Assembly: GCF_003432075.1 (NCBI RefSeq)
Contig: NZ_QWBU01000005.1
Location: 248,001-312,000, forward strand
DNA: 64,000 bases
Source: Shinella sp. WSJ-2
GTDB taxonomy: Bacteria; Pseudomonadota; Alphaproteobacteria; Rhizobiales; Rhizobiaceae
Reading direction: 5' to 3'
Each line of letters opens with the position of its first letter. The stretch's first letter is position 1. Shown here one piece after another: positions 1 to 64,000 of this stretch. Both the position numbers and the translations under genes were made by a program. The notes under the pieces were generated by a model. The model saw only the letters and a list, made by a program, of their open reading frames with translations, was not told the DNA's origin and ran no database searches.

Positions 1-577
1 GGTCTTCGCCCGGATGGATCTCGTAGCAGACATCGACGCCGCAATCCTCCGCGTGGTCGAGGATCGGCTTCCAGCGTTTCGCCAGTTCGTCGAAGGCGGT
101 CTCGACCAGGCCGGCAGGGCGCTGCGGCCAGGGATAGACGAAGGGCCAGGCGAGCGCGCCGGAGAAGCTGGCCATGGCGTCGAGGCCCAGATGCTTCGAG
201 GCGGTCAGCGCGAGCTTCACCTGCTCGACCGCCCATTCCTGCCGTGCCTTGGGATTGCCACGCACTTCCGGCGCCGCAAAGCCGTCGAAGGCTTCGTCAT
301 AGGCGGGAGGCACGGCAACGAGCTGGCCCTGAAGATGGGTCGAAAGTTCCGTGACCTCGACGCCGTTCTCGCGCGCCTTGCCGGCAAATTCATCGCAATA
401 GTCCTTGGACGACGCTGCCTTCTTCAGGTCGATGAAGCGGCCGTCCCAGCTTGGAACCTGTACGCCCTTATAGCCGATATCGGCGGCCCATTTGGTAATC
501 GAATCCCAGGAGTTGAACGGCGCGGCATCGCCCGCGAACTGCGCAAGAAACAGGGCCGGGCCCTTGATCGTCTTCAT
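1..577 (-). CDS. Sugar phosphate isomerase/epimerase, xylose-isomerase-like TIM barrel (C-terminus cut by window edge)
   Basis: Only the first 192 codons are inside the window. The protein starts MKTIKGPALFLAQF and carries the usual beta-strand pattern of AP-endonuclease-2 / xylose-isomerase-like TIM barrels, ending at the edge with YEIHPGED, whose Glu and His are typical metal ligands of this fold. The family isomerises or epimerises free sugars, polyols or keto-sugars, normally in the cytoplasm; the substrate is not readable here. The ATG follows a clear GGGAGGA ribosome site. It lies downstream of the sugar-binding protein gene but a terminator hairpin separates the two, and its own upstream region holds a TACGTA-centred palindrome also found upstream of the xylose regulator. 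I infer membership of that regulon. Confidence 0.85.
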   Translation of the reverse strand, partial: MKTIKGPALFLAQFAGDAAPFNSWDSITKWAADIGYKGVQVPSWDGRFIDLKKAASSKDYCDEFAGKARENGVEVTELSTHLQGQLVAVPPAYDEAFDGFAAPEVRGNPKARQEWAVEQVKLALTASKHLGLDAMASFSGALAWPFVYPWPQRPAGLVETAFDELAKRWKPILDHAEDCGVDVCYEIHPGED

Positions 578-631
578 ATCTGCGTCCTCCCAGGAACTCG
601 GCCGATCCTCGCGGCCTGTCTCAGAAATTTT

Positions 632-647
632 TGCGGTACGTACCACA
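632..647. promoter_or_regulatory. Probable LacI-family operator upstream of the isomerase
   Basis: The 16-base site TGCGGTACGTACCACA is a palindrome with one mismatched pair. On the minus strand it reads TGTGGTACGTACCGCA followed by AAAATT. The site upstream of the LacI gene at 10309-11349 has the same core and the same AAAAATT extension, so one regulator probably binds both. Confidence 0.6.
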
Positions 648-719
648 GCGCGTGGAAAGCTATCGGCCTTTGGCGGATCGGGCAATGTGAAAGTGCGGAT
701 GAGACCCACGAAAAGGCGA

Positions 720-755
720 AAGAAAAGCCGCCCGGATCATCATGTCCCGGGCGGC
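720..755 (-). terminator. Rho-independent terminator after the sugar-binding protein gene
   Basis: On the minus strand a 9-bp perfect stem (GCCGCCCGG / CCGGGCGGC, positions 727-735 and 747-755) is followed by TTTTCTTTC. It lies just after the stop codon at 771, so transcription of the ABC operon should mostly end before the isomerase gene. Confidence 0.8.
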
Positions 756-770
756 CTTCATGTCGTCAGA

Positions 771-1721
771 TCAGAACGGGGAGTCCGGGAAGTAGAAGTC
801 CTTCGCGTTGTCCTTCGTGACGAGCGTCGCGTCGATCGTGTAGACGCCGCGAACCGGGACCTGGCCGTAGAAATTGGCGGCGGTCATTTCGAGCGCGGTG
901 CCAACCATTGCCGGCGGATAGAGCACGTCGACCGGGATCATCTTGTCGCCGTCCATGACCTTCTTGATCATGTCCTTCGAACCGGCACCGGCGATGACGT
1001 ACTGGATGTCCTTGCGACCGGCCTGCTCGATGGCCTGAAGAACGCCGACAGCCATGTCGTCGTCCTGGCACCATACGACGTCGATCTTCTGGTACTTGGT
1101 CAGGTAGTCCTGCATGACCTTGAAGGCATCGTCGCGATTCCAGTTGCCGTACTGGCGATCGAGAACCTTGACGTTGGAGCCTTCGATGCCCTTGTCGAAA
1201 CCATCCTGGCGCTGCTGGTCGATCGGGATCGCCATGCCTCTGATAACGACGACTTCGGCGTCCGGCGTCGTGGTCTTGATGTATTCGCCCGCCGTCTGGC
1301 CAAGCGCGAAGTTGTTGCCGGCGACATAGAGGTCACGCACGGAATTGTCGTTGGTGCTCGGCGCACGGTCGACGAGCGCGACGAAGGTGCCCTTGCCCTT
1401 GACTTCCTTGATGGCGTTGACCAGCGGATCCGGATCGGTCGGCAGGATGACGAGCGCGTCGATGCCCTGCGTTTCAAGGTCCTGGACGGCATTTGCCTGG
1501 CTTGCCGGATCCGGCGAGGTCTTCACGATGACGTTGAGGCCCGGATTGCGCTCCATGAGGAGCTTGGCGACACGCTCGGCGTGATAGACGACGCCGGAGG
1601 TCCAGCCATGGTCGGCGGCCGGAATGGAGACGCCGATCGTCACCTTCTTGTCTTCCGCATGAACGGCACCGGCGATCAGCGCCATCGCCGCAACGGTCAG
1701 GCCCAAAAGTTTCTTGCGCAT
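771..1721 (-). CDS. Sugar ABC transporter periplasmic substrate-binding protein (RbsB type)
   Basis: This 316-residue protein has an N-terminal signal peptide (MRKKLLGLTVAAMALIAGA, cleavage near VHA-ED at about residue 22) and then the type I periplasmic-binding fold of the ribose/galactose family (VTIGVSIPAADHGWTSGV, ALVILPTDPDPL, VWCQDDDMAVGVL). It captures a sugar in the periplasm for the permease and ATPase encoded just upstream (1826-2836 and 2884-4410). The binding protein is third in the operon rather than first, and the 104-base gap before it contains a GC-rich hairpin. The sugar is unknown; several catabolic families use this transporter class, so neighbourhood to xylose genes does not prove xylose. 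Confidence 0.9.
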   Translation of the reverse strand: MRKKLLGLTVAAMALIAGAVHAEDKKVTIGVSIPAADHGWTSGVVYHAERVAKLLMERNPGLNVIVKTSPDPASQANAVQDLETQGIDALVILPTDPDPLVNAIKEVKGKGTFVALVDRAPSTNDNSVRDLYVAGNNFALGQTAGEYIKTTTPDAEVVVIRGMAIPIDQQRQDGFDKGIEGSNVKVLDRQYGNWNRDDAFKVMQDYLTKYQKIDVVWCQDDDMAVGVLQAIEQAGRKDIQYVIAGAGSKDMIKKVMDGDKMIPVDVLYPPAMVGTALEMTAANFYGQVPVRGVYTIDATLVTKDNAKDFYFPDSPF

Positions 1722-1785
1722 GAGTTTCCTCCCAAAAGCAGGTCTTCGTTCTTCACCGGGGACCTGTGGACCCGGCTACCTCCCC

Positions 1786-1819
1786 GCAGGCCCGGCCGCT
1801 TTGCGCGTGCCGGCCCTGC
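1786..1819 (-). other. GC-rich hairpin between permease and binding-protein genes
   Basis: Arms GCAGGCCCGGC (1786-1796) and GCCGGCCCTGC (1809-1819) pair over 11 bp with one mismatch. There is no T-tract, so this looks like an mRNA-stabilising or processing stem inside the operon rather than a terminator. Confidence 0.45.
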
Positions 1820-1825
1820 CTGGTC

Positions 1826-2836
1826 TCACGACTTCCGTACCAGCGAGCGCTGGACGAGCATCGCAATGATGATGATCGCGCCCTGGATGGCCCCGATCAG
1901 ATATTCACTGATGAAGTTGGAGAGCAGCATGATGTTGCCGACCAGTTCGAGAATGAAGGCGCCGCAGATCGTGCCCCAGACGCGCCCTGCCCCGCCCTTC
2001 AGCGCCGTGCCGCCGACGACGACGGCCGTGATCGCCTGCAGCTCCCAAAGGATGCCCGTGGTGGCGGAGGTGGAGCCGAGACGCGGCACATAGAGCAGCA
2101 CGGCAATCGCCACGCAGAGCCCCTGGATGACGAAGGCGATGGTGCGCACGCGGTTGACCGGGATGCCGGAATAGCGCGCGACATCCGCATTCGAGCCGAC
2201 GGCGACGACATGGCGGCCATAGCGCGTGCGATAAAGGATGAAGGCGGCAATCGCGGTGACGACGAGGATGACGACGATCGGCACCGGCACGCCGAGGATG
2301 TAGCCGAAATAGGCCGGGCGATAGAGCGCCTGCAATTCCGGCTCGCGCAACGTGATCGCGCCGCCCTGCGACAGCCAAGTGGTGAGGCCGCGATAGATGC
2401 CCATCGTGCCGAGCGTGGCAATGAACGGCTCGATCCTCCCGACAGTGGTGATGAGGCCATTGGCGAGGCCACAGGCCGCGCCGATGACCATGGTCAGCAC
2501 GACGGCGGCCGCCAGCATCAGGCCCGGATCGGCAATCGCGCCGGAATTCATGAAGATGATCATGATCGAGGCGACGAAGGCGACCATCGAGCCCACCGAG
2601 AGGTCGAGGTCGCCGGACGAGATGACGAAGGTGGCGCCGACGGCGATGATCGCGATAAAGGCGCTGCGGGTCGCGACGTTCGCCAGGTTGTTGAGGCCGA
2701 TGAAATTCGGATTGACCAGCGCACCGACGATGAGCAGCAGCGCCAGCGCCGCAAAGGGCGCCACGGCTCTCAGATCAACATCCCGCCAGCTTCGGCTGCG
2801 CGCCTTTGTTTCAACCGTATCTTCGCCTGCGGTCAT
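1826..2836 (-). CDS. Sugar ABC transporter permease (RbsC type)
   Basis: A 336-residue, very hydrophobic protein of the BPD_transp_2 family with about nine membrane spans. Recognisable stretches are FIAIIAVGATFVISSGDLDLS near residue 60 and the GIPVNRVRTIAFVIQG coupling region. It forms the membrane channel with the double-domain ATPase encoded upstream. I start at the ATG at 2836, preceded by GGGGA, because the longer open frame (to 3004) would overlap the ATPase gene by over 120 bases and adds a non-homologous Arg-rich leader. The gap to the ATPase gene is 47 bases, consistent with one transcript. Confidence 0.9.
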   Translation of the reverse strand: MTAGEDTVETKARSRSWRDVDLRAVAPFAALALLLIVGALVNPNFIGLNNLANVATRSAFIAIIAVGATFVISSGDLDLSVGSMVAFVASIMIIFMNSGAIADPGLMLAAAVVLTMVIGAACGLANGLITTVGRIEPFIATLGTMGIYRGLTTWLSQGGAITLREPELQALYRPAYFGYILGVPVPIVVILVVTAIAAFILYRTRYGRHVVAVGSNADVARYSGIPVNRVRTIAFVIQGLCVAIAVLLYVPRLGSTSATTGILWELQAITAVVVGGTALKGGAGRVWGTICGAFILELVGNIMLLSNFISEYLIGAIQGAIIIIAMLVQRSLVRKS

Positions 2837-2883
2837 GTTCGTCCCCAACCCAAAATCGTTGTTGTTTCGCAGCCGGCTGACGC

Positions 2884-4410
2884 TCAGGCGGCGGTCTTCT
2901 TCTTCAACCCTGCCGAATAGCGCATGATCTCCTGCTCGGAGATTTCCTCGCCTTCGAGAATGCCGACGATCCGCCCCTCGCGCATGACGGCGACGCGGGT
3001 GCACAACCCGATGATCTCCGGCATCTCCGAGGAGACGACGATGATCGACTTGCCGTCGCGGGCGAGTGCGGAAATGAAATGGTAGATCTGCTGCTTGGTG
3101 CCGACATCGATGCCGCGTGTCGGCTCGTCGATGATGATGACGTCGGGCTCGGTCTCCATGACCTTGGCGAGCAGCAGTTTCTGCTGGTTGCCGCCCGACA
3201 TGCGGCCGGCGACAACACGCCCGTCGCGCACGCGGATATCGAAGCGGCGGCGCGCGCGCTCCAGCGCCGCGGCCTCGCTCTTCGGGCTGAGATAACCAAA
3301 TTTGCCATGCTGATCGAGCGATTGCAGCGTCAGGTTCGCCGTCATGCGCGAGTTGAGCAGCAGGCCCTTATGTTTGCGGTCCTTGGTCATATAGGCGATG
3401 CCGACGCGGTTGGCGGCATGCACATCGCCGGCCGGCACCCTTTCACCACGCACCGTGACCTCGCCTGAAACCCGCGACCGCAGGCCCGCGACCGCCTCCA
3501 TCAGCTCCGTGCGGCCGGAGCCGATCAGCCCGGAAAAGCCAAGAATCTCGCCCTTGCGCACCTCGAAGCTCGCATCCTGTACATAATGCGTCGTCAGCCC
3601 GGAGACGGCGAGCGTCACTTCCTCGTCGACGCTCGGCTCCTGCTTGCCGGGATAGAGGCTGGAGAGCTCGCGACCGACCATCAGCTGCGCGATGGACTCG
3701 CCATCGAGAATGCTGGTCGGTGCCGTCTTAATCCATTGCCCGTCACGCAACACGGTGACGCGGTCGGTCAGCTCCATGACCTCGTCCAGCTTATGCGAGA
3801 CGAAGACGAAGGAGGTGCCCTTTTCGCGCAGCTTGCGAACCTGCCGGAAGAGGTAGTTGGTCTCTTCACGGGAGAGCACGGCGGTCGGCTCGTCCATGAA
3901 GATGATGCGCGCATCGCGGCTGATGGCTTTCGCGATCTCCACCATCTGCTTGTCGGCGATGGAGAGCGAACTGATCATCGCATTTTCGTCAACATGCGAG
4001 CCGAGCTGGTCGAGCACGCGGCGCGTTTCAGCGCGCATGAACTTGCGGTCGAGCACGCCGAAACGCGTGACCTCGCGTCCGAGGAACAGGCTCTCGGTGA
4101 CTGTCAGGTGTTCGGCGAGGTTGAATTCCTGGTGGATGATGACAATGCCGAGATGCTCGGCCTGGCCGTTCGGTGGCAGCTTAACGGACTGGCCGTCCAG
4201 CAGGATCTCGCCCGAGGTCGGTTGCTCGAAACCCGAGAGGATTTTTACCAGCGTCGACTTGCCCGCGCCATTCTCACCCATCAGCGCATGGACCTCACCG
4301 GCGCGAAGCTCGAAATTCACGCTGAACAGGACCTGCACGCCGTTGAACGACTTGCTGATACGGCGCGCAGAAAGAACGACGGGAGCCCCGTCGACAGCGT
4401 CCGGATTCAT
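2884..4410 (-). CDS. Sugar ABC transporter ATP-binding protein, two ABC domains (RbsA/MglA type)
   Basis: The 508-residue protein has the two tandem nucleotide-binding domains of carbohydrate CUT2 importers. The first has Walker A GENGAGKST (residues 45-53), an LSIADKQ signature and Walker B IIFMDEPT. The second has the degenerate P-loop GLIGSGRTEL, signature MSGGNQQK and Walker B IIIDEPTRGIDVG, as usual for RbsA. It powers uptake by the permease encoded next. The start ATG has a GGGAGGA site 6 bases upstream. It is the first gene of the operon, and its promoter region is the double LacI operator shared with the divergent regulator gene. Confidence 0.93.
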   Translation of the reverse strand: MNPDAVDGAPVVLSARRISKSFNGVQVLFSVNFELRAGEVHALMGENGAGKSTLVKILSGFEQPTSGEILLDGQSVKLPPNGQAEHLGIVIIHQEFNLAEHLTVTESLFLGREVTRFGVLDRKFMRAETRRVLDQLGSHVDENAMISSLSIADKQMVEIAKAISRDARIIFMDEPTAVLSREETNYLFRQVRKLREKGTSFVFVSHKLDEVMELTDRVTVLRDGQWIKTAPTSILDGESIAQLMVGRELSSLYPGKQEPSVDEEVTLAVSGLTTHYVQDASFEVRKGEILGFSGLIGSGRTELMEAVAGLRSRVSGEVTVRGERVPAGDVHAANRVGIAYMTKDRKHKGLLLNSRMTANLTLQSLDQHGKFGYLSPKSEAAALERARRRFDIRVRDGRVVAGRMSGGNQQKLLLAKVMETEPDVIIIDEPTRGIDVGTKQQIYHFISALARDGKSIIVVSSEMPEIIGLCTRVAVMREGRIVGILEGEEISEQEIMRYSAGLKKKTAA

Positions 4411-4445
4411 CGATTTCCTCCCTGCGGCTCCTCGACCACGTGAGC

Positions 4446-4488
4446 ATGATGTAAACCTTTACACGATCTATGTAAAGGTTTACATCAT
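4446..4488. promoter_or_regulatory. Symmetric double LacI operator / bidirectional promoter region
   Basis: Left arm ATGATGTAAACCTTTACA (4446-4463), spacer of 7 bases, right arm TGTAAAGGTTTACATCAT (4471-4488). The arms are perfect reverse complements, and each contains its own 14-base near-palindrome TGTAAA-CC/GG-TTTACA, the usual shape of LacI-family operators. The two centres are 21 bases apart, about two helical turns. Because of the symmetry each strand shows TTTACA, 17 bases, TACATC, a possible weak promoter in both directions. Confidence 0.75.
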
Positions 4489-4606
4489 GGGATATCAGGA
4501 ATTTTCAGCAAGCGCCGTTTGACCACCGGTCCAGTCTGTGTAGTGTCCCCGCACTTCGTTTGATTTCAGCAATTCCAGATCGCCAGACTGGCATTGCCAC
4601 CGCCCA

Positions 4607-5650
4607 GTGAGAGCCAGTTTGTCGTCATCCAGCCCCGCCACGATCGAGGACGTCGCGCGCATCGCGCAGGTCTCGATTGCGACCGTATCGCGGGCCATCC
4701 ACACACCCGAAAAAGTGGCGAATTCGACGAGGCTGAAGGTCAACCAGGCGATTGCCATTACCGGCTATACGACCAATGCCATGGCGCGCAGCCTGAGGCT
4801 TGGCCGGTCGAACATGATCCTTGTCGTCGCGCCTGACATTGGTGACCCGAACTTCTCCAACATTCTCGTCGGCCTGGAAAACGAGGCGCGCGCGCATGGC
4901 TACGGCATCCTGATCGGCCATACGCAGAACGATCCGCAGCGCGGGCTGGAATATCTGAAATTCCTGAATTCCAATCAGGCCGCCGGGCTCATCCTGTTCA
5001 CCGGCATCCTGCCCTTTGGCCACCAGAGCATGACTGCACGCCTGCCGCCCAGCGTCGGCGTCTTCGAGCCGGTCTATAACGGCGGCATTCCCTATGTCGG
5101 GGTCGACGATATCGAGGGCGCGCGCAAGGCCGTCGACCTGTTGATCGCCGAGGGCCACCGCAAGATCGCCTTCATCGGCGATTCGCGCACACGCCTCGCC
5201 TATAGCCGCCGCCGGCAGGGGTACGACGCCGGACTGGATGCCGCTGGTGTTCCGGTCAACGAGCGGACCATCCTGGAAGGTGACGGCACGATCGAGAGCG
5301 GACGCCTTGCGCTTGAACAGCTCTTCATGCGCGACACGCTGCCGAGCGCCTTCATGTGCGTCAACGACCAGACCGCCATCGGCGTGATGATAGGGCTTAG
5401 CGCGCGCGGCTATAACATTCCGACCGATTTTTCCGTGACCGGTTTCGACGACGTGCCGCAGGCGAGTTTCATGACACCGTCGCTGACGACGATCCGCCAG
5501 CCGCGCACTGCCATTGGCAAGAGCGCCATGGCGCTGCTCTTCGAACTGCTATCCGACAACGAGCCGGCCGAAACGGAAATCCTGCTTCGGCCGGACCTGA
5601 TCGTGCGCAATTCGGTTTCTACGCCCGCGCGGCGCTTCGTGCGCCGCTAG
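4607..5650 (+). CDS. LacI-family transcriptional regulator of the adjacent sugar transporter
   Basis: The 347-residue protein has an N-terminal LacI helix-turn-helix (ATIEDVARIAQVSIATVSRA, about residues 11-30) followed by the hinge (NAMARSLRLGRSNMI) and a periplasmic-binding-like effector domain ending in the LacI pattern FSVTGFDDVPQAS. It is divergent from the sugar ABC operon and most likely represses it and itself through the paired operators at 4446-4488, with a sugar as inducer. The GTG at 4607 is used as start; a TTG at 4619, just before the DNA-binding domain and with GTGAGAG in front of it, is an equally credible start. The leader of about 120 bases shows nothing else clear. Confidence 0.9.
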   Translation: MRASLSSSSPATIEDVARIAQVSIATVSRAIHTPEKVANSTRLKVNQAIAITGYTTNAMARSLRLGRSNMILVVAPDIGDPNFSNILVGLENEARAHGYGILIGHTQNDPQRGLEYLKFLNSNQAAGLILFTGILPFGHQSMTARLPPSVGVFEPVYNGGIPYVGVDDIEGARKAVDLLIAEGHRKIAFIGDSRTRLAYSRRRQGYDAGLDAAGVPVNERTILEGDGTIESGRLALEQLFMRDTLPSAFMCVNDQTAIGVMIGLSARGYNIPTDFSVTGFDDVPQASFMTPSLTTIRQPRTAIGKSAMALLFELLSDNEPAETEILLRPDLIVRNSVSTPARRFVRR

Positions 5651-5659
5651 AGCGCATTT

Positions 5660-7168
5660 CTAGCCGTAGCGGCGATGCGCCGGCTTCGCCGTGCGCTGCA
5701 CGCGGGCCGCCGAGACGGTGAACCGGTCGACCAGCCCCTTCAGCGTCGTGCTGATCTGCATCAGATTGTGTGTGGCCGCATTGGTTTCCTCGACCATCGC
5801 GGCATTCTGCTGGGTCATCTGGTCCATGCTGCCGACCGCCGTGTTGATTTCGGAGATGCCGGCCGACTGCTCGCGGGCGGAATTGCTCATGGCGTCGATA
5901 TGCGCATTGATATGCACCACCTGCTCGCCGATGTGATGCAACGCCTCGCCGGTCTTGTGGACCAGGGACACACCGAGCTGCACATCCTCGAAGGACTTGT
6001 CGATCAGCGCCTTGATTTCCTTGGCCGCTTCCGCGGATTTCTGAGCGAGTTCCCGAACCTCCTGCGCCACGACGGCGAAACCCTTCCCGGCCTCGCCCGC
6101 CCGCGCCGCCTCGACGCCGGCATTGAGCGCCAGAAGGTTGGTCTGGAAGGAAATCTGGTCGATCACGCTAATGATCTGGGTGATCTTGCCCGAGGATTCC
6201 TGGATCGCCCCCATGGCGGTCACGGCCTGCTCAACGATCTGCCCGGAGCGCTTTGCCTCTTCCGTCGCGCTGCCGACGACACGGCGGGCTTCCTCGGCGC
6301 GGATCGCAGCCTCGCGGGAAATGGTGGTGATCTCCTCGACGGCCGCCGCGGTCTCTTCCAGCGAAGCCGCCTGCTGTTCGGTGCGCTTGGCCATGTCGTC
6401 CGTGGCATTGACCAGTTCGCCGGAATTGCCGGCCGCGTCCTCGGCCGCCGTCACGATAGCTCCGAGCGTATCATCCAGCTTCTCGATGGCGGCATTGAAA
6501 TTGGAGCGCAGGCGCTCAAATTGCGGGGCAAGCGGCTTGGTGATGGAGGCCGTGAGATCACCGCCGGCAAGCCGGTTGAGCGAGGTGTCGAGCGCGCTCA
6601 GCGCCTCCTCCTGCTCGGCGTTGCGAACCTGCCGCTCGGCTTCCGATTTCTCGCGCTCCTCCTGCAGGGCCTCCAAATAGACGGAGATCGCATAGTCCAT
6701 ATCGACAAGCGCCGCTTTCACGATTGCGTTGATCTCACCGCTGATCGCCGCCGCCTTCTTGCGGTAGAGAAAACCCTCGAGATGCTTGGCAATGACGCCC
6801 TCGACGATTGCCTCCAGGATCAGCGCATAGCCGCCGATATACCAGCGCGGCTCGAGGCCGAGACGGGCATGGGTCTTACCGATCGTGGTGACGGCATCGA
6901 CATACTGCGTGTCGAATTTCGCCGAGCCGATCACTTCCCAATGCTTGACCTGGCGCCCCTTGGCGCTCTGGATGTGGGCCTCGTTGGCAAAGAACCGGGC
7001 CGTTTCGGGTGTCGCGCGGGCCTTGGCGTAAAAGATATCGAGGGCACCATCGAGTGATGCCGAGATCGTCGGCAAGGCGCTCTTCAGCGCATCGCGCTGT
7101 GACGCATCGAAATTGACGAACTGGAGACGTTCGTTGAGCTGCTGGGTTTTGCTATCGTGCGCCGACAT
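5660..7168 (-). CDS. Globin-coupled methyl-accepting chemotaxis protein (HemAT-like aerotaxis sensor)
   Basis: A 502-residue soluble chemoreceptor without membrane spans. The first ~180 residues are a protoglobin sensor domain ([36 protein letters not shown] contains the likely haem-binding proximal His). A short linker resembling HAMP follows ([11 protein letters not shown]), then the cytoplasmic signalling domain with the hallmark hairpin tip [18 protein letters not shown] and [20 protein letters not shown]. It should sense oxygen or another haem ligand and signal to a CheA/CheW complex encoded elsewhere; no che genes are nearby. AAGGA precedes the ATG. It stands alone, with an AT-rich upstream region. 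Confidence 0.92.
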
Positions 7169-7506
7169 CCAAAAAATCCTTTGCTGCGGAGGACAACTGT
7201 TCCAAGTCCCGAATCAGGAGACCGGCTTTCCGTGTGTCGTGATTTTTTGCAGTCGATAGTAAAAAAACAATATAAGAAAAGCAGTGATACTTTCCATGAA
7301 ATTGATGAATGGCAAATTTTAGCCAAAAATATCTGATAAGTTCGAATTATTGTTATAAACAACACCGATAAAATCAATGGAAACTGATGTTTTTTAAATA
7401 CAACAAGAGAATAAACCTCACCCTACGTGAGGGCGAAACGCTCTGCAGTGAAACAAAAAGGGCGCCACGAGGACGCCCTTCGAATTTCAGCTGATGTCGG
7501 CAGGGA
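7169..7506. other. AT-rich intergenic region between chemoreceptor and xylA
   Basis: These 338 bases are markedly AT-rich between about 7240 and 7415 and probably hold the chemoreceptor promoter, though no unambiguous -35/-10 pair is visible. A small inverted repeat CCTCAC-5-GTGAGG lies at 7416-7432. The xylA terminator occupies the right end. I see no gene here. Confidence 0.5.
7451..7480 (-). terminator. Rho-independent terminator of the xylose operon
   Basis: On the minus strand the stem AAGGGCG...CGCCCTT (7458-7480) is followed by TTTTTGTTT, just past the xylA stop codon. Confidence 0.8.
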
Positions 7507-8817
7507 TCAAACGTAGCGGTTGACCACGTTTTCCAGAAGTTCCTGCTTGCCGGAACGCGGCTTCGGATTGACGCCGTGGTTCAGCACATAGGCCTCCAAA
7601 GCTTCCAGCGACGAGCCGCCCGAAAGAACCTTCTGCGCTTCCGCGGACTGCCAGCCGGCATACCGGTCGGCGAGCGGACCGGACAGCGCCTTGTCCTCGA
7701 TCATCTTCGCCGCGGCCTTCAGGCCGCGCGCGCAGCAATCCATTCCGCCGATGTGGCCGATCAGCAGGTCTTCCGGATCGATCGACTGGCGGCGCAGCTT
7801 CGCGTCGAAATTCGTGCCGCCGGTGGTGAAGCCGCCGCCGGCGAGAACCTGATAGAAGGCGAGCGCCATTTCCGGCACGTTGTTGGGGAACTGGTCGGTA
7901 TCCCAACCGGACTGGTAGTCGTTGCGGTTCATATCGATGGAGCCGAAGATGCCCAGGGCATTGGCCAGCGCCAGCTCGTGCTCGAAGGAATGGCCGGCCA
8001 GGATGGCGTGGCCCTGCTCGATATTGACCTTCACCTCGTTCTCAAGGCCGTATTTCTTGAGGAAACCGAAAACCGTCGCAACATCGTAGTCGTACTGGTG
8101 CTTGGTCGGCTCCTGCGGCTTGGGCTCGATCAGGATCGCGCCCTTGAAGCCGATCTTATGCTTGTATTCGACGACCATGTTGACGAAGCGGCCGAGCTGA
8201 TCGAGCTCCTGGCCGAGATTGGTGTTGAGCAGCGTCTCATAACCTTCGCGGCCGCCCCACAGGACGTAGTTGTCACCGCCGAGACGGTGCGTGGCGTCCA
8301 TGCAGGTCTTCACCGTCGCGGCGGCGAACGCGAAAACATCGGGATCCGGGTTCGTCGCCGCACCGCCCATGTAGCGGCGGTTGGAGAAGAGATTCGCCGT
8401 GCCCCAAAGAAGCTTGACGCCGGTCTCCGCCTGCTTCCTGGCGAAATAATCGACGATCTCGTTCAGGTTCTTCGTGTTCTCGACGAAGTCCTTGCCCTCG
8501 GGGCGCACATCCGCGTCGTGGAAGCAGTAGAAAGGAACGCCGAGCAGCTGGAAGAACTCGAAGGCGACATCGGCCTTCAGCTTGGCCGCCTGCATCGAGT
8601 CCTCGAACCACGGGCGCTCGAAGGTCTGGCCGCCAAAGGGGTCGCCGCCCGGCCAGACGAAGGTGTGCCAATAGGCGACGGCAAAGCGCAGATGGTCTTC
8701 CATGCGCTTGCCGGCGACGATCTCGTCGGGATTATAGTGGCGGAAGGCCAGCGGGTTGGTGCTGTCAGGACCTTCATATTTGATCTTGGCGATATCGCCG
8801 AAAAAGCCGGTAGCCAT
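7507..8817 (-). CDS. xylA: Xylose isomerase
   Basis: The 436-residue protein is a class II xylose isomerase of normal length. It begins [21 protein letters not shown] and contains the catalytic stretch [13 protein letters not shown], the [16 protein letters not shown] segment and the metal-binding [11 protein letters not shown] region. It converts D-xylose to D-xylulose in the cytoplasm using divalent metal ions. It is the last gene of a lacI-xylB-xylA transcript, 27 bases after xylB, with GAGGAGA in front of its ATG and a terminator behind it. Confidence 0.97.
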
Positions 8818-8844
8818 GGTGTCTCCTCTTGAAATGTTCTGGGG

Positions 8845-10299
8845 TCAGTAAGCGGCGCGGATGGCCGGATAGAGCCGGCGATAGCGCTGATAGGCATCCT
8901 CAAAGGCAGCGCCGAGCGCCGCCTCGGGTTCGATGGTCTCGGCCGTTTTAGGCGCCGTGCAGACGGCGACGGGGTCTGCGCCGGTCGCAGCGATTAGGCC
9001 GAGGCGGGCAGCACCGAAAGCAGCGCCGAAATCGCCGTCCGCCGGGAGATCGACGGGAAGGCCGAGCGTGGTCGCGATGGATTTCAGCCAGTAGCGCGAG
9101 CGTGAGCCGCCGCCGATGGCGGTGACGCGCGACAACTTAGTGCCGGCGGACTTCAGGGCTTCAAGGCTGTCGCGGATGGCGAAGGACACGCCTTCCAGCA
9201 CCGCCTGGGTCAGCACGACGCGGCCGCTCTCATGACCAAGTCCTAGAAAGGCCCCGCGGATGGCGGCATCATTGTGCGGCGTGCGCTCGCCGGAGAGATA
9301 GGGCAGGAAGGTGACGCCGGACGGCGCCCGCAGCGTCTCGCCGAGTTCCTTCGTCAGGTCGGCGGCGGAGGCGCCGGTGACGCGCGAATGCCAGTTCAGG
9401 GCATCGGTCGCGGAGAGGATGACGCCCATCTGGTGCCAGGTGTCGGGCAGCGCATGGCAGAAGGCATGGACCGCGCTTTCCGGGTTCGGCAGATAACGGG
9501 CATTGGCGGCAAACAGCACGCCCGAGGTGCCAAGCGACACGAAAGCTGCACCCTCGCGCACCGTGCCCATGCCGCAGGCCGAGGCCGCATTGTCGCCCGC
9601 CCCGCCGGCCACGACGATACTTTCACCGAGGCCCCACCTGGCGGCAAGCTCCGGGCGAAGAGTGCCTGCCGCATCCGTGCCTTCAACCAACCCCGGCATC
9701 TGGCGCTCTTCAAGATCCGTCGCGGCGAGAAGCTCGCTGGACCATTTGCGGGCGCCGGTATCGAGCCAGGAGGTGCCGGCGGAATCCGACATTTCCGACA
9801 GATGCTCGCCGGTCAGCCAGACGCGCAAAAAGTCCTTCGGCAGCAGGACCCACCGGACTTTGGCAAAAATATCCGGCTCGTTGTTCTTCACCCAGGCGAG
9901 CTTCGGCGCGGTGAACCCGGGGAAGACGATGTTGCCGGTGATCTTGCGGAAGCGCGGATCGGCATCGAGACTTGCGGCTTCGCGATGGCTGCGCGTGTCG
10001 TTCCACATGATGCAGGGCCGCAGCACCTTGTCTTCGGCATCGAGCAGGGTCGCGCCGTGCATATGGCCGGACAGACCGATGCCGCGCACGGCCGAAAGCT
10101 CGGCTGGGTGAGCAGCGCGAAGTCCGGCAATCGCCTCTTCCGTCGCGCGAATCCAGTCGGCCGGGTCCTGCTCGGACCAGCCGGCATGCGGGCGCGCGGT
10201 GGCAACGTCCTTGCCGGTCGCCGAGCCAACGACGCGCTGGTCGCCATCGATGAGCATGGCCTTGACGCCCGACGTGCCCAAGTCGATCCCAAGATACAT
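8845..10299 (-). CDS. xylB: Xylulokinase
   Basis: A 484-residue FGGY-family kinase. The N-terminus YLGIDLGTSGVKAMLIDG is the ATPase/sugar-kinase fold signature, followed by the xylulokinase hallmark SGHMHGATLLD (about residues 75-85) and PCIMWNDTR; the C-terminal domain has AIGGGSRSRYWLKSIA. It phosphorylates D-xylulose to xylulose 5-phosphate for the pentose phosphate pathway. Its start lies only 9 bases after the LacI stop codon, so regulator, kinase and isomerase are co-transcribed. Confidence 0.96.
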   Translation of the reverse strand: MYLGIDLGTSGVKAMLIDGDQRVVGSATGKDVATARPHAGWSEQDPADWIRATEEAIAGLRAAHPAELSAVRGIGLSGHMHGATLLDAEDKVLRPCIMWNDTRSHREAASLDADPRFRKITGNIVFPGFTAPKLAWVKNNEPDIFAKVRWVLLPKDFLRVWLTGEHLSEMSDSAGTSWLDTGARKWSSELLAATDLEERQMPGLVEGTDAAGTLRPELAARWGLGESIVVAGGAGDNAASACGMGTVREGAAFVSLGTSGVLFAANARYLPNPESAVHAFCHALPDTWHQMGVILSATDALNWHSRVTGASAADLTKELGETLRAPSGVTFLPYLSGERTPHNDAAIRGAFLGLGHESGRVVLTQAVLEGVSFAIRDSLEALKSAGTKLSRVTAIGGGSRSRYWLKSIATTLGLPVDLPADGDFGAAFGAARLGLIAATGADPVAVCTAPKTAETIEPEAALGAAFEDAYQRYRRLYPAIRAAY

Positions 10300-10308
10300 G
10301 TGGCTCTC

Positions 10309-11349
10309 CTATTCCTCGTCCGGACCGGCCGGCGGAAGGTTGTCCTTGATGAAAATGTCGAGGCGGATGCGCTCCTGCGCGGCATTGACCGACAGACCAT
10401 CCGCCTTGGCGCGCAGCACGCGAATGGCGCTGCGCACCTCGTGGCCGGCATCCTGATTGAGCACAGCGTCGATGACCCCGCTTTCGAGCGCACCACGGGT
10501 CTCGCCGGTAAGTTCGTGTACGATCACGCACAGATCCGTGCCGTGTGCTGCCAACGCCTTCAACAGACCGCGGTTGCCGGCACCGAGATTGTAGATGCCG
10601 GCGAGATCGGGCACGGCCGCGAGGCAATTGGCGATCAGCTTGAAAGACAGGTCCGGATCGTCCTGGCCTTCCAGCACCGGCAGGATCGCGCGGGTGTTCG
10701 GCATGGCCGACATGGCGGCAAGAAACCCTTCGAGGCGCTCGCCATGGTCGCGCACCCGCATCGAGCCGGCGAGCACCGCCACGGGGCCTGGCCGGTTGCC
10801 GAGGAAACGGCCCATCAGGCTACCGGCAGTGCGGCCGGCGGCGATATTGTCGACGCCGATGAAATGATCGCGGCCCGAACCCGAGAGGTCCGAGACCAGG
10901 GTGACGACCGGAACGCCCGCCTCCCGCGCACGGTCGATCGCGGCAAAGACCTCGGGTGCATCGACGGCCACGGCCGCGATGCCAGAAACGCCCTCGGCGA
11001 TGGCAGCGTCCATCGCTGCCGCCAGCGCTGCCGCATCGAAGGCTGGAACCGTCACGACGGACAGACGGGTACGCTCGATGGCGGAGTGGAGGCCGGTGCG
11101 TCGTACTTCCGCTTCCAGGCCACGCATGAAGGGATTGTCGCCCTCGGGCAGGATGAAGACGAGCGGATAGACGCGGCTCTTGGCGAGGTTGGCCGCTGCG
11201 ACATCGCGCACATAACCGAGCGAAGCGATCGCCGCCTCGACCTTGGCTTTGGTGACGCCGCGCACACCCGGCCGATCGTTCAAAACACGATCGACGGTGG
11301 CGAGACTCACGCCCGCTTCCGCAGCAATGTCATGGACTGTGGGCCTCAT
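10309..11349 (-). CDS. LacI-family regulator of the xylose genes
   Basis: The 346-residue protein has the LacI helix-turn-helix (PTVHDIAAEAGVSLATVDRV, residues 3-22) and an effector domain (VYPLVFILPEGDNPF). The pattern SLATVDRVLN with Asp instead of Ser is typical of rhizobial regulators next to xylAB or inositol genes. It is the first gene of the operon with xylB and xylA and therefore probably controls its own expression through the TACGTA palindrome at 11384-11399. The start ATG has GGAGGAG 3-9 bases upstream. A likely second target is the isomerase at the left edge, which has a matching operator. Confidence 0.9.
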   Translation of the reverse strand: MRPTVHDIAAEAGVSLATVDRVLNDRPGVRGVTKAKVEAAIASLGYVRDVAAANLAKSRVYPLVFILPEGDNPFMRGLEAEVRRTGLHSAIERTRLSVVTVPAFDAAALAAAMDAAIAEGVSGIAAVAVDAPEVFAAIDRAREAGVPVVTLVSDLSGSGRDHFIGVDNIAAGRTAGSLMGRFLGNRPGPVAVLAGSMRVRDHGERLEGFLAAMSAMPNTRAILPVLEGQDDPDLSFKLIANCLAAVPDLAGIYNLGAGNRGLLKALAAHGTDLCVIVHELTGETRGALESGVIDAVLNQDAGHEVRSAIRVLRAKADGLSVNAAQERIRLDIFIKDNLPPAGPDEE

Positions 11350-11383
11350 CGCTCCTCCGTGCCGAGACCCTTAGAGGAATTTT

Positions 11384-11399
11384 TGATGTACGTAAATCA
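11384..11399. promoter_or_regulatory. Probable LacI operator of the lacI-xylB-xylA operon
   Basis: TGATGTACGTAAATCA is a 16-base palindrome with one mismatched pair, 35 bases upstream of the lacI start. Read on the minus strand it is TGATTTACGTACATCA followed by AAAATT, matching the site at 632-647 in the TG ends, TACGTAC core and CAAAAATT tail. Confidence 0.6.
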
Positions 11400-11434
11400 G
11401 AAATTTGCATACGCCGTTTCCAACATGGATTTTC

Positions 11435-12553
11435 TCAGCCGGAAAGGCGTTTGCTGAAGGCATTGGTAAAGGTGATTTCGCCCGAATTTTCATTGGCTTG
11501 TGCGAGCACGACATCCAGAAAGCCGTCCGTCACCCGCACCAGCGCGAAACCGCCGAGGAAGGCGGCGACGGGCTTGAAAATATCATGGCCTGCGCTGGTG
11601 TAGATCATCGGGGTCGGGTGCTCATGGCCGTGAAAGATAGCGACGACGTTGTAGCCCTGGAGTACATCGAGCAAGGCTGCGCGCTCCGCATCCGTCCACC
11701 AATGGGCAGGACCTGCCCCGTGCGGATCGAACGTCTTCGCCGCGGGATCCCAGTGCTCGGTGGAGAACTGGTCCCAGCCGTAGTGCTGGAACAGAATTAC
11801 CGGGCGGCCATCAGCCGCGGCATCCGCAAGATCCTGCTTCAGCCAAGCAAGACCGCTGACGGCATCTTTTGTGTCGTCGCCGCCGAAGCGTTGGAGCTGC
11901 ACGAGATGCAGGCCACCCCAGTCCCAGGAATAGTTGTCGGAATCGATGTCGTAATTCCCGGCCGGCACGGGCGCCTTGTAGAATACGGTGGAGCGGTGGT
12001 TCAACTCGACATAATCGCGCAACTCGCGCCGGTACCAGTCGATATGCGGCGCCACGCCGTCCTGGTCGAGATCGTGATTGCCGAGGCCGTTATAGACGGG
12101 ATAGTGCACCCGGTCCGGCCCGGTGCCCTGCTGGTAACGGCTGGCGAACTGCTGCAGCTGGCGCCCCTCCCCCGGCACTTTCACCTGCCCGCCGCCGTCA
12201 TCCGTCATGTCGCCGCCAAGCACCAGGCCGAGCGGTGTCGCGATCCGCATGCCGGCACTGGCGAGACCCGAGGGCTTGCCGCCGATCTCGGCGGGCCATG
12301 TGAGATCGCCGACCGAATTCAGCGCAGCGACATGGCGCAGCAGCGCCGCATCGGTCTTGCCCTCGGCCGCGCAGTTCGGGCTCAGGCTATCGGCCGAGAC
12401 GAGACAGGCATGCACGTCGCAGGAAAACAGGAAGGTCGCATCCGTCGCGGGCCGCGCGCCTTGCGCCATCGCCGCAAGGCGCGGCAAAGCGAGCGACAGG
12501 CCGAGACCGCCTGCTCCGATAAGGAAATGGCGGCGCGTGAGATGGATGGGCAT
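11435..12553 (-). CDS. Tat-exported metallophosphoesterase (calcineurin-like)
   Basis: The 372-residue protein starts with a twin-arginine signal (HLTRRHFLIGAGGLGLSLAL), so it should be exported folded to the periplasm. The metallophosphoesterase motifs appear in order: FSCDVHAC, GGDMTDDGG, GLGNHDLDQDG, ILFQHYGWD and IFHGHEHPTP, giving all ligands for a two-metal centre. Substrate is unknown; phosphodiesters or phosphomonoesters are possible. I start at the ATG at 12553 (GGAG upstream) since the longer frame adds 43 residues in front of the Tat signal. The gene is a single unit divergent from the phzF-like gene. Confidence 0.87.
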   Translation of the reverse strand: MPIHLTRRHFLIGAGGLGLSLALPRLAAMAQGARPATDATFLFSCDVHACLVSADSLSPNCAAEGKTDAALLRHVAALNSVGDLTWPAEIGGKPSGLASAGMRIATPLGLVLGGDMTDDGGGQVKVPGEGRQLQQFASRYQQGTGPDRVHYPVYNGLGNHDLDQDGVAPHIDWYRRELRDYVELNHRSTVFYKAPVPAGNYDIDSDNYSWDWGGLHLVQLQRFGGDDTKDAVSGLAWLKQDLADAAADGRPVILFQHYGWDQFSTEHWDPAAKTFDPHGAGPAHWWTDAERAALLDVLQGYNVVAIFHGHEHPTPMIYTSAGHDIFKPVAAFLGGFALVRVTDGFLDVVLAQANENSGEITFTNAFSKRLSG

Positions 12554-12671
12554 GCGGACGCTCCGATGAAAAGAACAGAGGACTGCATTCTGAATCAGGA
12601 TGACGCCAAGGTACAGCGCCGCTTGAGGGGTGAGGACGGACTTGCTACCAAAACGGTGACGGAGGCCCCCG

Positions 12672-13550
12672 ATGAAACTCACCTACCATACGCTTGACGT
12701 CTTCACCCGGACCCGTTTCGGCGGCAATCCGCTGGCCGTGGTACTCGATGCGGACCGCATGACGGACGCGGAGATGCAGACCATCGCCCGCGAATTCAAC
12801 TATTCCGAAACGACTTTCGTGCTGCGCCCGAAAGACGAGACCCACACAGCCCATGTGCGAATCTTCACGCCGACCGTCGAAGTGCCCTTTGCCGGCCATC
12901 CCAATGTCGGTACCGCCTATACGCTGGCGCTCGCCGATGACGCGGCTGAAGAATTCGTCTTCGAGGAAGCCGCAGGTCTCGTGCGGGCGAAAATCCTGCG
13001 CATCGACGGCGAGGTCGATGCCGTAGAGCTGACCGCGCCGCAGCCCCTCAGCGTTGGCAAAACCTTCCCGCCGGCCAGCGTCGCGGCCTGCCTGTCACTT
13101 GACGAGGCGGATATCGCACTTGCCGTGCACCAGCCCTGCATCGCCTCTGTCGGCCTCGGCTTCATCGTCGTGGAGATCGCGACACGCGATGCCCTGCGGC
13201 GCGCCAAGGCGGACATGACCGCCTTCTCCGCCATCCTGCCGACGGATCATGCCGACGCGATCTATCTCTATTGCCGGGAACTGTCGGACGAGGACGGCGC
13301 GGTGGATTTCACCGCCCGGATGTTTGCGCCCTTCGACGGCCTGCCGGAAGATCCGGCGACGGGAAGCGCCACGGCGGCAACCTGCGCGCTTCTGGCCAAA
13401 CTGGCAGGCGGCGCGGCGCGCCGTTTCGAGGTGGCGCAGGGCATCGATATGGGAAGGCCGAGCCTGCTGGCCGTCACGGTCGACGCCGACGGCGGGGTTC
13501 ACATCGGCGGCGCGTGTGTGCCGGTCATGAGCGGCACGCTCAGCGTCTGA
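12672..13550 (+). CDS. PhzF-family isomerase/epimerase
   Basis: The 292-residue protein shows the PhzF two-barrel pattern: MKLTYHTLDVFTRTRFGGNP at the start, the catalytic Glu in FNYSETTFV (around residue 45), FAGHPNVGTAY and, in the second half, DPATGSATAA. PhzF proteins isomerise trans-2,3-dihydro-3-hydroxyanthranilate in phenazine makers, but relatives in non-producers have mostly unknown substrates; no other phenazine genes are present, so phenazine synthesis is not implied. GGAGG precedes the ATG. Its stop codon directly abuts the stop of the convergent emrB gene. Confidence 0.9.
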   Translation: MKLTYHTLDVFTRTRFGGNPLAVVLDADRMTDAEMQTIAREFNYSETTFVLRPKDETHTAHVRIFTPTVEVPFAGHPNVGTAYTLALADDAAEEFVFEEAAGLVRAKILRIDGEVDAVELTAPQPLSVGKTFPPASVAACLSLDEADIALAVHQPCIASVGLGFIVVEIATRDALRRAKADMTAFSAILPTDHADAIYLYCRELSDEDGAVDFTARMFAPFDGLPEDPATGSATAATCALLAKLAGGAARRFEVAQGIDMGRPSLLAVTVDADGGVHIGGACVPVMSGTLSV

Positions 13551-15143
13551 TCAATGGCCGCCGCCGCCACCGCCGACAGCCTGCGGCTTGCGGATCGCCA
13601 GCACGCAGACGATGAGCGTCGCAAAAAGGCCCGTCAGCAGCAGGAAGATATCGATGAAGGACAGGATATAAGCCTGCTGCTGCACCATGCCTGCCATCTT
13701 CTTGATCGCGATCGTCTGACCGTCGAGCCCGTGGGCGGTGAAATTCGCCGCCATGTTGCGCAGCTGGTCGACAGCCTCCGGATTGCCCCATTGCACATGT
13801 TCGGACAGGCGCTGATAGTGCTCCTGCGAGCGTTGGGTCAGGATTGTGTTGATGACCGCCAGCCCCACGGCGCCGCCGAGGTTGCGCGTCAGGTTGAACA
13901 GGCCGGACGCATTGCGGATACGGTCCGGCGGCAGCGTGCCGAGCGCGACGTTGTTGATCGGCACCATACAGATCATCAGCGAGCAGCCGCGCAGGATCTG
14001 CGGCACCAGCAGCTCATAGAAATCCCAGTCGGCCGTCATGCCCGTCATCGACCACGTGCCGAGTGCAAAGCCGCCGAAACCTATCATCATCATGACGCGC
14101 GGATCGAGCCGTGACGACATCATGCCGGCGATCGGCGCGGTGAGAAACATGGCAAGGCCGGAGACGAACATGGTTTCGCCGATCATCAGCGAATCGTAGC
14201 CGCGGATGCGCGCAAGATAGAGCGGATAGAGATAGGTCAGGCCATAGAGGCCGATACCCATCACAAAGGAGAAGATCGAACCGAAGGCGAAATTCCGGTT
14301 GGCGAAGGCACGCAGGTCCACCACGGGAAATGGCACCTTGAAGGCCCGCCAGAAGAACACGGTCGCGCCGATGACCACCGCGACGGAACCGAGCACGATA
14401 TGCTCGTCGCTGAACCAGTCCTTGTTGTTGCCTTCTTCGAGCACGTATTCCAGCGAGCCGAGGAAGACCGCCATGGAGATGAGACCCCACCAGTCGAAAC
14501 GCTTGATCAGATTAAATTCCGGTTTGTCGAAATCGATCAGGTTGAAGGTGACAACCGTGACGATGATGCCGGGGATGATGTTGACGAGGAACAGCCAGTG
14601 CCAGGAGAAGGCGTGGCTGAGGTAGCCGCCGACCGTCGGGCCGATGGTGGGCGCCAGCGTCGCGACGAGGCCGATCATCGGCGAGACGACGGAGCGCTTG
14701 GAAGGTGGGAAAATGGTGAAGGCCGCTGCGAAGACGGAGGGGATCATACCGCCGCCGATGAAGCCCTGGATGGCTCGGTAGACGATCATCTGGTCGATAT
14801 TCGTCGCGGTAGCGGCGAGCGCGCTGGCCAGCGTAAAGCCCGCGGCGGAGAAGCTGAACAGGATACGCGTCGAGACGATCCGCGCCAGCGTGCCCGATAG
14901 CGGGATCATGATCACTTCGGCGATCAGATAGGAGGTCTGCACCCAGGCGATCTCGTCCGCGCCGGCGCCCAGGCCCGCCTGGATTTCCGACAGCGAGGCG
15001 GAGACGATCTGGATGTCGAGGATCGACATGAACATGCCGAAGACCATCGCGAAGAAGGCGATGACGCGGCGGACGGGAACTTTATCGGTCTGCGCGGGAG
15101 CCGCCATCAGGGCGCCGGCGGTCGGTTGAGCGGTCGCGGCCAT
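13551..15143 (-). CDS. emrB: Multidrug efflux MFS transporter, DHA2 family (EmrB type)
   Basis: A 530-residue protein with about 14 membrane spans. Typical DHA2 features are FGMFMSILDIQIVSASLSEI in the first span, WVQTSYLIAE, RAIQGFIGGGMIPSVF (antiporter motif) and AGLGAGADEIAWVQ. It exports drugs or plant phenolics by proton antiport across the inner membrane and should pair with the adjacent HlyD-like adaptor. The ATG at 15143 has AGGA upstream; the frame remains open for 19 more codons upstream but without family resemblance. It sits 74 bases downstream of emrA. Rhizobia have a known emrAB/emrR arrangement, which this matches in order and orientation. Confidence 0.93.
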   Translation of the reverse strand: MAATAQPTAGALMAAPAQTDKVPVRRVIAFFAMVFGMFMSILDIQIVSASLSEIQAGLGAGADEIAWVQTSYLIAEVIMIPLSGTLARIVSTRILFSFSAAGFTLASALAATATNIDQMIVYRAIQGFIGGGMIPSVFAAAFTIFPPSKRSVVSPMIGLVATLAPTIGPTVGGYLSHAFSWHWLFLVNIIPGIIVTVVTFNLIDFDKPEFNLIKRFDWWGLISMAVFLGSLEYVLEEGNNKDWFSDEHIVLGSVAVVIGATVFFWRAFKVPFPVVDLRAFANRNFAFGSIFSFVMGIGLYGLTYLYPLYLARIRGYDSLMIGETMFVSGLAMFLTAPIAGMMSSRLDPRVMMMIGFGGFALGTWSMTGMTADWDFYELLVPQILRGCSLMICMVPINNVALGTLPPDRIRNASGLFNLTRNLGGAVGLAVINTILTQRSQEHYQRLSEHVQWGNPEAVDQLRNMAANFTAHGLDGQTIAIKKMAGMVQQQAYILSFIDIFLLLTGLFATLIVCVLAIRKPQAVGGGGGGH

Positions 15144-15217
15144 GGCCCGCGTTCCTTCTGGATGCACGGCAGCCAGATGCCGGCTGCGCAATGCGGTCAA
15201 AACAATGCTTGCAGTCT

Positions 15218-16414
15218 TTACTCGGCCTTGGCGCCAGGCGCGGTGCGGCTGTCGACATCGACGACGACGCTGAGGCCTGCCCGCAGCTTGCCGGTGTCGA
15301 GCACATCCTGCGGGATCGCGATGCGGACCGGCACGCGCTGGGTGACCTTGGTGAAGTTGCCCGTGGCGTTTTCCGCCGGCAAAAGCGAGAAGACTGAGCC
15401 GGACGCCGGCGCGATGGAGTCGACAGTGCCGATGATGTCGTCTTGCTCATAGGCATCGACATGCAAGTGCACCTTGGAGCCCGGCACGAGATGGGCGATC
15501 TGCGTTTCCTTGAAGTTCGCCTCGATATAGAGATCCTTCACGGGAACGAGGGCCGCCAGGCGGCCGCCGGCCGAAACGAGGTCACCGACCTGTACCGATA
15601 TGTTGCCGATGACGCCATCATAAGGCGCCTTCAGCACGGTGAAGCCGAGATCTCGCACCGCCTTGTCGCGGGCCAGCTCCAGCGAGCGGATGCCGCTGTC
15701 GGATTCGGCGCGCTGTGCCTGAAGCACCGCGATGCTCGCCTTGGCGGACACGATGTTGGCATCCGCACCGACGAGATTGGCCTTGGCCTGATCGAGCGCT
15801 ACGGTCGCGCTGTCGAGCGAGGCGGTGGTGCCGACTTCCTTGTTAGCCAGTTCCTTGGCACGCTTTTCCGCCACTTCCGCGCCGCTGAGCGCGGCCTGAT
15901 AAGCGGTCTTCTGCGCTTCGGCCTGAGCGAGCGCCGCCTTGGCGCCTTCGATCTGCGCGTCAATGCGGTGGAGCGCCAGCTTCTGCGTGGCGATCTGGGC
16001 CTCGGCCTGTTCGCGCGCGAGCAGGTAGTCGCCGTCATCGAGCGTGACCAAGGGATCACCGGCCTTGACCGCCTGGTTGGCAACGACATTCACCGCCGCG
16101 ACATAGCCGGAAACCTTCGGCGAGATCGAGGCGATGTCGCCTTCGATATAGGCATCATCCGTCGAGATCATGAAGCGGCCATGCGTCCACCACTGGTAGC
16201 CGTACCAGCCGGCGGCGGAAAGCAGCGCGAGGCCGACGATCGGCAGCATAAAGCGGCGGCCGCCCTTTTTCTTTTCGGGCTCCGATACGGCAGCGGCAGG
16301 CGCGGGCGCCTCGGCGGTCGTCACCGGATTTGCCTCGGCGGTTTCAGCCTGGAAATCATCGTTAACCGGGCGAACCTTCGCCGTGCCGGCGCCATGGGAA
16401 GTCGACATGCGCAT
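15218..16414 (-). CDS. emrA: HlyD/EmrA-family periplasmic adaptor of the efflux pump
   Basis: The 398-residue protein has an Ala/Pro-rich cytoplasmic tail, one membrane anchor near residues 54-75 (RFMLPIVGLALLSAAGWYGY), then the membrane-fusion-protein pattern: lipoyl half TDDAYIEGDIASISPKVSGY, a long Ala/Gln/Glu-rich coiled-coil hairpin (about residues 130-240) and the closing lipoyl/beta-barrel half LKAPYDGVIGNISVQVGD. It links EmrB to an outer-membrane channel encoded elsewhere. It could start at either of two in-frame ATGs (16414 or 16408). The promoter region, shared with emrR, contains two GAACC-N4-GGTTC operators. Confidence 0.93.
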   Translation of the reverse strand: MRMSTSHGAGTAKVRPVNDDFQAETAEANPVTTAEAPAPAAAVSEPEKKKGGRRFMLPIVGLALLSAAGWYGYQWWTHGRFMISTDDAYIEGDIASISPKVSGYVAAVNVVANQAVKAGDPLVTLDDGDYLLAREQAEAQIATQKLALHRIDAQIEGAKAALAQAEAQKTAYQAALSGAEVAEKRAKELANKEVGTTASLDSATVALDQAKANLVGADANIVSAKASIAVLQAQRAESDSGIRSLELARDKAVRDLGFTVLKAPYDGVIGNISVQVGDLVSAGGRLAALVPVKDLYIEANFKETQIAHLVPGSKVHLHVDAYEQDDIIGTVDSIAPASGSVFSLLPAENATGNFTKVTQRVPVRIAIPQDVLDTGKLRAGLSVVVDVDSRTAPGAKAE

Positions 16415-16445
16415 GCCACCATTCTCTGGGATGGAAAAATGAACT

Positions 16446-16459
16446 GAACCGTTCGGTTC
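16446..16459. promoter_or_regulatory. TetR-type operator copy 1 (emrA side)
   Basis: GAACCGTTCGGTTC has the form GAACC-N4-GGTTC and is symmetric outside its two central bases. It lies 32 bases upstream of emrA and matches the second copy at 16502-16515. Confidence 0.7.
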
Positions 16460-16500
16460 GATTTGACATAGACCTGTTTATCCCGCATATCAAGTGAAAT

Positions 16501-16516
16501 CGAACCAGGCGGTTCG
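16501..16516. promoter_or_regulatory. TetR-type operator copy 2 (emrR side)
   Basis: CGAACCAGGCGGTTCG has 6-bp perfect arms around AGGC and the same GAACC-N4-GGTTC core as copy 1, centre to centre 56 bases. Between the copies lies TTGACA (16463-16468) 17 bases before CATATC, a possible emrR promoter. Confidence 0.7.
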
Positions 16517-16552
16517 AAATAGTTAACCGCACCGTTTCAGCTGGAAAGGCCG

Positions 16553-17212
16553 ATGGACACCACGGAAGACAGACTGGCTGCCCCGCGCTCGGGTCGCCGC
16601 GCAGCGGGTGAAGACCCGGCCAAGCGCGAGCAGATTCTCGACGGGGCCAAACGCGTGTTCATGGAGCAGGGCCTCGAGGCCGCCAGCATGAACGACATCA
16701 CGCGTGCCGCCGGTGTCTCCAAGGGTACGATCTATGTCTATTTCGAGAACAAGGAAGACCTGTTCGGCGACATGATCGAGCGCGAGCGCCGCCGGCTCAC
16801 CGAAACGATCCGCCATGCGCTGGATAGCGGCCAACCGCTCGACGAAGTACTCAAGGAATTCGGCATGCTGTTTGCCGCGCATATGACGGCGGATCAGACG
16901 ATCCGCGCCATGCGCATGGTGATCGCCGCCAACCACCGCCTGCCGAGCCTCTGTAGCCGCTTCTTCTCGACATCGTCAATCAACCCGGTCTCTGTGTTGC
17001 AGGATTATCTCGACCGCCAAGTCGCAGCCGGCATCCTGATCTGCGACGACACCATGCACGCGGCCAAGCAGTTCCTCGAGCTCACCACCGTCGGCCTGTT
17101 CAAGCCCCGCATCTTCGGCGCCATGGAAGAGGTGCCGGCGAAGGCTACGATCGAGAAGAACGTCCTTTCCGCGATCCGCATGTTCCTTGCGGCCTATGGC
17201 GTGAAATCCTAG
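16553..17212 (+). CDS. emrR: TetR-family regulator of emrAB
   Basis: A 219-residue TetR protein: the helix-turn-helix spans KREQILDGAKRVFMEQGLEA and AAGVSKGTIYVYFENKEDLF (about residues 24-70), followed by a helical ligand-binding domain of the AefR/AcrR kind with the FFSTSSINPVSVLQDYL segment. It is divergent from emrA and presumably represses both operons by binding the two matching palindromes in the 138-base gap; release by a small aromatic ligand such as a flavonoid is plausible by analogy with rhizobial EmrR but not shown here. Confidence 0.9.
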   Translation: MDTTEDRLAAPRSGRRAAGEDPAKREQILDGAKRVFMEQGLEAASMNDITRAAGVSKGTIYVYFENKEDLFGDMIERERRRLTETIRHALDSGQPLDEVLKEFGMLFAAHMTADQTIRAMRMVIAANHRLPSLCSRFFSTSSINPVSVLQDYLDRQVAAGILICDDTMHAAKQFLELTTVGLFKPRIFGAMEEVPAKATIEKNVLSAIRMFLAAYGVKS

Positions 17213-17322
17213 CGTTTCGCCTTCCGCACGCAGAACCGCTTTGCGATTTTGCGCAACCACGATCAAGTGACGGGTAGCTAGCGACGCCATAAGATGGCTG
17301 TCCATGAGGAGCGACGCCATCC

Positions 17323-18174
17323 ATGCATCCCGTTGCGAAAGCCATCTGGTTCATCGAAAGCCATTTCGGGCGGGCCATAGCCCTGTCCGAAATCGCCGAT
17401 ATGGCCGGCATGTCGCGGCATCACCTGTCGCGGCGCTTCAGCGAAATGACGGGGCAGAACCTCAACCGCTATCTGCGCGCCCGCCGTCTTTCGGAGGCCG
17501 CCCGCCAGCTTGCCGGCGGAGCGGACAACATCCTGACCGTCGCACTCGATGCCGGCTACGGCTCCCATGAGGCATTCACCCGCGCCTTCCGCGAGGAATT
17601 CGGCCTGGCACCCGAAACGCTCCGCGCCCGGCGCGATCTTTCCGGCCTCACGCTTCAGGAGCCCATCCGCATGTCAACCATCGAGAAGAGCAGCCTTCCC
17701 TCGCCACGCATCGAAACGCTCGACGCTTTCATCATCGCCGGCCTCGGCAGTGATTTCGAACCCGGCAAGGCCGCCGGCATTCCGGCCCTCTGGCAAAGGT
17801 TCAACGCCTATTTCGGCCATATTCCCGGCCAGGTGGATAAGACCGCCTATGGCCTCTGCACCATGCAGCCGGGAAAACCAGGCTTTCGTTATGTCGCCGG
17901 TGCGCGCGTGTCGCGCCGCGACGACCTTCCGGCCGAATTCGACGTCACCGCCGTGCCGGCGCTGACCTGGGCGATGTTCCAGCACCACGGCCATGTCAAC
18001 GGCATTCCGGCGACGGTCGACGCCGCCTTCCGCACCTGGCTGCCAACATCAGGCCGCACAGTCGGCGGGTTTCCGGACGTGCTCGAATTCTACGGCGAGG
18101 ATTTCGACCCGGAAACCGGGCTCGGTCGCGTCGAAATCTGGCTGCCACTCGCCGATCAGATGACGAAATCGTGA
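17323..18174 (+). CDS. AraC-family regulator with C-terminal GyrI-like effector domain (Rob type)
   Basis: In this 283-residue protein the two helix-turn-helix motifs come first (IALSEIADMAGMSRHHLSRR and TVALDAGYGSHEAFTRAFRE, residues 20-100), followed by a GyrI-like/BmrR small-molecule-binding domain (about 120-283; YGEDFDPETGLGRVEIWLPL). This layout is that of E. coli Rob and relatives that sense drugs or toxic compounds and activate efflux or stress genes. A target is not evident; emrAB lies on the other side of emrR. The start ATG follows AGGAGCG. The short direct repeat GCGACGCCAT occurs at 17281 and 17311, just upstream. Confidence 0.88.
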   Translation: MHPVAKAIWFIESHFGRAIALSEIADMAGMSRHHLSRRFSEMTGQNLNRYLRARRLSEAARQLAGGADNILTVALDAGYGSHEAFTRAFREEFGLAPETLRARRDLSGLTLQEPIRMSTIEKSSLPSPRIETLDAFIIAGLGSDFEPGKAAGIPALWQRFNAYFGHIPGQVDKTAYGLCTMQPGKPGFRYVAGARVSRRDDLPAEFDVTAVPALTWAMFQHHGHVNGIPATVDAAFRTWLPTSGRTVGGFPDVLEFYGEDFDPETGLGRVEIWLPLADQMTKS

Positions 18175-18273
18175 TATAAGGGCGATTGGCGGCCGGTCCG
18201 CTTGCCAGCGGCCGAAATCTCCATACATACGGAAGTCCATTCTCAAACCGTATTCAAAGGAGAGGAAGACCGG

Positions 18274-19023
18274 ATGGACAGCATTCTTGCACTCATGCAA
18301 GACCCGGCCGCGTGGATTGCCCTTGTCACGCTCGTCGTGATGGAAGTGGTTCTCGGTATCGACAACCTTATCTTCATTTCGATCCTGACCAACAAGCTGC
18401 CACCCGAACATCGCGAGCGCGCCCGCCGCATCGGCATCGGCCTAGCGCTCGTCATGCGTCTTGCCCTTCTCGGCACCGTCGCGTGGATCGTCCAGCTAAC
18501 CACCCCGGTGTTCACGCTCTTCGACCACCCCTTCTCCTGGAAGGATATGATCCTGATCGCCGGTGGTCTCTTCCTCGTCTGGAAGGCGACCAAGGAAATC
18601 CACCACAATGTGGACCCTGTCGATCACAAGGAAGACATGGTGGGCGGCGCGGTCACGACGAGCTTCGCCTCGGCCATCGGCCAGATCCTGGTGCTCGACC
18701 TCGTCTTCTCGATCGACAGCATCATCACCGCCGTCGGCATGACGCCGCATCTGCCAATCATGGTGGTCGCCGTTCTCGCCGCCGTCACGGTCATGCTGCT
18801 GGCCGCCACGCCTCTTGCCAACTTCATCGAGAAGAACCCGACGATCGTCATGTTGGCGCTTGCCTTCCTTCTGATGATCGGTACGACGCTCATCGCTGAA
18901 GGCATGGGCCTGCATGTGCCCAAGGGCTACATCTACGCTGCCATGGCCTTCTCGGCGCTCGTCGAGGTCTTGAACATGATCTCGCGCAATGCGCGGCAAA
19001 GGAACAAGTCAGGCGGGCACTGA
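18274..19023 (+). CDS. TerC-family integral membrane protein
   Basis: A 249-residue protein with about seven membrane spans and both TerC hallmark motifs, [16 protein letters not shown] near the start and [15 protein letters not shown] in the middle, whose Asp residues are membrane-embedded. TerC/Alx proteins are linked to manganese export and to tellurite or alkaline-pH response. Start at 18274, preceded by AAGGAGAGG; the frame stays open 24 codons upstream but is not membrane-like there. The 99-base leader does not look like a yybP-ykoY manganese riboswitch. A strong terminator follows. Confidence 0.9.
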
Positions 19024-19035
19024 CGAGACAAACGA

Positions 19036-19064
19036 AAGGGCCGGCTCAACACCGGCCCTTTTTT
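19036..19064 (+). terminator. Rho-independent terminator after terC-like gene
   Basis: GGGCCGG (19038-19044), a 7-base loop, CCGGCCC (19052-19058) and then TTTTTT. Flanking A residues on the left could let it also serve the convergent porin gene. Confidence 0.9.
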
Positions 19065-19078
19065 CTTGGCGTATCCTG

Positions 19079-20236
19079 TCAGAACGTACGCTCGAAGCGG
19101 AGATACCCGCCCCAGGCATCGGCATCCGGGATGTCGAAATTGTCGCGATAGGCCAGTTCGGGCGTCACGGTGAAGCCGTCGACGACGGTCACGGGAAGGT
19201 CGGCCACGAAGGCGAAATTCTCGTCCTCGTCATAGGCGGCCTGCGTATAGAAGGCGAGCTTGTCCGTGAGCTGGACATTGGCGCCCGCCCAGACGGCCCA
19301 ATCACCGTTCCACTGGGCATAATAATTGTTGGCATCCGAATTGCCGACGCCGGTGCCGGCCGGATCGTTGGTGCTGTAGCCGGCCATGGCGAAGACGGAC
19401 AGCTTGTCGCTCAGCGTCAGGTCGAGCCGCAGCTTGGCCGCCCCCTCTTCCGCCACCGCATCATAGGCCGCAATGAAGGTGACCGCACCCCAATCCCTGG
19501 TGAGCGACGCACCGACGACGACGTTTGGCATGTAGTCCGAATTGGTGGCGCCGTCGCCCGGAAGCTCGAGACCGCCGGCAGCGGAAAAACCGTCTTCGCC
19601 GGTATGAGTATAGACGATCTGGCTGATTTCGAAGGGCCCGTAGGGGACGCCCAAGTCGTCGCTGATCACATAGCCGGCATAGGCCGGGAAAGTGGAAAAC
19701 AGCGAGTCGTTCATGCCGACACGAAAGCCACCGAGCTCGATATAGGCGTATTCCACCTCAATATAGTGAGAACTGCTGGTCGCATCCTGATCGTAGTTGA
19801 AATGCAACCGCGTATAGCCGCGCAACGTTCCATATTCGGTATCGCTGCGTGCATCGACATCAAGCGCAAAGCGGGCTTGCTGGTAGGATGCATCCCCGCG
19901 TCCATCGCCCATATCGGCAATCCCGTCGCCATCCGTGTCGATATCGTCAGGCGCATCTGCACCAAGCCCGTAGTCGGGCATATCACCCACGCCGATATCG
20001 AACCGCACATAGCCGCCGATCTTCAGGCATGTCTCGGTGCCTGGAATATAGAAGAAGCCGACGCCGAAAGCGTCGCACACCCGGACATAGTTCATCGGCT
20101 CCGGCTCGACTGCGACGATGGCATCGGCTGCACGCGCGGACCCCGACACCGCACCCACCGCAACTGCTCCGAGAAGCAGCGGATTTTTCCCCCTCGCCGA
20201 TGTAAGCCTACGCGCTTTGCCTTCACTTTCGGTCAT
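19079..20236 (-). CDS. Porin of the Porin_2 (Omp2b/RopA) family with an Asp/Gly-rich insert
   Basis: A 385-residue outer-membrane beta-barrel porin typical of Rhizobiales. After a signal peptide ending near SARA-ADA it has the family signature EPMNYVRVCDAFGVGFFYIP, GTETCLKIGGYVRFDIG with two conserved Cys, and it ends in aromatic RFERTF as outer-membrane barrels do. Between the first strands there is a DDIDTDGDGIADMGDG stretch resembling a calcium-binding loop, unusual for this family as I know it. The ATG at 20236 follows GGGGGC; an upstream ATG in frame lacks such a site. It is monocistronic. Confidence 0.92.
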   Translation of the reverse strand: MTESEGKARRLTSARGKNPLLLGAVAVGAVSGSARAADAIVAVEPEPMNYVRVCDAFGVGFFYIPGTETCLKIGGYVRFDIGVGDMPDYGLGADAPDDIDTDGDGIADMGDGRGDASYQQARFALDVDARSDTEYGTLRGYTRLHFNYDQDATSSSHYIEVEYAYIELGGFRVGMNDSLFSTFPAYAGYVISDDLGVPYGPFEISQIVYTHTGEDGFSAAGGLELPGDGATNSDYMPNVVVGASLTRDWGAVTFIAAYDAVAEEGAAKLRLDLTLSDKLSVFAMAGYSTNDPAGTGVGNSDANNYYAQWNGDWAVWAGANVQLTDKLAFYTQAAYDEDENFAFVADLPVTVVDGFTVTPELAYRDNFDIPDADAWGGYLRFERTF

Positions 20237-20621
20237 GGTAAGCCCCCACACTATTAACTGAACATTCATTCAAAACTATCGCACATAATTATTATAAGAC
20301 AATTGCTTGCTGAAGGCGCAATAGCTGAAGAACTACCAACTTTCACAAAGATAAGAGAAATCAGCAGATCAAGGGGTCGAAGACGGGCCGGGCGGGTGGG
20401 GAGCTCGCCTGCCGTTTCGTTGGCCGCAGGGAGAAACCGGAAAAATCCCTGCGTTCTCCATCTCCGTCATGTCCGGTTGACACGGCCCGTCTTCCCTTGG
20501 CAAACCTCGGTTCGGAGGAATTGTTCCAAAAAGAGCGTATGTGTTTCCGTTGCCGGTCAACGGAACCCGAAGGCGTCGACGGAATTCCATCCGAACATCG
20601 TCCCGCCGCACGGACCCCGAC
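20237..20621. other. Divergent intergenic region between porin and SLC13 gene
   Basis: The 385 bases split into an AT-rich part (20240-20370) holding the porin promoter, with TATAAT on the minus strand at 20291-20296, and a GC-rich part (20370-20500) that can fold into a long stem upstream of the SLC13 gene. No coding sequence is convincing here. Confidence 0.55.
20370..20499 (+). other. Potential structured RNA leader upstream of the SLC13 transporter
   Basis: GAAGACGGGCCG (20379-20390) is a perfect reverse complement of CGGCCCGTCTTC (20483-20494). After a 4-base bulge the stem extends with CAAGG / CCTTG (20370-20374, 20495-20499). Inside, CGCAGGGA (20425-20432) pairs with TCCCTGCG (20446-20453). 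It lies 122 bases before the start codon and resembles no riboswitch I recognise. Confidence 0.4.
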
Positions 20622-22394
20622 ATGACCCTTGAGCAGACTTTCGCCTTCGTCGTCATCGCGCTTATGATGGCGGCGTTCATATGGGGAAGGTTCCGCTACG
20701 ATCTGGTCGCCTGCTGTTCGCTTCTTTTGGCGCTGGCGCTTGGCATCGTTCCCTTCGACAAGGCCTTTTCCGGCTTTTCCGACGATATCGTCATCATCGT
20801 CGCTAGCGCCCTGATGGTGAGCGCGGCCGTTGCCCGCTCCGGCATCGTCAATCTGGCGGTGAAGCGCTTCTTTCCCAATCTCATCTCGAAACAGAGCCAG
20901 CTCGCGCTGCTGCTCGTCTCTGTCGCGGTGCTGTCGGCCTTCATCAAGAATATCGGCGCGCTGGCCATCATGATGCCGCTCGCCTTCCAGTTCGCCAAGA
21001 AATCCAGTACGTCGGCCTCGAAATTCCTGATGCCCATGGCCTTTGCCGCTCTCCTCGGCGGCCTGATGACCCAGATCGGCACCTCGCCCAACATCGTCGT
21101 TTCGCGGCTGCGCCAGGAAATCACCGGCGAGAGCTTCACCATGTTCGACTTCACGCCCGTCGGCGCGGTGCTGGCGGCCTGCGGCATCCTCTTTATGCTG
21201 TTTTTCAACCGCATCGTGCCGGAGCGGGAGAACGGCAATGCGAGCATCGAGGAATCGCTGGAGGCCTCTGCCTATTCCTCCGATGCAACGGTTGAGGAAG
21301 GCTCGCCCTCGGTCGGAAAATCCCTCAATGAAGTGCTGCGCAACGGCGACGGCGACGTGATCGCCACCGCCATCATTCGCGGCCACGTCCATCTCACGCC
21401 GCTCCCCGACGTGCGGCTCGCCGCAGGCGACACGATACTGATGGAGGGCACGGCGAGCGCGCTCGACAAGGTGGTCTCCGCCGCCGGCCTGGCGCTTTCC
21501 GGCAAGCCGATCCAGGCCGGTCGCGGCGAAGCCGACGAGATCAGCGCCATCGAGGTGGTCGTCGGCAACGAATCCCGTCTCATCGACATCTCCGCCCGCT
21601 CCATCGCCCTCTTCCATTCCTACGGCATCAATCTGCTCGCCGTCAGCCGCCAGGGCCAGCGCCTACGCGAAAAGCTCTCCGCCGTGCGGCTGCGCCCCGG
21701 CGACGTGATCGTCATTCAGGGCAACAACCGGGCGCTGCCAACCCTATTGCCGGAACTCGGCCTGCTGCCGCTAGCGCAACGCGAAATTCTGCTCGGCTCG
21801 CCGCGCCGAGCGATCATTCCCGTGCTGGTCCTGATTGCCGCCATGGCATCCACCGCGCTCGGCCTCGTGCCGGTCGCGACCGGTTTCTTCGCCGCCGCCG
21901 TCGCGATGGTGCTGTTTCGCGCCGTGCCGCTGCGCGAGGCCTATGGAGCGCTCGACGGACCGATCCTCGTGATGCTCGCCGCCCTCATTCCCGTTTCCGA
22001 CAGCCTGCGCACGACAGGCGCCAGCGAACTCATCGCCGGCTGGCTCGGCGCGGTTGCCGTACACCTGCCGCCCTTCGGCGCGCTCGCACTTATCCTGCTC
22101 ACCGCCATGGCGGTGACACCCTTCCTCAACAACGCCGCGACCGTGCTCGTCATGGCGCCGATTGCCGCGAGTTTCGCGGGCGCCCTGCATTACAAGCCAG
22201 AGGCCTTCCTGATGGCGGTGGCGATCGGCGCGGGCTGCGACTTCCTCACGCCCGTCGGTCACCAGTGCAACACGCTGGTCATGGGTCCGGGCGGCTACAA
22301 ATTCGCCGATTATCCGCGCGTCGGCCTGCCGCTCTCCTTCCTCATCGTGCTCGTCAGCATTCCAGCACTGCTCGTCGTCTGGCCGCTGCAATAG
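20622..22394 (+). CDS. SLC13/DASS-family transporter with central TrkA-C (RCK_C) domains
   Basis: The 590-residue protein has about five spans, a soluble insert of roughly 200 residues with two RCK_C/TrkA-C-like repeats (LTPLPDVRLAAGDTILMEG and REKLSAVRLRPGDVIVIQGN), then more spans. The two SLC13 re-entrant signatures are GGLMTQIGTSPNIVV and GCDFLTPVGHQCNTLVMGPG. Such proteins take up sulfate, dicarboxylates or related anions with sodium or protons; the ligand is unknown and the RCK_C domains suggest allosteric control. Start at the ATG at 20622, where the hydrophobic N-terminus begins; its ribosome site is weak. Confidence 0.88.
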   Translation: MTLEQTFAFVVIALMMAAFIWGRFRYDLVACCSLLLALALGIVPFDKAFSGFSDDIVIIVASALMVSAAVARSGIVNLAVKRFFPNLISKQSQLALLLVSVAVLSAFIKNIGALAIMMPLAFQFAKKSSTSASKFLMPMAFAALLGGLMTQIGTSPNIVVSRLRQEITGESFTMFDFTPVGAVLAACGILFMLFFNRIVPERENGNASIEESLEASAYSSDATVEEGSPSVGKSLNEVLRNGDGDVIATAIIRGHVHLTPLPDVRLAAGDTILMEGTASALDKVVSAAGLALSGKPIQAGRGEADEISAIEVVVGNESRLIDISARSIALFHSYGINLLAVSRQGQRLREKLSAVRLRPGDVIVIQGNNRALPTLLPELGLLPLAQREILLGSPRRAIIPVLVLIAAMASTALGLVPVATGFFAAAVAMVLFRAVPLREAYGALDGPILVMLAALIPVSDSLRTTGASELIAGWLGAVAVHLPPFGALALILLTAMAVTPFLNNAATVLVMAPIAASFAGALHYKPEAFLMAVAIGAGCDFLTPVGHQCNTLVMGPGGYKFADYPRVGLPLSFLIVLVSIPALLVVWPLQ

Positions 22395-22524
22395 CGCAGG
22401 CGGAGTTTTTCTTGACGCGCCGGGCTGAATATGGTCTCAACCAGCCCAACGGAAAGCCCCTTCCGCCCATGTAAAACGGCGCAAAACCGGGCTCTTCCTC
22501 CCATAAGTCAAGACGGGCCCCATC

Positions 22525-23994
22525 ATGAGCACTTCCGGAACCGCGTCCGGCGTTCGCGTACGCATCGCACCCTCCCCGACCGGCGAACCCCACGTCGGCA
22601 CCGCCTATATCGCGCTGTTCAACTATCTCTTCGCCAAGAAGAACAACGGCACCTTCATCCTGCGCATCGAGGATACGGACGCCACGCGCTCGACGCCGGA
22701 ATTCGAACAGAAGGTGCTGGATGCGCTGAAATGGTGCGGCCTGGAATGGTCCGAAGGTCCCGATATCGGCGGCCCCTACGGTCCCTATCGCCAGTCCGAC
22801 CGCAAGGACATCTATCGCCCCTACGTCGACAAGATCGTCGCCAACGGCCATGGCTTCAAGTGTTTCTGCACGCCCGAGCGGCTGGAGCAGATGCGCGAGG
22901 CCCAGCGCGCCGCCGGCAAGCCGCCCAAATATGACGGCCTCTGCCTGCATCTGACGGCAGAAGAAGTCACCAAGCGCGTCGACGCCGGCGAGCCGCATGT
23001 CGTGCGCATGAAGATCCCGACCGAGGGCTCCTGCAAGTTCGTCGACGGCGTCTACGGCCCGGTCGAAATCCCGTGGGAAGCCGTCGACATGCAGGTCCTG
23101 CTCAAGGCCGACGGCATGCCGACCTATCACATGGCGAACGTGGTCGACGACCACATGATGAAGATCACCCATGTGGCGCGCGGCGAGGAATGGCTGGCCT
23201 CCGTGCCCAAGCACATCCTCATCTATCAATATCTCGGCCTCGAGCCGCCGGTCTTCATGCACCTGTCGCTGATGCGCAATCACGACAAGTCGAAGCTGTC
23301 GAAACGCAAGAACCCGACCTCGATCTCCTATTATTCGGCGCTTGGCTACCTGCCGGAAGCGCTGATGAACTTCCTCGGCCTGTTCTTCATCCAGATCGCC
23401 GAGGGCGAAGAGCTCTTGACCATGGATCAGCTCGCCGAAAAGTTCGACCCGGAGAACCTCTCCAAGGCCGGCGCGATCTTCGACATCCAGAAACTCGACT
23501 GGCTGAACGGCCGCTGGCTGCGCGAAAAGCTGACCGAAGAGGAATTCGCCGCCCGCGTGCTGAACTGGGCGATGGAAAACGATCGCATCCGCCAGGGCCT
23601 GAAGCTGTCGCAGTCGCGCATCTCCAAGCTCGGCGAACTGCCCGATCTCGCCGGCTTCCTCCTGAAGTCCGATCTCGGCCTGACGCCGGAGGCTTTTGCC
23701 AAGGTGAAATCCACCCCGGAAGAAATTCTGGACGTGCTCAACCAGGTGCAGCCGGACCTCGAAAAGATGCCGGAATGGACCGTCGAGAGCATCGAGGCGG
23801 AACTGCGCGCCAGCGCCGACCGGCTCGGCAAGAAGCTCAAGGTTGTCGTCGCCCCGCTGTTCGTGGCCGTCTCCGGCTCGTCGCGCTCGCTGCCGCTGTT
23901 CGACTCGATGGCCATCCTCGGCCGTTCCGTCGTGCGCCAGCGCCTGAAGGTCGCCGCACAGGTGGTGGCCTCGATGGTTGGCAGCGGGAAATGA
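22525..23994 (+). CDS. gltX: Glutamyl-tRNA synthetase
   Basis: A class I synthetase of normal length (489 residues). HIGH-like motif is PSPTGEPHVGTAY near residue 20 and the KMSKS-like motif is DKSKLSKRKNPTS; FILRIEDTDATRS and the GEEWLASVPKH stretch are typical of GluRS. It charges tRNA-Glu and, since alphaproteobacteria often have two gltX copies and lack GlnRS, may also misacylate tRNA-Gln for the GatCAB route. Its last codons overlap the next small gene by ATGA, making translational coupling with orf98 and lysS likely. Confidence 0.96.
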   Translation: MSTSGTASGVRVRIAPSPTGEPHVGTAYIALFNYLFAKKNNGTFILRIEDTDATRSTPEFEQKVLDALKWCGLEWSEGPDIGGPYGPYRQSDRKDIYRPYVDKIVANGHGFKCFCTPERLEQMREAQRAAGKPPKYDGLCLHLTAEEVTKRVDAGEPHVVRMKIPTEGSCKFVDGVYGPVEIPWEAVDMQVLLKADGMPTYHMANVVDDHMMKITHVARGEEWLASVPKHILIYQYLGLEPPVFMHLSLMRNHDKSKLSKRKNPTSISYYSALGYLPEALMNFLGLFFIQIAEGEELLTMDQLAEKFDPENLSKAGAIFDIQKLDWLNGRWLREKLTEEEFAARVLNWAMENDRIRQGLKLSQSRISKLGELPDLAGFLLKSDLGLTPEAFAKVKSTPEEILDVLNQVQPDLEKMPEWTVESIEAELRASADRLGKKLKVVVAPLFVAVSGSSRSLPLFDSMAILGRSVVRQRLKVAAQVVASMVGSGK

Positions 23995-24287
23995 CCGCGG
24001 CAATATACAGGCTCTTGAAACAGCTGGATAACGCCGGACTTCATTATAACCTGCAGCGGCACAGGCCAGACACAATAGATGTTACAATCACGATCGTAGG
24101 CAAGCGCATTGAGGTCGCCGTCTTTGACGACGACCATATGGAAGTATCCCAGTTCCTGGGCAACGAGGACGTTGAAGACGAAGATTACCTTCAAAACATC
24201 CTCAGCGGGGAAATCGAATACGACCAGATAGCCCGTGACGGCTCTACGACGATCGAACCGAAAAACGCCGACGGAAACGACCAATGA
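23991..24287 (+). CDS. Small conserved-looking protein of unknown function between gltX and lysS
   Basis: A 98-residue acidic protein starting MTAAIYRLLKQLDNAG. The ATG overlaps the gltX stop (ATGA) and its stop overlaps the lysS start (ATGA), so it is a genuine middle gene of a coupled operon. The sequence has a short helix, then RHRPDTIDVTITIVGKRIEV, FDDDHMEVSQFLGNEDVEDE and YLQNIL, suggesting a small alpha/beta fold; it resembles uncharacterised proteins of 70-100 residues I remember from other bacteria, but I cannot name a family. Codon use differs from neighbours (three ATA, two AGG, lower GC), hinting at late insertion. No function is proposed. Confidence 0.85.
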   Translation: MTAAIYRLLKQLDNAGLHYNLQRHRPDTIDVTITIVGKRIEVAVFDDDHMEVSQFLGNEDVEDEDYLQNILSGEIEYDQIARDGSTTIEPKNADGNDQ

Positions 24288-25780
24288 CCGACACGAAGAC
24301 AGAAACCGCCCTTTCCTCCGATCCGACGGAGGTCCGCCGCCAAAAGCTCGCGCAGCTGCGCGAGACGATCGGCGACGTCTATCCGGCGCATTTCCACCGC
24401 ACGATGACCAATGCGGAACTGGCGGAGAAATATGAGGGCCTGGAGCCCGACACCGAGAGCGGCGACACCGTGACGGTCGCCGGCCGCGTCTATTCCTCGC
24501 GCAATTCCGGCATGTTCATGGACATCCATGATGCCTCGGGCAAGATCCAGATCTTCAGCCACAAGGACACGACGCCGGAGGAAGCCCGTGCGCTGCTGCC
24601 GATGATCGACATCGGCGACATCATCGGCGTCACCGGCACTGTGCGCCGCACCAAGCGCGGCGAACTGACGATCAACACGCAAGAGATCGTCATGCTGACC
24701 AAGTCGCTTCTTCCCATGCCGGAGAAGTGGAACGGCATTGCCGACGTCGAGATCCGCTATCGCAAGCGTCACCTCGACATCATGAGCAACGAGGAATCGA
24801 AGCTGCGCTTCCAGCAGCGTTCGAAGATCGTTTCGGGCATCCGCCGCTTCATGGAAAACGACGGCTTCATGGAAGTCGAGACGCCTATGCTGCACTCGGT
24901 GTACGGCGGCGCGACGGCCGAGCCCTTCAAGACGCACCACAACACGCTGAAGCTCGACATGTACCTGCGCATCGCGCCGGAACTGTTTTTGAAGCGCACG
25001 CTGGTCTCCGGCCTCACCGACAAGGTGTTCGAGATCAACCGCAACTTCCGCAATGAGGGCGTGTCGACGAGGCACAATCCCGAATTCACGATGATGGAGT
25101 GCTACTGGGCCTATGCCGACTACGAGGACATCATGGACCTCGTGGAACGTCTGTTCGCCGAGCTGGCCGTCAAGATCCATGGCTCGACCGAGTTCGCCTA
25201 TGGCGACAAGGAAATCTCCTTCAAGGGCCCGTTCAAGCGCGTGCCGATGCCCGACGCCGTCAAGGAAGCGACCGGCATCGATTTCCTCGCCATCAAGACG
25301 GACGAGGAAGCCCGCGCCGCCGCCAAGGCTGCCGGCTTCGAAGTCGAGAAGGACTGGACCTGGGGCGAATGCCTCGCCTTCATCTTCGAGGAGAAGGTCG
25401 AGGGTACGCTGATCCAGCCGAGCCACGTCACGCATTTCCCGAAGGACATCTCGCCCTTCGCCAAGGAAGTGCCGGGCGAGCCGCGCCTCGTCGAGCGTTT
25501 CGAGACCTATTGCAACACCTGGGAACTCGGCAACGCCTTCTCTGAGCTGAACGACCCGGAAGAGCAGCGCGCCCGCATGGTCGAGCAGCTCGAACAGGCG
25601 CATGCCCGCGGTGAAAAGTCCAAGCAGCTCGATGACGAGTTCCTGGACGCTATCGATCAGGGCATGCCGCCCGCCGGTGGCCTCGGCATCGGCGTCGACC
25701 GCCTGATCATGCTGCTCACCAATGCCCCGTCGATCCGCGACGTCATCCTCTTCCCGGCCCGCCGGGCAAAGGCCGACTAA
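24284..25780 (+). CDS. lysS: Lysyl-tRNA synthetase, class II
   Basis: A 498-residue protein with an N-terminal OB-fold (VTVAGRVYSSRNSGMFMDIH) and the class II catalytic core: FEINRNFRNEGVSTRHNPEF (motif 2) and GGLGIGVDRLIMLLTNAPSI (motif 3). It charges tRNA-Lys in the cytoplasm. It is translationally coupled to orf98 by an ATGA overlap and is the last gene of the gltX operon, closed by a strong terminator. Confidence 0.97.
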   Translation: MTDTKTETALSSDPTEVRRQKLAQLRETIGDVYPAHFHRTMTNAELAEKYEGLEPDTESGDTVTVAGRVYSSRNSGMFMDIHDASGKIQIFSHKDTTPEEARALLPMIDIGDIIGVTGTVRRTKRGELTINTQEIVMLTKSLLPMPEKWNGIADVEIRYRKRHLDIMSNEESKLRFQQRSKIVSGIRRFMENDGFMEVETPMLHSVYGGATAEPFKTHHNTLKLDMYLRIAPELFLKRTLVSGLTDKVFEINRNFRNEGVSTRHNPEFTMMECYWAYADYEDIMDLVERLFAELAVKIHGSTEFAYGDKEISFKGPFKRVPMPDAVKEATGIDFLAIKTDEEARAAAKAAGFEVEKDWTWGECLAFIFEEKVEGTLIQPSHVTHFPKDISPFAKEVPGEPRLVERFETYCNTWELGNAFSELNDPEEQRARMVEQLEQAHARGEKSKQLDDEFLDAIDQGMPPAGGLGIGVDRLIMLLTNAPSIRDVILFPARRAKAD

Positions 25781-25804
25781 GGTCAGCAAGACGCGCAGAC
25801 ATTG

Positions 25805-25845
25805 ATGCCGCCACTTCGGTGAAACGAGATGGCGGCATTTTTGTT
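25805..25845 (+). terminator. Rho-independent terminator after lysS
   Basis: ATGCCGCCA (25805-25813) pairs perfectly with TGGCGGCAT (25830-25838) around a 16-base loop and is followed by TTTTTGTTTT. Confidence 0.9.
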
Positions 25846-25905
25846 TTGGGCTGAATTTTGAAATGGGTCTTCGCCGCGCAGAGGCGCGCGGTCTAAGCTC
25901 AGGCG

Positions 25906-26664
25906 TCAGTGTTCGCTTGAAGCGACCTCGTGCGAGCCTTCTTCGGCCGCCTCGGCGTGGTCGCCACCTTCGGCCGGCGCCTCGTGGCCGCCTTCCGCAG
26001 CCTCGCCGTGCCCACCCTCGGCCGCCTCGCCATGGCCGCCTTCCGCCTTCGCTTCGCCGTGGCCGGCGCTTTCGCCATGCCCGCCCTCTTCGGCAACGGC
26101 ATTGGGGTCGACACAATCCTCCCGCTCTTCCATGGCGGTCACGATGGTCTTGATCTCGTCCAGCGAGAGTTCCTTGCGCGCACCGTAGAACTCGCCATTC
26201 TCGGCGGGCTTCCCGTCCGTATAGCGAGCGACGAAGGGTGCTGTCATGCCGGGAATGGCGGCGGGATTGCGGGCGAACAGCACTTCGGCGCCGATGGCGC
26301 GGCCGCGCATGTCGGCACGGTTTTGCGGGCCTGCGGCATCGAGCAGGATAACCTGGTAGAGATCGGCCTTCTCATGATTGGAAACGGCACCGGCAACACG
26401 CAGCGCCGTCTTGATGCGCACGTCCGCCTCCTTGGCCTCCGAGCGCACATATCGGCGTAGCCATTGCTGGCCGTTGCGATCCAGCCGCACGGTGGTGACG
26501 AGCGTGCAGGCCGCACCGGACACCTGCTCGGCCGGCGGCCCAAGCAGCGCTTCGCGCCCGACGATGATGGCGGCTGCACCCGAGGCGCCGGTCAGCACCA
26601 TGACACCGGCGACGATGATCAGAAGCTTGCGGGACAGGCGAAAGGACGTCGGGAGCAGCTTCAC
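25906..26664 (-). CDS. Membrane-anchored protein with a His/Glu-rich C-terminal repeat tail
   Basis: I do not recognise this 252-residue protein. One hydrophobic span near residues 15-38 (LLIIVAGVMVLTGASGAAAI) anchors or exports it; a domain of about 150 residues follows with two Cys (GAACTLVTTVRLDRNG and REDCVDPNA). The last ~60 residues repeat GGHGEA-like units and hold eight His among many Glu, a likely metal-binding tail. It is divergent from the manganese transporter operon, with a shared upstream region containing Fur/Mur-like boxes, so a role in metal handling at the periplasmic face is a reasonable inference. GTG at 26664, nine bases after AAGAGAAG, is my start; a TTG at 26673 is possible. 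Confidence 0.7.
   Translation of the reverse strand: MKLLPTSFRLSRKLLIIVAGVMVLTGASGAAAIIVGREALLGPPAEQVSGAACTLVTTVRLDRNGQQWLRRYVRSEAKEADVRIKTALRVAGAVSNHEKADLYQVILLDAAGPQNRADMRGRAIGAEVLFARNPAAIPGMTAPFVARYTDGKPAENGEFYGARKELSLDEIKTIVTAMEEREDCVDPNAVAEEGGHGESAGHGEAKAEGGHGEAAEGGHGEAAEGGHEAPAEGGDHAEAAEEGSHEVASSEH
25930..26095. repeat. Tandem GC-rich repeat encoding the His/Glu tail
   Basis: Imperfect repeats of about 24-27 bases encode successive EGGHGEA-type units of the protein on the minus strand. Variation between copies is mostly silent or conservative, so the coding pattern is kept. Confidence 0.65.
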
Positions 26665-26788
26665 GGGCGGCAACTTCTCTTAAAACGCAGGAACACGAAC
26701 GCGCCGAGAGCGCGCGAACTTTGCGCACTCTACAGGCAATCGCGTTTCGGAAGTTTTAAACGGCAGCGTCCGATTTCGAGACGGTTTT

Positions 26789-26803
26789 TGCGAATGATTT
26801 GCA
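26789..26803. promoter_or_regulatory. Fur-superfamily (probable Mur) box 1
   Basis: TGCGAATGATTTGCA is a 7-1-7 palindrome with one mismatched pair, just upstream of the -35 element. It is repeated in inverted orientation downstream (26842-26856), together forming TTTTGCGAATGAKTTGCA inverted repeats 38 bases apart. Confidence 0.65.
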
Positions 26804-26809
26804 ATAGCG

Positions 26810-26837
26810 TTGACAGTCGGCAAAAGCCCCCTATAGT
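26810..26837 (+). promoter_or_regulatory. sitABCD promoter
   Basis: TTGACA (26810-26815), 16-base spacer, TATAGT (26832-26837). It is framed by the two Fur/Mur-like boxes, with the second covering the expected transcription start. Confidence 0.75.
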
Positions 26838-26841
26838 TTAA

Positions 26842-26856
26842 TGCAACTCATTCGCA
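26842..26856. promoter_or_regulatory. Fur-superfamily (probable Mur) box 2
   Basis: TGCAACTCATTCGCA is the inverted copy of box 1: TTTTGCGAATGA-T/G-TTGCA is shared over 18 bases with one difference. An in-frame ATG at 26841 lies in this site and is therefore unlikely to be the sitA start. Confidence 0.65.
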
Positions 26857-26876
26857 AAAGCAGATCAGGACATCCT

Positions 26877-27767
26877 ATGCTCCGCCGATCCTTCAATGCC
26901 CTTCTTGCAAGCCTGCCCCTCGTGATGACCACCCCCGCGCTCGCGCAGGAGAAGCCCAAGGTGGTCACGACCTTCACCATCATCGCCGACATCGCGGCGA
27001 ATGTGGCGGGCGACGCGGCAACCGTGGAATCGATCACCAAGCCGGGCGCCGAGATCCACAACTACCAGCCGACGCCGCGCGATATCCTGAAGGCGCAGGA
27101 CGCCAAGCTCGTTCTGTGGAATGGCCTCAACCTCGAACTCTGGTTCCAGAAGTTCCTGCGCAATCTCGGCGACGTGCCGAACGTGACCGTCAGCGACGGC
27201 ATCCAGCCGATGAGCATCGTGGAAGGCCCCTACCAGGGCAAGCCGAACCCGCATGCCTGGATGTCGCCGGACAATGCACTCATCTATGTCGAGAACATCC
27301 GCAAGGCGCTCGGCGCGCTCGACCCGGCCCATGCCGCGACCTATGACGCCAACGCCAAGGCCTACAGCGACAAGATCAAAGCGCTCGGCGAGGAGATGAA
27401 GGCGAAGATCGGCGCGCTGCCGGAAGAAAAGCGCTGGCTCGTCACCAGCGAAGGCGCCTTCTCCTATCTCACGCGCGATTTCGGCCTGAAGGAACTCTTC
27501 CTCTGGCCGATCAATGCCGACCAGCAGGGCACGCCCAAGCAGGTCAAGGCGGTGATCGATGCGGTGCGCGAGCACAATATCCACGTCGTCTTCTCCGAAA
27601 GCACCGTCTCGGCCGATCCGGCCAAGCAGGTCGCCGCCGAAACGGGCGCGGCCTATGGCGGCGTGCTCTATGTCGACTCCCTGAGTGAGGCCGACGGTCC
27701 GGTGCCGACCTATCTCGACCTGCTGCGCGTCACCTCCGAGACCATCGTGAAAGGCCTTTCGCAATGA
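26877..27767 (+). CDS. sitA: Manganese ABC transporter substrate-binding protein
   Basis: The 296-residue protein has a signal peptide ([16 protein letters not shown]) and the cluster A-I metal-binding protein pattern: [18 protein letters not shown], the ligand His in [24 protein letters not shown], a Glu in [10 protein letters not shown] and an Asp in LYVDSLS. It delivers Mn2+ (possibly Fe2+/Zn2+) in the periplasm. I begin at the ATG at 26877 with CAGGA upstream. It overlaps sitB by ATGA. The promoter is flanked by two Mur-like boxes, so repression by manganese is expected. Confidence 0.93.
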
Positions 27768-28633
27768 TGATGGGCAGCAAGACGAAGAAGGTCGACGGGA
27801 TCGTCGCCGAGGATGTCACCGTCACCTATCGCAACGGCCACACGGCGCTGACCCATGCCAGCTTCTCCGTGCCGAAGGGCACGATCACCGCGCTGGTCGG
27901 CGTCAACGGCGCCGGCAAATCCACGCTGTTCAAGGCGATCATGGGCTTTGTGCCGATTGCCGCCGGCAAGGTGACAATCCTCGGGCTTTCCGTGCGGGAG
28001 GCGCTGAAGAAGAATCTCGTCGCCTATGTGCCGCAGGCTGAGGAAGTCGACTGGACTTTCCCTGTTCTGGTCGAGGACGTGGTCATGATGGGCCGCTACG
28101 GCCATATGAACTGGCTGCGCATCCCGAGCAAACACGACCATGACATGGTCGAGGAAGCGCTGGAGCGGGTCAACATGTCCGCCTTCCGCAAGCGCCAGAT
28201 CGGCGAACTCTCCGGCGGCCAGCGCAAGCGCGTTTTCCTTGCCCGCGCGTTGGCGCAGGAGGGCCAGGTCATCCTGCTCGACGAGCCCTTCACCGGGGTC
28301 GACGTGACGACGGAAGAGCAGATTATCGAACTGCTCGGCAAGCTGCGCGACGAAGGCCGCGTCATGCTGGTCTCCACCCACAATCTCGGCAGCGTGCCGG
28401 ATTTCTGCGACCGCACGGTCTTCGTCAAAGGCACGGTCATCGCGTCCGGCCCGACGGCGGGAACCTTCACCGAGGCCAATCTGGAGCGCGCCTTTGGCGG
28501 CGTGCTGCGCCATTTCATCCTCGGCGGCCACGATCTGCACGACGACGAGGACAAGCGCTCCGTTAAGGTCATCACCGACGACGAGCGCCCCTTCGTCATC
28601 TACAGCGATCGCGAGCAGGAGAAGACGCCGTGA
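27764..28633 (+). CDS. sitB: Manganese ABC transporter ATP-binding protein
   Basis: A 289-residue ABC ATPase with Walker [10 protein letters not shown], signature [15 protein letters not shown] and Walker [14 protein letters not shown], plus [15 protein letters not shown] typical of the Mn/Zn (ABC3-linked) subgroup. A C-terminal tail of about 40 residues rich in His/Asp ([15 protein letters not shown]) may contact metal. It starts at the first of three Met codons, overlapping sitA by ATGA, and overlaps sitC by GTGA. Confidence 0.94.
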
Positions 28634-29502
28634 TCGACTCCCTGCTGGAACCCTTCGGCTACGGCTACATGGTCAATGCCATGTGGGTGAGCGCGCTCGT
28701 CGGCTGCATCTGCGGCTTCCTGTCGGCCTATCTCATGCTGAAGGGCTGGTCGCTGATCGGCGATGCGCTCTCCCATTCCATCGTGCCGGGCGTTGCCGGC
28801 GCCTATATGCTGGGCCTACCCTTCGCGGCCGGCGCCTTCCTCTCCGGCGGGCTTGCCGCCGCCGCCATGCTCTTTCTCAACCGCCAGACGCGGCTCAAGG
28901 AAGATGCGATCATCGGCATGATCTTCTCCTCCTTCTTCGGGCTTGGCCTGTTCATGGTGTCGCTCTCGCCAACGCCGGTGAACATCCAGACCATCGTGCT
29001 CGGCAATATCCTGGCGATCACGCCGGAGGACACGATCCAGCTCGCCGTCATCGGCGTGGTGACGCTGGTCATCCTGCTTCTCAAATGGAAAGACCTGATG
29101 GTCACCTTCTTCGACGAGAGCCATGCCCGCTCGATCGGCCTCAATCCGACCGGCCTGAAAATCCTGTTCTTCACGCTGCTCAGCGCCTCAACGGTCGCCG
29201 CCATGCAGACGGTCGGCGCCTTCCTCGTCGTCGCCATGGTGGTGACGCCGGGCGCGACGGCCTATCTTTTGACCGATCGTTTCCAGCGCCTCGTGGTGAT
29301 TGCCGCAACCCTTGGCGCCGGCACCAGCTTCTTCGGCGCCTACGCCTCCTATTTCCTCGACGGCGCGACCGGCGGCATCATCGTCGTGCTGCAGACGGCG
29401 ATCTTCCTCCTCGCCTTCCTCTTCGCACCGAAACACGGCCTGCTCGCCGCCCGCCGCCGCAGCCGGCTGGCGCTTGAAACCGCACAAGGCGCCCAGCCAT
29501 GA
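28630..29502 (+). CDS. sitC: Manganese ABC transporter permease
   Basis: A 290-residue ABC3-family permease with about eight spans; [22 protein letters not shown] and [22 protein letters not shown] are the family signatures. It begins with GTG inside the sitB stop (GTGA) and overlaps sitD by ATGA. It is a close paralogue of sitD; the two permeases probably form a heterodimer. Confidence 0.93.
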
Positions 29503-30380
29503 CCGAGACGCTCGAACTCGCCCTCCTGCCCTTCCAGCTCGCCTTCATGCAGAACGCCTTTCTGGTGACGCTGACCATTGCCGTGCCGATGGCGCTGCTC
29601 TCCTGCTATCTCGTGCTGAAGGGCTGGTCGCTGATGGGGGATGCGGTCTCGCATGCCGTGCTGCCGGGCGTCGTCATCGCCTATGTCGTCGGCCTGCCCT
29701 TCGCCGCAGGCGCCTTCGTCGCCGGCCTCACCTGCGCGCTCGCCGCCGGTTACCTCAAGGACAACAGCCGCGTGAAGGAGGATACCGTCCTCGGCATCGT
29801 CTTTTCCGGCATGTTCGCGCTCGGCCTTGTCCTCTATGTGAAGATCCAGCCGGATATCCATCTCGACCATATCCTCTTCGGCGACATGCTCGGCATCGCC
29901 GCCTCGGACCTCATCGAAACCGGCGTGATCGCCCTCGCCTCGACCGGCTTCATCCTCATCTTCCGCAAGGACCTTTTGGTGCACGCCTTCGACCGCCAGC
30001 ACGCCTCGGCCATCGGCCTGCCGGTGAACCTGCTGCACTACGGCCTGCTGGCGGTGCTGTCGCTGGTCGTCGTCGGCGCGTTGAAGGCGGTCGGCATCAT
30101 TCTTGCCATCGCCATGCTTGTGGCGCCCGGCGCCATCGCCGCCCTGCTCACCCGGCGCTTCCCGAGCATGCTGCTCGTCGCCGTCAGCGTGGCGGTCGGC
30201 GCCTCCTTCTTCGGCATCTGGCTAAGCTTCATCATCGACAGTGCCCCCGCACCGACGATCGTTCTGCTCATGACCATCCTGTTTGTTATCGCCTTCCTGC
30301 GGCAAGCGCTGCAAAACCGGAAGCCCGGCGCGAAGGCCGGGCAACGGGCGACGATGTCATCACAGGCATCGGATCAATAG
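29499..30380 (+). CDS. sitD: Manganese ABC transporter permease, second subunit
   Basis: A 293-residue ABC3 permease parallel to SitC: YLVLKGWSLMGDAVSHAVLPGV and AVGIILAIAMLVAPGAIAALL. Eight or so spans. It ends the four-gene sit operon; its stop codon overlaps the 3' end of the convergent small secreted-protein gene by seven bases, so the two transcripts must overlap. Confidence 0.93.
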   Translation: MTETLELALLPFQLAFMQNAFLVTLTIAVPMALLSCYLVLKGWSLMGDAVSHAVLPGVVIAYVVGLPFAAGAFVAGLTCALAAGYLKDNSRVKEDTVLGIVFSGMFALGLVLYVKIQPDIHLDHILFGDMLGIAASDLIETGVIALASTGFILIFRKDLLVHAFDRQHASAIGLPVNLLHYGLLAVLSLVVVGALKAVGIILAIAMLVAPGAIAALLTRRFPSMLLVAVSVAVGASFFGIWLSFIIDSAPAPTIVLLMTILFVIAFLRQALQNRKPGAKAGQRATMSSQASDQ

Positions 30381-30664
30381 ACGTCGACGACCCGGTTCTC
30401 GCACTTGCGGACATGCTCGAAGTAGAGATTGCCGTAGGCGTCGTGGCGACGGACCTTCTCGACCATGCAGAAGACGTCACCCTTGACCTTCACATAGCGA
30501 GGGCGCTGGTTGATGACGCGCAGGTACTCCTGGCCGTCACTGCCGTGACCGCCGTTGCCGCCACGGCCTCCACCATTGTCACCCCGGCTCTGAGCCATGG
30601 CGACGCCAGCGAAGGACGATGCGAAGGTTGCGACGGCAAGGATGGTTACGATCGATTTTTTCAT
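30374..30664 (-). CDS. Small secreted protein with Gly-rich linker, unknown function
   Basis: The 96-residue product has a clear signal peptide (MKKSIVTILAVATFASSFAG, cleavage near AMA-QS), a Gly/Asn/Arg/His-rich linker (residues 26-43) and a compact C-terminal part with two Cys (DVFCMVEKVRRHDAYG and HVRKCENRVVDVY) that could form a disulfide. I know no named family. GAGGAGAAAG precedes the ATG. It is convergent with and slightly overlaps sitD. Confidence 0.8.
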   Translation of the reverse strand: MKKSIVTILAVATFASSFAGVAMAQSRGDNGGGRGGNGGHGSDGQEYLRVINQRPRYVKVKGDVFCMVEKVRRHDAYGNLYFEHVRKCENRVVDVY

Positions 30665-30888
30665 GGGACTTTCTCCTCTCTAAGGGGGAACAGGATTGTC
30701 CGTTCCGTGAGAAGAAAGATCGCATAACCCGCCATTTCCGGCTGTTCCCCATGGCACATGGCCAGCGTCGCGGCATAGGGAAGCGCCGGTCGACAGCTTT
30801 GCCTTTTCCGTCTATCGTCCGCCGCAATCGCCCGCCGGACATCGCATCCGGCGGCAAAAGACCAGAATACCAACGCATACGGGACACC

Positions 30889-32124
30889 ATGGCGCATATC
30901 GGTATCGTCGGCGGCGGGCTTATCGGCTGCGCCTCAGCGCTGCATTTGCTCGAACAGGGCCACACCGTCACCATTCTCGAACGGGATGCCGGGGGCCTGC
31001 CGGCCTCCGTCGGCAATGCCGGCATTCTCGCAACGCCGGAGATCGATCCGATCGCGCGGCCGGACATGTTGCTGTCCGTGCCGAAATGGCTGCTCGATCC
31101 GCTCGGCCCACTCACCCTGCGCTGGCAGGACCTGCCCGCGCTGACGCCCTGGCTCATCCGGCTCCTGCTTTCGGCCCGCGCAAGCAAGGTCGCCGCCAGC
31201 CGCGCCGCCCTGCTGTATCTCATGAAGACCGCCGAGGCCGATCATCTGCGCCTCGGTCAGTTCGTCGGAATTTCCGGCCATATCCGCGACACCGGCGCGA
31301 TGACGGTATTCGACAACGCCGCCACCCGCGACAAGGTCTTTGCGCATGAGACCGAGAACGCGAAGCTGATCGGCTGCAATGTCGAAAAGCTCGATGTGGA
31401 AGAAGCCCGCCGCCGCGTGCCGGCTTTGCAGGGCGCCTTTGCCGGCGCGATCTTCAACGACGGACACAAGACGTTCGAATATCCGTTGACCTTCCTGCGT
31501 CGCCTGCAAGCAGCGCTGCGCGAGCGCGCCGCTCTGGTCGATGCCACCGTCTCCTCCGTCGCCCAGGCCGAGAGTGGTGTCCTCGTGCGCACCGAAGGCG
31601 GGGGCGAATTCACCTTCGACAAGCTGGCAATCACCGCCGGCATCTGGTCGCGCCGCTTCGTGGCCGATCTCGGCCTGAAGGTGCTGCTCGAAACCGAGCG
31701 CGGCTACAACACCACCTTCATGAACCCGTCGACCACGCTGGAAATGCCCGTCTTCTTCGGCGACCATGGCTTCGTCGCGACACCCTTCGAAAACGCGTTG
31801 CGCATCGGCGGTGCCGTCGAGCTCGCCGCGCCGGAAGCGCCCGCCAATTACAAACGCGCCGCCGCCATGCGCCGGAAGATGCGCCGCTACGTGCCGGACC
31901 TTCAGGAAGACGGCGGGACGGAATGGATGGGCCGCCGCCCCTCCACGCCGGACTCGATCCCCGTCATCAGCCTGCATCCGCGCGATCCGCGCATCGCCTT
32001 CGCTTTCGGCCACGGTCATCTCGGCCTGACGCTCTCGGCAACCACCGGCCGCCATGTAGCGCGGCTGCTGGCCGGTGACGGCGAAAGCGCGCTTGTCCCC
32101 TTTTCCATCACCCGCTTCCAGTAA
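30889..32124 (+). CDS. FAD-dependent oxidoreductase, D-amino-acid dehydrogenase (DadA) type
   Basis: A 411-residue DAO-family flavoprotein. It opens with the dinucleotide-binding motif IGIVGGGLIGCASALHLLEQG and has GNAGILATPEIDPIA and the C-terminal FAD segment FAFGHGHLGLTLSATTG. Such enzymes oxidatively deaminate D-amino acids or hydroxyproline-like imino acids, passing electrons to the respiratory chain. Start at 30889 since the Rossmann motif follows directly; the longer frame would run back into the small secreted-protein gene. The nucleoside hydrolase follows 41 bases later, possibly in the same transcript. Confidence 0.88.
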   Translation: MAHIGIVGGGLIGCASALHLLEQGHTVTILERDAGGLPASVGNAGILATPEIDPIARPDMLLSVPKWLLDPLGPLTLRWQDLPALTPWLIRLLLSARASKVAASRAALLYLMKTAEADHLRLGQFVGISGHIRDTGAMTVFDNAATRDKVFAHETENAKLIGCNVEKLDVEEARRRVPALQGAFAGAIFNDGHKTFEYPLTFLRRLQAALRERAALVDATVSSVAQAESGVLVRTEGGGEFTFDKLAITAGIWSRRFVADLGLKVLLETERGYNTTFMNPSTTLEMPVFFGDHGFVATPFENALRIGGAVELAAPEAPANYKRAAAMRRKMRRYVPDLQEDGGTEWMGRRPSTPDSIPVISLHPRDPRIAFAFGHGHLGLTLSATTGRHVARLLAGDGESALVPFSITRFQ

Positions 32125-32165
32125 GCGCGCGATCCCTTCACAAAAACAACAAGAAAGGTCCCGCC

Positions 32166-33116
32166 ATGCACAAGGTCATCTTCGATACGGATCCCGGCGT
32201 CGACGACGCCATGGCCCTGCTCTTCCTGCACAATCACCCCGATATCGACCTCATCGGCATCACCACCGTCTTCGGCAATGCCGCAATCGAGACCACGACG
32301 CGCAACGCGCTGTTCCTGAAGCGCGAATGGGGCATTTCGGCGCCGGTCGCGCGTGGTGAAGGCAAGACCTACAATCCCATGCGCAACCCGGTCGACTGGC
32401 CGGTGATGATCCATGGCCATGACGGGCTCGGCAACATCAACGTGCCCGAGACGATCGACCTGCCGGTCGATCCGCGCAGCGCGCCGCGCTTCATCATCGA
32501 GACGGTGCGCGCCAATCCCGGCGAGGTCACGCTGATCGCCGTCGGCCGCATGTCGAACCTCGCCTATGCGCTGAGGGAAGACCCGGAGATTGCCGGCCTC
32601 GTCAAGCAGGTCATCATCATGGGCGGCGCCTTCGACGTGCCCGGCAACATCACGCCCGCCGCCGAAGCCAATATCCACGGCGACCCTGAAGCCGCCGATG
32701 CGGTGATGACCGCACCATGGAAAGTCGTCGTCGTCGGCCTCGACGTGACGATGAAGACCGTCATGACGCGCCGGCGGCTGGCCGAACTCACCGCGCAGAA
32801 CGGCACGCATCTGAAGCTGCTCTCCGACATCTCGCAGTTCTATATCGACTTCTACGGCCGGCACGTGAAGGACGAGGGCATGGTGGTGCATGACAGCTGC
32901 GCCTGCATCTATCTCGTCGCGCCCGAGCTCTTCACCACCCGCAGCGGCGCGATCCGCGTCGTGGCCGGCGGGATCGCCGACGGCCAGACGATCCAGAAGC
33001 CCGACGCTCGCAGTTTCCCGCCCGGCAACTGGGATGATCTGCCGAGCCAGCACGCCTGCATCGGCATCGATGCGGACAAGGTGATGGCGCTGCTCGACGA
33101 AACACTCGTCCGCTGA
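32166..33116 (+). CDS. Inosine-uridine preferring nucleoside hydrolase
   Basis: A 316-residue protein with the calcium-binding signature FDTDPGVDDAMALLF at the N-terminus, ITTVFGNAAIETTTRNAL, IMGGAFDVPGNITPAAEAN and the active-site His region VHDSCACIYLVAPELF. It hydrolyses ribonucleosides to ribose and base for salvage or catabolism in the cytoplasm. AAGAAAGG precedes the ATG. The base and sugar preference cannot be read. Confidence 0.92.
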   Translation: MHKVIFDTDPGVDDAMALLFLHNHPDIDLIGITTVFGNAAIETTTRNALFLKREWGISAPVARGEGKTYNPMRNPVDWPVMIHGHDGLGNINVPETIDLPVDPRSAPRFIIETVRANPGEVTLIAVGRMSNLAYALREDPEIAGLVKQVIIMGGAFDVPGNITPAAEANIHGDPEAADAVMTAPWKVVVVGLDVTMKTVMTRRRLAELTAQNGTHLKLLSDISQFYIDFYGRHVKDEGMVVHDSCACIYLVAPELFTTRSGAIRVVAGGIADGQTIQKPDARSFPPGNWDDLPSQHACIGIDADKVMALLDETLVR

Positions 33117-33125
33117 ACCCTACCG

Positions 33126-33148
33126 CGGCCGGTGACTGCCACCGGCCG
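33126..33148. terminator. Bidirectional hairpin between convergent nucleoside hydrolase and ung
   Basis: CGGCCGGTG (33126-33134), loop ACTGC, CACCGGCCG (33140-33148): a perfect 9-bp stem in a 46-base convergent gap. It has no T-tract, so its strength as a terminator is uncertain. Confidence 0.5.
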
Positions 33149-33162
33149 CATCCCGTCCGCAA

Positions 33163-33858
33163 CTATTGCGCCGTACCCGGCAATTGCCAGTCGATCGGCT
33201 TGCGTCCGTGCTTTTCGAGGAAGGCATTCGCCTTCGAAAACGGTTTCGTGCCGAAGAAGCCGTTATGCGCCGAGAGCGGCGAGGGATGCGGTGAGCGCAG
33301 CACGAGATGGCGTTTGCTGTCGACGAAGGCAGCCTTCTTCTGCGCGTAGGAGCCCCAGAGGATGAAGACGACGGGCTTTTCCTGCTCGTTGACCGCGCGG
33401 ATGACGGCGTCCGTGAACCGCTCCCAGCCCTTGCCCTGGTGGGACGCGGCGCGGCCCATTTCCACGGTCAGCACGCTGTTCAGCAAAAGCACGCCCTGTT
33501 TGGCCCAATGCTCCAGAAAGCCATGACGGGCCGGCGGGATGCCGAGATCGTCCTGCATTTCCTTGTAGATATTGACGAGCGACGGCGGAATGCGCACGCC
33601 GGGCTGTACCGAAAAGCACAGGCCATGCGCCTGCCCCTCGCCGTGATAGGGGTCCTGCCCGAGAATGACGACGCGCACCTCATCGAGCGGCGTGAGGTCG
33701 AGCGCGCGAAAATACTCAGGCCCCTTCGGGAAGATACGGCGCCCCTCCTGCTTCTGCTCCAGCAGGAAAGCCTTCAGATCGGCCATATAGGGGCTGGAAA
33801 ATTCCGCAGCCAGCGGCTCCTTCCAGCTTTCGCCGATTTTCACATCCGTCGCGACCAT
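33163..33858 (-). CDS. ung: Uracil-DNA glycosylase, family 1
   Basis: A 231-residue enzyme with the catalytic motif [40 protein letters not shown] and the DNA-intercalation loop [13 protein letters not shown]. It removes uracil from DNA in base-excision repair. ATG at 33858 is six bases after AAGGAG; an ATG two codons earlier directly abuts that site and is less likely. Confidence 0.96.
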
Positions 33859-33954
33859 CGTCATCTCCTTCGATGAGAGGAGCTTAACGCCGGACATCCA
33901 GAAAAGACCGGCGCGCGCGCCGGTCATCCACAGCAAATCGCATCAAAGCCAATC

Positions 33955-35121
33955 TCAGGCGACGCCGAGAACCGTCATCAGGCTTTTCATGCGCGCAGCG
34001 GCAAGCTCCGGCCTGTCGAGCACATTGGCCCGATCGGCGAGGCGGAAGACATCGGCATAATGCGTGACACCGCGCGCCGACTGCATGCCCGCCGGCATGG
34101 TGAAGTGATCCTGGTGGCCGTTCAGCCAGGCGAGGAACACGACGCCCGCCTTGTAATATTGCGTCGGCGCTTCGAAAATCTTGCGCGACAGCGGCACTGT
34201 CGGCTCGATGACCGCGCGGAACGTATCGACGTCTCCGGCAGCAAGCAAGGCAAGCGCCTTGGAAGCCTGCGGCGCGACGGCATCGAAAATGCCGAGCAGA
34301 GCGTGGCTGTATTTGCTGCCGTCGCCCTCGATCAGTTCGGCATAATTGAAATCATCGCCGGTGAAGCACAGCACGTCCTCCGGCAACCGGTTGCGGAGCG
34401 CGATCTCATAAGCGTTATCGAGCAGCGAGATCTTGATGCCTTCGACTTTGGCCCGGTTCTCCTCGATGATGGAGAGTACGGCATCCAATGCGGGCTCGAA
34501 GCTTTCGGAGCCCCAATAGCCGCGAAGCTGCGGGTCGAACATATCCCCCAGCCAGTGCAGCACGATCTTATCCTTCGCCTGGCCAAGGATGCGGCCATAG
34601 ACCTTGCGATAGTCGTCGGGCGACGTGGCAAGACGGGCAAGCGCCCGGCTCGCCATCATGATCGCCCGGCCACCATGCTTTTCGACGAAGCCGATCTGCT
34701 CCTCATAGGCGCGGATGACGTCATCCAGCGACCGGGCATCGGCGGGGTTGAGATGGTCCGTGCCGGCGCCGCAGGCGAGGTCTGCGCCCGGCACCGTCTT
34801 CGCCTCGGCAAGCGAGCGGCGGATCAGTTCCTGCGCGCCGGGCCAGTCGAGCCCCATGCCGCGCTGCGCCGTATCCATCGCCTCCGCGATGCGGAAGCCG
34901 AGCGACCAGAGATGGTGTCGGAAGGCCATGGTCCGCTCCCAGTCCACCGCCGGCGCCTCCCACGGCCGCGTGTCGCGGCGCGGATCGGAAACGACATGGG
35001 CTGCCGCATAGGCAATGCGGTTGAACATGGGCGTGGAAGCCGGCCGTGCCGTTGGCGTGCCCACGAGAGAATAGGCTTCGACGCCGCCATCGGCACGCGG
35101 CAGGGACAGGCTGATCGGCAT
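33955..35121 (-). CDS. DUF993 protein, dihydrodipicolinate-synthase-like aldolase
   Basis: A 388-residue protein I assign to the DUF993 family, annotated elsewhere as dihydrodipicolinate-synthase-like. It has a TIM-barrel-like pattern, with KVEGIKISLLDNAYE where aldolases of that superfamily carry the Schiff-base Lys, plus CFTGDDFNYAELIEGDG and YSHALLGIFDAVAP. An aldol-cleaving or dehydrating role on a sugar-acid-like compound is inference. GGGAGGA precedes the ATG at 35121; the longer frame would read through its own promoter. It is divergent from the lacI-led catabolic operon and shares its operator, so it belongs to the same pathway. Confidence 0.8.
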   Translation of the reverse strand: MPISLSLPRADGGVEAYSLVGTPTARPASTPMFNRIAYAAAHVVSDPRRDTRPWEAPAVDWERTMAFRHHLWSLGFRIAEAMDTAQRGMGLDWPGAQELIRRSLAEAKTVPGADLACGAGTDHLNPADARSLDDVIRAYEEQIGFVEKHGGRAIMMASRALARLATSPDDYRKVYGRILGQAKDKIVLHWLGDMFDPQLRGYWGSESFEPALDAVLSIIEENRAKVEGIKISLLDNAYEIALRNRLPEDVLCFTGDDFNYAELIEGDGSKYSHALLGIFDAVAPQASKALALLAAGDVDTFRAVIEPTVPLSRKIFEAPTQYYKAGVVFLAWLNGHQDHFTMPAGMQSARGVTHYADVFRLADRANVLDRPELAAARMKSLMTVLGVA

Positions 35122-35153
35122 GAAATCCTCCCAAGGTTTTTCACGGCAATAAT

Positions 35154-35167
35154 TTAGATCGTTCCAA
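35154..35167. promoter_or_regulatory. LacI operator in the DUF993-gene promoter
   Basis: On the minus strand AAATTTGGAACGATCTAAAT lies between TTGAAA (-35-like) and TATTGC (-10-like). The core TTGGAACGATCTAA matches the operator at 35360-35373 in 13 of 14 bases. Confidence 0.7.
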
Positions 35168-35350
35168 ATTTCAAGGGTGATTTTAATCGACGCCCCTTTT
35201 CCTTCGTCATCCTCGGGCTCGACCCAAGTATCTGCAAACGTCGAATAATTGGCCGATACTAGAAGTATCAAGGCGAGCAGGTCTCAATTCACGAGGAGCG
35301 AGACCGAAAATAGGCGGCAGAAACCTCAGCATGAATATGAGGAGCATCAC

Positions 35351-35379
35351 TTGACAAATTTGGAACGATCCAATTATCT
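35351..35379 (+). promoter_or_regulatory. Promoter with embedded operator for the lacI-led catabolic operon
   Basis: TTGACA (35351-35356), 17-base spacer, TTATCT (35374-35379). The spacer carries the palindrome TTGGAACGATCCAA (35360-35373, one mismatched pair, CG centre), so a bound LacI protein would block the promoter directly. The rest of the 303-base divergent gap shows nothing else clear. Confidence 0.75.
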
Positions 35380-35424
35380 AGTATCAACAAGCGGACGAAA
35401 CCTGTCCGCACAGGGAGGAAAATC

Positions 35425-37463
<2,039 letters not shown>

Positions 37464-37482
37464 GGACTATTCGGAAAAGACC

Positions 37483-39096
37483 ATGAGCAAGCATATCACT
37501 CCACGCCAGGCCGCAGACCTCATTCCAGACGGCGCCGTCGTATCGGTCTCCTCGTCCTCCGGCCTCGGTTGCCCGGACCTGACGCTGAAAGCCATCGGCG
37601 AGCGTTTCGACGAGACGGGCCATCCGCAGAGCCTCACGACGGTGCACCCGATCGCGGCCGGCGACATGAGCGGCATCAAGGGTGTCGATTACATCGCGAA
37701 GAAAGGCCTTCTGAAGAAGATCATCGGCGGCTCCTATCCCTCCGGCCCCTCCACATCCGAACCGCCACTGATCTGGCAGATGATCACCGGCAACGAGATT
37801 CCGGCCTACAATATTCCCTCCGGCATCCTGTTCGACATGCACCGCGAGGCCGCCGCCAAGCGCCCCGGCGTCATCACCAAGGTGGGGCTGGAAACCTTCG
37901 TCGATCCGCGCCGGGAAGGCTGCGCGATGAATGCCGCCGCCGCTGAGGAGCCTGTGGTCGAGAAGATCACCTTCGCTGGTGAGGACTGGCTCTATTTCAA
38001 GGCCATCGCGCCGCAGGTGGCGATCATCCGCGCCACCACGGCCGACGAACGCGGCAACCTGACCTATGAGCATGAAGGCGCGTATCTCGGCGGTCTCGAC
38101 CAGGCGCTTGCCGCCCGCAACAATGGCGGCATCGTCATCGCGCAGGTCAAGCGCATCACCAAGGAAGGCTCGCTCAAACCGCATGACGTGCGCGTGCCCG
38201 GCGTGCTGGTCGATTACATCGTGGTCGATCCGGAGCAGAAGCAGACGACGCAGACGCTCTACGACCCTGCCATTTCCGGCGAAATCTTCCGGCCGCTCGA
38301 CTCATTCCGGGTGCCGGAGTTCAACATCCAGAAGGTCATCGCCCGCCGCGTGGCGCAGGAACTCGAGGCCGGCAGCGCGGTCAATCTCGGCTTCGGCATT
38401 TCCGCAAACGTGCCGCGCATCCTGATGGAAGAAGGCCTGCATGGCGCCGTCACCTGGGTCATCGAACAGGGCGCCGTCGGCGGCGTGCCGCTGCTCGACT
38501 TCGCCTTCGGCTGTGCCTCCAATGCCGATGCCTTCATGCCCTCGCCCTACCAATTCACCTATTTCCAGGGTGCGGGCTTCGACGCCTCGCTGCTCTCCTT
38601 CCTGGAAATCGGCAAGGACGGCTCGGTCAATGTCTCGAAGCTCTCCTTCCGGCCGCATGTGACGGCAGGCTGCGGCGGCTTCGTCGATATCACGGCGCGT
38701 GCGAAGAAGATCGTCTTCTCCGGCATGTTCAATGCCGGCGCCAAGCTCGGCATCGAGAACGGCAAGCTGGTGATCGAGAAGGAAGGCAAGCTGAAGAAGC
38801 TGGTCAATGAAGTCGAGCACGTCACCTTCTCCGGCCCGCGCGGCGTGGCGCAGGGGCAGGACATCACCTATGTCACCGAGCGCTGCGTGCTGAAGCTGAC
38901 GCCTGATGGCATCGTGCTCACCGAGATCGCGCCGGGCGTCGATCTTCAGGCGCATATCCTCGACCAATCGGAATTCGACCTCCTCATCTCACCCGATCTC
39001 AAGGTCATGGACGCCGCTCTCTTCACCGACGCGCCGATCGGCCTGACGCTGCCGCAGAAGCCGGCGCGCCAGCTTGCGGGAGCGTTCCATGGCTGA
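37483..39096 (+). CDS. Fused class I CoA-transferase (acyl-CoA:acetate/3-ketoacid type)
   Basis: The 537-residue protein combines the alpha (DLIPDGAVVSVSSSSGLGCP, residues 10-30) and beta halves of class I CoA-transferases in one chain, as in YdiF/propionate CoA-transferase. The second half has VNLGFGISANVPRILMEEGL and the likely catalytic Glu in VTWVIEQGAVGGVPLLDFAF. It would activate an organic acid by moving CoA from a donor such as acetyl- or succinyl-CoA. It overlaps the enoyl-CoA hydratase gene by eight bases, so its product is probably that enzyme's substrate. Confidence 0.9.
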   Translation: MSKHITPRQAADLIPDGAVVSVSSSSGLGCPDLTLKAIGERFDETGHPQSLTTVHPIAAGDMSGIKGVDYIAKKGLLKKIIGGSYPSGPSTSEPPLIWQMITGNEIPAYNIPSGILFDMHREAAAKRPGVITKVGLETFVDPRREGCAMNAAAAEEPVVEKITFAGEDWLYFKAIAPQVAIIRATTADERGNLTYEHEGAYLGGLDQALAARNNGGIVIAQVKRITKEGSLKPHDVRVPGVLVDYIVVDPEQKQTTQTLYDPAISGEIFRPLDSFRVPEFNIQKVIARRVAQELEAGSAVNLGFGISANVPRILMEEGLHGAVTWVIEQGAVGGVPLLDFAFGCASNADAFMPSPYQFTYFQGAGFDASLLSFLEIGKDGSVNVSKLSFRPHVTAGCGGFVDITARAKKIVFSGMFNAGAKLGIENGKLVIEKEGKLKKLVNEVEHVTFSGPRGVAQGQDITYVTERCVLKLTPDGIVLTEIAPGVDLQAHILDQSEFDLLISPDLKVMDAALFTDAPIGLTLPQKPARQLAGAFHG

Positions 39097-39868
39097 GCCG
39101 CGCATCCGTATTTCCGTCGACGGCTTTGTCGCGACGATTACAGTCGCGCGGCCGGAAAAGGCGAATGCCTTCGATATCGACATGCTGAAGGAGCTTTCAG
39201 CCGCCTGCGACGACGTCGAAGCCAATGCCGCCGTGCGTGTCGCCATCCTGACCGGCGAGGGCAAGGCCTTTTCGGCGGGCGGCGATATCCGGGCTTGGGC
39301 CGGCATGGAGGCCAATGAATTCGGCCATGCCTGGGTGCGCTTCGGCCACCGCGTCTTCGAACGGCTGGCGACGCTGCGCATGCCGCTGATCGCCGCCGTC
39401 AACGGCCATGCGCTGGGCGGCGGGCTGGAACTGGCGGCTGCCGCCGACATTCGCATCGCCGAAACGCAGGTGAAGATCGGCCTGCCGGAAGCCGGCCTCG
39501 GCATGGTTCCGGGCTGGTCCGGTACCCAGCGGCTGGTGAAGCGTTTTGGCGCGCAGGCCGTGCGCCGCATGCTGCTCGGCGGTGAAGTGCTGACGGCAGA
39601 CGAGGCGCAGATACTCGGCATCGTCGATCAGGTCGTCGAGACCGGAGCGGTGCTGGACGCCGCGAAGACCTATGCAGCACGCATCATGGCGCGCGGCCCG
39701 GCGGCAACGGAAATTTCCAAGCTGATGATCGCGGTGGCGAACGGCGAAGACAATGGTGCGGCGGTGGAGGCCCTGGGCTCGATCCTCGTCGCCAAGACCG
39801 GGGACCTGAAGGAAGGCGTCGCCGCTTTCACCGGAAAACGCCCCGCAGAGTTCAAGGGAGACTGGTAA
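39089..39868 (+). CDS. Enoyl-CoA hydratase/isomerase (crotonase) family protein
   Basis: A 259-residue crotonase-fold protein: LTGEGKAFSAGGDIRAWAGM and AAVNGHALGGGLELAAAADI form the two oxyanion-hole segments, and GLPEAGLGMVPGWSGTQRLV carries the position of the catalytic Glu. It acts on a CoA ester, most likely the product of the preceding CoA-transferase; hydration, isomerisation or retro-Claisen cleavage are all possible in this family. ATG at 39089 overlaps the upstream stop (GGGAG site). Its stop TAA shares an A with the next ATG (TAATG). Confidence 0.9.
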   Translation: MAEPRIRISVDGFVATITVARPEKANAFDIDMLKELSAACDDVEANAAVRVAILTGEGKAFSAGGDIRAWAGMEANEFGHAWVRFGHRVFERLATLRMPLIAAVNGHALGGGLELAAAADIRIAETQVKIGLPEAGLGMVPGWSGTQRLVKRFGAQAVRRMLLGGEVLTADEAQILGIVDQVVETGAVLDAAKTYAARIMARGPAATEISKLMIAVANGEDNGAAVEALGSILVAKTGDLKEGVAAFTGKRPAEFKGDW

Positions 39869-41373
39869 TGACCGCGCATGTGAAACCCAAGGCGCTTGAC
39901 AATTTCAAGGCACGCGATTTTCGCATGCTGATCGACGGCGTCTGGACGGAAGGTTCCGGCAATGCGCTTGAGCGCGTCGCTCCTGGCCATGGCGTCGTGG
40001 TGAGCCGCTACCCGACTGGCAGCAAGGCCGACGCGGAGCGCGCCATCGCGGCTGCCCGCAAGGCTTTCGACAATGGCCCGTGGCCGAGTATGACGGGTGC
40101 CGAGCGCTCCAATATCCTGCTCAAGGCCGCCGAACTTATCGCCGCCCGTGCCGACGATCTCGCCTTCCTCGACTGCATCGAATCCGGCAAACCGATCAGC
40201 CAGGCCAAGGCCGAGCTTGGCGGCGCCGTCGATATCTGGCGCTATGCCGCAGCCCTTGCCCGCGATCTGCACGGCGAAAGCTACAACACGCTGGGCGATG
40301 GCACGCTCGGCGTCGTGCTGCGCGAGGCGATCGGCGTCGTCTCGATCATCACGCCGTGGAATTTCCCCTTCCTGATCGTCAGCCAGAAGCTGCCCTTCGC
40401 GCTCGCCGCCGGCTGCACGACCGTCGTCAAGCCGTCCGAACTCACCTCCGGCTCGACGCTCGTCCTCGGCGAAATCCTCATCGAGGCCGGCGTGCCGGCC
40501 GGTGTCGTCAACATCATCACCGGCACCGGCCCGGAAGTCGGCGCGCCGATGACCACGCACCCCGATGTCGACATGGTCTCCTTCACCGGCTCCACCGGTG
40601 TCGGCCGTCTCACGATGGCCAATGCAGCGCAGACTCTGAAAAAGGTGTCGCTGGAACTCGGCGGCAAGAACCCGCAGATCGTCTTCCCGGATGCCGACCT
40701 CGACGCCTTCATCGATGCCGCCGTCTTCGGCGCCTATTTCAACGCCGGTGAATGCTGCAACGCCGGCTCGCGGCTGATCCTGCACAAATCCATCGCCGCC
40801 GACGTAACGGCCCGCATCGCCGAGCTTGCAAAGAAGGTCAAGGTCGGCGATCCGCTCGACCCAACGACGCAGGTCGGCGCGATCATCACGCCCCAGCATC
40901 TCGAAAAGATCGCCACCTATGTCGATGGCGCTTCCAAGGCAGGCGCTTCTGTGGCGCTGGGTGGTGCTGCCCTCGATCTCGGGCTCGGCCAGTTCATGGC
41001 ACCGACCATCCTTTCCGGCGTGCAGCCGAACATGGCCGTCGCCCGTGAAGAAGTTTTCGGTCCGGTTCTTTCCGTCCTAACCTTCGAGACGACGGAAGAA
41101 GCGATCCGCATCGCCAACGCCATCGACTACGGCCTGTCGGCCGGCGTCTGGAGCCGCGATTTCGACACCTGCCTGACGGTCGGCCGCAAGGTGTGCGCCG
41201 GCACGGTCTGGATGAACACCTTCATGGACGGCGCATCAGAACTGCCCTTCGGCGGTTATCGCCAGTCCGGCCTCGGCCGCGAGCTCGGCCGCCATGCGGT
41301 GGAGGACTATACCGAGACCAAGACGCTCAACATGCATATCGGCGCCCGCACCGGCTGGTGGATGCCGCGATGA
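39868..41373 (+). CDS. NAD(P)-dependent aldehyde dehydrogenase
   Basis: A 501-residue ALDH of usual length. Cofactor segment SIITPWNFPFLIVSQKLPFA, general-base region VSLELGGKNPQIVFPDADL, and the nucleophile in NAGECCNAGSRLILH, where either of two adjacent Cys could serve; EVFGPVLSVLTFE and ELPFGGYRQSGLGRELG are typical. It oxidises an aldehyde made in this pathway, perhaps released by the DUF993 aldolase-like enzyme. It is the last gene of the operon starting at 35425. Confidence 0.93.
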   Translation: MTAHVKPKALDNFKARDFRMLIDGVWTEGSGNALERVAPGHGVVVSRYPTGSKADAERAIAAARKAFDNGPWPSMTGAERSNILLKAAELIAARADDLAFLDCIESGKPISQAKAELGGAVDIWRYAAALARDLHGESYNTLGDGTLGVVLREAIGVVSIITPWNFPFLIVSQKLPFALAAGCTTVVKPSELTSGSTLVLGEILIEAGVPAGVVNIITGTGPEVGAPMTTHPDVDMVSFTGSTGVGRLTMANAAQTLKKVSLELGGKNPQIVFPDADLDAFIDAAVFGAYFNAGECCNAGSRLILHKSIAADVTARIAELAKKVKVGDPLDPTTQVGAIITPQHLEKIATYVDGASKAGASVALGGAALDLGLGQFMAPTILSGVQPNMAVAREEVFGPVLSVLTFETTEEAIRIANAIDYGLSAGVWSRDFDTCLTVGRKVCAGTVWMNTFMDGASELPFGGYRQSGLGRELGRHAVEDYTETKTLNMHIGARTGWWMPR

Positions 41374-41420
41374 CAAGACCCTTCCCGACAACCATGGATG
41401 GGACTGGCTCCGCCGCCCGC

Positions 41421-42473
41421 TCAGGGCGTCGGGAAGCTGAATTGCGGGCTTTGCAGGATCGTCAGGCCCTCGACCGGCTCGCCGGCAATGCGTTGCAACA
41501 GCAAGCTGCCCATGCCTTCGCCGGCCGCCTTCAGGTCCTCGTAGATGGTCTCGACCTTCGGCTGGATCTGGCTGAGCAGCCGCGACGTTTGCTTGGCGAC
41601 GATGTCGTATTCCACACCGAGCGACAGGCCGTTGTCGCTCATGCCGGTAATTGTGGCGAGCGCGGAAACTTCGCCAGGACAGGTATATCCATCCGGCGCA
41701 TCGGGCTCCGTGCTGCGGCGGCGCATGTAGTCGCGGATCATGTCGGCGGGGCTGTCGAGATCGAGCGCCTCGGGAATCTCGTAGGCGACGCCGGCCTCGC
41801 GCACGGCGGTCATGAAGCCGTGCAGCATGTGCTGACAGAAGGTCAGCCGCTTGGGCGGCAGGATGATCGTGACCTTGCGCCGGCCCTTGACGATCAGCCG
41901 CTTGGTGGCCTCGTAGGCGAAGGCGAAGTTGTCGTAGTCGACGAAGGCATGCGGGGTGGAGAACTCCGTACGGCCGTGCGTGACGAAGGGAAAGCCGTTT
42001 TCCAGCAGCAGCCGCACACGCGGATCGAACGGCTCGGTGCGCGAGAAAATCAGGCCGTCGGCCATGCCGTTGCGGATGATGTAGTTGACCGCATCGACAT
42101 TGCTGCCGTCGAGAAAATTCGGCGTGACGATGAGATGGTAGGGCGTCGCCTGAAGCGCCCGCGCCAGGCCGTGCATGATGGACGTGCCGAAGCCCAGGAT
42201 TTCCTCGTGCGGATCGAGCAGGACGGAAATGACATTGGTGCGGCCGGTCTTGAGACGCTGCGCGGCGCGGTCCGGCAGGTAGCCGATCTCGGCTGCCACC
42301 TCGTGCACGCGACGCCTTGTGCTCTCGGAAATCTGGGGCGCATTGCCGAGCGCGCGCGACACCGTGGTGATCGCAAACCCCGTCAGTTCCGCGATCGTCT
42401 TCAGCGTCGGCTTGCCGGCTCGAAGCGGGTTGCGGGCGGTTTCACTGTCGGCGGGCTTTTCGATGCGGGACAC
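41421..42473 (-). CDS. LacI-family regulator of the adjacent sugar import/oxidation operon
   Basis: About 350 residues with the helix-turn-helix PTLKTIAELTGFAITTVSRA and an effector domain of the AglR/RafR-like subgroup (TNVISVLLDPHEEILGFGTS, ADGLIFSRTEPFDPRV). It is divergent from the ABC/GMC operon and is its natural repressor, with CG-centred A/T-rich palindromes in the gap. GTG at 42473, seven bases after GAAGAAG, is my start; ATG at 42578 would add 35 residues unlike the family and run into an operator. It is convergent with the aldehyde dehydrogenase gene. Confidence 0.85.
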   Translation of the reverse strand: MSRIEKPADSETARNPLRAGKPTLKTIAELTGFAITTVSRALGNAPQISESTRRRVHEVAAEIGYLPDRAAQRLKTGRTNVISVLLDPHEEILGFGTSIMHGLARALQATPYHLIVTPNFLDGSNVDAVNYIIRNGMADGLIFSRTEPFDPRVRLLLENGFPFVTHGRTEFSTPHAFVDYDNFAFAYEATKRLIVKGRRKVTIILPPKRLTFCQHMLHGFMTAVREAGVAYEIPEALDLDSPADMIRDYMRRRSTEPDAPDGYTCPGEVSALATITGMSDNGLSLGVEYDIVAKQTSRLLSQIQPKVETIYEDLKAAGEGMGSLLLQRIAGEPVEGLTILQSPQFSFPTP

Positions 42474-42555
42474 GGGCAGGCTTCTTCGGATGGGGAACGT
42501 CGATTCCCGGCACCATATCGAGCGTCTCGCCCCTGGGCAATCTTGCGCTGCACAG

Positions 42556-42574
42556 AATTTAAAACGTTTTCGAT
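42556..42574. promoter_or_regulatory. LacI operator candidate on the regulator side
   Basis: AATTTAAAACGTTTTCGAT contains the perfect 10-base palindrome AAAACGTTTT (42561-42570). It resembles the site at 42680-42699 and lies 124 bases from it, centre to centre, a spacing compatible with looping. Confidence 0.55.
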
Positions 42575-42668
42575 GCATCGCACAAAGCGTTACGTTTTTA
42601 AGAAATCGCTGAAATCGCCTGAATTTATCGCAATCTCAAAGACAGTTGCCGCACCTTTCCGTGGCGAC

Positions 42669-42699
42669 TTGACTCCGCAAATTTACAACGTTTTAAATT
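42669..42699 (+). promoter_or_regulatory. Promoter/operator of the sugar ABC-GMC operon
   Basis: AATTTACAACGTTTTAAATT (42680-42699) is a 20-base palindrome with one mismatched pair and a CG centre, as for LacI proteins. It overlaps TTGACT (42669-42674), 17 bases, TTTAAA (42692-42697), a plausible promoter. The remaining ~100-base leader before 42806 shows nothing clear. Confidence 0.65.
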
Positions 42700-42805
42700 G
42701 GCGCGGCGCTTTGAGCCATAGACTGGATTCCGACGCTCTCAAGGGCCTCGGTCATATCGGCGGGAGGAGGCTCTCGCCCTCGAACTTGCAAACGGGAGGA
42801 ATACA

Positions 42806-44056
42806 ATGCGCAAGTTTCTGACGACCACTGCAGCGATTGCGGTGCTGATGGGCCTAGGCGGCACGGCCGCTCGCGCCGCTGAAAATGTGGAGGTTCTGCA
42901 CTGGTGGACGTCGGGCGGTGAAGCTGCCGCTCTCGACGTTCTCAAGAAGGACCTCGAATCCAAGGGCATTTCCTGGACCGACATGCCGGTTGCCGGCGGT
43001 GGCGGGACGGAAGCCATGACGGTTCTGCGCGCCCGCGTCACGGCCGGCAACGCGCCGACCGCCGTGCAGATGCTCGGTTTCGACATTCTCGACTGGGCCA
43101 AGGAAGGCGCGCTCGGCAATCTCGACGAAGTGGCCGCCAAGGAAGGCTGGGACAAGGTAATCCCGACCGCCCTGCAGCAGTTCTCGAAATATGATGGCCA
43201 CTGGATCGCGGCTCCCGTCAACGTCCACTCCACCAACTGGATGTGGATCAACAAGGCGGCCCTCGACAAGGCCGGCGGCAAGGAGCCGGCAAACTGGGAC
43301 GAACTCGTCGCCCTGCTCGACAAGTTCAAGGAACAGGGCATCACGCCGGTCGCCCATGGTGGCCAGCCGTGGCAGGACGCGACGATCTTCGACGCGGTCG
43401 TGCTCTCCTTCGGCAACGACTTCTACAAGAAGGCCTTCATCGATCTCGATCCGGACACGCTGGGCGGCGCCCAGATGAAGGAAGCGTTCGACCGCATGAC
43501 GAAGCTGCGCTCCTATGTGGACGACAACTTCTCGGGCCGCGACTGGAACCTGGCTTCTGCCATGGTCATCGAAGGCAAGGCCGGTCTGCAGTTCATGGGC
43601 GACTGGGCAAAGGGCGAATTCATCAAGGCCGGCAAGAAGCCGGGCTCGGATTTCGTCTGCATGCGCTTCCCGGGCACGCAGGGCTCGGTCACCTTCAACT
43701 CCGACCAGTTCGCGATGTTCAAGGTTGCCGCAGAGAAGGTTCCGGCCCAGCTCGTCATGGCCTCGGCCATCGAGAACCCGACCTTCCAGTCGGCCTTCAA
43801 CGTGGTCAAGGGCTCGGCCCCGGCCCGCACCGACGTCTCGGATGAAGCCTTCGACGATTGCGGCAAGAAGGCCATCAAGGACCTCGCGGAAGCCAACACC
43901 AACGGCACGCTGTTCGGCTCCATGGCGCATGGCCACGCAAACCCGGCCTCCGTCAAGAACGCGATCTATGACGTCGTGACCCGCCAGTTCAACGGCGAGC
44001 TTTCCTCCGAGGAAGCCGTGACGGAACTCAAGGCCGCCGTCGAGGCCGCGAAATAA
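42806..44056 (+). CDS. Sugar ABC transporter substrate-binding protein (CUT1, GtsA-like)
   Basis: A 416-residue extracellular solute-binding protein family 1 member with a signal peptide ([20 protein letters not shown], cleavage near residue 25) and the cluster pattern [56 protein letters not shown] and [20 protein letters not shown], which strongly recall glucose/mannose-type (GtsA/GlcE) proteins. It starts the operon, with GGGAGGA before the ATG. A RIME-like palindrome separates it from the permease genes and may raise its level relative to them. Confidence 0.92.
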
Positions 44057-44060
44057 GGGG

Positions 44061-44166
44061 CCAGCCCCTCACCCTACCCTCTCCCCGCTGGGGAGAGGGA
44101 TTTGAACGTCGCGGCAAAGCCCTTCTCCCCGCGGGGAGAAGGTGGCGGCAGCCGGATGAGGGGGCC
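44061..44166. repeat. RIME-like rhizobial intergenic palindromic element
   Basis: The element has two perfect stems, CCCTCTCCCC/GGGGAGAGGG (44077-44086, 44090-44099) and CCTTCTCCCC/GGGGAGAAGG (44121-44130, 44133-44142), enclosed by CCCCTCACCC and GGATGAGGGGG ends. This is the known layout of RIME elements of Rhizobium and relatives. It lies inside the operon between binding protein and permease. Confidence 0.85.
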
Positions 44167-44207
44167 ACGCGCCGCCCTGCAACCCGATTTCAACGGTGGT
44201 ATCGACC

Positions 44208-45089
44208 ATGGATAGCCGAAGCCGGCTGCAGGAGCTTCTGCCGAAGCTCGTGCTGGCACCCAGTTTCCTCATCGTGCTCGTCTTCGTCTACGGCTTCATC
44301 GCCTATACGGGCTTCCTGTCGCTGACGGACAGCAAGATGCTGCCCTCCTACAATTTCGTGGGATTGAGCAACTATTCCAAGCTCTGGGCGCTGCCGCACT
44401 GGTGGCGGGCGGTTTCCAACCTTGCGATCTTCGCCTCGCTCTACATCGTCATCTGCTCGGTGCTCGGCCTGGCGCTCGCCATCCTGCTCGACCAGAAGAT
44501 CCGCGCCGAAGGCATACTCAGACCGATCTATCTCTACCCAATGGCGCTCTCCTTCATCGTGACAGGCACGGCCTGGAAGTGGTTCCTCGATCCCGGCATC
44601 GGGCTTGAGAACACCATGCATCTCTGGGGCTGGGAAAGCTTTTCCTTCAACTGGATCAAGGACCGCAACTACGCCATCTACTGCGTGGTCATCGCCGCCG
44701 TCTGGCAGTCGTCCGGCTTCGTCATGGCTATGTTCCTCGCCGGGCTTCGCGGCGTCGACAACGAGATCATCAAAGCCGCCCAGATCGACGGCGCCTCGAC
44801 CTCGACCATCTACCGCCGCATCATCATTCCGCTGATGCGCCCGGTCTTCCTGTCGGCCTTTGTCGTGCTCGCCCACCTCGCCATCAAGGCCTACGACCTC
44901 GTGGTCGCCTTGACGGGCGGCGGGCCGGGACAGGCGACCGAGCTGCCGGCGACCTTCATGTATTCCTACACCTTCACCCGCAACCAGATGGGCATCGGCG
45001 CCTCCTCCGCGATCATCATGCTGGTCATGATCTTCTCGATCATCATCCCCTACCTCTATTCCGAAATCCGCGGAGGCAAAGGCCGATGA
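44208..45089 (+). CDS. Sugar ABC transporter permease (MalF/GtsB type)
   Basis: A 293-residue permease with six spans; LVLAPSFLIVLVFVYGFIAY opens it and the coupling loop is EIIKAAQIDGASTSTIYRRI, the EAA motif of carbohydrate importers, followed by LTGGGPGQATELPATFM. ATG at 44208 is preferred over GTG at 44196; neither has a strong ribosome site, and translation may depend on the upstream RNA. It overlaps the next permease gene by ATGA. Confidence 0.92.
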   Translation: MDSRSRLQELLPKLVLAPSFLIVLVFVYGFIAYTGFLSLTDSKMLPSYNFVGLSNYSKLWALPHWWRAVSNLAIFASLYIVICSVLGLALAILLDQKIRAEGILRPIYLYPMALSFIVTGTAWKWFLDPGIGLENTMHLWGWESFSFNWIKDRNYAIYCVVIAAVWQSSGFVMAMFLAGLRGVDNEIIKAAQIDGASTSTIYRRIIIPLMRPVFLSAFVVLAHLAIKAYDLVVALTGGGPGQATELPATFMYSYTFTRNQMGIGASSAIIMLVMIFSIIIPYLYSEIRGGKGR

Positions 45090-45967
45090 GCGTTTCCAAT
45101 CCCGATAACGTCATCTCGCACAACAAGCTGACGCGTGCGCTGATCTACACCGCCCTCATCCTGTTTGCGGTTTATTACCTGCTGCCGCTCTACGTCATGC
45201 TGGTGAACTCGCTGAAGCCGCTGGAGGAAATCCGCCAGGGCGGCATGCTGAACCTGCCGCAGCAATGGACCATCGAACCGTGGATCTCCGCTTGGTCGAC
45301 GGCGCAGATCGGCGTACAGCCGACGGGCCTTCGCCCCTTCTTCATCAACTCGATCCTGATGGTCGTGCCGGCCGTCGCGATCTCCACCATCATCGGCGCG
45401 CTGAACGGCTACGTGCTGACCAAGTGGCAGTTCAGGGGCTCGAACGTCTTCTTCGGCCTGTTGCTGCTCTCCTGCTTCATCCCGTTCCAGATCGTGCTCA
45501 TTCCGATGGCGCGCATTCTCGGCACGATCGGGCTCGCCGGCTCGATCTGGGGCCTCACCTTCGTGCACATCATATACGGCCTCGGCTTCACCACGCTCTA
45601 TTTCCGCAACTACTACGAAAACTTCCCGACCGAGCTGGTGCGTGCCGCCCAGATCGACGGCGCGAGCTTCTTCCAGATCTTCTACCGCATCCTGCTGCCC
45701 TCCTCCGGCCCGATCATCGTCGTCTCGGTCATCTGGCAGTTCACCAATATCTGGAACGACTTCCTGTTCGGCGCCTCCTTCTCGGGCGCGGACACGACAC
45801 CGATGACCGTTGCGCTCAACAACCTCGTGCAGTCCTCGACGGGCGTGAAGGAATACAACGTGCATTTCGCGGGCGCGATCCTCGCCGCCCTGCCCACCCT
45901 CATCGTCTACATCGTCTCCGGACGGTATTTCGTGCGCGGCCTGATGTCCGGCGCCGTGAAAGGATAA
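45086..45967 (+). CDS. Sugar ABC transporter permease (MalG/GtsC type)
   Basis: A 293-residue partner permease with six spans and the EAA loop ELVRAAQIDGASFFQIFYRI (about residues 185-205) followed by LLPSSGPIIVVSVIWQFTNI. FGASFSGADTTPMTVALNNL is typical of the GtsC/GlcU branch. It overlaps the previous gene by ATGA and is followed five bases later by the ATPase gene. Confidence 0.92.
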   Translation: MSVSNPDNVISHNKLTRALIYTALILFAVYYLLPLYVMLVNSLKPLEEIRQGGMLNLPQQWTIEPWISAWSTAQIGVQPTGLRPFFINSILMVVPAVAISTIIGALNGYVLTKWQFRGSNVFFGLLLLSCFIPFQIVLIPMARILGTIGLAGSIWGLTFVHIIYGLGFTTLYFRNYYENFPTELVRAAQIDGASFFQIFYRILLPSSGPIIVVSVIWQFTNIWNDFLFGASFSGADTTPMTVALNNLVQSSTGVKEYNVHFAGAILAALPTLIVYIVSGRYFVRGLMSGAVKG

Positions 45968-45972
45968 CGCTC

Positions 45973-47088
<1,116 letters not shown>

Positions 47089-47097
47089 GATTTTTCA

Positions 47098-48597
47098 ATG
47101 ACCACGCAGCCGGACATCGTCATCATCGGATCGGGCATCGGCGGCTCCACCATGGCAGCCGCCCTCGCCGGCTCGGGCGCGCGCATCGTCATCCTCGAGC
47201 GCGGCGAGCGCCTGCCCGATACACCCGAGACGCGCAGCTACCGCTCGATCTTCGTCGACGGCCATTTCCGACCGAAGGAGATGTGGCGCGAGCCAGACGG
47301 TACGGCGTTCAATCCGGGCAATTTCTATTTCGTCGGCGGCAACTCCAAGCTCTTCGGCGCGGTGCTCCTGCGCTATCGCGCCGAGGATTTCACCGAGATG
47401 CAGCATCTCGGCGGCGTCTCGCCGGCCTGGCCCTTCCCCTACGAGGAGCTGGAGCCGTGGTATGGAAAGGCCGAGCGCCTGTTCGAGGTGCGCGGCGAAC
47501 TGGGCCAGGACCCGACCGAACCGCACCATTCCACGCCCTATCCGCACGGCCCCGTGCCGGACGAGCCGGCGATCGCCCGCGCCCGCGCCGAACTGAAGGC
47601 GCAGGGGCTCAATCCGGCGACCCTGCCGCTCGGCGTCGATATCGACACATGGCTTGCCGGCGGGCGCACGCCCTGGGACGGCTTTCCCAACGCCGGCCAA
47701 GGCAAGAGGGATGCGGAGACCGCGCCGCTCGCCGCCGCCCTGCTCGACCCTGACATTACGCTTGTCACCTCCGCCCATGTCGATACGCTGGAGGAAGGAC
47801 CGGACGGCCGGATCACCGCGATCCACTACACCCACGGCGGAGAGAGGAAGCGGCTTTCCCCGAAACTCGTCATCCTGTCGGCGGGCGCGATCAACTCGGC
47901 CGCGATCCTGCTGCGCTCCGGCAACGGCAAGGGGCTCGCCAACAGTTCCGACCAGGTCGGCCGCAACTTCATGAACCACAATTGCAGCGCCATGCTCGCG
48001 ATCAACCCGTTCCGGCGCAACGACAGCATCTACCAGAAGACACTGATGCTGAACGACTATTACCTGACCGGCGGTCGCGACGGCCTGCCGCTCGGCAATG
48101 TCCAGCTGCTGGGCAAGATCAACGGCGACATCCTGAAAGCCAACGCGCCGGTCTATGCCCCGCGCTTCGCGCTCGACTTCATGGCCGGCCACGCAATCGA
48201 CTGGTACATGATGACCGAGGACCTGCCCAATCCCGAAAGCCGCATCATGGTCGACGGCAAGGGCATCGTCATGCAATGGCGGCGTTCCAACATGGAGGCG
48301 CTATCGGGCCTGGAGGCGAAAATGCGCGCTCATTTCAAGGCCGCTGGCTACCCGATCGTCCTCACGCAGCCCTTCGACAAGCGCACCCCCTCGCATCAGT
48401 GCGGCACGGTGCGCATGGGCCTTGATCCGGCCACCGCCCCGCTCGACCCCTATTGCCGCGCCTTCGATCACGCCAATCTCTACGTCGTCGACGGCGGCTG
48501 CCTGCCGACCTCGGCAGCCGTCAATCCGGCGCTCACCATCGCCGCCCAGGCGTTGCGCGTCGCCGACCATATCCGCGCAAAGGAGCTTTCGGCATGA
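47098..48597 (+). CDS. GMC-family flavin oxidoreductase (sugar or polyol dehydrogenase-like)
   Basis: A 499-residue protein with the FAD-binding DIVIIGSGIGGSTMAAAL start, FVGGNSKLFGAVLLRYRAED, and at the C-terminus the catalytic SHQCGTVRMG and NLYVVDGGCLPTSAAVNPAL, giving His and Asn of the GMC_oxred_C active site. No signal peptide, so it is cytoplasmic. The branch resembles bacterial sugar or glucoside dehydrogenases such as those making 3-keto-sugars, but this is inference. It follows the ATPase gene by nine bases and overlaps the SDR gene by ATGA. Confidence 0.88.
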   Translation: MTTQPDIVIIGSGIGGSTMAAALAGSGARIVILERGERLPDTPETRSYRSIFVDGHFRPKEMWREPDGTAFNPGNFYFVGGNSKLFGAVLLRYRAEDFTEMQHLGGVSPAWPFPYEELEPWYGKAERLFEVRGELGQDPTEPHHSTPYPHGPVPDEPAIARARAELKAQGLNPATLPLGVDIDTWLAGGRTPWDGFPNAGQGKRDAETAPLAAALLDPDITLVTSAHVDTLEEGPDGRITAIHYTHGGERKRLSPKLVILSAGAINSAAILLRSGNGKGLANSSDQVGRNFMNHNCSAMLAINPFRRNDSIYQKTLMLNDYYLTGGRDGLPLGNVQLLGKINGDILKANAPVYAPRFALDFMAGHAIDWYMMTEDLPNPESRIMVDGKGIVMQWRRSNMEALSGLEAKMRAHFKAAGYPIVLTQPFDKRTPSHQCGTVRMGLDPATAPLDPYCRAFDHANLYVVDGGCLPTSAAVNPALTIAAQALRVADHIRAKELSA

Positions 48598-49364
48598 CCC
48601 GCCCCGTCGCCATCGTCACCGGCGGCCGCCGGGGTATCGGCCTCGGCATCGCGAAAGCCCTCGCCGCCGAAGGCTTCGACATCGCCGTCACCGGTATCGG
48701 CGACAGCGATACCACCACCGACGCGATGATCGCCGACCTCGCCCGGCTCGGCGCCCATGCAATCTATCTCAAGGGCGATCTTGCCGATCTCTCCGGCCAT
48801 GCGGCCACCGTCGCGGCCATCGAAGACCGGCTCGGGGCAATCGCCTGCCTCGTCAACAATGCCGGTATCGCCTCCGTCGTGCGCGGCGATTTCCTCGATC
48901 TGGCGCCGGAGAATTTCGACACGATCGTCTCGACCAATCTGCGCGGCACAGTGTTCTTCACCCAAGCCGTGCTGAAGGCGATGTTGCAGTCGAAACAGGC
49001 GGCCGGTCCACGCGCGATCATCAACATCACCTCCGTCTCGGCCGGCCTCACTTCGCCCGAGCGGCTCGATTATTGCATGACCAAGGCCGGCCTTGCCGCC
49101 TTCAGCCAGGGGCTGGCGATCAGGCTCGCCGATACCGGCATCTCCGTCTTCGAAATCCGCCCGGGCATCATCCGCTCCGACATGACGGCCACCGTCTCCA
49201 CGAAATACGACGCGCTGATCGAAGGCGGCCTTGTGCCGATGAAGCGCTGGGGCGAGCCTGACGATATCGGTTCCGTCGCAGCCGCCTTGGCATCCGGCAA
49301 ATTCGCCTTCGCCACCGGCTCGGTGATCAATCTCGACGGCGGGCTGTCGATCGGCCGGCTCTGA
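48594..49364 (+). CDS. Short-chain dehydrogenase/reductase
   Basis: A classical SDR of 256 residues: AIVTGGRRGIGLGIAKALAA cofactor motif at the start, LVNNAGIASVV, catalytic Ser in INITSVSAGL and Tyr/Lys in LDYCMTKAGLAAF, ending TGSVINLDGGLSIGRL. Starts at the ATGA overlap with the GMC gene; the frame is open upstream only as a shadow of that gene. It probably reduces or oxidises a hydroxyl/keto group on the imported substrate, between the two GMC enzymes. Confidence 0.93.
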   Translation: MTRPVAIVTGGRRGIGLGIAKALAAEGFDIAVTGIGDSDTTTDAMIADLARLGAHAIYLKGDLADLSGHAATVAAIEDRLGAIACLVNNAGIASVVRGDFLDLAPENFDTIVSTNLRGTVFFTQAVLKAMLQSKQAAGPRAIINITSVSAGLTSPERLDYCMTKAGLAAFSQGLAIRLADTGISVFEIRPGIIRSDMTATVSTKYDALIEGGLVPMKRWGEPDDIGSVAAALASGKFAFATGSVINLDGGLSIGRL

Positions 49365-49384
49365 AAACTGTTAAGGACCAAGGC

Positions 49385-51040
49385 ATGACCTACGATTACA
49401 TCATCACCGGCGCCGGCCCCGCCGGCTGCGTGCTGGCGAACCGGCTTTCCGAGGATCCGACCGTTCGCGTGCTGCTGCTGGAAGCCGGCGGTGGCGACTG
49501 GAACCCGCTGTTCCACATGCCGGCCGGCTTTGCCAAGATGACCAAGGGCGTCGCAAGCTGGGGCTGGGAGACCGTGCCGCAGAAGCACATGAAGGGCCGC
49601 GTCCTGCGCTATACGCAGGCCAAGGTCATCGGCGGCGGTTCCTCGATCAACGCGCAGCTTTACACGCGCGGCAATGCCGCCGACTACGACCTCTGGGCCA
49701 GCGAAGACGGCTGCGAGGGCTGGAGCTACCGGGAAATCCTGCCCTATTTCAAGCGCGCCGAGGACAACCAGCGTTTCGCCGACGACTACCATTCCTATGG
49801 CGGGCCGCTCGGCGTTTCCATGCCGGTCTCGGCGCTGCCCATCTGCGACGCCTATATCCGCGCCGGCCAGGAACTCGGCATTCCCTACAATCACGATTTC
49901 AACGGCCGCCAGCAGGCCGGCGTCGGCTTCTATCAGCTGACCCAGCGCAACCGCCGCCGCTCCTCCGCCTCGCTCGGCTATCTCTCGCCGATCAAGGATC
50001 GGAAAAATCTCACCATCCGCACCGGCGCGCGCGTCGCCCGCATCGTGCTGGAAGGCACGCGCGCCGTCGGCGTCGAGGTCGTCAGCGGTAGCAGCGTCGA
50101 GACCATCCGGGCCGAGCGTGAGGTGCTCGTCTCCTCCGGCGCCATCGGCTCGCCGAAACTGTTGCAGCAATCGGGCATCGGCCCGGCCGATCACCTGCGT
50201 TCGGTCGGCGTTACAGTGAAACACGACCTCCCGGGCGTCGGCTCCAACATGCAGGACCATCTCGATCTCTTCGTCATCTCCGAATGCACCGGCGACCACA
50301 CCTATGACGGCGTCGCCAAGCTGCACCGCACGCTGTGGGCCGGGCTGCAATATGTGCTCTTCCGCTCCGGCCCCGTCGCCTCCTCGCTCTTCGAGACCGG
50401 CGGTTTCTGGTATGCGGACCCCGAGGCCCGTTCGCCGGATATCCAGTTCCATCTCGGCCTCGGCTCGGGCATCGAGGCGGGCGTGGAGAAGCTGAAGAAT
50501 GCAGGCGTGACGCTGAATTCGGCCTACCTGCATCCCCGCTCGAAGGGCACGGTGCGGCTCGCCTCCGCTGATCCCGCCGCCGCGCCGCTGATCGACCCCA
50601 ACTACTGGGACGACCCGCACGATCGGAAAATGTCGATCGAGAGCCTGAAGATCGCCCGCGAGATCATGCAGCAGGCTGCGCTGAAACCCTTCGTCATGGC
50701 CGAGCGCCTGCCGGGGCCGAAGGTCGTGACCGATGAGGACCTGTTCAACTATGGTTGCGCCAATGCCAAGACCGACCATCACCCGGTCGGCACCTGCAAG
50801 ATGGGCACGGGCGCGGATGCCGTCGTCGGGCTCGATTTGAAGGTGCATGGGCTTGACGGACTGCGCGTCTGCGACAGTTCCGTCATGCCGCGCGTTCCCT
50901 CCTGCAACACCAATGCGCCGACCATCATGGTGGGCGAGAAGGGCGCCGACATCATCCGCGGCCTGCCGGCGCTGCCGGCCCAGGTCTTCCAATACGAGCG
51001 CAACGACCAGCGTCCGCGCGCCCGCGCCAACATCCGATAG
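49385..51040 (+). CDS. GMC-family oxidoreductase, choline-dehydrogenase-like
   Basis: A 551-residue GMC enzyme of the alcohol/choline dehydrogenase branch: YDYIITGAGPAGCVLANRLS, RYTQAKVIGGGSSINAQLYT, DYDLWASEDGCEGWSYREIL, SSGAIGSPKLLQQSGIGP, and C-terminal HHPVGTCKMG with catalytic His. It has no signal peptide. It is a different branch from the GMC protein two genes upstream, so the operon encodes two distinct flavin oxidations. No betaine aldehyde dehydrogenase is adjacent, which argues against choline as substrate. Confidence 0.9.
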   Translation: MTYDYIITGAGPAGCVLANRLSEDPTVRVLLLEAGGGDWNPLFHMPAGFAKMTKGVASWGWETVPQKHMKGRVLRYTQAKVIGGGSSINAQLYTRGNAADYDLWASEDGCEGWSYREILPYFKRAEDNQRFADDYHSYGGPLGVSMPVSALPICDAYIRAGQELGIPYNHDFNGRQQAGVGFYQLTQRNRRRSSASLGYLSPIKDRKNLTIRTGARVARIVLEGTRAVGVEVVSGSSVETIRAEREVLVSSGAIGSPKLLQQSGIGPADHLRSVGVTVKHDLPGVGSNMQDHLDLFVISECTGDHTYDGVAKLHRTLWAGLQYVLFRSGPVASSLFETGGFWYADPEARSPDIQFHLGLGSGIEAGVEKLKNAGVTLNSAYLHPRSKGTVRLASADPAAAPLIDPNYWDDPHDRKMSIESLKIAREIMQQAALKPFVMAERLPGPKVVTDEDLFNYGCANAKTDHHPVGTCKMGTGADAVVGLDLKVHGLDGLRVCDSSVMPRVPSCNTNAPTIMVGEKGADIIRGLPALPAQVFQYERNDQRPRARANIR

Positions 51041-51048
51041 GGGGAACC

Positions 51049-51366
51049 ATGATCCGCCACTGCGTCTTCATCCGCTTCAAGCCGACCATTTCCGTCGCCT
51101 ACAAGACCGAGCTTTTCAACGAGATCGATGCCCTGAAGGACCGCCTTCCGGGCATGGTCGCCGTGCATATCGGCACCAATGTCAGCCCGGAAACCGGCAT
51201 GGACAAGGGCTTTTCCGACGGCTTCATCGTCGATTTCGCCGACAGCTTTTCGCGTGATGCCTATCTGGAGGATCCCGAGCATAAGCAGACGGGTGGTCGC
51301 CTGGTTGCGGCCGCCGAGGGCGGCGTCGCCGGCATCCTCGTCTATGACCTAGAAACCGACGACTAG
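51049..51366 (+). CDS. Dabb (stress-responsive alpha/beta barrel) domain protein
   Basis: A 105-residue single-domain ferredoxin-like protein beginning MIRHCVFIRFKPTISVAYKT with the Dabb pattern VAVHIGTNVSPE, FSDGFIVDFADSFSRDAYLE and DPEHKQTGG. Dabb proteins occur as dimers, some being small enzymes on sugar or polyketide intermediates. Its place eight bases behind the second GMC gene suggests it processes an unstable keto-product. Its TAG stop lies in a CTAG shared with the stop of the convergent permease gene. Confidence 0.88.
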   Translation: MIRHCVFIRFKPTISVAYKTELFNEIDALKDRLPGMVAVHIGTNVSPETGMDKGFSDGFIVDFADSFSRDAYLEDPEHKQTGGRLVAAAEGGVAGILVYDLETDD

Positions 51367-52106
51367 ACTCGACCCGCCCGGCGCGAAAGCATGCGCTCGA
51401 GCGCGGAGAAGGCGTCGTAGATTAGCACCGCGAGCACCGCGACCACGAGACCGCCCTGCAGCACGAAAGCAAGGTTGTTGGATTGCAGGCCGGCGATGAT
51501 GACTTCGCCGAGGGTTTTTGCCGCGACCGTCGAGCCGATAGTGGCCGTGGCCAGGCTGATGGTCACCGAAAGGCGGATGCCGGCGAGAATGATCGGCAGC
51601 GCCAGCGGCAGCTCCACCTTGGTCAGCCGCTGCCACGCCGTCATGCCGGTTCCCTTCGCCGCCTCGACGATGGCTGGCGGCAGGGTGGAAAGGCCGGTCA
51701 TGGAGTTTTCGAAGATCGGCAGCAGGCCATAGAGGAAAAGCGCGATCAGCGTCGGTTTCTCGCCGAAGCCGACGGCGGGGACGGCAAGCGCCAGCACGGC
51801 GACCGGCGGAAAGGTCTGGCCGATATTCACGAGGCTGCGCGACAGCGGTAGGAATTCGGCCCCGATGGGCCGCGTCACGAGAATGGCAAGCCCGACGGCG
51901 ACGATAGTTGCGGCAAGCGTCGCCGTGAAGACTGTCGCAAGATGCGACAGCGTCAGCGACAACAGGCTGCCCTGATTGTAGATCGCCGGCGCATTGGCCT
52001 GCACCAGCGGCTTGAGCAACGGCTCGTATAGGCCGGGCTGGACGAGAAAGGTGATCAGGATGATCAGCGCCGCCAGCCGCAGGAGATTTGGCAGAAGCCG
52101 CTTCAT
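51363..52106 (-). CDS. Glycine betaine/choline-type ABC transporter permease (OpuBB/OsmW-like)
   Basis: A 247-residue permease with about six spans and the BPD_transp_1 loop AIVEAAKGTGMTAWQRLTKV followed by ELPLALPIILAGIRLSVTIS. SLVNIGQTFPPVAVLALAVP is the usual third-span signature of quaternary-amine permeases. The ATG at 52106 overlaps the ATPase stop (ATGA); the frame is open 33 codons upstream but only as an ATPase shadow. It is the last gene of the four-gene importer operon. Confidence 0.9.
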   Translation of the reverse strand: MKRLLPNLLRLAALIILITFLVQPGLYEPLLKPLVQANAPAIYNQGSLLSLTLSHLATVFTATLAATIVAVGLAILVTRPIGAEFLPLSRSLVNIGQTFPPVAVLALAVPAVGFGEKPTLIALFLYGLLPIFENSMTGLSTLPPAIVEAAKGTGMTAWQRLTKVELPLALPIILAGIRLSVTISLATATIGSTVAAKTLGEVIIAGLQSNNLAFVLQGGLVVAVLAVLIYDAFSALERMLSRRAGRV

Positions 52107-53041
52107 TGCGGCCTCGCGGCACGGCGGGCAAGGCCGGCAAGCGTCACGCGGCCAAGGGCTGCGCCATCCGCACCGACGACCGGCAGGGCATCGCGGCCGG
52201 ACCACAGCAACGCCGACAGCGCTTCGCGCTGGCTGGTCGCCGCCGCAAGCGGTTCGCCATCCGCAGCGCCCGCTTCGGCGGCATCGCCGGCCGTGCCGAT
52301 CGAGAGAAGCCGGAACGGCCGCTCGCCGGCGCCGATCAGCGTCTCGACGAAATCCGTGGCGGGCTTGACCAGCATCTCCTCGGGGGCGGCGTATTGCACG
52401 ATCCGGCCCTTGTCCATGACGGCGATCTTGTCGGCGAGGTGGAAGGCCTCCTCCATATCATGCGTGACGAGGATGATCGTCGTGCCGAAATGTTTCTGGA
52501 TCGCCAGAAGATCGTCCTGCGCCTTGGCGCGGATGACCGGATCGAGCGCGCCGAAGGGCTCGTCCATCAGCAAAATGTTCGGCTCCGCGGCGAGCGCGCG
52601 GGCAACGCCGACGCGCTGCTGCTGGCCGCCCGACAATTCATGCGGATACCGCGGGCCGAAAGCGGCGGGGTCGAGCTGGAAGAGCGAGAGCAGCTCCTTC
52701 ACCTTGGCGTCGATGCGGCTTTTTTCCCAACCGAGCAGGCCGGGCACGGTGGCGATATTTTCCGCGACCGTGCGGTGCGGGAAGAGGCCATGGCCCTGGA
52801 TGGCATAACCGATGCGGCGGCGCAGTTCGTAGCTGGGCATCGACCGGTTGTCCTCGCCGTCTATGCGGATGGTGCCCGAGGTCGGCTCGACCAGACGGTT
52901 GACCATGCGCATCAGGGTCGTCTTGCCCGAGCCCGACGTGCCGACGATAACGGTGATCGTGCGCGGCGCAATCGTCATCGAGACATTGTCGACCACGGTG
53001 TTGTCGCCATAGCGCTTGGTGATGCTGTCGATCTGGATCAT
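52103..53041 (-). CDS. Compatible-solute ABC transporter ATP-binding protein (OpuCA/OsmV-like)
   Basis: A 312-residue ATPase with Walker A GTSGSGKTTLMRMVNRL, the QAT-family Q-loop IGYAIQGHGLFPHRTVAEN, signature LSGGQQQRVGVARAL and Walker B ILLMDEPFGALDP. The last ~70 residues look like a reduced CBS-type regulatory tail (LSALLWSGRDALPVVGADGA). It overlaps both permease genes by ATGA, giving tight coupling. Confidence 0.92.
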   Translation of the reverse strand: MIQIDSITKRYGDNTVVDNVSMTIAPRTITVIVGTSGSGKTTLMRMVNRLVEPTSGTIRIDGEDNRSMPSYELRRRIGYAIQGHGLFPHRTVAENIATVPGLLGWEKSRIDAKVKELLSLFQLDPAAFGPRYPHELSGGQQQRVGVARALAAEPNILLMDEPFGALDPVIRAKAQDDLLAIQKHFGTTIILVTHDMEEAFHLADKIAVMDKGRIVQYAAPEEMLVKPATDFVETLIGAGERPFRLLSIGTAGDAAEAGAADGEPLAAATSQREALSALLWSGRDALPVVGADGAALGRVTLAGLARRAARPQ

Positions 53042-54198
53042 GCGGCCCTGCCGGGTTTGGAGAGGGAAAGTTCGGTTGCGGCATCGAGCACGATGGCGGC
53101 CGCAAAGGCGAGCGCGACCGTCGGCACCGCGCCGAGCAGCACGAGGTCCATGGCAGTCTGGCCGATGCCCTGGAAGACGAAGACGCCGAAGCCGCCGCCA
53201 CCGATCAGGGCAGCGATGGTGGCAAGCCCGATATTCTGCACCAGCACGATACGGATGCCCGTGAGAATGACCGGGAAGGCAAGCGGCAACTCGACGCCGA
53301 ACAACCGCTGGCCGTTCGTCATGCCGATGCCGCGCGCCGCATCATTGGCATCGCGCGGCACGCCGGCAAGGCCGACCACCGTGTTGGCGACGACAGGCAG
53401 CAACGAATAGAGGAACAGCGCGACGAAGGCAGGGGCCGCGCCAATGCCGCGAATGCCGATGGCCGCCGCCCCCGGCACGTTGAGCGCGATCCAGCCGAGC
53501 GGCGCGATCAGCAGGCCGAACAGCGCAATCGAAGGGATCGTCTGGATGATGTTCAGCACATTGAGCACGCCGGCGCGCAAGCCTTCCACTCGATGACAGA
53601 GAATGCCGAGCGGCAGGCCGATCAATGTCGCCGCCGCCAGCGATCCGAGCGCCAGCACGACGTGCCGGCCAGCCTCCAGCCAGAAGGTCTCGGCGCGACT
53701 GCCATATTCCTTGAGGATCGAAAGCCCGTCCCAGGCGCCGGACATCAGTAGAGCGGCAATGGCGACGGCAACCGCCGCCAAGAGCGCTACCCGCGCAAGC
53801 GGCGCGAGTTTCAGCCGCGCCAGCGCATCGGCGGTCAGGAGCGCGAAGGCGAAGATGGTGAACCAGAAACCGGAGGCCGGCGAAACACGAGCATAGGTAT
53901 TTTCCGGCGGTGTCAGATGGCCGGCGGAGATGCCGATGAGAATGGAGAGGAGCGCTAGAGCTGCAAGGCCGAGCAGCAGCCGCAGCAGCGTCGGCGTCCT
54001 CAGGACGATGAGCACGATAGCGGCGACAACAAAGGCAAGCAGTGCAGCACCGAGGCCGGATGGCAATGCATCGAGGATTGCCCGCGGCTCACCCGGCACG
54101 ATACGATTGGCCCGGAAATTGGCAAACGGCGCCAGAAAGGCGCCGTAGGCCAGCAAAAAGGCGATCACCACGCCGAGCTTGTCGATCCTGAACCGCAT
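53038..54198 (-). CDS. Compatible-solute ABC transporter permease with extra N-terminal membrane domain (OsmY/YehY-like)
   Basis: At 386 residues it is longer than a standard permease. The first ~170 residues add several spans (LGVVIAFLLAYGAFLAPFAN, AALLAFVVAAIVLIVL, FTIFAFALLTADALARL), and the remainder is the BPD_transp_1 domain with DANDAARGIGMTNGQRLFGV and IGLATIAALIGGGGFGVFVF. Such extended permeases are known in YehWXYZ/Osm systems. It overlaps the ATPase gene by ATGA and lies 54 bases after the binding-protein gene, a gap filled by a hairpin. Confidence 0.9.
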   Translation of the reverse strand: MRFRIDKLGVVIAFLLAYGAFLAPFANFRANRIVPGEPRAILDALPSGLGAALLAFVVAAIVLIVLRTPTLLRLLLGLAALALLSILIGISAGHLTPPENTYARVSPASGFWFTIFAFALLTADALARLKLAPLARVALLAAVAVAIAALLMSGAWDGLSILKEYGSRAETFWLEAGRHVVLALGSLAAATLIGLPLGILCHRVEGLRAGVLNVLNIIQTIPSIALFGLLIAPLGWIALNVPGAAAIGIRGIGAAPAFVALFLYSLLPVVANTVVGLAGVPRDANDAARGIGMTNGQRLFGVELPLAFPVILTGIRIVLVQNIGLATIAALIGGGGFGVFVFQGIGQTAMDLVLLGAVPTVALAFAAAIVLDAATELSLSKPGRAA

Positions 54199-54218
54199 GA
54201 AAGCCTTTCTAGGGAGAA

Positions 54219-54242
54219 CCCTCCGCCCGGCCGGGCGAAGGG
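54219..54242 (-). other. Intercistronic hairpin between binding protein and permease genes
   Basis: CGCCCGGCCGGGCG is a perfect inverted repeat, extended by CCCT/AGGG ends after mismatches. There is no T-tract. It probably limits decay or read-through so that more binding protein than permease is made. Confidence 0.5.
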
Positions 54243-54252
54243 TGATCGCGGC

Positions 54253-55164
54253 TTACTTGATGAAGCCGTTCTTCTTGAGGAAGTCTTCGGCAACTGCCTT
54301 CGCCGGCTCGCCGCCGACCTGAACGCGGCCGTTGAGATCCTGCAGCGTGACGAGGTCGAGCTTTTCGAAGACGGGCTTCAGCAGTTCCTCGATCTGCGGA
54401 TTGGCCTTCAGAACCTCTTCGCGGATGATCGGCGAGGGCTGGTAGACCGGCTGCACGCCCTTGTCGTCTTCGAGAACCACGAGGCCCGACGGCGCGATGC
54501 CGCCATCCGTGCCATAGACCATGGCGGCGTTCGCGCCGTTGGTCTGGTTGGCAGCGGCGGCGATCGTCGCTGCGGTGTCACCGCCCGAGAGCGTGATCAG
54601 CTGTTCCGGCTTCAGCGTAAAGCCGTAGGTGGTCTGGAAGGCCGGAAGGGCGGCCGCCGAGTTCACGAATTCCGAGGAGGCCGCGAGAACGACTTGGCCA
54701 CCGCCAGAAACGTATTTGCCGAAGTCGCTGAGCGTGACGAGCTTGTTCGGCTCGGTTACATCCTTGCGCAGCGCGATCGCCCAGGTGTTGTTGGCCGGCG
54801 ACGGCTGCAGCCAGACGATCTTGTTGGCGTCATAGTCGAGCGTCTTGGCGAGTTCGTAGGCCTTGGCCGCATCTTTCCAGGCCGGGTCGTCGGCCTTTTC
54901 GAAGAAGAAGGCGGCATTGCCGGTATATTCCGGATAGATGTCGATTTCGCCAGCGATGATCGCCTGGCGAACGACCGGCGTCGCGCCGAGCTGCACGCGG
55001 TCCGTCGTCTGGATGCCGTTGGCATTCAGCACGGACAGGATGATGTTGCCGAGAACGCCGCCTTCCGTATCGATCTTCGAGGAAACGACAACCTGGGCGT
55101 GGGCGGCACCGGCGGCCAGACCGAGGGCCAGAGCTGCTCCGATAAACTTGACGACTGGGCGCAT
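54253..55164 (-). CDS. Glycine betaine/choline-type substrate-binding protein (OsmF/YehZ-like)
   Basis: A 303-residue OpuAC-family binding protein with signal peptide (KFIGAALALGLAAGAAHA, residues 6-23) and then VVVSSKIDTEGGVLGNIILS, REAI-like VRQAIIAGEIDIYPEYTGNA, and MVYGTDGGIAPSGLVVLEDD. The IDIYPEYTGNA stretch is the signature of the OsmF/OpuBC group. It starts the osmoprotectant-type operon; AAGGAGAGG precedes the ATG at 55164, and the frame open to 55407 is upstream leader. Ligand could be a betaine or another small zwitterion. Confidence 0.92.
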   Translation of the reverse strand: MRPVVKFIGAALALGLAAGAAHAQVVVSSKIDTEGGVLGNIILSVLNANGIQTTDRVQLGATPVVRQAIIAGEIDIYPEYTGNAAFFFEKADDPAWKDAAKAYELAKTLDYDANKIVWLQPSPANNTWAIALRKDVTEPNKLVTLSDFGKYVSGGGQVVLAASSEFVNSAAALPAFQTTYGFTLKPEQLITLSGGDTAATIAAAANQTNGANAAMVYGTDGGIAPSGLVVLEDDKGVQPVYQPSPIIREEVLKANPQIEELLKPVFEKLDLVTLQDLNGRVQVGGEPAKAVAEDFLKKNGFIK

Positions 55165-55486
55165 GTGAAAACCTCTCCTTGTGCGGCAATTCGTGGCCAC
55201 AGTTTCACCACGTTTCAGAAAGCCCGTCCGGGCAAAGCATTCCATATATGTCAGCAAATCGCAAAAAACAGACTGCGAAGACAGGACATGACACGGTGTT
55301 TGTTGCCGCGTCCAAAGCGCTTTAAAATTTATGCCGGAAGAAACTATCAGGCAAAAGAAACCCGTTGCAATCAGCCATGCCATCCGACAGTCTTCCAGCC
55401 GGCCCATCCTCCATTTCGATAATGCATTTCATCTCTGCCGGGAACCATCCCGGGCCCGATGTCCGGCGCAGATTTTTGAGGGGACA
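55165..55486. other. Divergent intergenic region
   Basis: The 322 bases carry the promoters of the importer operon (minus) and the DUF4126 gene (plus). The only clear symmetric site is AAAGCGCTTT at 55314-55323 followed by an A/T-rich stretch. I see no gene. Confidence 0.45.
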
Positions 55487-55954
55487 ATGAGCATCTACAT
55501 CCTCGCATTGCTGATCGGTGTCGTGGCAGGGCTTCGCGCCATGACGGCGCCCGCAGCCGTCAGCATCGGTGCCGCCCTTGGCTGGTTGCCACTTTCCGGC
55601 ACTTGGGCCGCCTTCATGGGCTATCGCTTCACGCCCTATATTTTCGGCGCGCTCGCGCTCATCGAATTCGTCACCGACCAGCTGCCGAGCACGCCGAGCC
55701 GCAAGGTGCCGCAGCAGTTCGGCGCCCGCATCGTCAGCGGCGCGTTCTGTGGCGCCGTCATTGGCACGGCCGGTGGTGCGCTGATCGGCGGGCTGGTGGC
55801 CGGCGTGATCGGCGCGATCATCGGCACGCTGGGTGGCGCGGAGGCCCGCCATCGCCTCGTCGCTGCGACCGGCGGCAAGGACCTGCCCATCGCGCTTCTC
55901 GAAGACGCCGTCGCCGTTCTGCTCGGCCTCTTCGTCGTTTCGTCGGTTCTCTGA
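55487..55954 (+). CDS. DUF4126-type integral membrane protein
   Basis: A 155-residue protein with about four spans: IYILALLIGVVAGLRAMTAP is typical of this uncharacterised family, followed by a Gly-rich central span pair (GAVIGTAGGALIGGLVAGVI, then GAIIGTLGGAE) and a C-terminal span. Function unknown. ATG at 55487 has GAGGGG upstream; the frame is open to 55331 but the extra residues are not membrane-like. It is coupled to the following oxidoreductase gene by TGATG, so they may work together in redox or membrane stress. Confidence 0.82.
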   Translation: MSIYILALLIGVVAGLRAMTAPAAVSIGAALGWLPLSGTWAAFMGYRFTPYIFGALALIEFVTDQLPSTPSRKVPQQFGARIVSGAFCGAVIGTAGGALIGGLVAGVIGAIIGTLGGAEARHRLVAATGGKDLPIALLEDAVAVLLGLFVVSSVL

Positions 55955-57327
55955 TGCAGACATTCGACGCCATCATTATTGGTGCGGGCCAGGCCGGCCC
56001 GTCGCTCGCCGGACGGTTGACGGCCGCCGGCCGGAAGGTCGCCCTCATCGAGCGCAAGCTTGTCGGCGGCACCTGCGTCAACACCGGCTGCATGCCGACC
56101 AAAGCCATGGTCGCCAGCGCCTATGCTGCCCACCTCGCCCGCCGCGGCGCCGATTACGGCGTGGTGACGGGCCCTGTCGCCATCGACTTCGCTAAGGTCA
56201 TGGCGCGCAAGGACAAGGTGCGCTTCGATGCCCGCAAGGGTAACGAGGACTGGCTGGAAAGCATGGAGGGCCTGACCTTCATCCGCGGCCATGCCCGCAT
56301 CGAAAGCCCGACGGAAATCCGCATCGGCGACGATCTGTTGTCGGCTCCCCAGATCTTCCTCAATGTCGGCGGCCGCGCCGTCGTGCCGGATTTTCCCGGC
56401 GTGGAAGAGGTACCGCACCTCAACAATGTCTCGATCATGGAGCTGACGGAGGTGCCGAAACACCTCGTCGTCATCGGCGGCAGCTATATCGGGCTGGAAT
56501 TTGCCCAGATGTTCCGCCGCTTCGGCGCCGAGGTTACGGTCGTCGAAAAGGGGCCGCGGCTGATTGCGCGGGAAGACCCTGATATCAGCGACGCCGTGCG
56601 CGATATCCTTGAGCGCGAGGGCATCGCTGTCAGGACCGGGGCGGAATGCATCCGCTTCTTCAAAAGCGGCGACGGTGTCGGGGTGGGCGTCGATTGTACG
56701 GCCGGCGCGCCCGAGATCACCGGTTCGCATCTCCTGCTCGCCACCGGACGGCGGCCGAACACCGACGATCTCGGCCTCGACAAGGCGGGCGTGGCGGTGG
56801 ACAAGCGCGGCTACATCACCGTCGACGAGCGGCTGGAAACCAACGTGCCCGGCATCTTCGCCATGGGCGACTGCAACGGCCGCGGCGCCTTCACGCACAC
56901 CTCGTACAACGACTTCGAGATCGTCGCGGCGAACCTGCTCGACAACGAACCACGCAAGGTCAGCGACCGCATCCAGACCTATGCGCTCTATATCGACCCG
57001 CCGCTCGGCCGCGCCGGCATGAGCGAAACGGAGGCGCGCAAGACCGGTCGCAAGCTTTTGATCGGGACACGGCCCATGACGCGCGTCGGCCGCGCCAAGG
57101 AAAAGGGCGAAACGCTCGGTTTCATGAAGGTGATCGCCGATGCCGAGACGAAGGAAATCCTCGGCGCCTCGCTTCTCGGCACCGGCTGCGACGAGGCCGT
57201 GCAGAGCATTCTCGACGTGATGTATTCCGGCAGGCCCTACACGACCATCACGCATGCCGTACACATCCACCCGACCATATCGGAACTGATCCCGACCGTC
57301 TTCGGCGAGATGCAGCCGGCAAAATGA
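55954..57327 (+). CDS. Pyridine-nucleotide-disulfide oxidoreductase (mercuric reductase/Lpd-like)
   Basis: A 457-residue class I flavoprotein disulfide reductase: FDAIIIGAGQAGPSLAGRLT, redox-active Cys pair in GGTCVNTGCMPTKAMVASAY, NAD(P) motif VVIGGSYIGLEFAQMFRRFG, and the C-terminal His-Glu dyad in HIHPTISELIPTV. It lacks the mercury-specific N-terminal domain and vicinal C-terminal Cys, so mercuric reductase activity is unlikely; the substrate is unknown. It begins in the DUF4126 stop (TGATG) and is closed by a strong hairpin. Confidence 0.92.
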   Translation: MQTFDAIIIGAGQAGPSLAGRLTAAGRKVALIERKLVGGTCVNTGCMPTKAMVASAYAAHLARRGADYGVVTGPVAIDFAKVMARKDKVRFDARKGNEDWLESMEGLTFIRGHARIESPTEIRIGDDLLSAPQIFLNVGGRAVVPDFPGVEEVPHLNNVSIMELTEVPKHLVVIGGSYIGLEFAQMFRRFGAEVTVVEKGPRLIAREDPDISDAVRDILEREGIAVRTGAECIRFFKSGDGVGVGVDCTAGAPEITGSHLLLATGRRPNTDDLGLDKAGVAVDKRGYITVDERLETNVPGIFAMGDCNGRGAFTHTSYNDFEIVAANLLDNEPRKVSDRIQTYALYIDPPLGRAGMSETEARKTGRKLLIGTRPMTRVGRAKEKGETLGFMKVIADAETKEILGASLLGTGCDEAVQSILDVMYSGRPYTTITHAVHIHPTISELIPTVFGEMQPAK

Positions 57328-57328
57328 G

Positions 57329-57362
57329 AAAGGCCCGGGAATTTCCCGGGCCTTTCATTTTT
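57329..57362. terminator. Bidirectional terminator between oxidoreductase and amine oxidase genes
   Basis: AAAGGCCCGGGA (57329-57340), loop ATT, TCCCGGGCCTTT (57344-57355) followed by CATTTTT. The T and A flanks allow use from both convergent genes. Confidence 0.85.
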
Positions 57363-57385
57363 CAGATCACAATATCCCCATCGCG

Positions 57386-59365
57386 TCACTTCGGATTGCG
57401 GATCGTCAGCGCCGGGTTATGGGCGAAGAAGTTGTGCGGCATGATGTGCACGGTCTTCCATTCCGTCGACATGACCGGCCAGTCTTCCATGCGCGGGATA
57501 TGGTGGAAGCCGGCGGAGAACCAAGTGACGATGTCCTTGCCCATCAGGCTCTGGTCCTTCTTCACCCATTCGGCGAGCGTATCCGAGCCGTCGCTCTGCA
57601 TGGCGAACTTGCCGCCGGCATAGCGCTGTTCCGGGTCATAGACCGTGTTCCACACCGAATATTCGATATAAGCGTTGCGCTTCATCGGCGGGTCGTTCTC
57701 GAAGTCGAACGGGCCGTAGGACACGTCGCCATGGTGGATCATGTAGCCCGGCTCATGGCCGAGATAGCCTTCACGCGATGGATCCGAGATGTGGAAGTAG
57801 CGCGGCTGCGAGGATGAGAGCTTGTAGCGCGCCTCCATTTCCGTCATCGGCATCTTGTGTTCGACCGTCCACATCGACTTGCGCGGGCTCGACGCATCGA
57901 GCTTGGCCGGCACGATATCCATCGTCGAGAAGTGGTTGATCGGCTGGTCGACGTCGAAGTCGATGCGGAAGTTGAAGTAGTGGTCGTGGTTTGCGGCAAC
58001 GAGGTTCGGCGCGATCAGCGTGCCATGCGCCGTATCGGCCTTGGCCGTCGCATCCTTCATCGAGGTAGAGGCAACGCCCTTCACCGCATCGAGGCCGGTC
58101 GCGCCGACATAGATGTTGACCTGGCCGTTCTGCTGCAGGCGGTAGTCGATGAGATAGTCATAGTTGCCGACTTCCGAGGCCGTGCGCACCACGAGCTCCG
58201 TCGCCGGGCGTCCCTCCGCCGGGATCGGCTTTTCCGGTGTCTGGGCAAAGACTTCGAAATGGCGCCAGGCCGGATCGCCGTTGCTGCGCTCGAAGACGCA
58301 GATGGCATCGGGAATGACCAGCGGCTGACCCTTGTCGTCGGCGATCGTCGCCGGCAGGAAGGTGGCATGCGCGGGGCAATCGATGCCGGCGCGCAGCGGC
58401 GTCAGGAACAGGCCGAAACCATATTCCCCGCTGTCCATATAGGTGCGCCAGTACCAGCCTTCCGACGGGTCCATATAGGGCACGAAGACTTCCGAGAGAT
58501 GCGCCTGATAGATGACCGAGCGCCAGGTGCCGTCATCGTTGACGTCGAGATTGGAGAGCACCAGGCCCGGACGCTTGTCGACGCGGAAGTTGAAGCGCCA
58601 GATATCCCATTCGAGATGGCTGCCATCGATCTTGTAGTTCGGCCCTCCCTCCTGCACCAGCTTGACGGGGTTCGTCTCGGCGCGCAGCGGTGTGCGTTTG
58701 GCGACTTCCTCCTCCGTATAGCCCCAGCCGTCCTTCGGCACATCAAGCACGCCCGTATCGACGACACGCAGCACTTCTTTCTTGCCGATGTCGTAGAGCG
58801 CAAACAGGCCCTCGATCGGCTTGGCATAGAAGTTGGAGCCGTCAGGCACCTGATAACAGGGCACCTTCATCAGGCGCGAATTGGTGTATTCGTCGGTGAA
58901 GAAATTGCCGGCGGTGAGCGGCAGGCAGAAGGCCTGTTCCGGCTTCAGGCCGCGCTTGGCAAGGCCGGCCACCATTTCGGGATTGCCGAGCACGCCTTCC
59001 AGCGCCCCCATGAATTCCGTGAACAGCACCATCGGCTGCCCCTTGGTCTTCTCGTTGCTCTCCACCGCGCCCTTGGTGATGTTGACCACGGCCTCGCTGA
59101 AGCCTTCCTTGCTGGTCAGGTAGACGGTCGCCTTGCGGTCGAGGCTGTCGCCCTCCTTCCAGGCGAGCACGTCGGCCTTGGCGGGCTCCTTCAGCTCGAT
59201 CAGCGGATAGAGCGTGGTGTCGTCGGCAACCTTCTGCTCGCGCAGGATCTGGTTGATCTTCTGGTATTCCTCGGCGGTCAGGCCATCCAGCGGATGGGAG
59301 GCCGCGGCGGTGGCAGTCAGGCCGAAGGCCAGCGCCGTAGCGGCAAGATATCTCGTCAGTCTCAT
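57386..59365 (-). CDS. tynA: Copper-containing primary amine oxidase
   Basis: A 659-residue periplasmic enzyme with signal peptide (RYLAATALAFGLTATAAAS). All active-site features are present: Tyr402 in VGNYDYLIDY is the precursor of the TPQ cofactor, Asp311 in YMDSGEYGFG is the expected base, and His460/His462 in NHDHYFNF with His621 in GFHHIPRMEDW are copper ligands. It converts primary amines (phenylethylamine, tyramine or similar) plus O2 to aldehyde, ammonia and H2O2. It is followed in opposite order by an aldehyde dehydrogenase and FeaR-like regulator, as in the E. coli tynA-feaB-feaR group. Start ATG at 59365; the open frame further upstream is a shadow of the neighbour. Confidence 0.95.
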   Translation of the reverse strand: MRLTRYLAATALAFGLTATAAASHPLDGLTAEEYQKINQILREQKVADDTTLYPLIELKEPAKADVLAWKEGDSLDRKATVYLTSKEGFSEAVVNITKGAVESNEKTKGQPMVLFTEFMGALEGVLGNPEMVAGLAKRGLKPEQAFCLPLTAGNFFTDEYTNSRLMKVPCYQVPDGSNFYAKPIEGLFALYDIGKKEVLRVVDTGVLDVPKDGWGYTEEEVAKRTPLRAETNPVKLVQEGGPNYKIDGSHLEWDIWRFNFRVDKRPGLVLSNLDVNDDGTWRSVIYQAHLSEVFVPYMDPSEGWYWRTYMDSGEYGFGLFLTPLRAGIDCPAHATFLPATIADDKGQPLVIPDAICVFERSNGDPAWRHFEVFAQTPEKPIPAEGRPATELVVRTASEVGNYDYLIDYRLQQNGQVNIYVGATGLDAVKGVASTSMKDATAKADTAHGTLIAPNLVAANHDHYFNFRIDFDVDQPINHFSTMDIVPAKLDASSPRKSMWTVEHKMPMTEMEARYKLSSSQPRYFHISDPSREGYLGHEPGYMIHHGDVSYGPFDFENDPPMKRNAYIEYSVWNTVYDPEQRYAGGKFAMQSDGSDTLAEWVKKDQSLMGKDIVTWFSAGFHHIPRMEDWPVMSTEWKTVHIMPHNFFAHNPALTIRNPK

Positions 59366-59390
59366 GATCGTTCCCTCTTCTGTTGTTTTC

Positions 59391-60797
59391 TCAGGCGAAG
59401 ACCACCTGGATGTCGGTGTATTCGGCAAGGCCCTCTTCCGCGAACTCGACGCCGATGCCGGAAAGCTTGACGCCGCCGAAGGGCGCATTCGGCTGGATGG
59501 CGCCATGTTTGTTGATCCAGACGGAGCCGCAGGCCATACGGCTCGCCACCTTTTTCGCCGCCGCGATATCCGACGACCAGACCGAGCCGCCGAGCCCGTT
59601 CGGGCTGTCGTTCGCCAGCCGGATCGCCTCCTCGACATCCGAATAGCGGATGACCGGCAGCGCCGGCCCGAACTGCTCCTCGTCGACGAGCGCATCGCCA
59701 TTGTGCAGACCGGTGACAATGGTCGGCGGGAAGAACAGGCCCTCGCCCGGTTCGCCGCCGAGCAGCACCTTACCGCGTCCCTTGGCATCCGCCACGAGCC
59801 GCGAAACCTTGTCGAACTGCATGCGGTTCTGGATCGGGCCGAGAATGCTCGCCTCCTCCATGCCGTTGCCGACGGGGATGTTTTTCGCATAGGCGACGAG
59901 CGCATCGCAGACCGCGTCGTGGATGCTGTCGTGCACATAGAGCCGCTTCATCGCCGCGCAGGTCTGGCCATTGTTGATGAAGGCGCCCCAGAACAGGCCT
60001 TCGGCAATCGCTTGCGGATCGGCATCCGGCAGCACGATGCCGGCATCGTTACCGCCCATTTCCAGCGTCAGGCGCTTCATGGTCGATGCGGCGGACTGCA
60101 TGACCTTCTGGCCGGTGGCGCAGGAGCCGGTGAAGACAATCTTTGCTATATCCGGATGCGCCGACATGGCGCCACCGAGATTAAACGCCTTGTCGTCGCC
60201 CGTCACGACATTGACGACACCGGGCGGCAGCACCTCGTTCATGATCTGTACAAGCCGCAGCGTCGACAGCGGTGTGTAGGGCGAGGGCTTGACGACGACC
60301 GTGTTGCCGGTGCGTAGCGCCGGCAGGATGTGCCAGACGGCGATCATCACCGGGAAATTCCACGGCGTGATCGAGCCGACGACGCCGAGCGGCTTGCGAT
60401 GCAGCTCCACCCGCCCCTGCTCGTTGTCCTGCAAAACCTTGACCGGGATCGAAAGTCCCGTCGTATACCCCGCCCAGGCGACGGCGCCACCGACCTCCCA
60501 GCGGGAGCCCAAGCCGTTGAGCGGCTTGCCCTGTTCCAGCGTGATGATTTCGGCAAGCTCCGCCGCATGTTCCTCGATCTTCGCCGTCACCGCCGCACAA
60601 GCCGCCTGCAACGCCGCATCGCTCTGCGCCGACCACGACACGAACGCCGCCTTGGCGACCGCAACGGCCGCATCCAGCTCGACGCCGCCCATATCAGGCG
60701 CACGGCCGACCTCCTCGCCCGTCGCCGGGTTAAGCACGGCGAAGTCCGTACCGACAGCGGCCGGCTTGCCGCCGATGGTCGCCTGGAATTCCATCAT
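59391..60797 (-). CDS. Aldehyde dehydrogenase (phenylacetaldehyde-dehydrogenase-like role)
   Basis: A 468-residue ALDH with SITPWNFPVMIAVWHILPAL, the base Glu in LTLEMGGNDAGIVLPDADP and the nucleophilic Cys in AFINNGQTCAAMKRLYVHD. It is shorter than FeaB and the GGND variant of the usual GGKN motif places it in a different ALDH subgroup, so the assignment to phenylacetaldehyde is by position only. It is upstream of and probably co-transcribed with the amine oxidase (25 bases apart). GGAGG precedes two adjacent ATG codons. Confidence 0.88.
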   Translation of the reverse strand: MMEFQATIGGKPAAVGTDFAVLNPATGEEVGRAPDMGGVELDAAVAVAKAAFVSWSAQSDAALQAACAAVTAKIEEHAAELAEIITLEQGKPLNGLGSRWEVGGAVAWAGYTTGLSIPVKVLQDNEQGRVELHRKPLGVVGSITPWNFPVMIAVWHILPALRTGNTVVVKPSPYTPLSTLRLVQIMNEVLPPGVVNVVTGDDKAFNLGGAMSAHPDIAKIVFTGSCATGQKVMQSAASTMKRLTLEMGGNDAGIVLPDADPQAIAEGLFWGAFINNGQTCAAMKRLYVHDSIHDAVCDALVAYAKNIPVGNGMEEASILGPIQNRMQFDKVSRLVADAKGRGKVLLGGEPGEGLFFPPTIVTGLHNGDALVDEEQFGPALPVIRYSDVEEAIRLANDSPNGLGGSVWSSDIAAAKKVASRMACGSVWINKHGAIQPNAPFGGVKLSGIGVEFAEEGLAEYTDIQVVFA

Positions 60798-60912
60798 TTC
60801 CGCCTCCTCTATGGCAGGCCACCTCCTCCGGCGGTCCTATCTGGTGGCAGAGAATAGAAGCGGGCGCGGCATCAGACTTGGACGGCGCCGTCCCGATTTT
60901 TGGACAAAAGCG

Positions 60913-61836
60913 TCAATGGCAGCGCGCAACCGCACCCGGCGTGGCGCCGTATTTCTTGCGGAACTCACGGTAGAAATAGGAGAGGTCGTTGAAGCCGCAA
61001 TCGAAGGCGACGGCGGTGACGCCTTCCGACGGCTGTTCCCGCCGCGCCGTCAGCCGGGCATGCGCCAATTCCAGCCGGCGATTGAGCAGCCGGTGGCCGG
61101 GCGTTTCGCCAAGCGGCCGGAAATGCCGTTGCAGCATGCGCTCAGACACATTGAGGCGGGTGGCGAGTTCGCGCGGACCGAAGCCGGGGTCCGCCCGGTG
61201 CCGGTCGATCATCGCCAAAGCGCGCGACAGCAGGGTCTCGGTCGACGCAGCGACGCCGGCAACCCGGCTGGAATGCAGGTAGGCGCCCATCAGGCACAGG
61301 AAGGCCTCGCCAAGCTGCGCCTGCGCGCCATCCTCCAGCAGCATCTTTGCGATGACAGCGCGCATGGCGACCCAGAGCGGGTCCTCCCGCGAGATCGAAA
61401 GCCCCCCGGCACAGGCATTGCCGAAACGGTGCACCACTTCTTCGCGCGGAATGTGCAGCGAGACCTGGTTGGAGCGCTCGCCGCGATAAAGAAAAGTCGA
61501 GGGCTTGACCGAATCGACGAGGAACATGTCTCCCGGCAGGAGCTCGGCCACGTGATCGCCCTGTTCGACGCGACACTGACCGGCATCCTGCACGAGCAGG
61601 AAGAAATATTCGCCGGGATCCTGCTTGATGGAGCGGGTGCTGCGGGCGACCTCGGAAGCATCGAGCGCGACGATCGCCGTATCGAACGGGCCGACGCGCC
61701 GCGTGGTCACGTCACCATTGATGACGCCGGTGCGCCGCATGGGCTCCAGATCGAAGGAGCCGCAGACCTTGCGGATTTCCGCCTCGAGAATTTCCACTTG
61801 TACCGGCTTGTGCCCCGGTGTCATCAGCGACTGCAT
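60913..61836 (-). CDS. feaR: AraC-family activator, FeaR-like
   Basis: A 307-residue AraC protein: N-terminal AraC_binding_2-type domain (YFFLLVQDAGQCRVEQGDHV, LLPGDMFLVDSVKPSTF) and C-terminal double helix-turn-helix (FGPRELATRLNVSERMLQRH and AVAFDCGFNDLSYFYREFRK). The N-terminal pattern and its place next to an amine oxidase and ALDH match FeaR, which activates tynA and feaB in response to the aromatic amine or aldehyde. The 115-base gap to the ALDH gene should hold the activated promoter; I could not mark a clear binding site. Confidence 0.85.
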   Translation of the reverse strand: MQSLMTPGHKPVQVEILEAEIRKVCGSFDLEPMRRTGVINGDVTTRRVGPFDTAIVALDASEVARSTRSIKQDPGEYFFLLVQDAGQCRVEQGDHVAELLPGDMFLVDSVKPSTFLYRGERSNQVSLHIPREEVVHRFGNACAGGLSISREDPLWVAMRAVIAKMLLEDGAQAQLGEAFLCLMGAYLHSSRVAGVAASTETLLSRALAMIDRHRADPGFGPRELATRLNVSERMLQRHFRPLGETPGHRLLNRRLELAHARLTARREQPSEGVTAVAFDCGFNDLSYFYREFRKKYGATPGAVARCH

Positions 61837-61905
61837 TGCGCCCTCCCCGGCTCCCGCAGAATGCCTTTACTCCCAAACTATCTCATCACAGTCCGCAGCG
61901 CTTGC

Positions 61906-63966
61906 CTATCGTTCCAGTGCTGAAAAACCGCCGGCTGCCGCCGCCCGGCGCAGGCCTTCCGAGGGCGCCTCGGCAAGCCCCTCCGCCGCGAGCCGGTCGA
62001 GCACCGCCACCACATCCGCAAGCCCACGCGCCTCGGCATAGTGCATCGGCCCGCCACGCCAGCGCGGAAAACCGTAACCGTGGATTTTCACGAGATCGAT
62101 ATCGGCGGCCCGAAGCGCCACACGCTCCGCCAGAATGCGCGTCGCCTCGTTGACCATCGGCAGCAGGATCGCGTCGGCGATCTCGGCTTCACTCCATGCT
62201 CGTTGCGGCCGGTCCGCCGCCTCTTCGGCGATGATCGCCGCCACGGTTTCCGAGGGTTTTGGCGCACGATCACCCGGCTGGTAATCGTACCAGCCGCCGC
62301 CGGTTTTCTGGCCGAAGCGCTGAAGCGCGCAAAGCCGCTCCGCGACGGGGGCAAAGGGTGTTTCACCCCGCTCGCGCGCCGCCTTGCGCTGGAAAGCGGC
62401 GATGTCGAGGCCACCAAGATCCTGCGCCTCGAACGGCCCCATCGGCAGGCCGAAAGCGCGCATGGCGGCATCGACCGCCGAGGGTGTCGCACCCGACAGC
62501 AGCAGGCGCTCGGCCTGGGCACGCGTCACCTTCAGGATGCGGTTGCCGATAAAACCATCGCAGATGCCGGCGCGGACGGGAATTTTCGCAAGCTGGCGGG
62601 CGAGCGCGAAGCTCGCCGCCAGAACCTCGGGCGCCGTCGTTTCCGTCGGCACGATTTCCAGCAGCTTCATGACATGCGCCGGGCTGAAGAAATGCAGGCC
62701 GAGGAACCGTTCGGGATGGGCAATGCCGTCGCTGATCGCGCCAGGATCGAGATAGGAGGTATTCGTGGCGAGCACCGCATCCACACGGCAGACCGCCGAG
62801 AGCGTTTCGAAGACGGCGCGCTTGACGGCGAGATCCTCGAAGACGGCCTCGATGACGAGGTCCGTATCGGCAAGCAGGCCGTAGTCATCCCCGCCTGCCA
62901 CGCCCGCCATGCGCTGGTCGGCAACCGCCTGCGTCAGGCGTCCGCGCTTAACCGAGCCGTCGTAGATCGCCTTTACATTGGCAAGCCCACGCTCGACCGC
63001 CGTGGCGTCGCGCTCGATCAACACCACCGGCAGACCGGCATCGCGCAAGGCCGCGGCGATCCCCGCCCCCATCGTGCCGCCACCGATCACCGCAGCCGAA
63101 CGGATGTCACGTGGGGTGATGCCGGCGAGTTCCGGCGGGCGGGGTGCAGCACGCTCGGCGAAGAAGACATGGCGCAGGGCTGCGGCCTGTTCGGAGCCGC
63201 GCAGAGCGAGGAAGGTTTCGCGCTCGAAGGCCATGGCCTCGGCGAAATCCGTCTCGCAGGCCTTGCGGATGGAGGCGAGCGCCCGGAGCGGCGCGATCTC
63301 GCGCTTCGCCTTGGCCGCGACGGCCTTTTCCGCGCTCTCCCAGAAACCCGCTTCGGCGGCAGGAACGGCGCGGCTCGAGATCGGCTGCGGCAGCGATTTT
63401 TCCGCAATGCCCTCAGCGAAAGCCATAGAACCCGCGCGCAGATCCCCGTCGATGACGACATCGACAAGCCCGAGGCCTTCCGCCCTCTTCGCACCGACCG
63501 GACTGCCGCCCGTCACCAGATCGACGGCCGCCGCCGCACCGATCAGGCGCGGCAGACGCACCGTGCCACCGGCACCGGGAATAATGCCGAGCTTCACCTC
63601 CGGTAGGCCGAGGCTGGCCGAGGAGACGGCGACGCGATAGGCGCAGCCGAGCGCCACTTCGAGGCCGCCGCCGAGCGCGCTGCCATGGATCGCCGCGACC
63701 CACGGTTTTTTCGCCCCCTCGATAGCCGCCACGACATCCGGCAGATGCGGCGGCCGCGGCGGTTTGCCGAATTCGCTGACATCAGCCCCCGCGATGAAGG
63801 TGCGGCCTGCGCAGATCAGGACCACGGCCTTCACCGTCGCATCCGCGTCCAGTTCCACCACCGCCTCGACAAGCGCCTGGCGCAGCGCCTGCGACAGCGC
63901 ATTGACGGGCGGATTGTCGACGGTGACGACGGCGATGGAACCTTCTCGGGCGATGGTGACGGTCAT
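61906..63966 (-). CDS. Bifunctional enoyl-CoA hydratase / 3-hydroxyacyl-CoA dehydrogenase (FadB-like)
   Basis: A 686-residue fusion. The crotonase half (1 to ~190) has LICAGRTFIAGADVSEFGKP, AIHGSALGGGLEVALGCAYR and GLPEVKLGIIPGAGGTVRLP; the dehydrogenase half (from ~290) has the NAD motif AAVIGGGTMGAGIAAALRDA, FLGLHFFSPAHVMKLLEIVP and PVRAGICDGFIGNRIL. It performs two steps of beta-oxidation on CoA esters. The organisation is that of peroxisomal-type multifunctional enzymes rather than E. coli FadB. Upstream, cut by the window edge, only some 34 bases remain; a preceding gene may end there. Confidence 0.94.
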   Translation of the reverse strand: MTVTIAREGSIAVVTVDNPPVNALSQALRQALVEAVVELDADATVKAVVLICAGRTFIAGADVSEFGKPPRPPHLPDVVAAIEGAKKPWVAAIHGSALGGGLEVALGCAYRVAVSSASLGLPEVKLGIIPGAGGTVRLPRLIGAAAAVDLVTGGSPVGAKRAEGLGLVDVVIDGDLRAGSMAFAEGIAEKSLPQPISSRAVPAAEAGFWESAEKAVAAKAKREIAPLRALASIRKACETDFAEAMAFERETFLALRGSEQAAALRHVFFAERAAPRPPELAGITPRDIRSAAVIGGGTMGAGIAAALRDAGLPVVLIERDATAVERGLANVKAIYDGSVKRGRLTQAVADQRMAGVAGGDDYGLLADTDLVIEAVFEDLAVKRAVFETLSAVCRVDAVLATNTSYLDPGAISDGIAHPERFLGLHFFSPAHVMKLLEIVPTETTAPEVLAASFALARQLAKIPVRAGICDGFIGNRILKVTRAQAERLLLSGATPSAVDAAMRAFGLPMGPFEAQDLGGLDIAAFQRKAARERGETPFAPVAERLCALQRFGQKTGGGWYDYQPGDRAPKPSETVAAIIAEEAADRPQRAWSEAEIADAILLPMVNEATRILAERVALRAADIDLVKIHGYGFPRWRGGPMHYAEARGLADVVAVLDRLAAEGLAEAPSEGLRRAAAAGGFSALER

Positions 63967-64000
63967 GATCTCAAATTCCCAGATAAGCGGCGCGGATACG

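What the first reader, a model, noticed from the sequence alone, without database searches (positions are those of the whole stretch)
33955..41373. LacI-controlled catabolic cluster combining a DUF993 aldolase-like protein, Gfo/Idh/MocA dehydrogenase, fused CoA-transferase, crotonase and ALDH
Six genes on two divergent transcripts share an operator and are tightly overlapped, so they form one pathway. The enzyme set (oxidation, CoA activation, crotonase step, aldol-like cleavage, aldehyde oxidation) matches no textbook route I can name. A CoA-transferase next to a sugar-type dehydrogenase suggests degradation of a carbocyclic or branched polyol/sugar acid via CoA esters. The motifs and the shared operators are seen; the common pathway and the kind of substrate are inference.
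Basis: partly seen in the sequence, partly recalled or inferred. Interest (0 to 1): 0.75.

Follow-up and report, generated by a model that had tools for sequence, protein, structure and literature searches.

The report
Anhydro-sugar breakdown cluster with orphan aldolase
Soil bacteria of the root-nodule family carry a conserved set of genes that starts with a known enzyme for the unusual starch-derived sugar 1,5-anhydrofructose and continues with enzymes nobody has assigned, which makes the missing steps of that sugar's breakdown, and the role of an uncharacterised protein family, directly testable.

Summary
The six genes are at the stated place. Two near-identical LacI-type operators (35153-35168, 35359-35374) lie between the divergent transcripts; 101 of 102 distinct DUF993-LacI intergenic regions have such a pair. 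The 'Gfo/Idh/MocA dehydrogenase' matches 1,5-anhydro-D-fructose reductase (AFR; PDB 4koa, 2glx) end to end. The unit extends to 51363 with an ABC importer, two GMC oxidoreductases, an SDR and a Dabb protein. In diverged relatives these genes form one gene string that includes DUF993. In 297 family genomes, 72 of 73 with AFR also have DUF993, against 40 of 224 without; 68 of 73 have both within 15 kb. DUF993 has a DHDPS-like fold and an invariant candidate Schiff-base lysine (195 of 195). Best reading: anhydrohexitol catabolism by oxidation to the acid, CoA activation, crotonase elimination and ring opening to 2-keto-3-deoxygluconate, which DUF993 would split. Steps after AFR are inferred; 13 of 14 AFR-less clusters also lack linked DUF993. 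The only aerobic route I found described (to mannose via an unidentified oxygenase) differs.

The parts
33955..35121 (-). DUF993 protein (388 aa); candidate class I (Schiff-base) aldolase, DHDPS-like fold
   Evidence: PF06187 617 bits; AF2 model mean pLDDT 92.5; Foldseek: 4dnh, then DHDPS entries E about 1e-9; K230 and H189 invariant in 195 of 195 distinct sequences at 50% identity or more
35153..35168 (-). LacI-type operator 1, on the DUF993 side
35359..35374 (+). LacI-type operator 2, on the LacI-AFR operon side
35425..36465 (+). LacI-family repressor (GTG start)
   Evidence: PF00356 + PF00532
36462..37463 (+). 1,5-anhydro-D-fructose reductase (AFR) orthologue
   Evidence: full-length phmmer match to 4koa (E 1e-173) and 2glx (E 3e-172); K94 of EKP, D176 and H180 in 119 of 119 distinct relatives at 50% identity or more
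37483..39096 (+). fused CoA-transferase (YdiF type)
   Evidence: PF01144; 2ahu YdiF E 1e-111; E328 in EQGxxGG in 150 of 150 distinct relatives at 55% identity or more
39089..39868 (+). crotonase-family enoyl-CoA hydratase/dehydratase
   Evidence: PF00378; E114 and E134, which I take as the two hydratase glutamates, in 148 of 148 distinct relatives at 40% identity or more
39868..41373 (+). NAD(P)-dependent aldehyde dehydrogenase
   Evidence: PF00171; C297 and E263 in 134 of 134
41421..42578 (-). second, divergent LacI-like regulator, not present in every relative
   Evidence: PF00356; no match between ALDH and SBP in e.g. L187, L188, L195
42682..42697 (.). palindrome TTTACAACGTTTTAAA, candidate operator of the second regulator
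   Evidence: one mismatch between arms; conservation not tested
42806..44056 (+). sugar ABC transporter, solute-binding protein
   Evidence: PF01547
44196..45089 (+). ABC permease A
   Evidence: PF00528
45086..45967 (+). ABC permease B
   Evidence: PF00528
45973..47088 (+). ABC ATPase with MalK-type OB domain
   Evidence: PF00005, PF17912
47098..48597 (+). GMC1: GMC oxidoreductase, nearest solved relatives FAD glucose/fructose dehydrogenases (ring oxidation?)
48594..49364 (+). SDR dehydrogenase/reductase
   Evidence: PF13561
49385..51040 (+). GMC2: GMC oxidoreductase related to primary-alcohol enzymes; S. meliloti SMc04390, the likely orthologue, is listed as 'L-sorbose dehydrogenase'
   Evidence: H466 in 40 of 40
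51049..51363 (+). Dabb (stress-responsive A/B barrel) protein
   Evidence: PF07876; between GMC2 and DUF993 in most of the diverged gene strings

Best explanation
This is a LacI-controlled catabolic cluster for 1,5-anhydro-sugars (1,5-anhydro-D-fructose, AF, and probably 1,5-anhydro-D-glucitol, AG), in which AFR makes 1,5-anhydro-D-mannitol (AM) and a CoA-dependent route follows. Proposed order: (1) ABC import [inferred from homology]; (2) AG to AF by ring-oxidising GMC1 [inferred]; (3) AF to AM by AFR [reaction published for orthologues]; (4) the C6 alcohol to the acid by GMC2 and ALDH [inferred; analogous to sorbose/sorbosone dehydrogenases]; (5) CoA ester by the CoA-transferase [inferred; catalytic Glu present]; (6) crotonase removes the C4 hydroxyl with the C5 proton; the resulting enol ether is hydrated and the ring opens, perhaps helped by the Dabb protein, leaving 2-keto-3-deoxy-D-gluconate (KDG) [inferred; both hydratase glutamates present]; (7) DUF993, acting as a lysine-dependent aldolase, cleaves it to pyruvate and D-glyceraldehyde [inferred from fold, conserved lysine, position]; (8) ALDH and a glycerate kinase (in the clusters of several relatives, not in this window) finish. 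The inversion at C2 by AFR is what makes the product KDG rather than 2-keto-3-deoxy-L-galactonate. The SDR has no assigned step.
For: AFR identity: full-length match to 4koa and 2glx, key residues 119 of 119. Genome level, 297 genomes: 72 of 73 with AFR have DUF993 against 40 of 224 without; 73 of 73 have the CoA-transferase; 68 of 73 AFR and DUF993 within 15 kb. AFR and CoA-transferase matches are neighbours on one strand in 121 distinct loci, 117 of them with a gap of at most 60 bases. Diverged relatives: 12 of 15 loci with AFR at 51-57% identity carry DUF993 in the same gene string as AFR, CoAT, ECH, ABC, GMC1, SDR and GMC2; the other three are cut by contig ends. Operator pair in 101 of 102. 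DUF993: DHDPS-like fold; K230 falls on the DHDPS Schiff-base lysine in the profile alignment and is invariant in 195 of 195. Glycerate kinase lies beside DUF993 clusters in S. meliloti Ak57, Microvirga, Oryzibacter, 7 of 13 type-2 loci and six diverged loci. Fischer bookkeeping, done by hand in a script, gives D-KDG from anhydromannitol and L-KDGal from anhydroglucitol.
Against: Nothing after AFR has been measured. The published account has AM going to mannose through an unidentified P450-like enzyme (PMC12441222 passages). In the 297 genomes, 14 clusters of this type have the CoA-transferase but no AFR; 13 of them have no DUF993 on that contig (7 none in the genome, 6 on another contig), so the core can run without either; the 14th (L298), and L129 and L139 outside that sample, have DUF993 but no AFR. 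AFR has no linked DUF993 in two loci not cut by a contig end (G639, G634). DUF993 lacks the DHDPS catalytic tyrosine (His in its place) and the GTTGE motif, and matches no aldolase family by HMM. The DUF993-DHDPS profile match is weak (probability 3.7%, E 0.012; a global alignment in the same call found nothing). In type-2 clusters DUF993 sits with acyl-CoA dehydrogenase and ETF, and in 52 of 195 loci with a xylose-isomerase-like protein and no CoA-transferase within 10 kb, so its substrate need not be tied to this route. No glycerate kinase is in the window (best tblastn E 0.99). The only inducer I found for what is probably the S. meliloti binding protein is dextrin (PMC4960864), which does not name the substrate.
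Confidence: 0.45

Rival explanations
1. Published route: AF is reduced to AM by AFR and AM is hydroxylated at C1 to mannose by an oxygenase encoded elsewhere; the CoA-transferase, crotonase, ALDH and DUF993 serve another substrate that shares the regulator.
For: Stated for Sinorhizobium morelense in PMC12441222 (passages). P450 genes occur in 59 of the 60 AFR-bearing genomes given to (60 of the 73).
Against: No oxygenase family among the Pfam matches of the cluster genes. G634, a near-complete genome with AFR at 62%, has no P450 match. AFR never occurs without the CoA-transferase in the sample (73 of 73), and of 99 distinct loci with AFR, CoA-transferase and DUF993, 98 have the crotonase and 95 the ALDH within 10 kb.
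Confidence: 0.2
2. Beta-oxidation-like route: the acyl-CoA is oxidised by the SDR at the beta-hydroxyl, and DUF993 takes the thiolase place, cleaving a beta-keto acid or beta-ketoacyl-CoA (as DUF849 enzymes are recalled to do) rather than a 2-keto-3-deoxy acid.
For: Type-2 clusters combine CoAT, ACAD, ECH, SDR and DUF993 (13 distinct loci), with ETF genes in the annotated one; no thiolase is among the annotated features of the two such regions shown. The SDR is in both cluster types.
Against: DUF993 resembles DHDPS, with a lysine at the Schiff-base position. 52 of 195 distinct DUF993 loci have the isomerase-like protein but no CoA-transferase within 10 kb.
Confidence: 0.2
3. The true substrate is a glycoside, an osone or a dextrin end-product; AF is only a substrate analogue for AFR in vitro.
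For: AFR also reduces 2-keto-aldoses (recalled from the AFR literature, not seen here). The probable S. meliloti binding protein gene SMc04396 is reported as dextrin-induced (PMC4960864 passage).
Against: The strain in which the route was worked out was isolated on AF as sole carbon source (PMC12441222 passage). No glycosidase is among the Pfam matches of the cluster genes.
Confidence: 0.2
4. Mere neighbours: unrelated genes held together by descent within one family of bacteria.
For: The genomes compared are related, so counts are not independent (sampled one family).
Against: Gene order differs (DUF993 divergent in one set, at the 3' side of the gene string in another) while the content is kept; operator pair in 101 of 102; the same enzyme kinds recur in type-2 clusters.
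Confidence: 0.03

Closest known systems
1,5-anhydro-D-fructose reductase (AFR) of Sinorhizobium morelense / S. meliloti (PDB 2glx, 4koa)
   Same: Window protein 36462-37463 matches both over its whole length, with the key residues kept; the organism names of the two entries are recalled
   Different: Nothing in the sequence argues against the same activity; cofactor and substrate were not measured here
Published aerobic AF route of Rhizobiaceae (AF to anhydromannitol to mannose)
   Same: First enzyme
   Different: This cluster has no oxygenase family match, but has CoA-transferase, crotonase, ALDH, two GMC enzymes, SDR, Dabb and DUF993
DUF993 structure 4dnh (SMc04132, S. meliloti 1021, uncharacterised)
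   Same: Same family, 56% identity over 389 alignment columns to the model of the window protein
   Different: Its gene lies elsewhere, among SMc04133-04139, listed as oxidoreductases and an ABC binding protein
DHDPS / N-acetylneuraminate lyase / KDG aldolase superfamily
   Same: Barrel fold, TM about 0.6 (query) and 0.8 (target); lysine at the Schiff-base position
   Different: His where DHDPS has Tyr133, no GTTGE motif, no PF00701 match
Anaerobic AG/AM routes of gut bacteria (YbiW, PflD glycyl-radical enzymes)
   Same: Same kind of substrate
   Different: Phosphorylated and radical-based (PMC12441222 passage); here apparently aerobic and CoA-based, with no kinase or PTS among the cluster genes
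Levoglucosan and C-glycoside clusters (Gfo/Idh/MocA plus xylose-isomerase-like protein; recalled)
   Same: Gfo/Idh/MocA enzyme beside sugar import; many DUF993 loci do have the isomerase-like protein
   Different: The window cluster has no such protein; its Gfo enzyme scores 101 bits against a cut-off of 650 for levoglucosan dehydrogenase

Membership tests
1,5-anhydro-D-fructose reductase | Full-length orthology to characterised AFR | tested here: met
   E 1.3e-173 to 4koa and 3.4e-172 to 2glx; the next solved relative is at 6.8e-36
1,5-anhydro-D-fructose reductase | Gfo/Idh/MocA catalytic residues (EKP lysine, D176, H180) | tested here: met
   119 of 119 distinct relatives at 50% identity or more; residue roles recalled
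1,5-anhydro-D-fructose reductase | NADPH-dependent reduction of AF to AM | not testable with these tools
   needs purified enzyme
DHDPS/NAL class I aldolases | TIM-barrel DHDPS-like fold | tested here: met
   Foldseek, DHDPS entries at E about 1e-9 to 1e-8, TM-target 0.7-0.84
DHDPS/NAL class I aldolases | Schiff-base lysine on strand 6 | tested here: inconclusive
   K230 aligned with the DHDPS lysine in a weak profile alignment; invariant 195 of 195
DHDPS/NAL class I aldolases | Catalytic tyrosine and GTTGE motif | tested here: not met
   H189 opposite the tyrosine; MDTAQRG in place of the motif; the alignment is weak
DHDPS/NAL class I aldolases | Match to the family profile | tested here: not met
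   Only PF06187 in Pfam; no NCBIfam match
Published AF-to-mannose pathway | AFR gene | tested here: met
Published AF-to-mannose pathway | Oxygenase for anhydromannitol in the cluster | tested here: not met
   No oxygenase family among the cluster genes; P450 genes exist elsewhere in the genome
Enoyl-CoA hydratase/dehydratase | Both catalytic glutamates | tested here: met
   E114 and E134 in 148 of 148; residue roles recalled from rat hydratase
Class I CoA-transferase (YdiF type) | Catalytic glutamate | tested here: met
   E328 in 150 of 150; 2ahu match; residue role recalled

The most novel reading that the evidence does not exclude
An aerobic, phosphate-free, CoA-dependent Entner-Doudoroff-like route for 1,5-anhydrohexitols: the ether ring is opened by crotonase chemistry on a sugar-acid CoA thioester, AFR's inversion at C2 exists to make the product D-KDG, and DUF993 is the first member of its family with a function, a KDG-type aldolase with histidine in place of the DHDPS tyrosine.
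Probability: 0.25. Interest if true: 0.8.

Novelty: new variant of a known kind. Interest (0 to 1): 0.58.

Why it matters
AFR was characterised years ago, but a 2025 review still calls the next enzyme of the rhizobial route unidentified (PMC12441222 passage). The operon given here is a short list of candidates for it, with a stereochemical prediction that one mutant set and a few assays can settle. It also gives a first pathway context to DUF993, a family with a solved structure (4dnh), no function in any paper my searches found, and members in 112 of 297 sampled family genomes and 24 of 299 sampled phylum genomes. [quoted passage not shown]

Tried and rejected
Carbocyclic or inositol substrate: the Gfo/Idh enzyme scores 152 bits against a cut-off of 355 for inositol 2-dehydrogenase but matches AFR end to end; rejected. 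Levoglucosan cluster: 101 bits against a cut-off of 650, no isomerase-like partner here; rejected. Ferulate-type CoA/crotonase/vanillin-dehydrogenase logic: considered, dropped because of AFR and the sugar importer. DUF993 by sequence alone: no NCBIfam match and one meaningful PDB match, 4dnh, without function; the fold search was needed. First DHDPS alignment used one locus on the wrong strand; rebuilt with strands corrected. P450 co-occurrence does not discriminate, since P450s are nearly everywhere. RNA elements: none in 33000-52000 at E up to 0.1.

Literature, all in an open-licence library: 'DUF993' 0 papers; SMc04132, PF06187, 'DUF 993' 1 paper, of which I saw passages of a proteome table; SMc04400/04399/04401/04396 2 papers, passages seen; SMc04392/04393/04394/04395/04397/04398 1 paper, passages seen; AF with Rhizobiaceae 1 paper, passages seen; AF or anhydroglucitol with bacteria and catabolism 15 papers, 14 listed, listing only apart from PMC12441222; AF reductase 32 papers, 30 listed, listing only apart from PMC12441222; anhydroglucitol, dehydrogenase and Agrobacterium 0. 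That the pathway is not in print rests on these searches alone; the original AFR papers were not among the papers I saw and are recalled.


Full report
Observation. The six genes lie where stated, with tight spacing. Two LacI-type operators flank the 303-base divergent region, one per transcript (35153-35168 and 35359-35374). A pattern made to cover both has two zero-mismatch matches in the 5.1 Mb genome, these two, and two more with one mismatch. In the fetched loci, 102 distinct DUF993-LacI divergent intergenic regions of 100-700 bases were scanned for TTGGAACGTTCCAA with up to 3 mismatches: 101 have at least two sites, the exception is L143, and 1 of 10,200 mononucleotide shuffles reached two (an earlier count without removing duplicates was 112 of 113).

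The dehydrogenase is AFR. The 333-aa Gfo/Idh/MocA protein matches the two 1,5-anhydro-D-fructose reductase entries 4koa and 2glx over its full length at E 1e-173 and 3e-172; the next solved relative is at 7e-36. The lysine of EKP and the D176/H180 pair are present in 119 of 119 distinct relatives at 50% identity or more. I saw the biology of this substrate only in passages of PMC12441222: Rhizobiaceae convert AF to anhydromannitol and then, through a still unidentified P450-like enzyme, to mannose. The original AFR papers were not seen and what I say of them is recalled.

The unit is larger than 33955-41373. Annotated relatives continue with an SBP, two permeases, an ATPase, GMC oxidoreductase 1, an SDR, GMC oxidoreductase 2 and, in some, a Dabb protein or a glycerate kinase. 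In the window this runs to 51363; no glycerate kinase is in the window. PMC12542648 (passages) lists SMc04390, 04391 and 04392 as L-sorbose dehydrogenase, SDR and dehydrogenase, the same order as GMC2-SDR-GMC1. With AFR being SMc04400 (recalled) and SMc04401 a regulator (PMC4560400 passages), the S. meliloti counterpart is probably SMc04390-04401, and SMc04396, reported as dextrin-induced (PMC4960864 passage), would be its binding protein. This mapping is inference.

Linkage. The same request drew 297 genomes of the family three times, which I take as one set. AFR (E up to 1e-100) is in 73, DUF993 in 112 (one of them only a fragment at 2.6e-6), the CoA-transferase (E up to 1e-180) in 97. 72 of the 73 AFR genomes have DUF993 and 40 of the 224 others do; 89 of 97 CoA-transferase genomes have DUF993 and 23 of 200 others do; 73 of 73 AFR genomes have the CoA-transferase (Fisher p for the first about 1e-38, not corrected for relatedness). 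68 of 73 AFR-DUF993 pairs share a contig, 56 within 5 kb and all 68 within 15 kb, start to start. The five others are G570 (no DUF993 found; its cluster runs into a contig end), G604 and G461 (clusters cut by contig ends), and G639 and G634 (unlinked although not cut; flanks read). AFR and CoA-transferase matches are neighbours on one strand in 121 distinct loci, 117 with a gap of at most 60 bases.

A rearranged form. Fifteen loci have AFR at only 51-57% identity (L225-L239). Twelve carry the string AFR-CoAT-ECH-ALDH-SBP-PermA-PermB-ATPase-GMC1-SDR-GMC2-Dabb-DUF993-LacI on one strand, with small differences in four (Dabb elsewhere in L228 and L229; LacI moved and no ALDH match in L236; an extra SBP match in L238). 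The other three are cut by contig ends. A glycerate kinase is within 10 kb of DUF993 in six of the twelve. Same content in a different order is good evidence for one pathway.

Against a simple chain. Fourteen CoA-transferase clusters of this type in the sample lack AFR (L280-L291, L298, L299; L299 is a 4.6 kb contig). LacI then abuts the CoA-transferase gene in several. Thirteen of the 14 have no DUF993 on that contig: seven genomes have none at all and six have one on another contig; L298 keeps it beside LacI. Outside that sample L129 and L139 also have DUF993 without AFR. So the core (CoA-transferase, crotonase, ALDH, GMC1, SDR, GMC2, importer) can exist without AFR and DUF993, and these two tend to come and go together (68, 5, 1, 13; p about 1e-10, same caveat). 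An annotated plasmid locus, Rhizobium sp. CCGE532, likewise has the AFR operon without DUF993 beside it.

DUF993 beyond this cluster. Of 195 distinct DUF993 loci, 99 have AFR and CoA-transferase within 10 kb (98 also the crotonase, 95 the ALDH, 98 the LacI); 13 have CoA-transferase and acyl-CoA dehydrogenase, all 13 also with SDR, crotonase and an isomerase-like protein; 8 have acyl-CoA dehydrogenase without CoA-transferase (three are enterobacteria-type clusters with ETF); 7 have CoA-transferase only; 52 have the isomerase-like protein without CoA-transferase; 16 fall in none of these, but 12 of those have the diverged gene string, whose AFR and CoA-transferase lie more than 10 kb away where they were read (not for L098). 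This sample was gathered around DUF993 and AFR and leans to relatives of the window, and some loci are cut short. The window's own genome has a second DUF993 in a cluster of the acyl-CoA dehydrogenase kind (G000:C26; a homologous annotated region is).

DUF993 as an aldolase. No HMM of known function matches. The AF2 model (39-sequence alignment, mean pLDDT 92.5) matches 4dnh, the uncharacterised SMc04132, and then DHDPS entries at E about 1e-9. A profile alignment of 83 DUF993 with 19 DHDPS-family proteins of relatives is weak (E 0.012, probability 3.7%; the global mode found nothing) but runs over 232 columns and puts K230 on the Schiff-base lysine and H189 on the catalytic tyrosine. K230, H189, D83, T84, Q86 and R87 are invariant in 195 of 195. 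I therefore call it a likely lysine-dependent aldolase with an altered active site, not a member of PF00701.

Mechanism. GMC2 resembles choline dehydrogenase, a chloramphenicol-inactivating oxidoreductase and alcohol oxidases and with ALDH would turn C6 into the acid. The CoA-transferase (YdiF type, Glu present) would activate it, and the crotonase, which keeps both hydratase glutamates in 148 of 148, could eliminate the C4 hydroxyl with the now acidic C5 proton. The product is an enol ether; water opens the ring to a 2-keto-3-deoxy acid. Only C2 and C3 of the sugar keep their configuration. By Fischer bookkeeping anhydromannitol gives D-KDG and anhydroglucitol gives L-KDGal. That would explain why AFR inverts C2 and why AFR and DUF993 tend to be lost together. 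KDG cleavage gives pyruvate and D-glyceraldehyde, and glycerate kinase genes beside these clusters fit the second product. All of this after AFR is inference; the SDR has no place in it, which is a weakness, and a beta-oxidation-like rival uses it.

Verdict. I rate it a new variant of a known kind.

Noticed in passing
window 20385-20492 (-): Rfam match RF02496, Rhizobiales sRNA Atu_At1, 116.8 bits.
   Followed up: no
own genome, G000:C26:1034-2170 (L095): Second DUF993 gene in another cluster: isomerase-like protein, SDR, acyl-CoA dehydrogenase, crotonase, CoA-transferase, GMC, ALDH.
   Followed up: partly
window 44057-44195: Between SBP and permease A lie GC-rich inverted repeats (CTCTCCCC...GGGGAGAG and CTTCTCCCCGCGGGGAGAAG), looking like a dispersed palindromic element (sequence).
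   Followed up: no
window 51366-55149 (-): Glycine-betaine type ABC importer (OpuAC binding protein, two permeases, ATPase) directly after the cluster.
   Followed up: no
window 57386-59377 (-): Copper amine oxidase, enzyme domain at 400 bits.
   Followed up: no
NZ_CP084753.1 (L240): Record named Roseateles sp. XES5 (flagged UNVERIFIED_ORG) has the same length, 895176, as contig C2 of G012, which is placed in the window's own genus; the name is probably wrong.
   Followed up: partly
L179 (Frankia sp. RB7 contig): Its DUF993 neighbourhood looks like those of the Bradyrhizobium loci; possibly contaminated or misnamed.
   Followed up: no
L140, L144, L167: Enterobacteria (Dryocola, Raoultella, Enterobacter) have DUF993 beside ALDH, GMC, ETF-QO, acyl-CoA dehydrogenase and an isomerase-like protein; possibly easier genetics for this family.
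   Followed up: partly
L290:11719-13818: In a cluster without AFR and DUF993 a 700-aa FAD-binding protein follows the LacI gene; role unknown.
   Followed up: no
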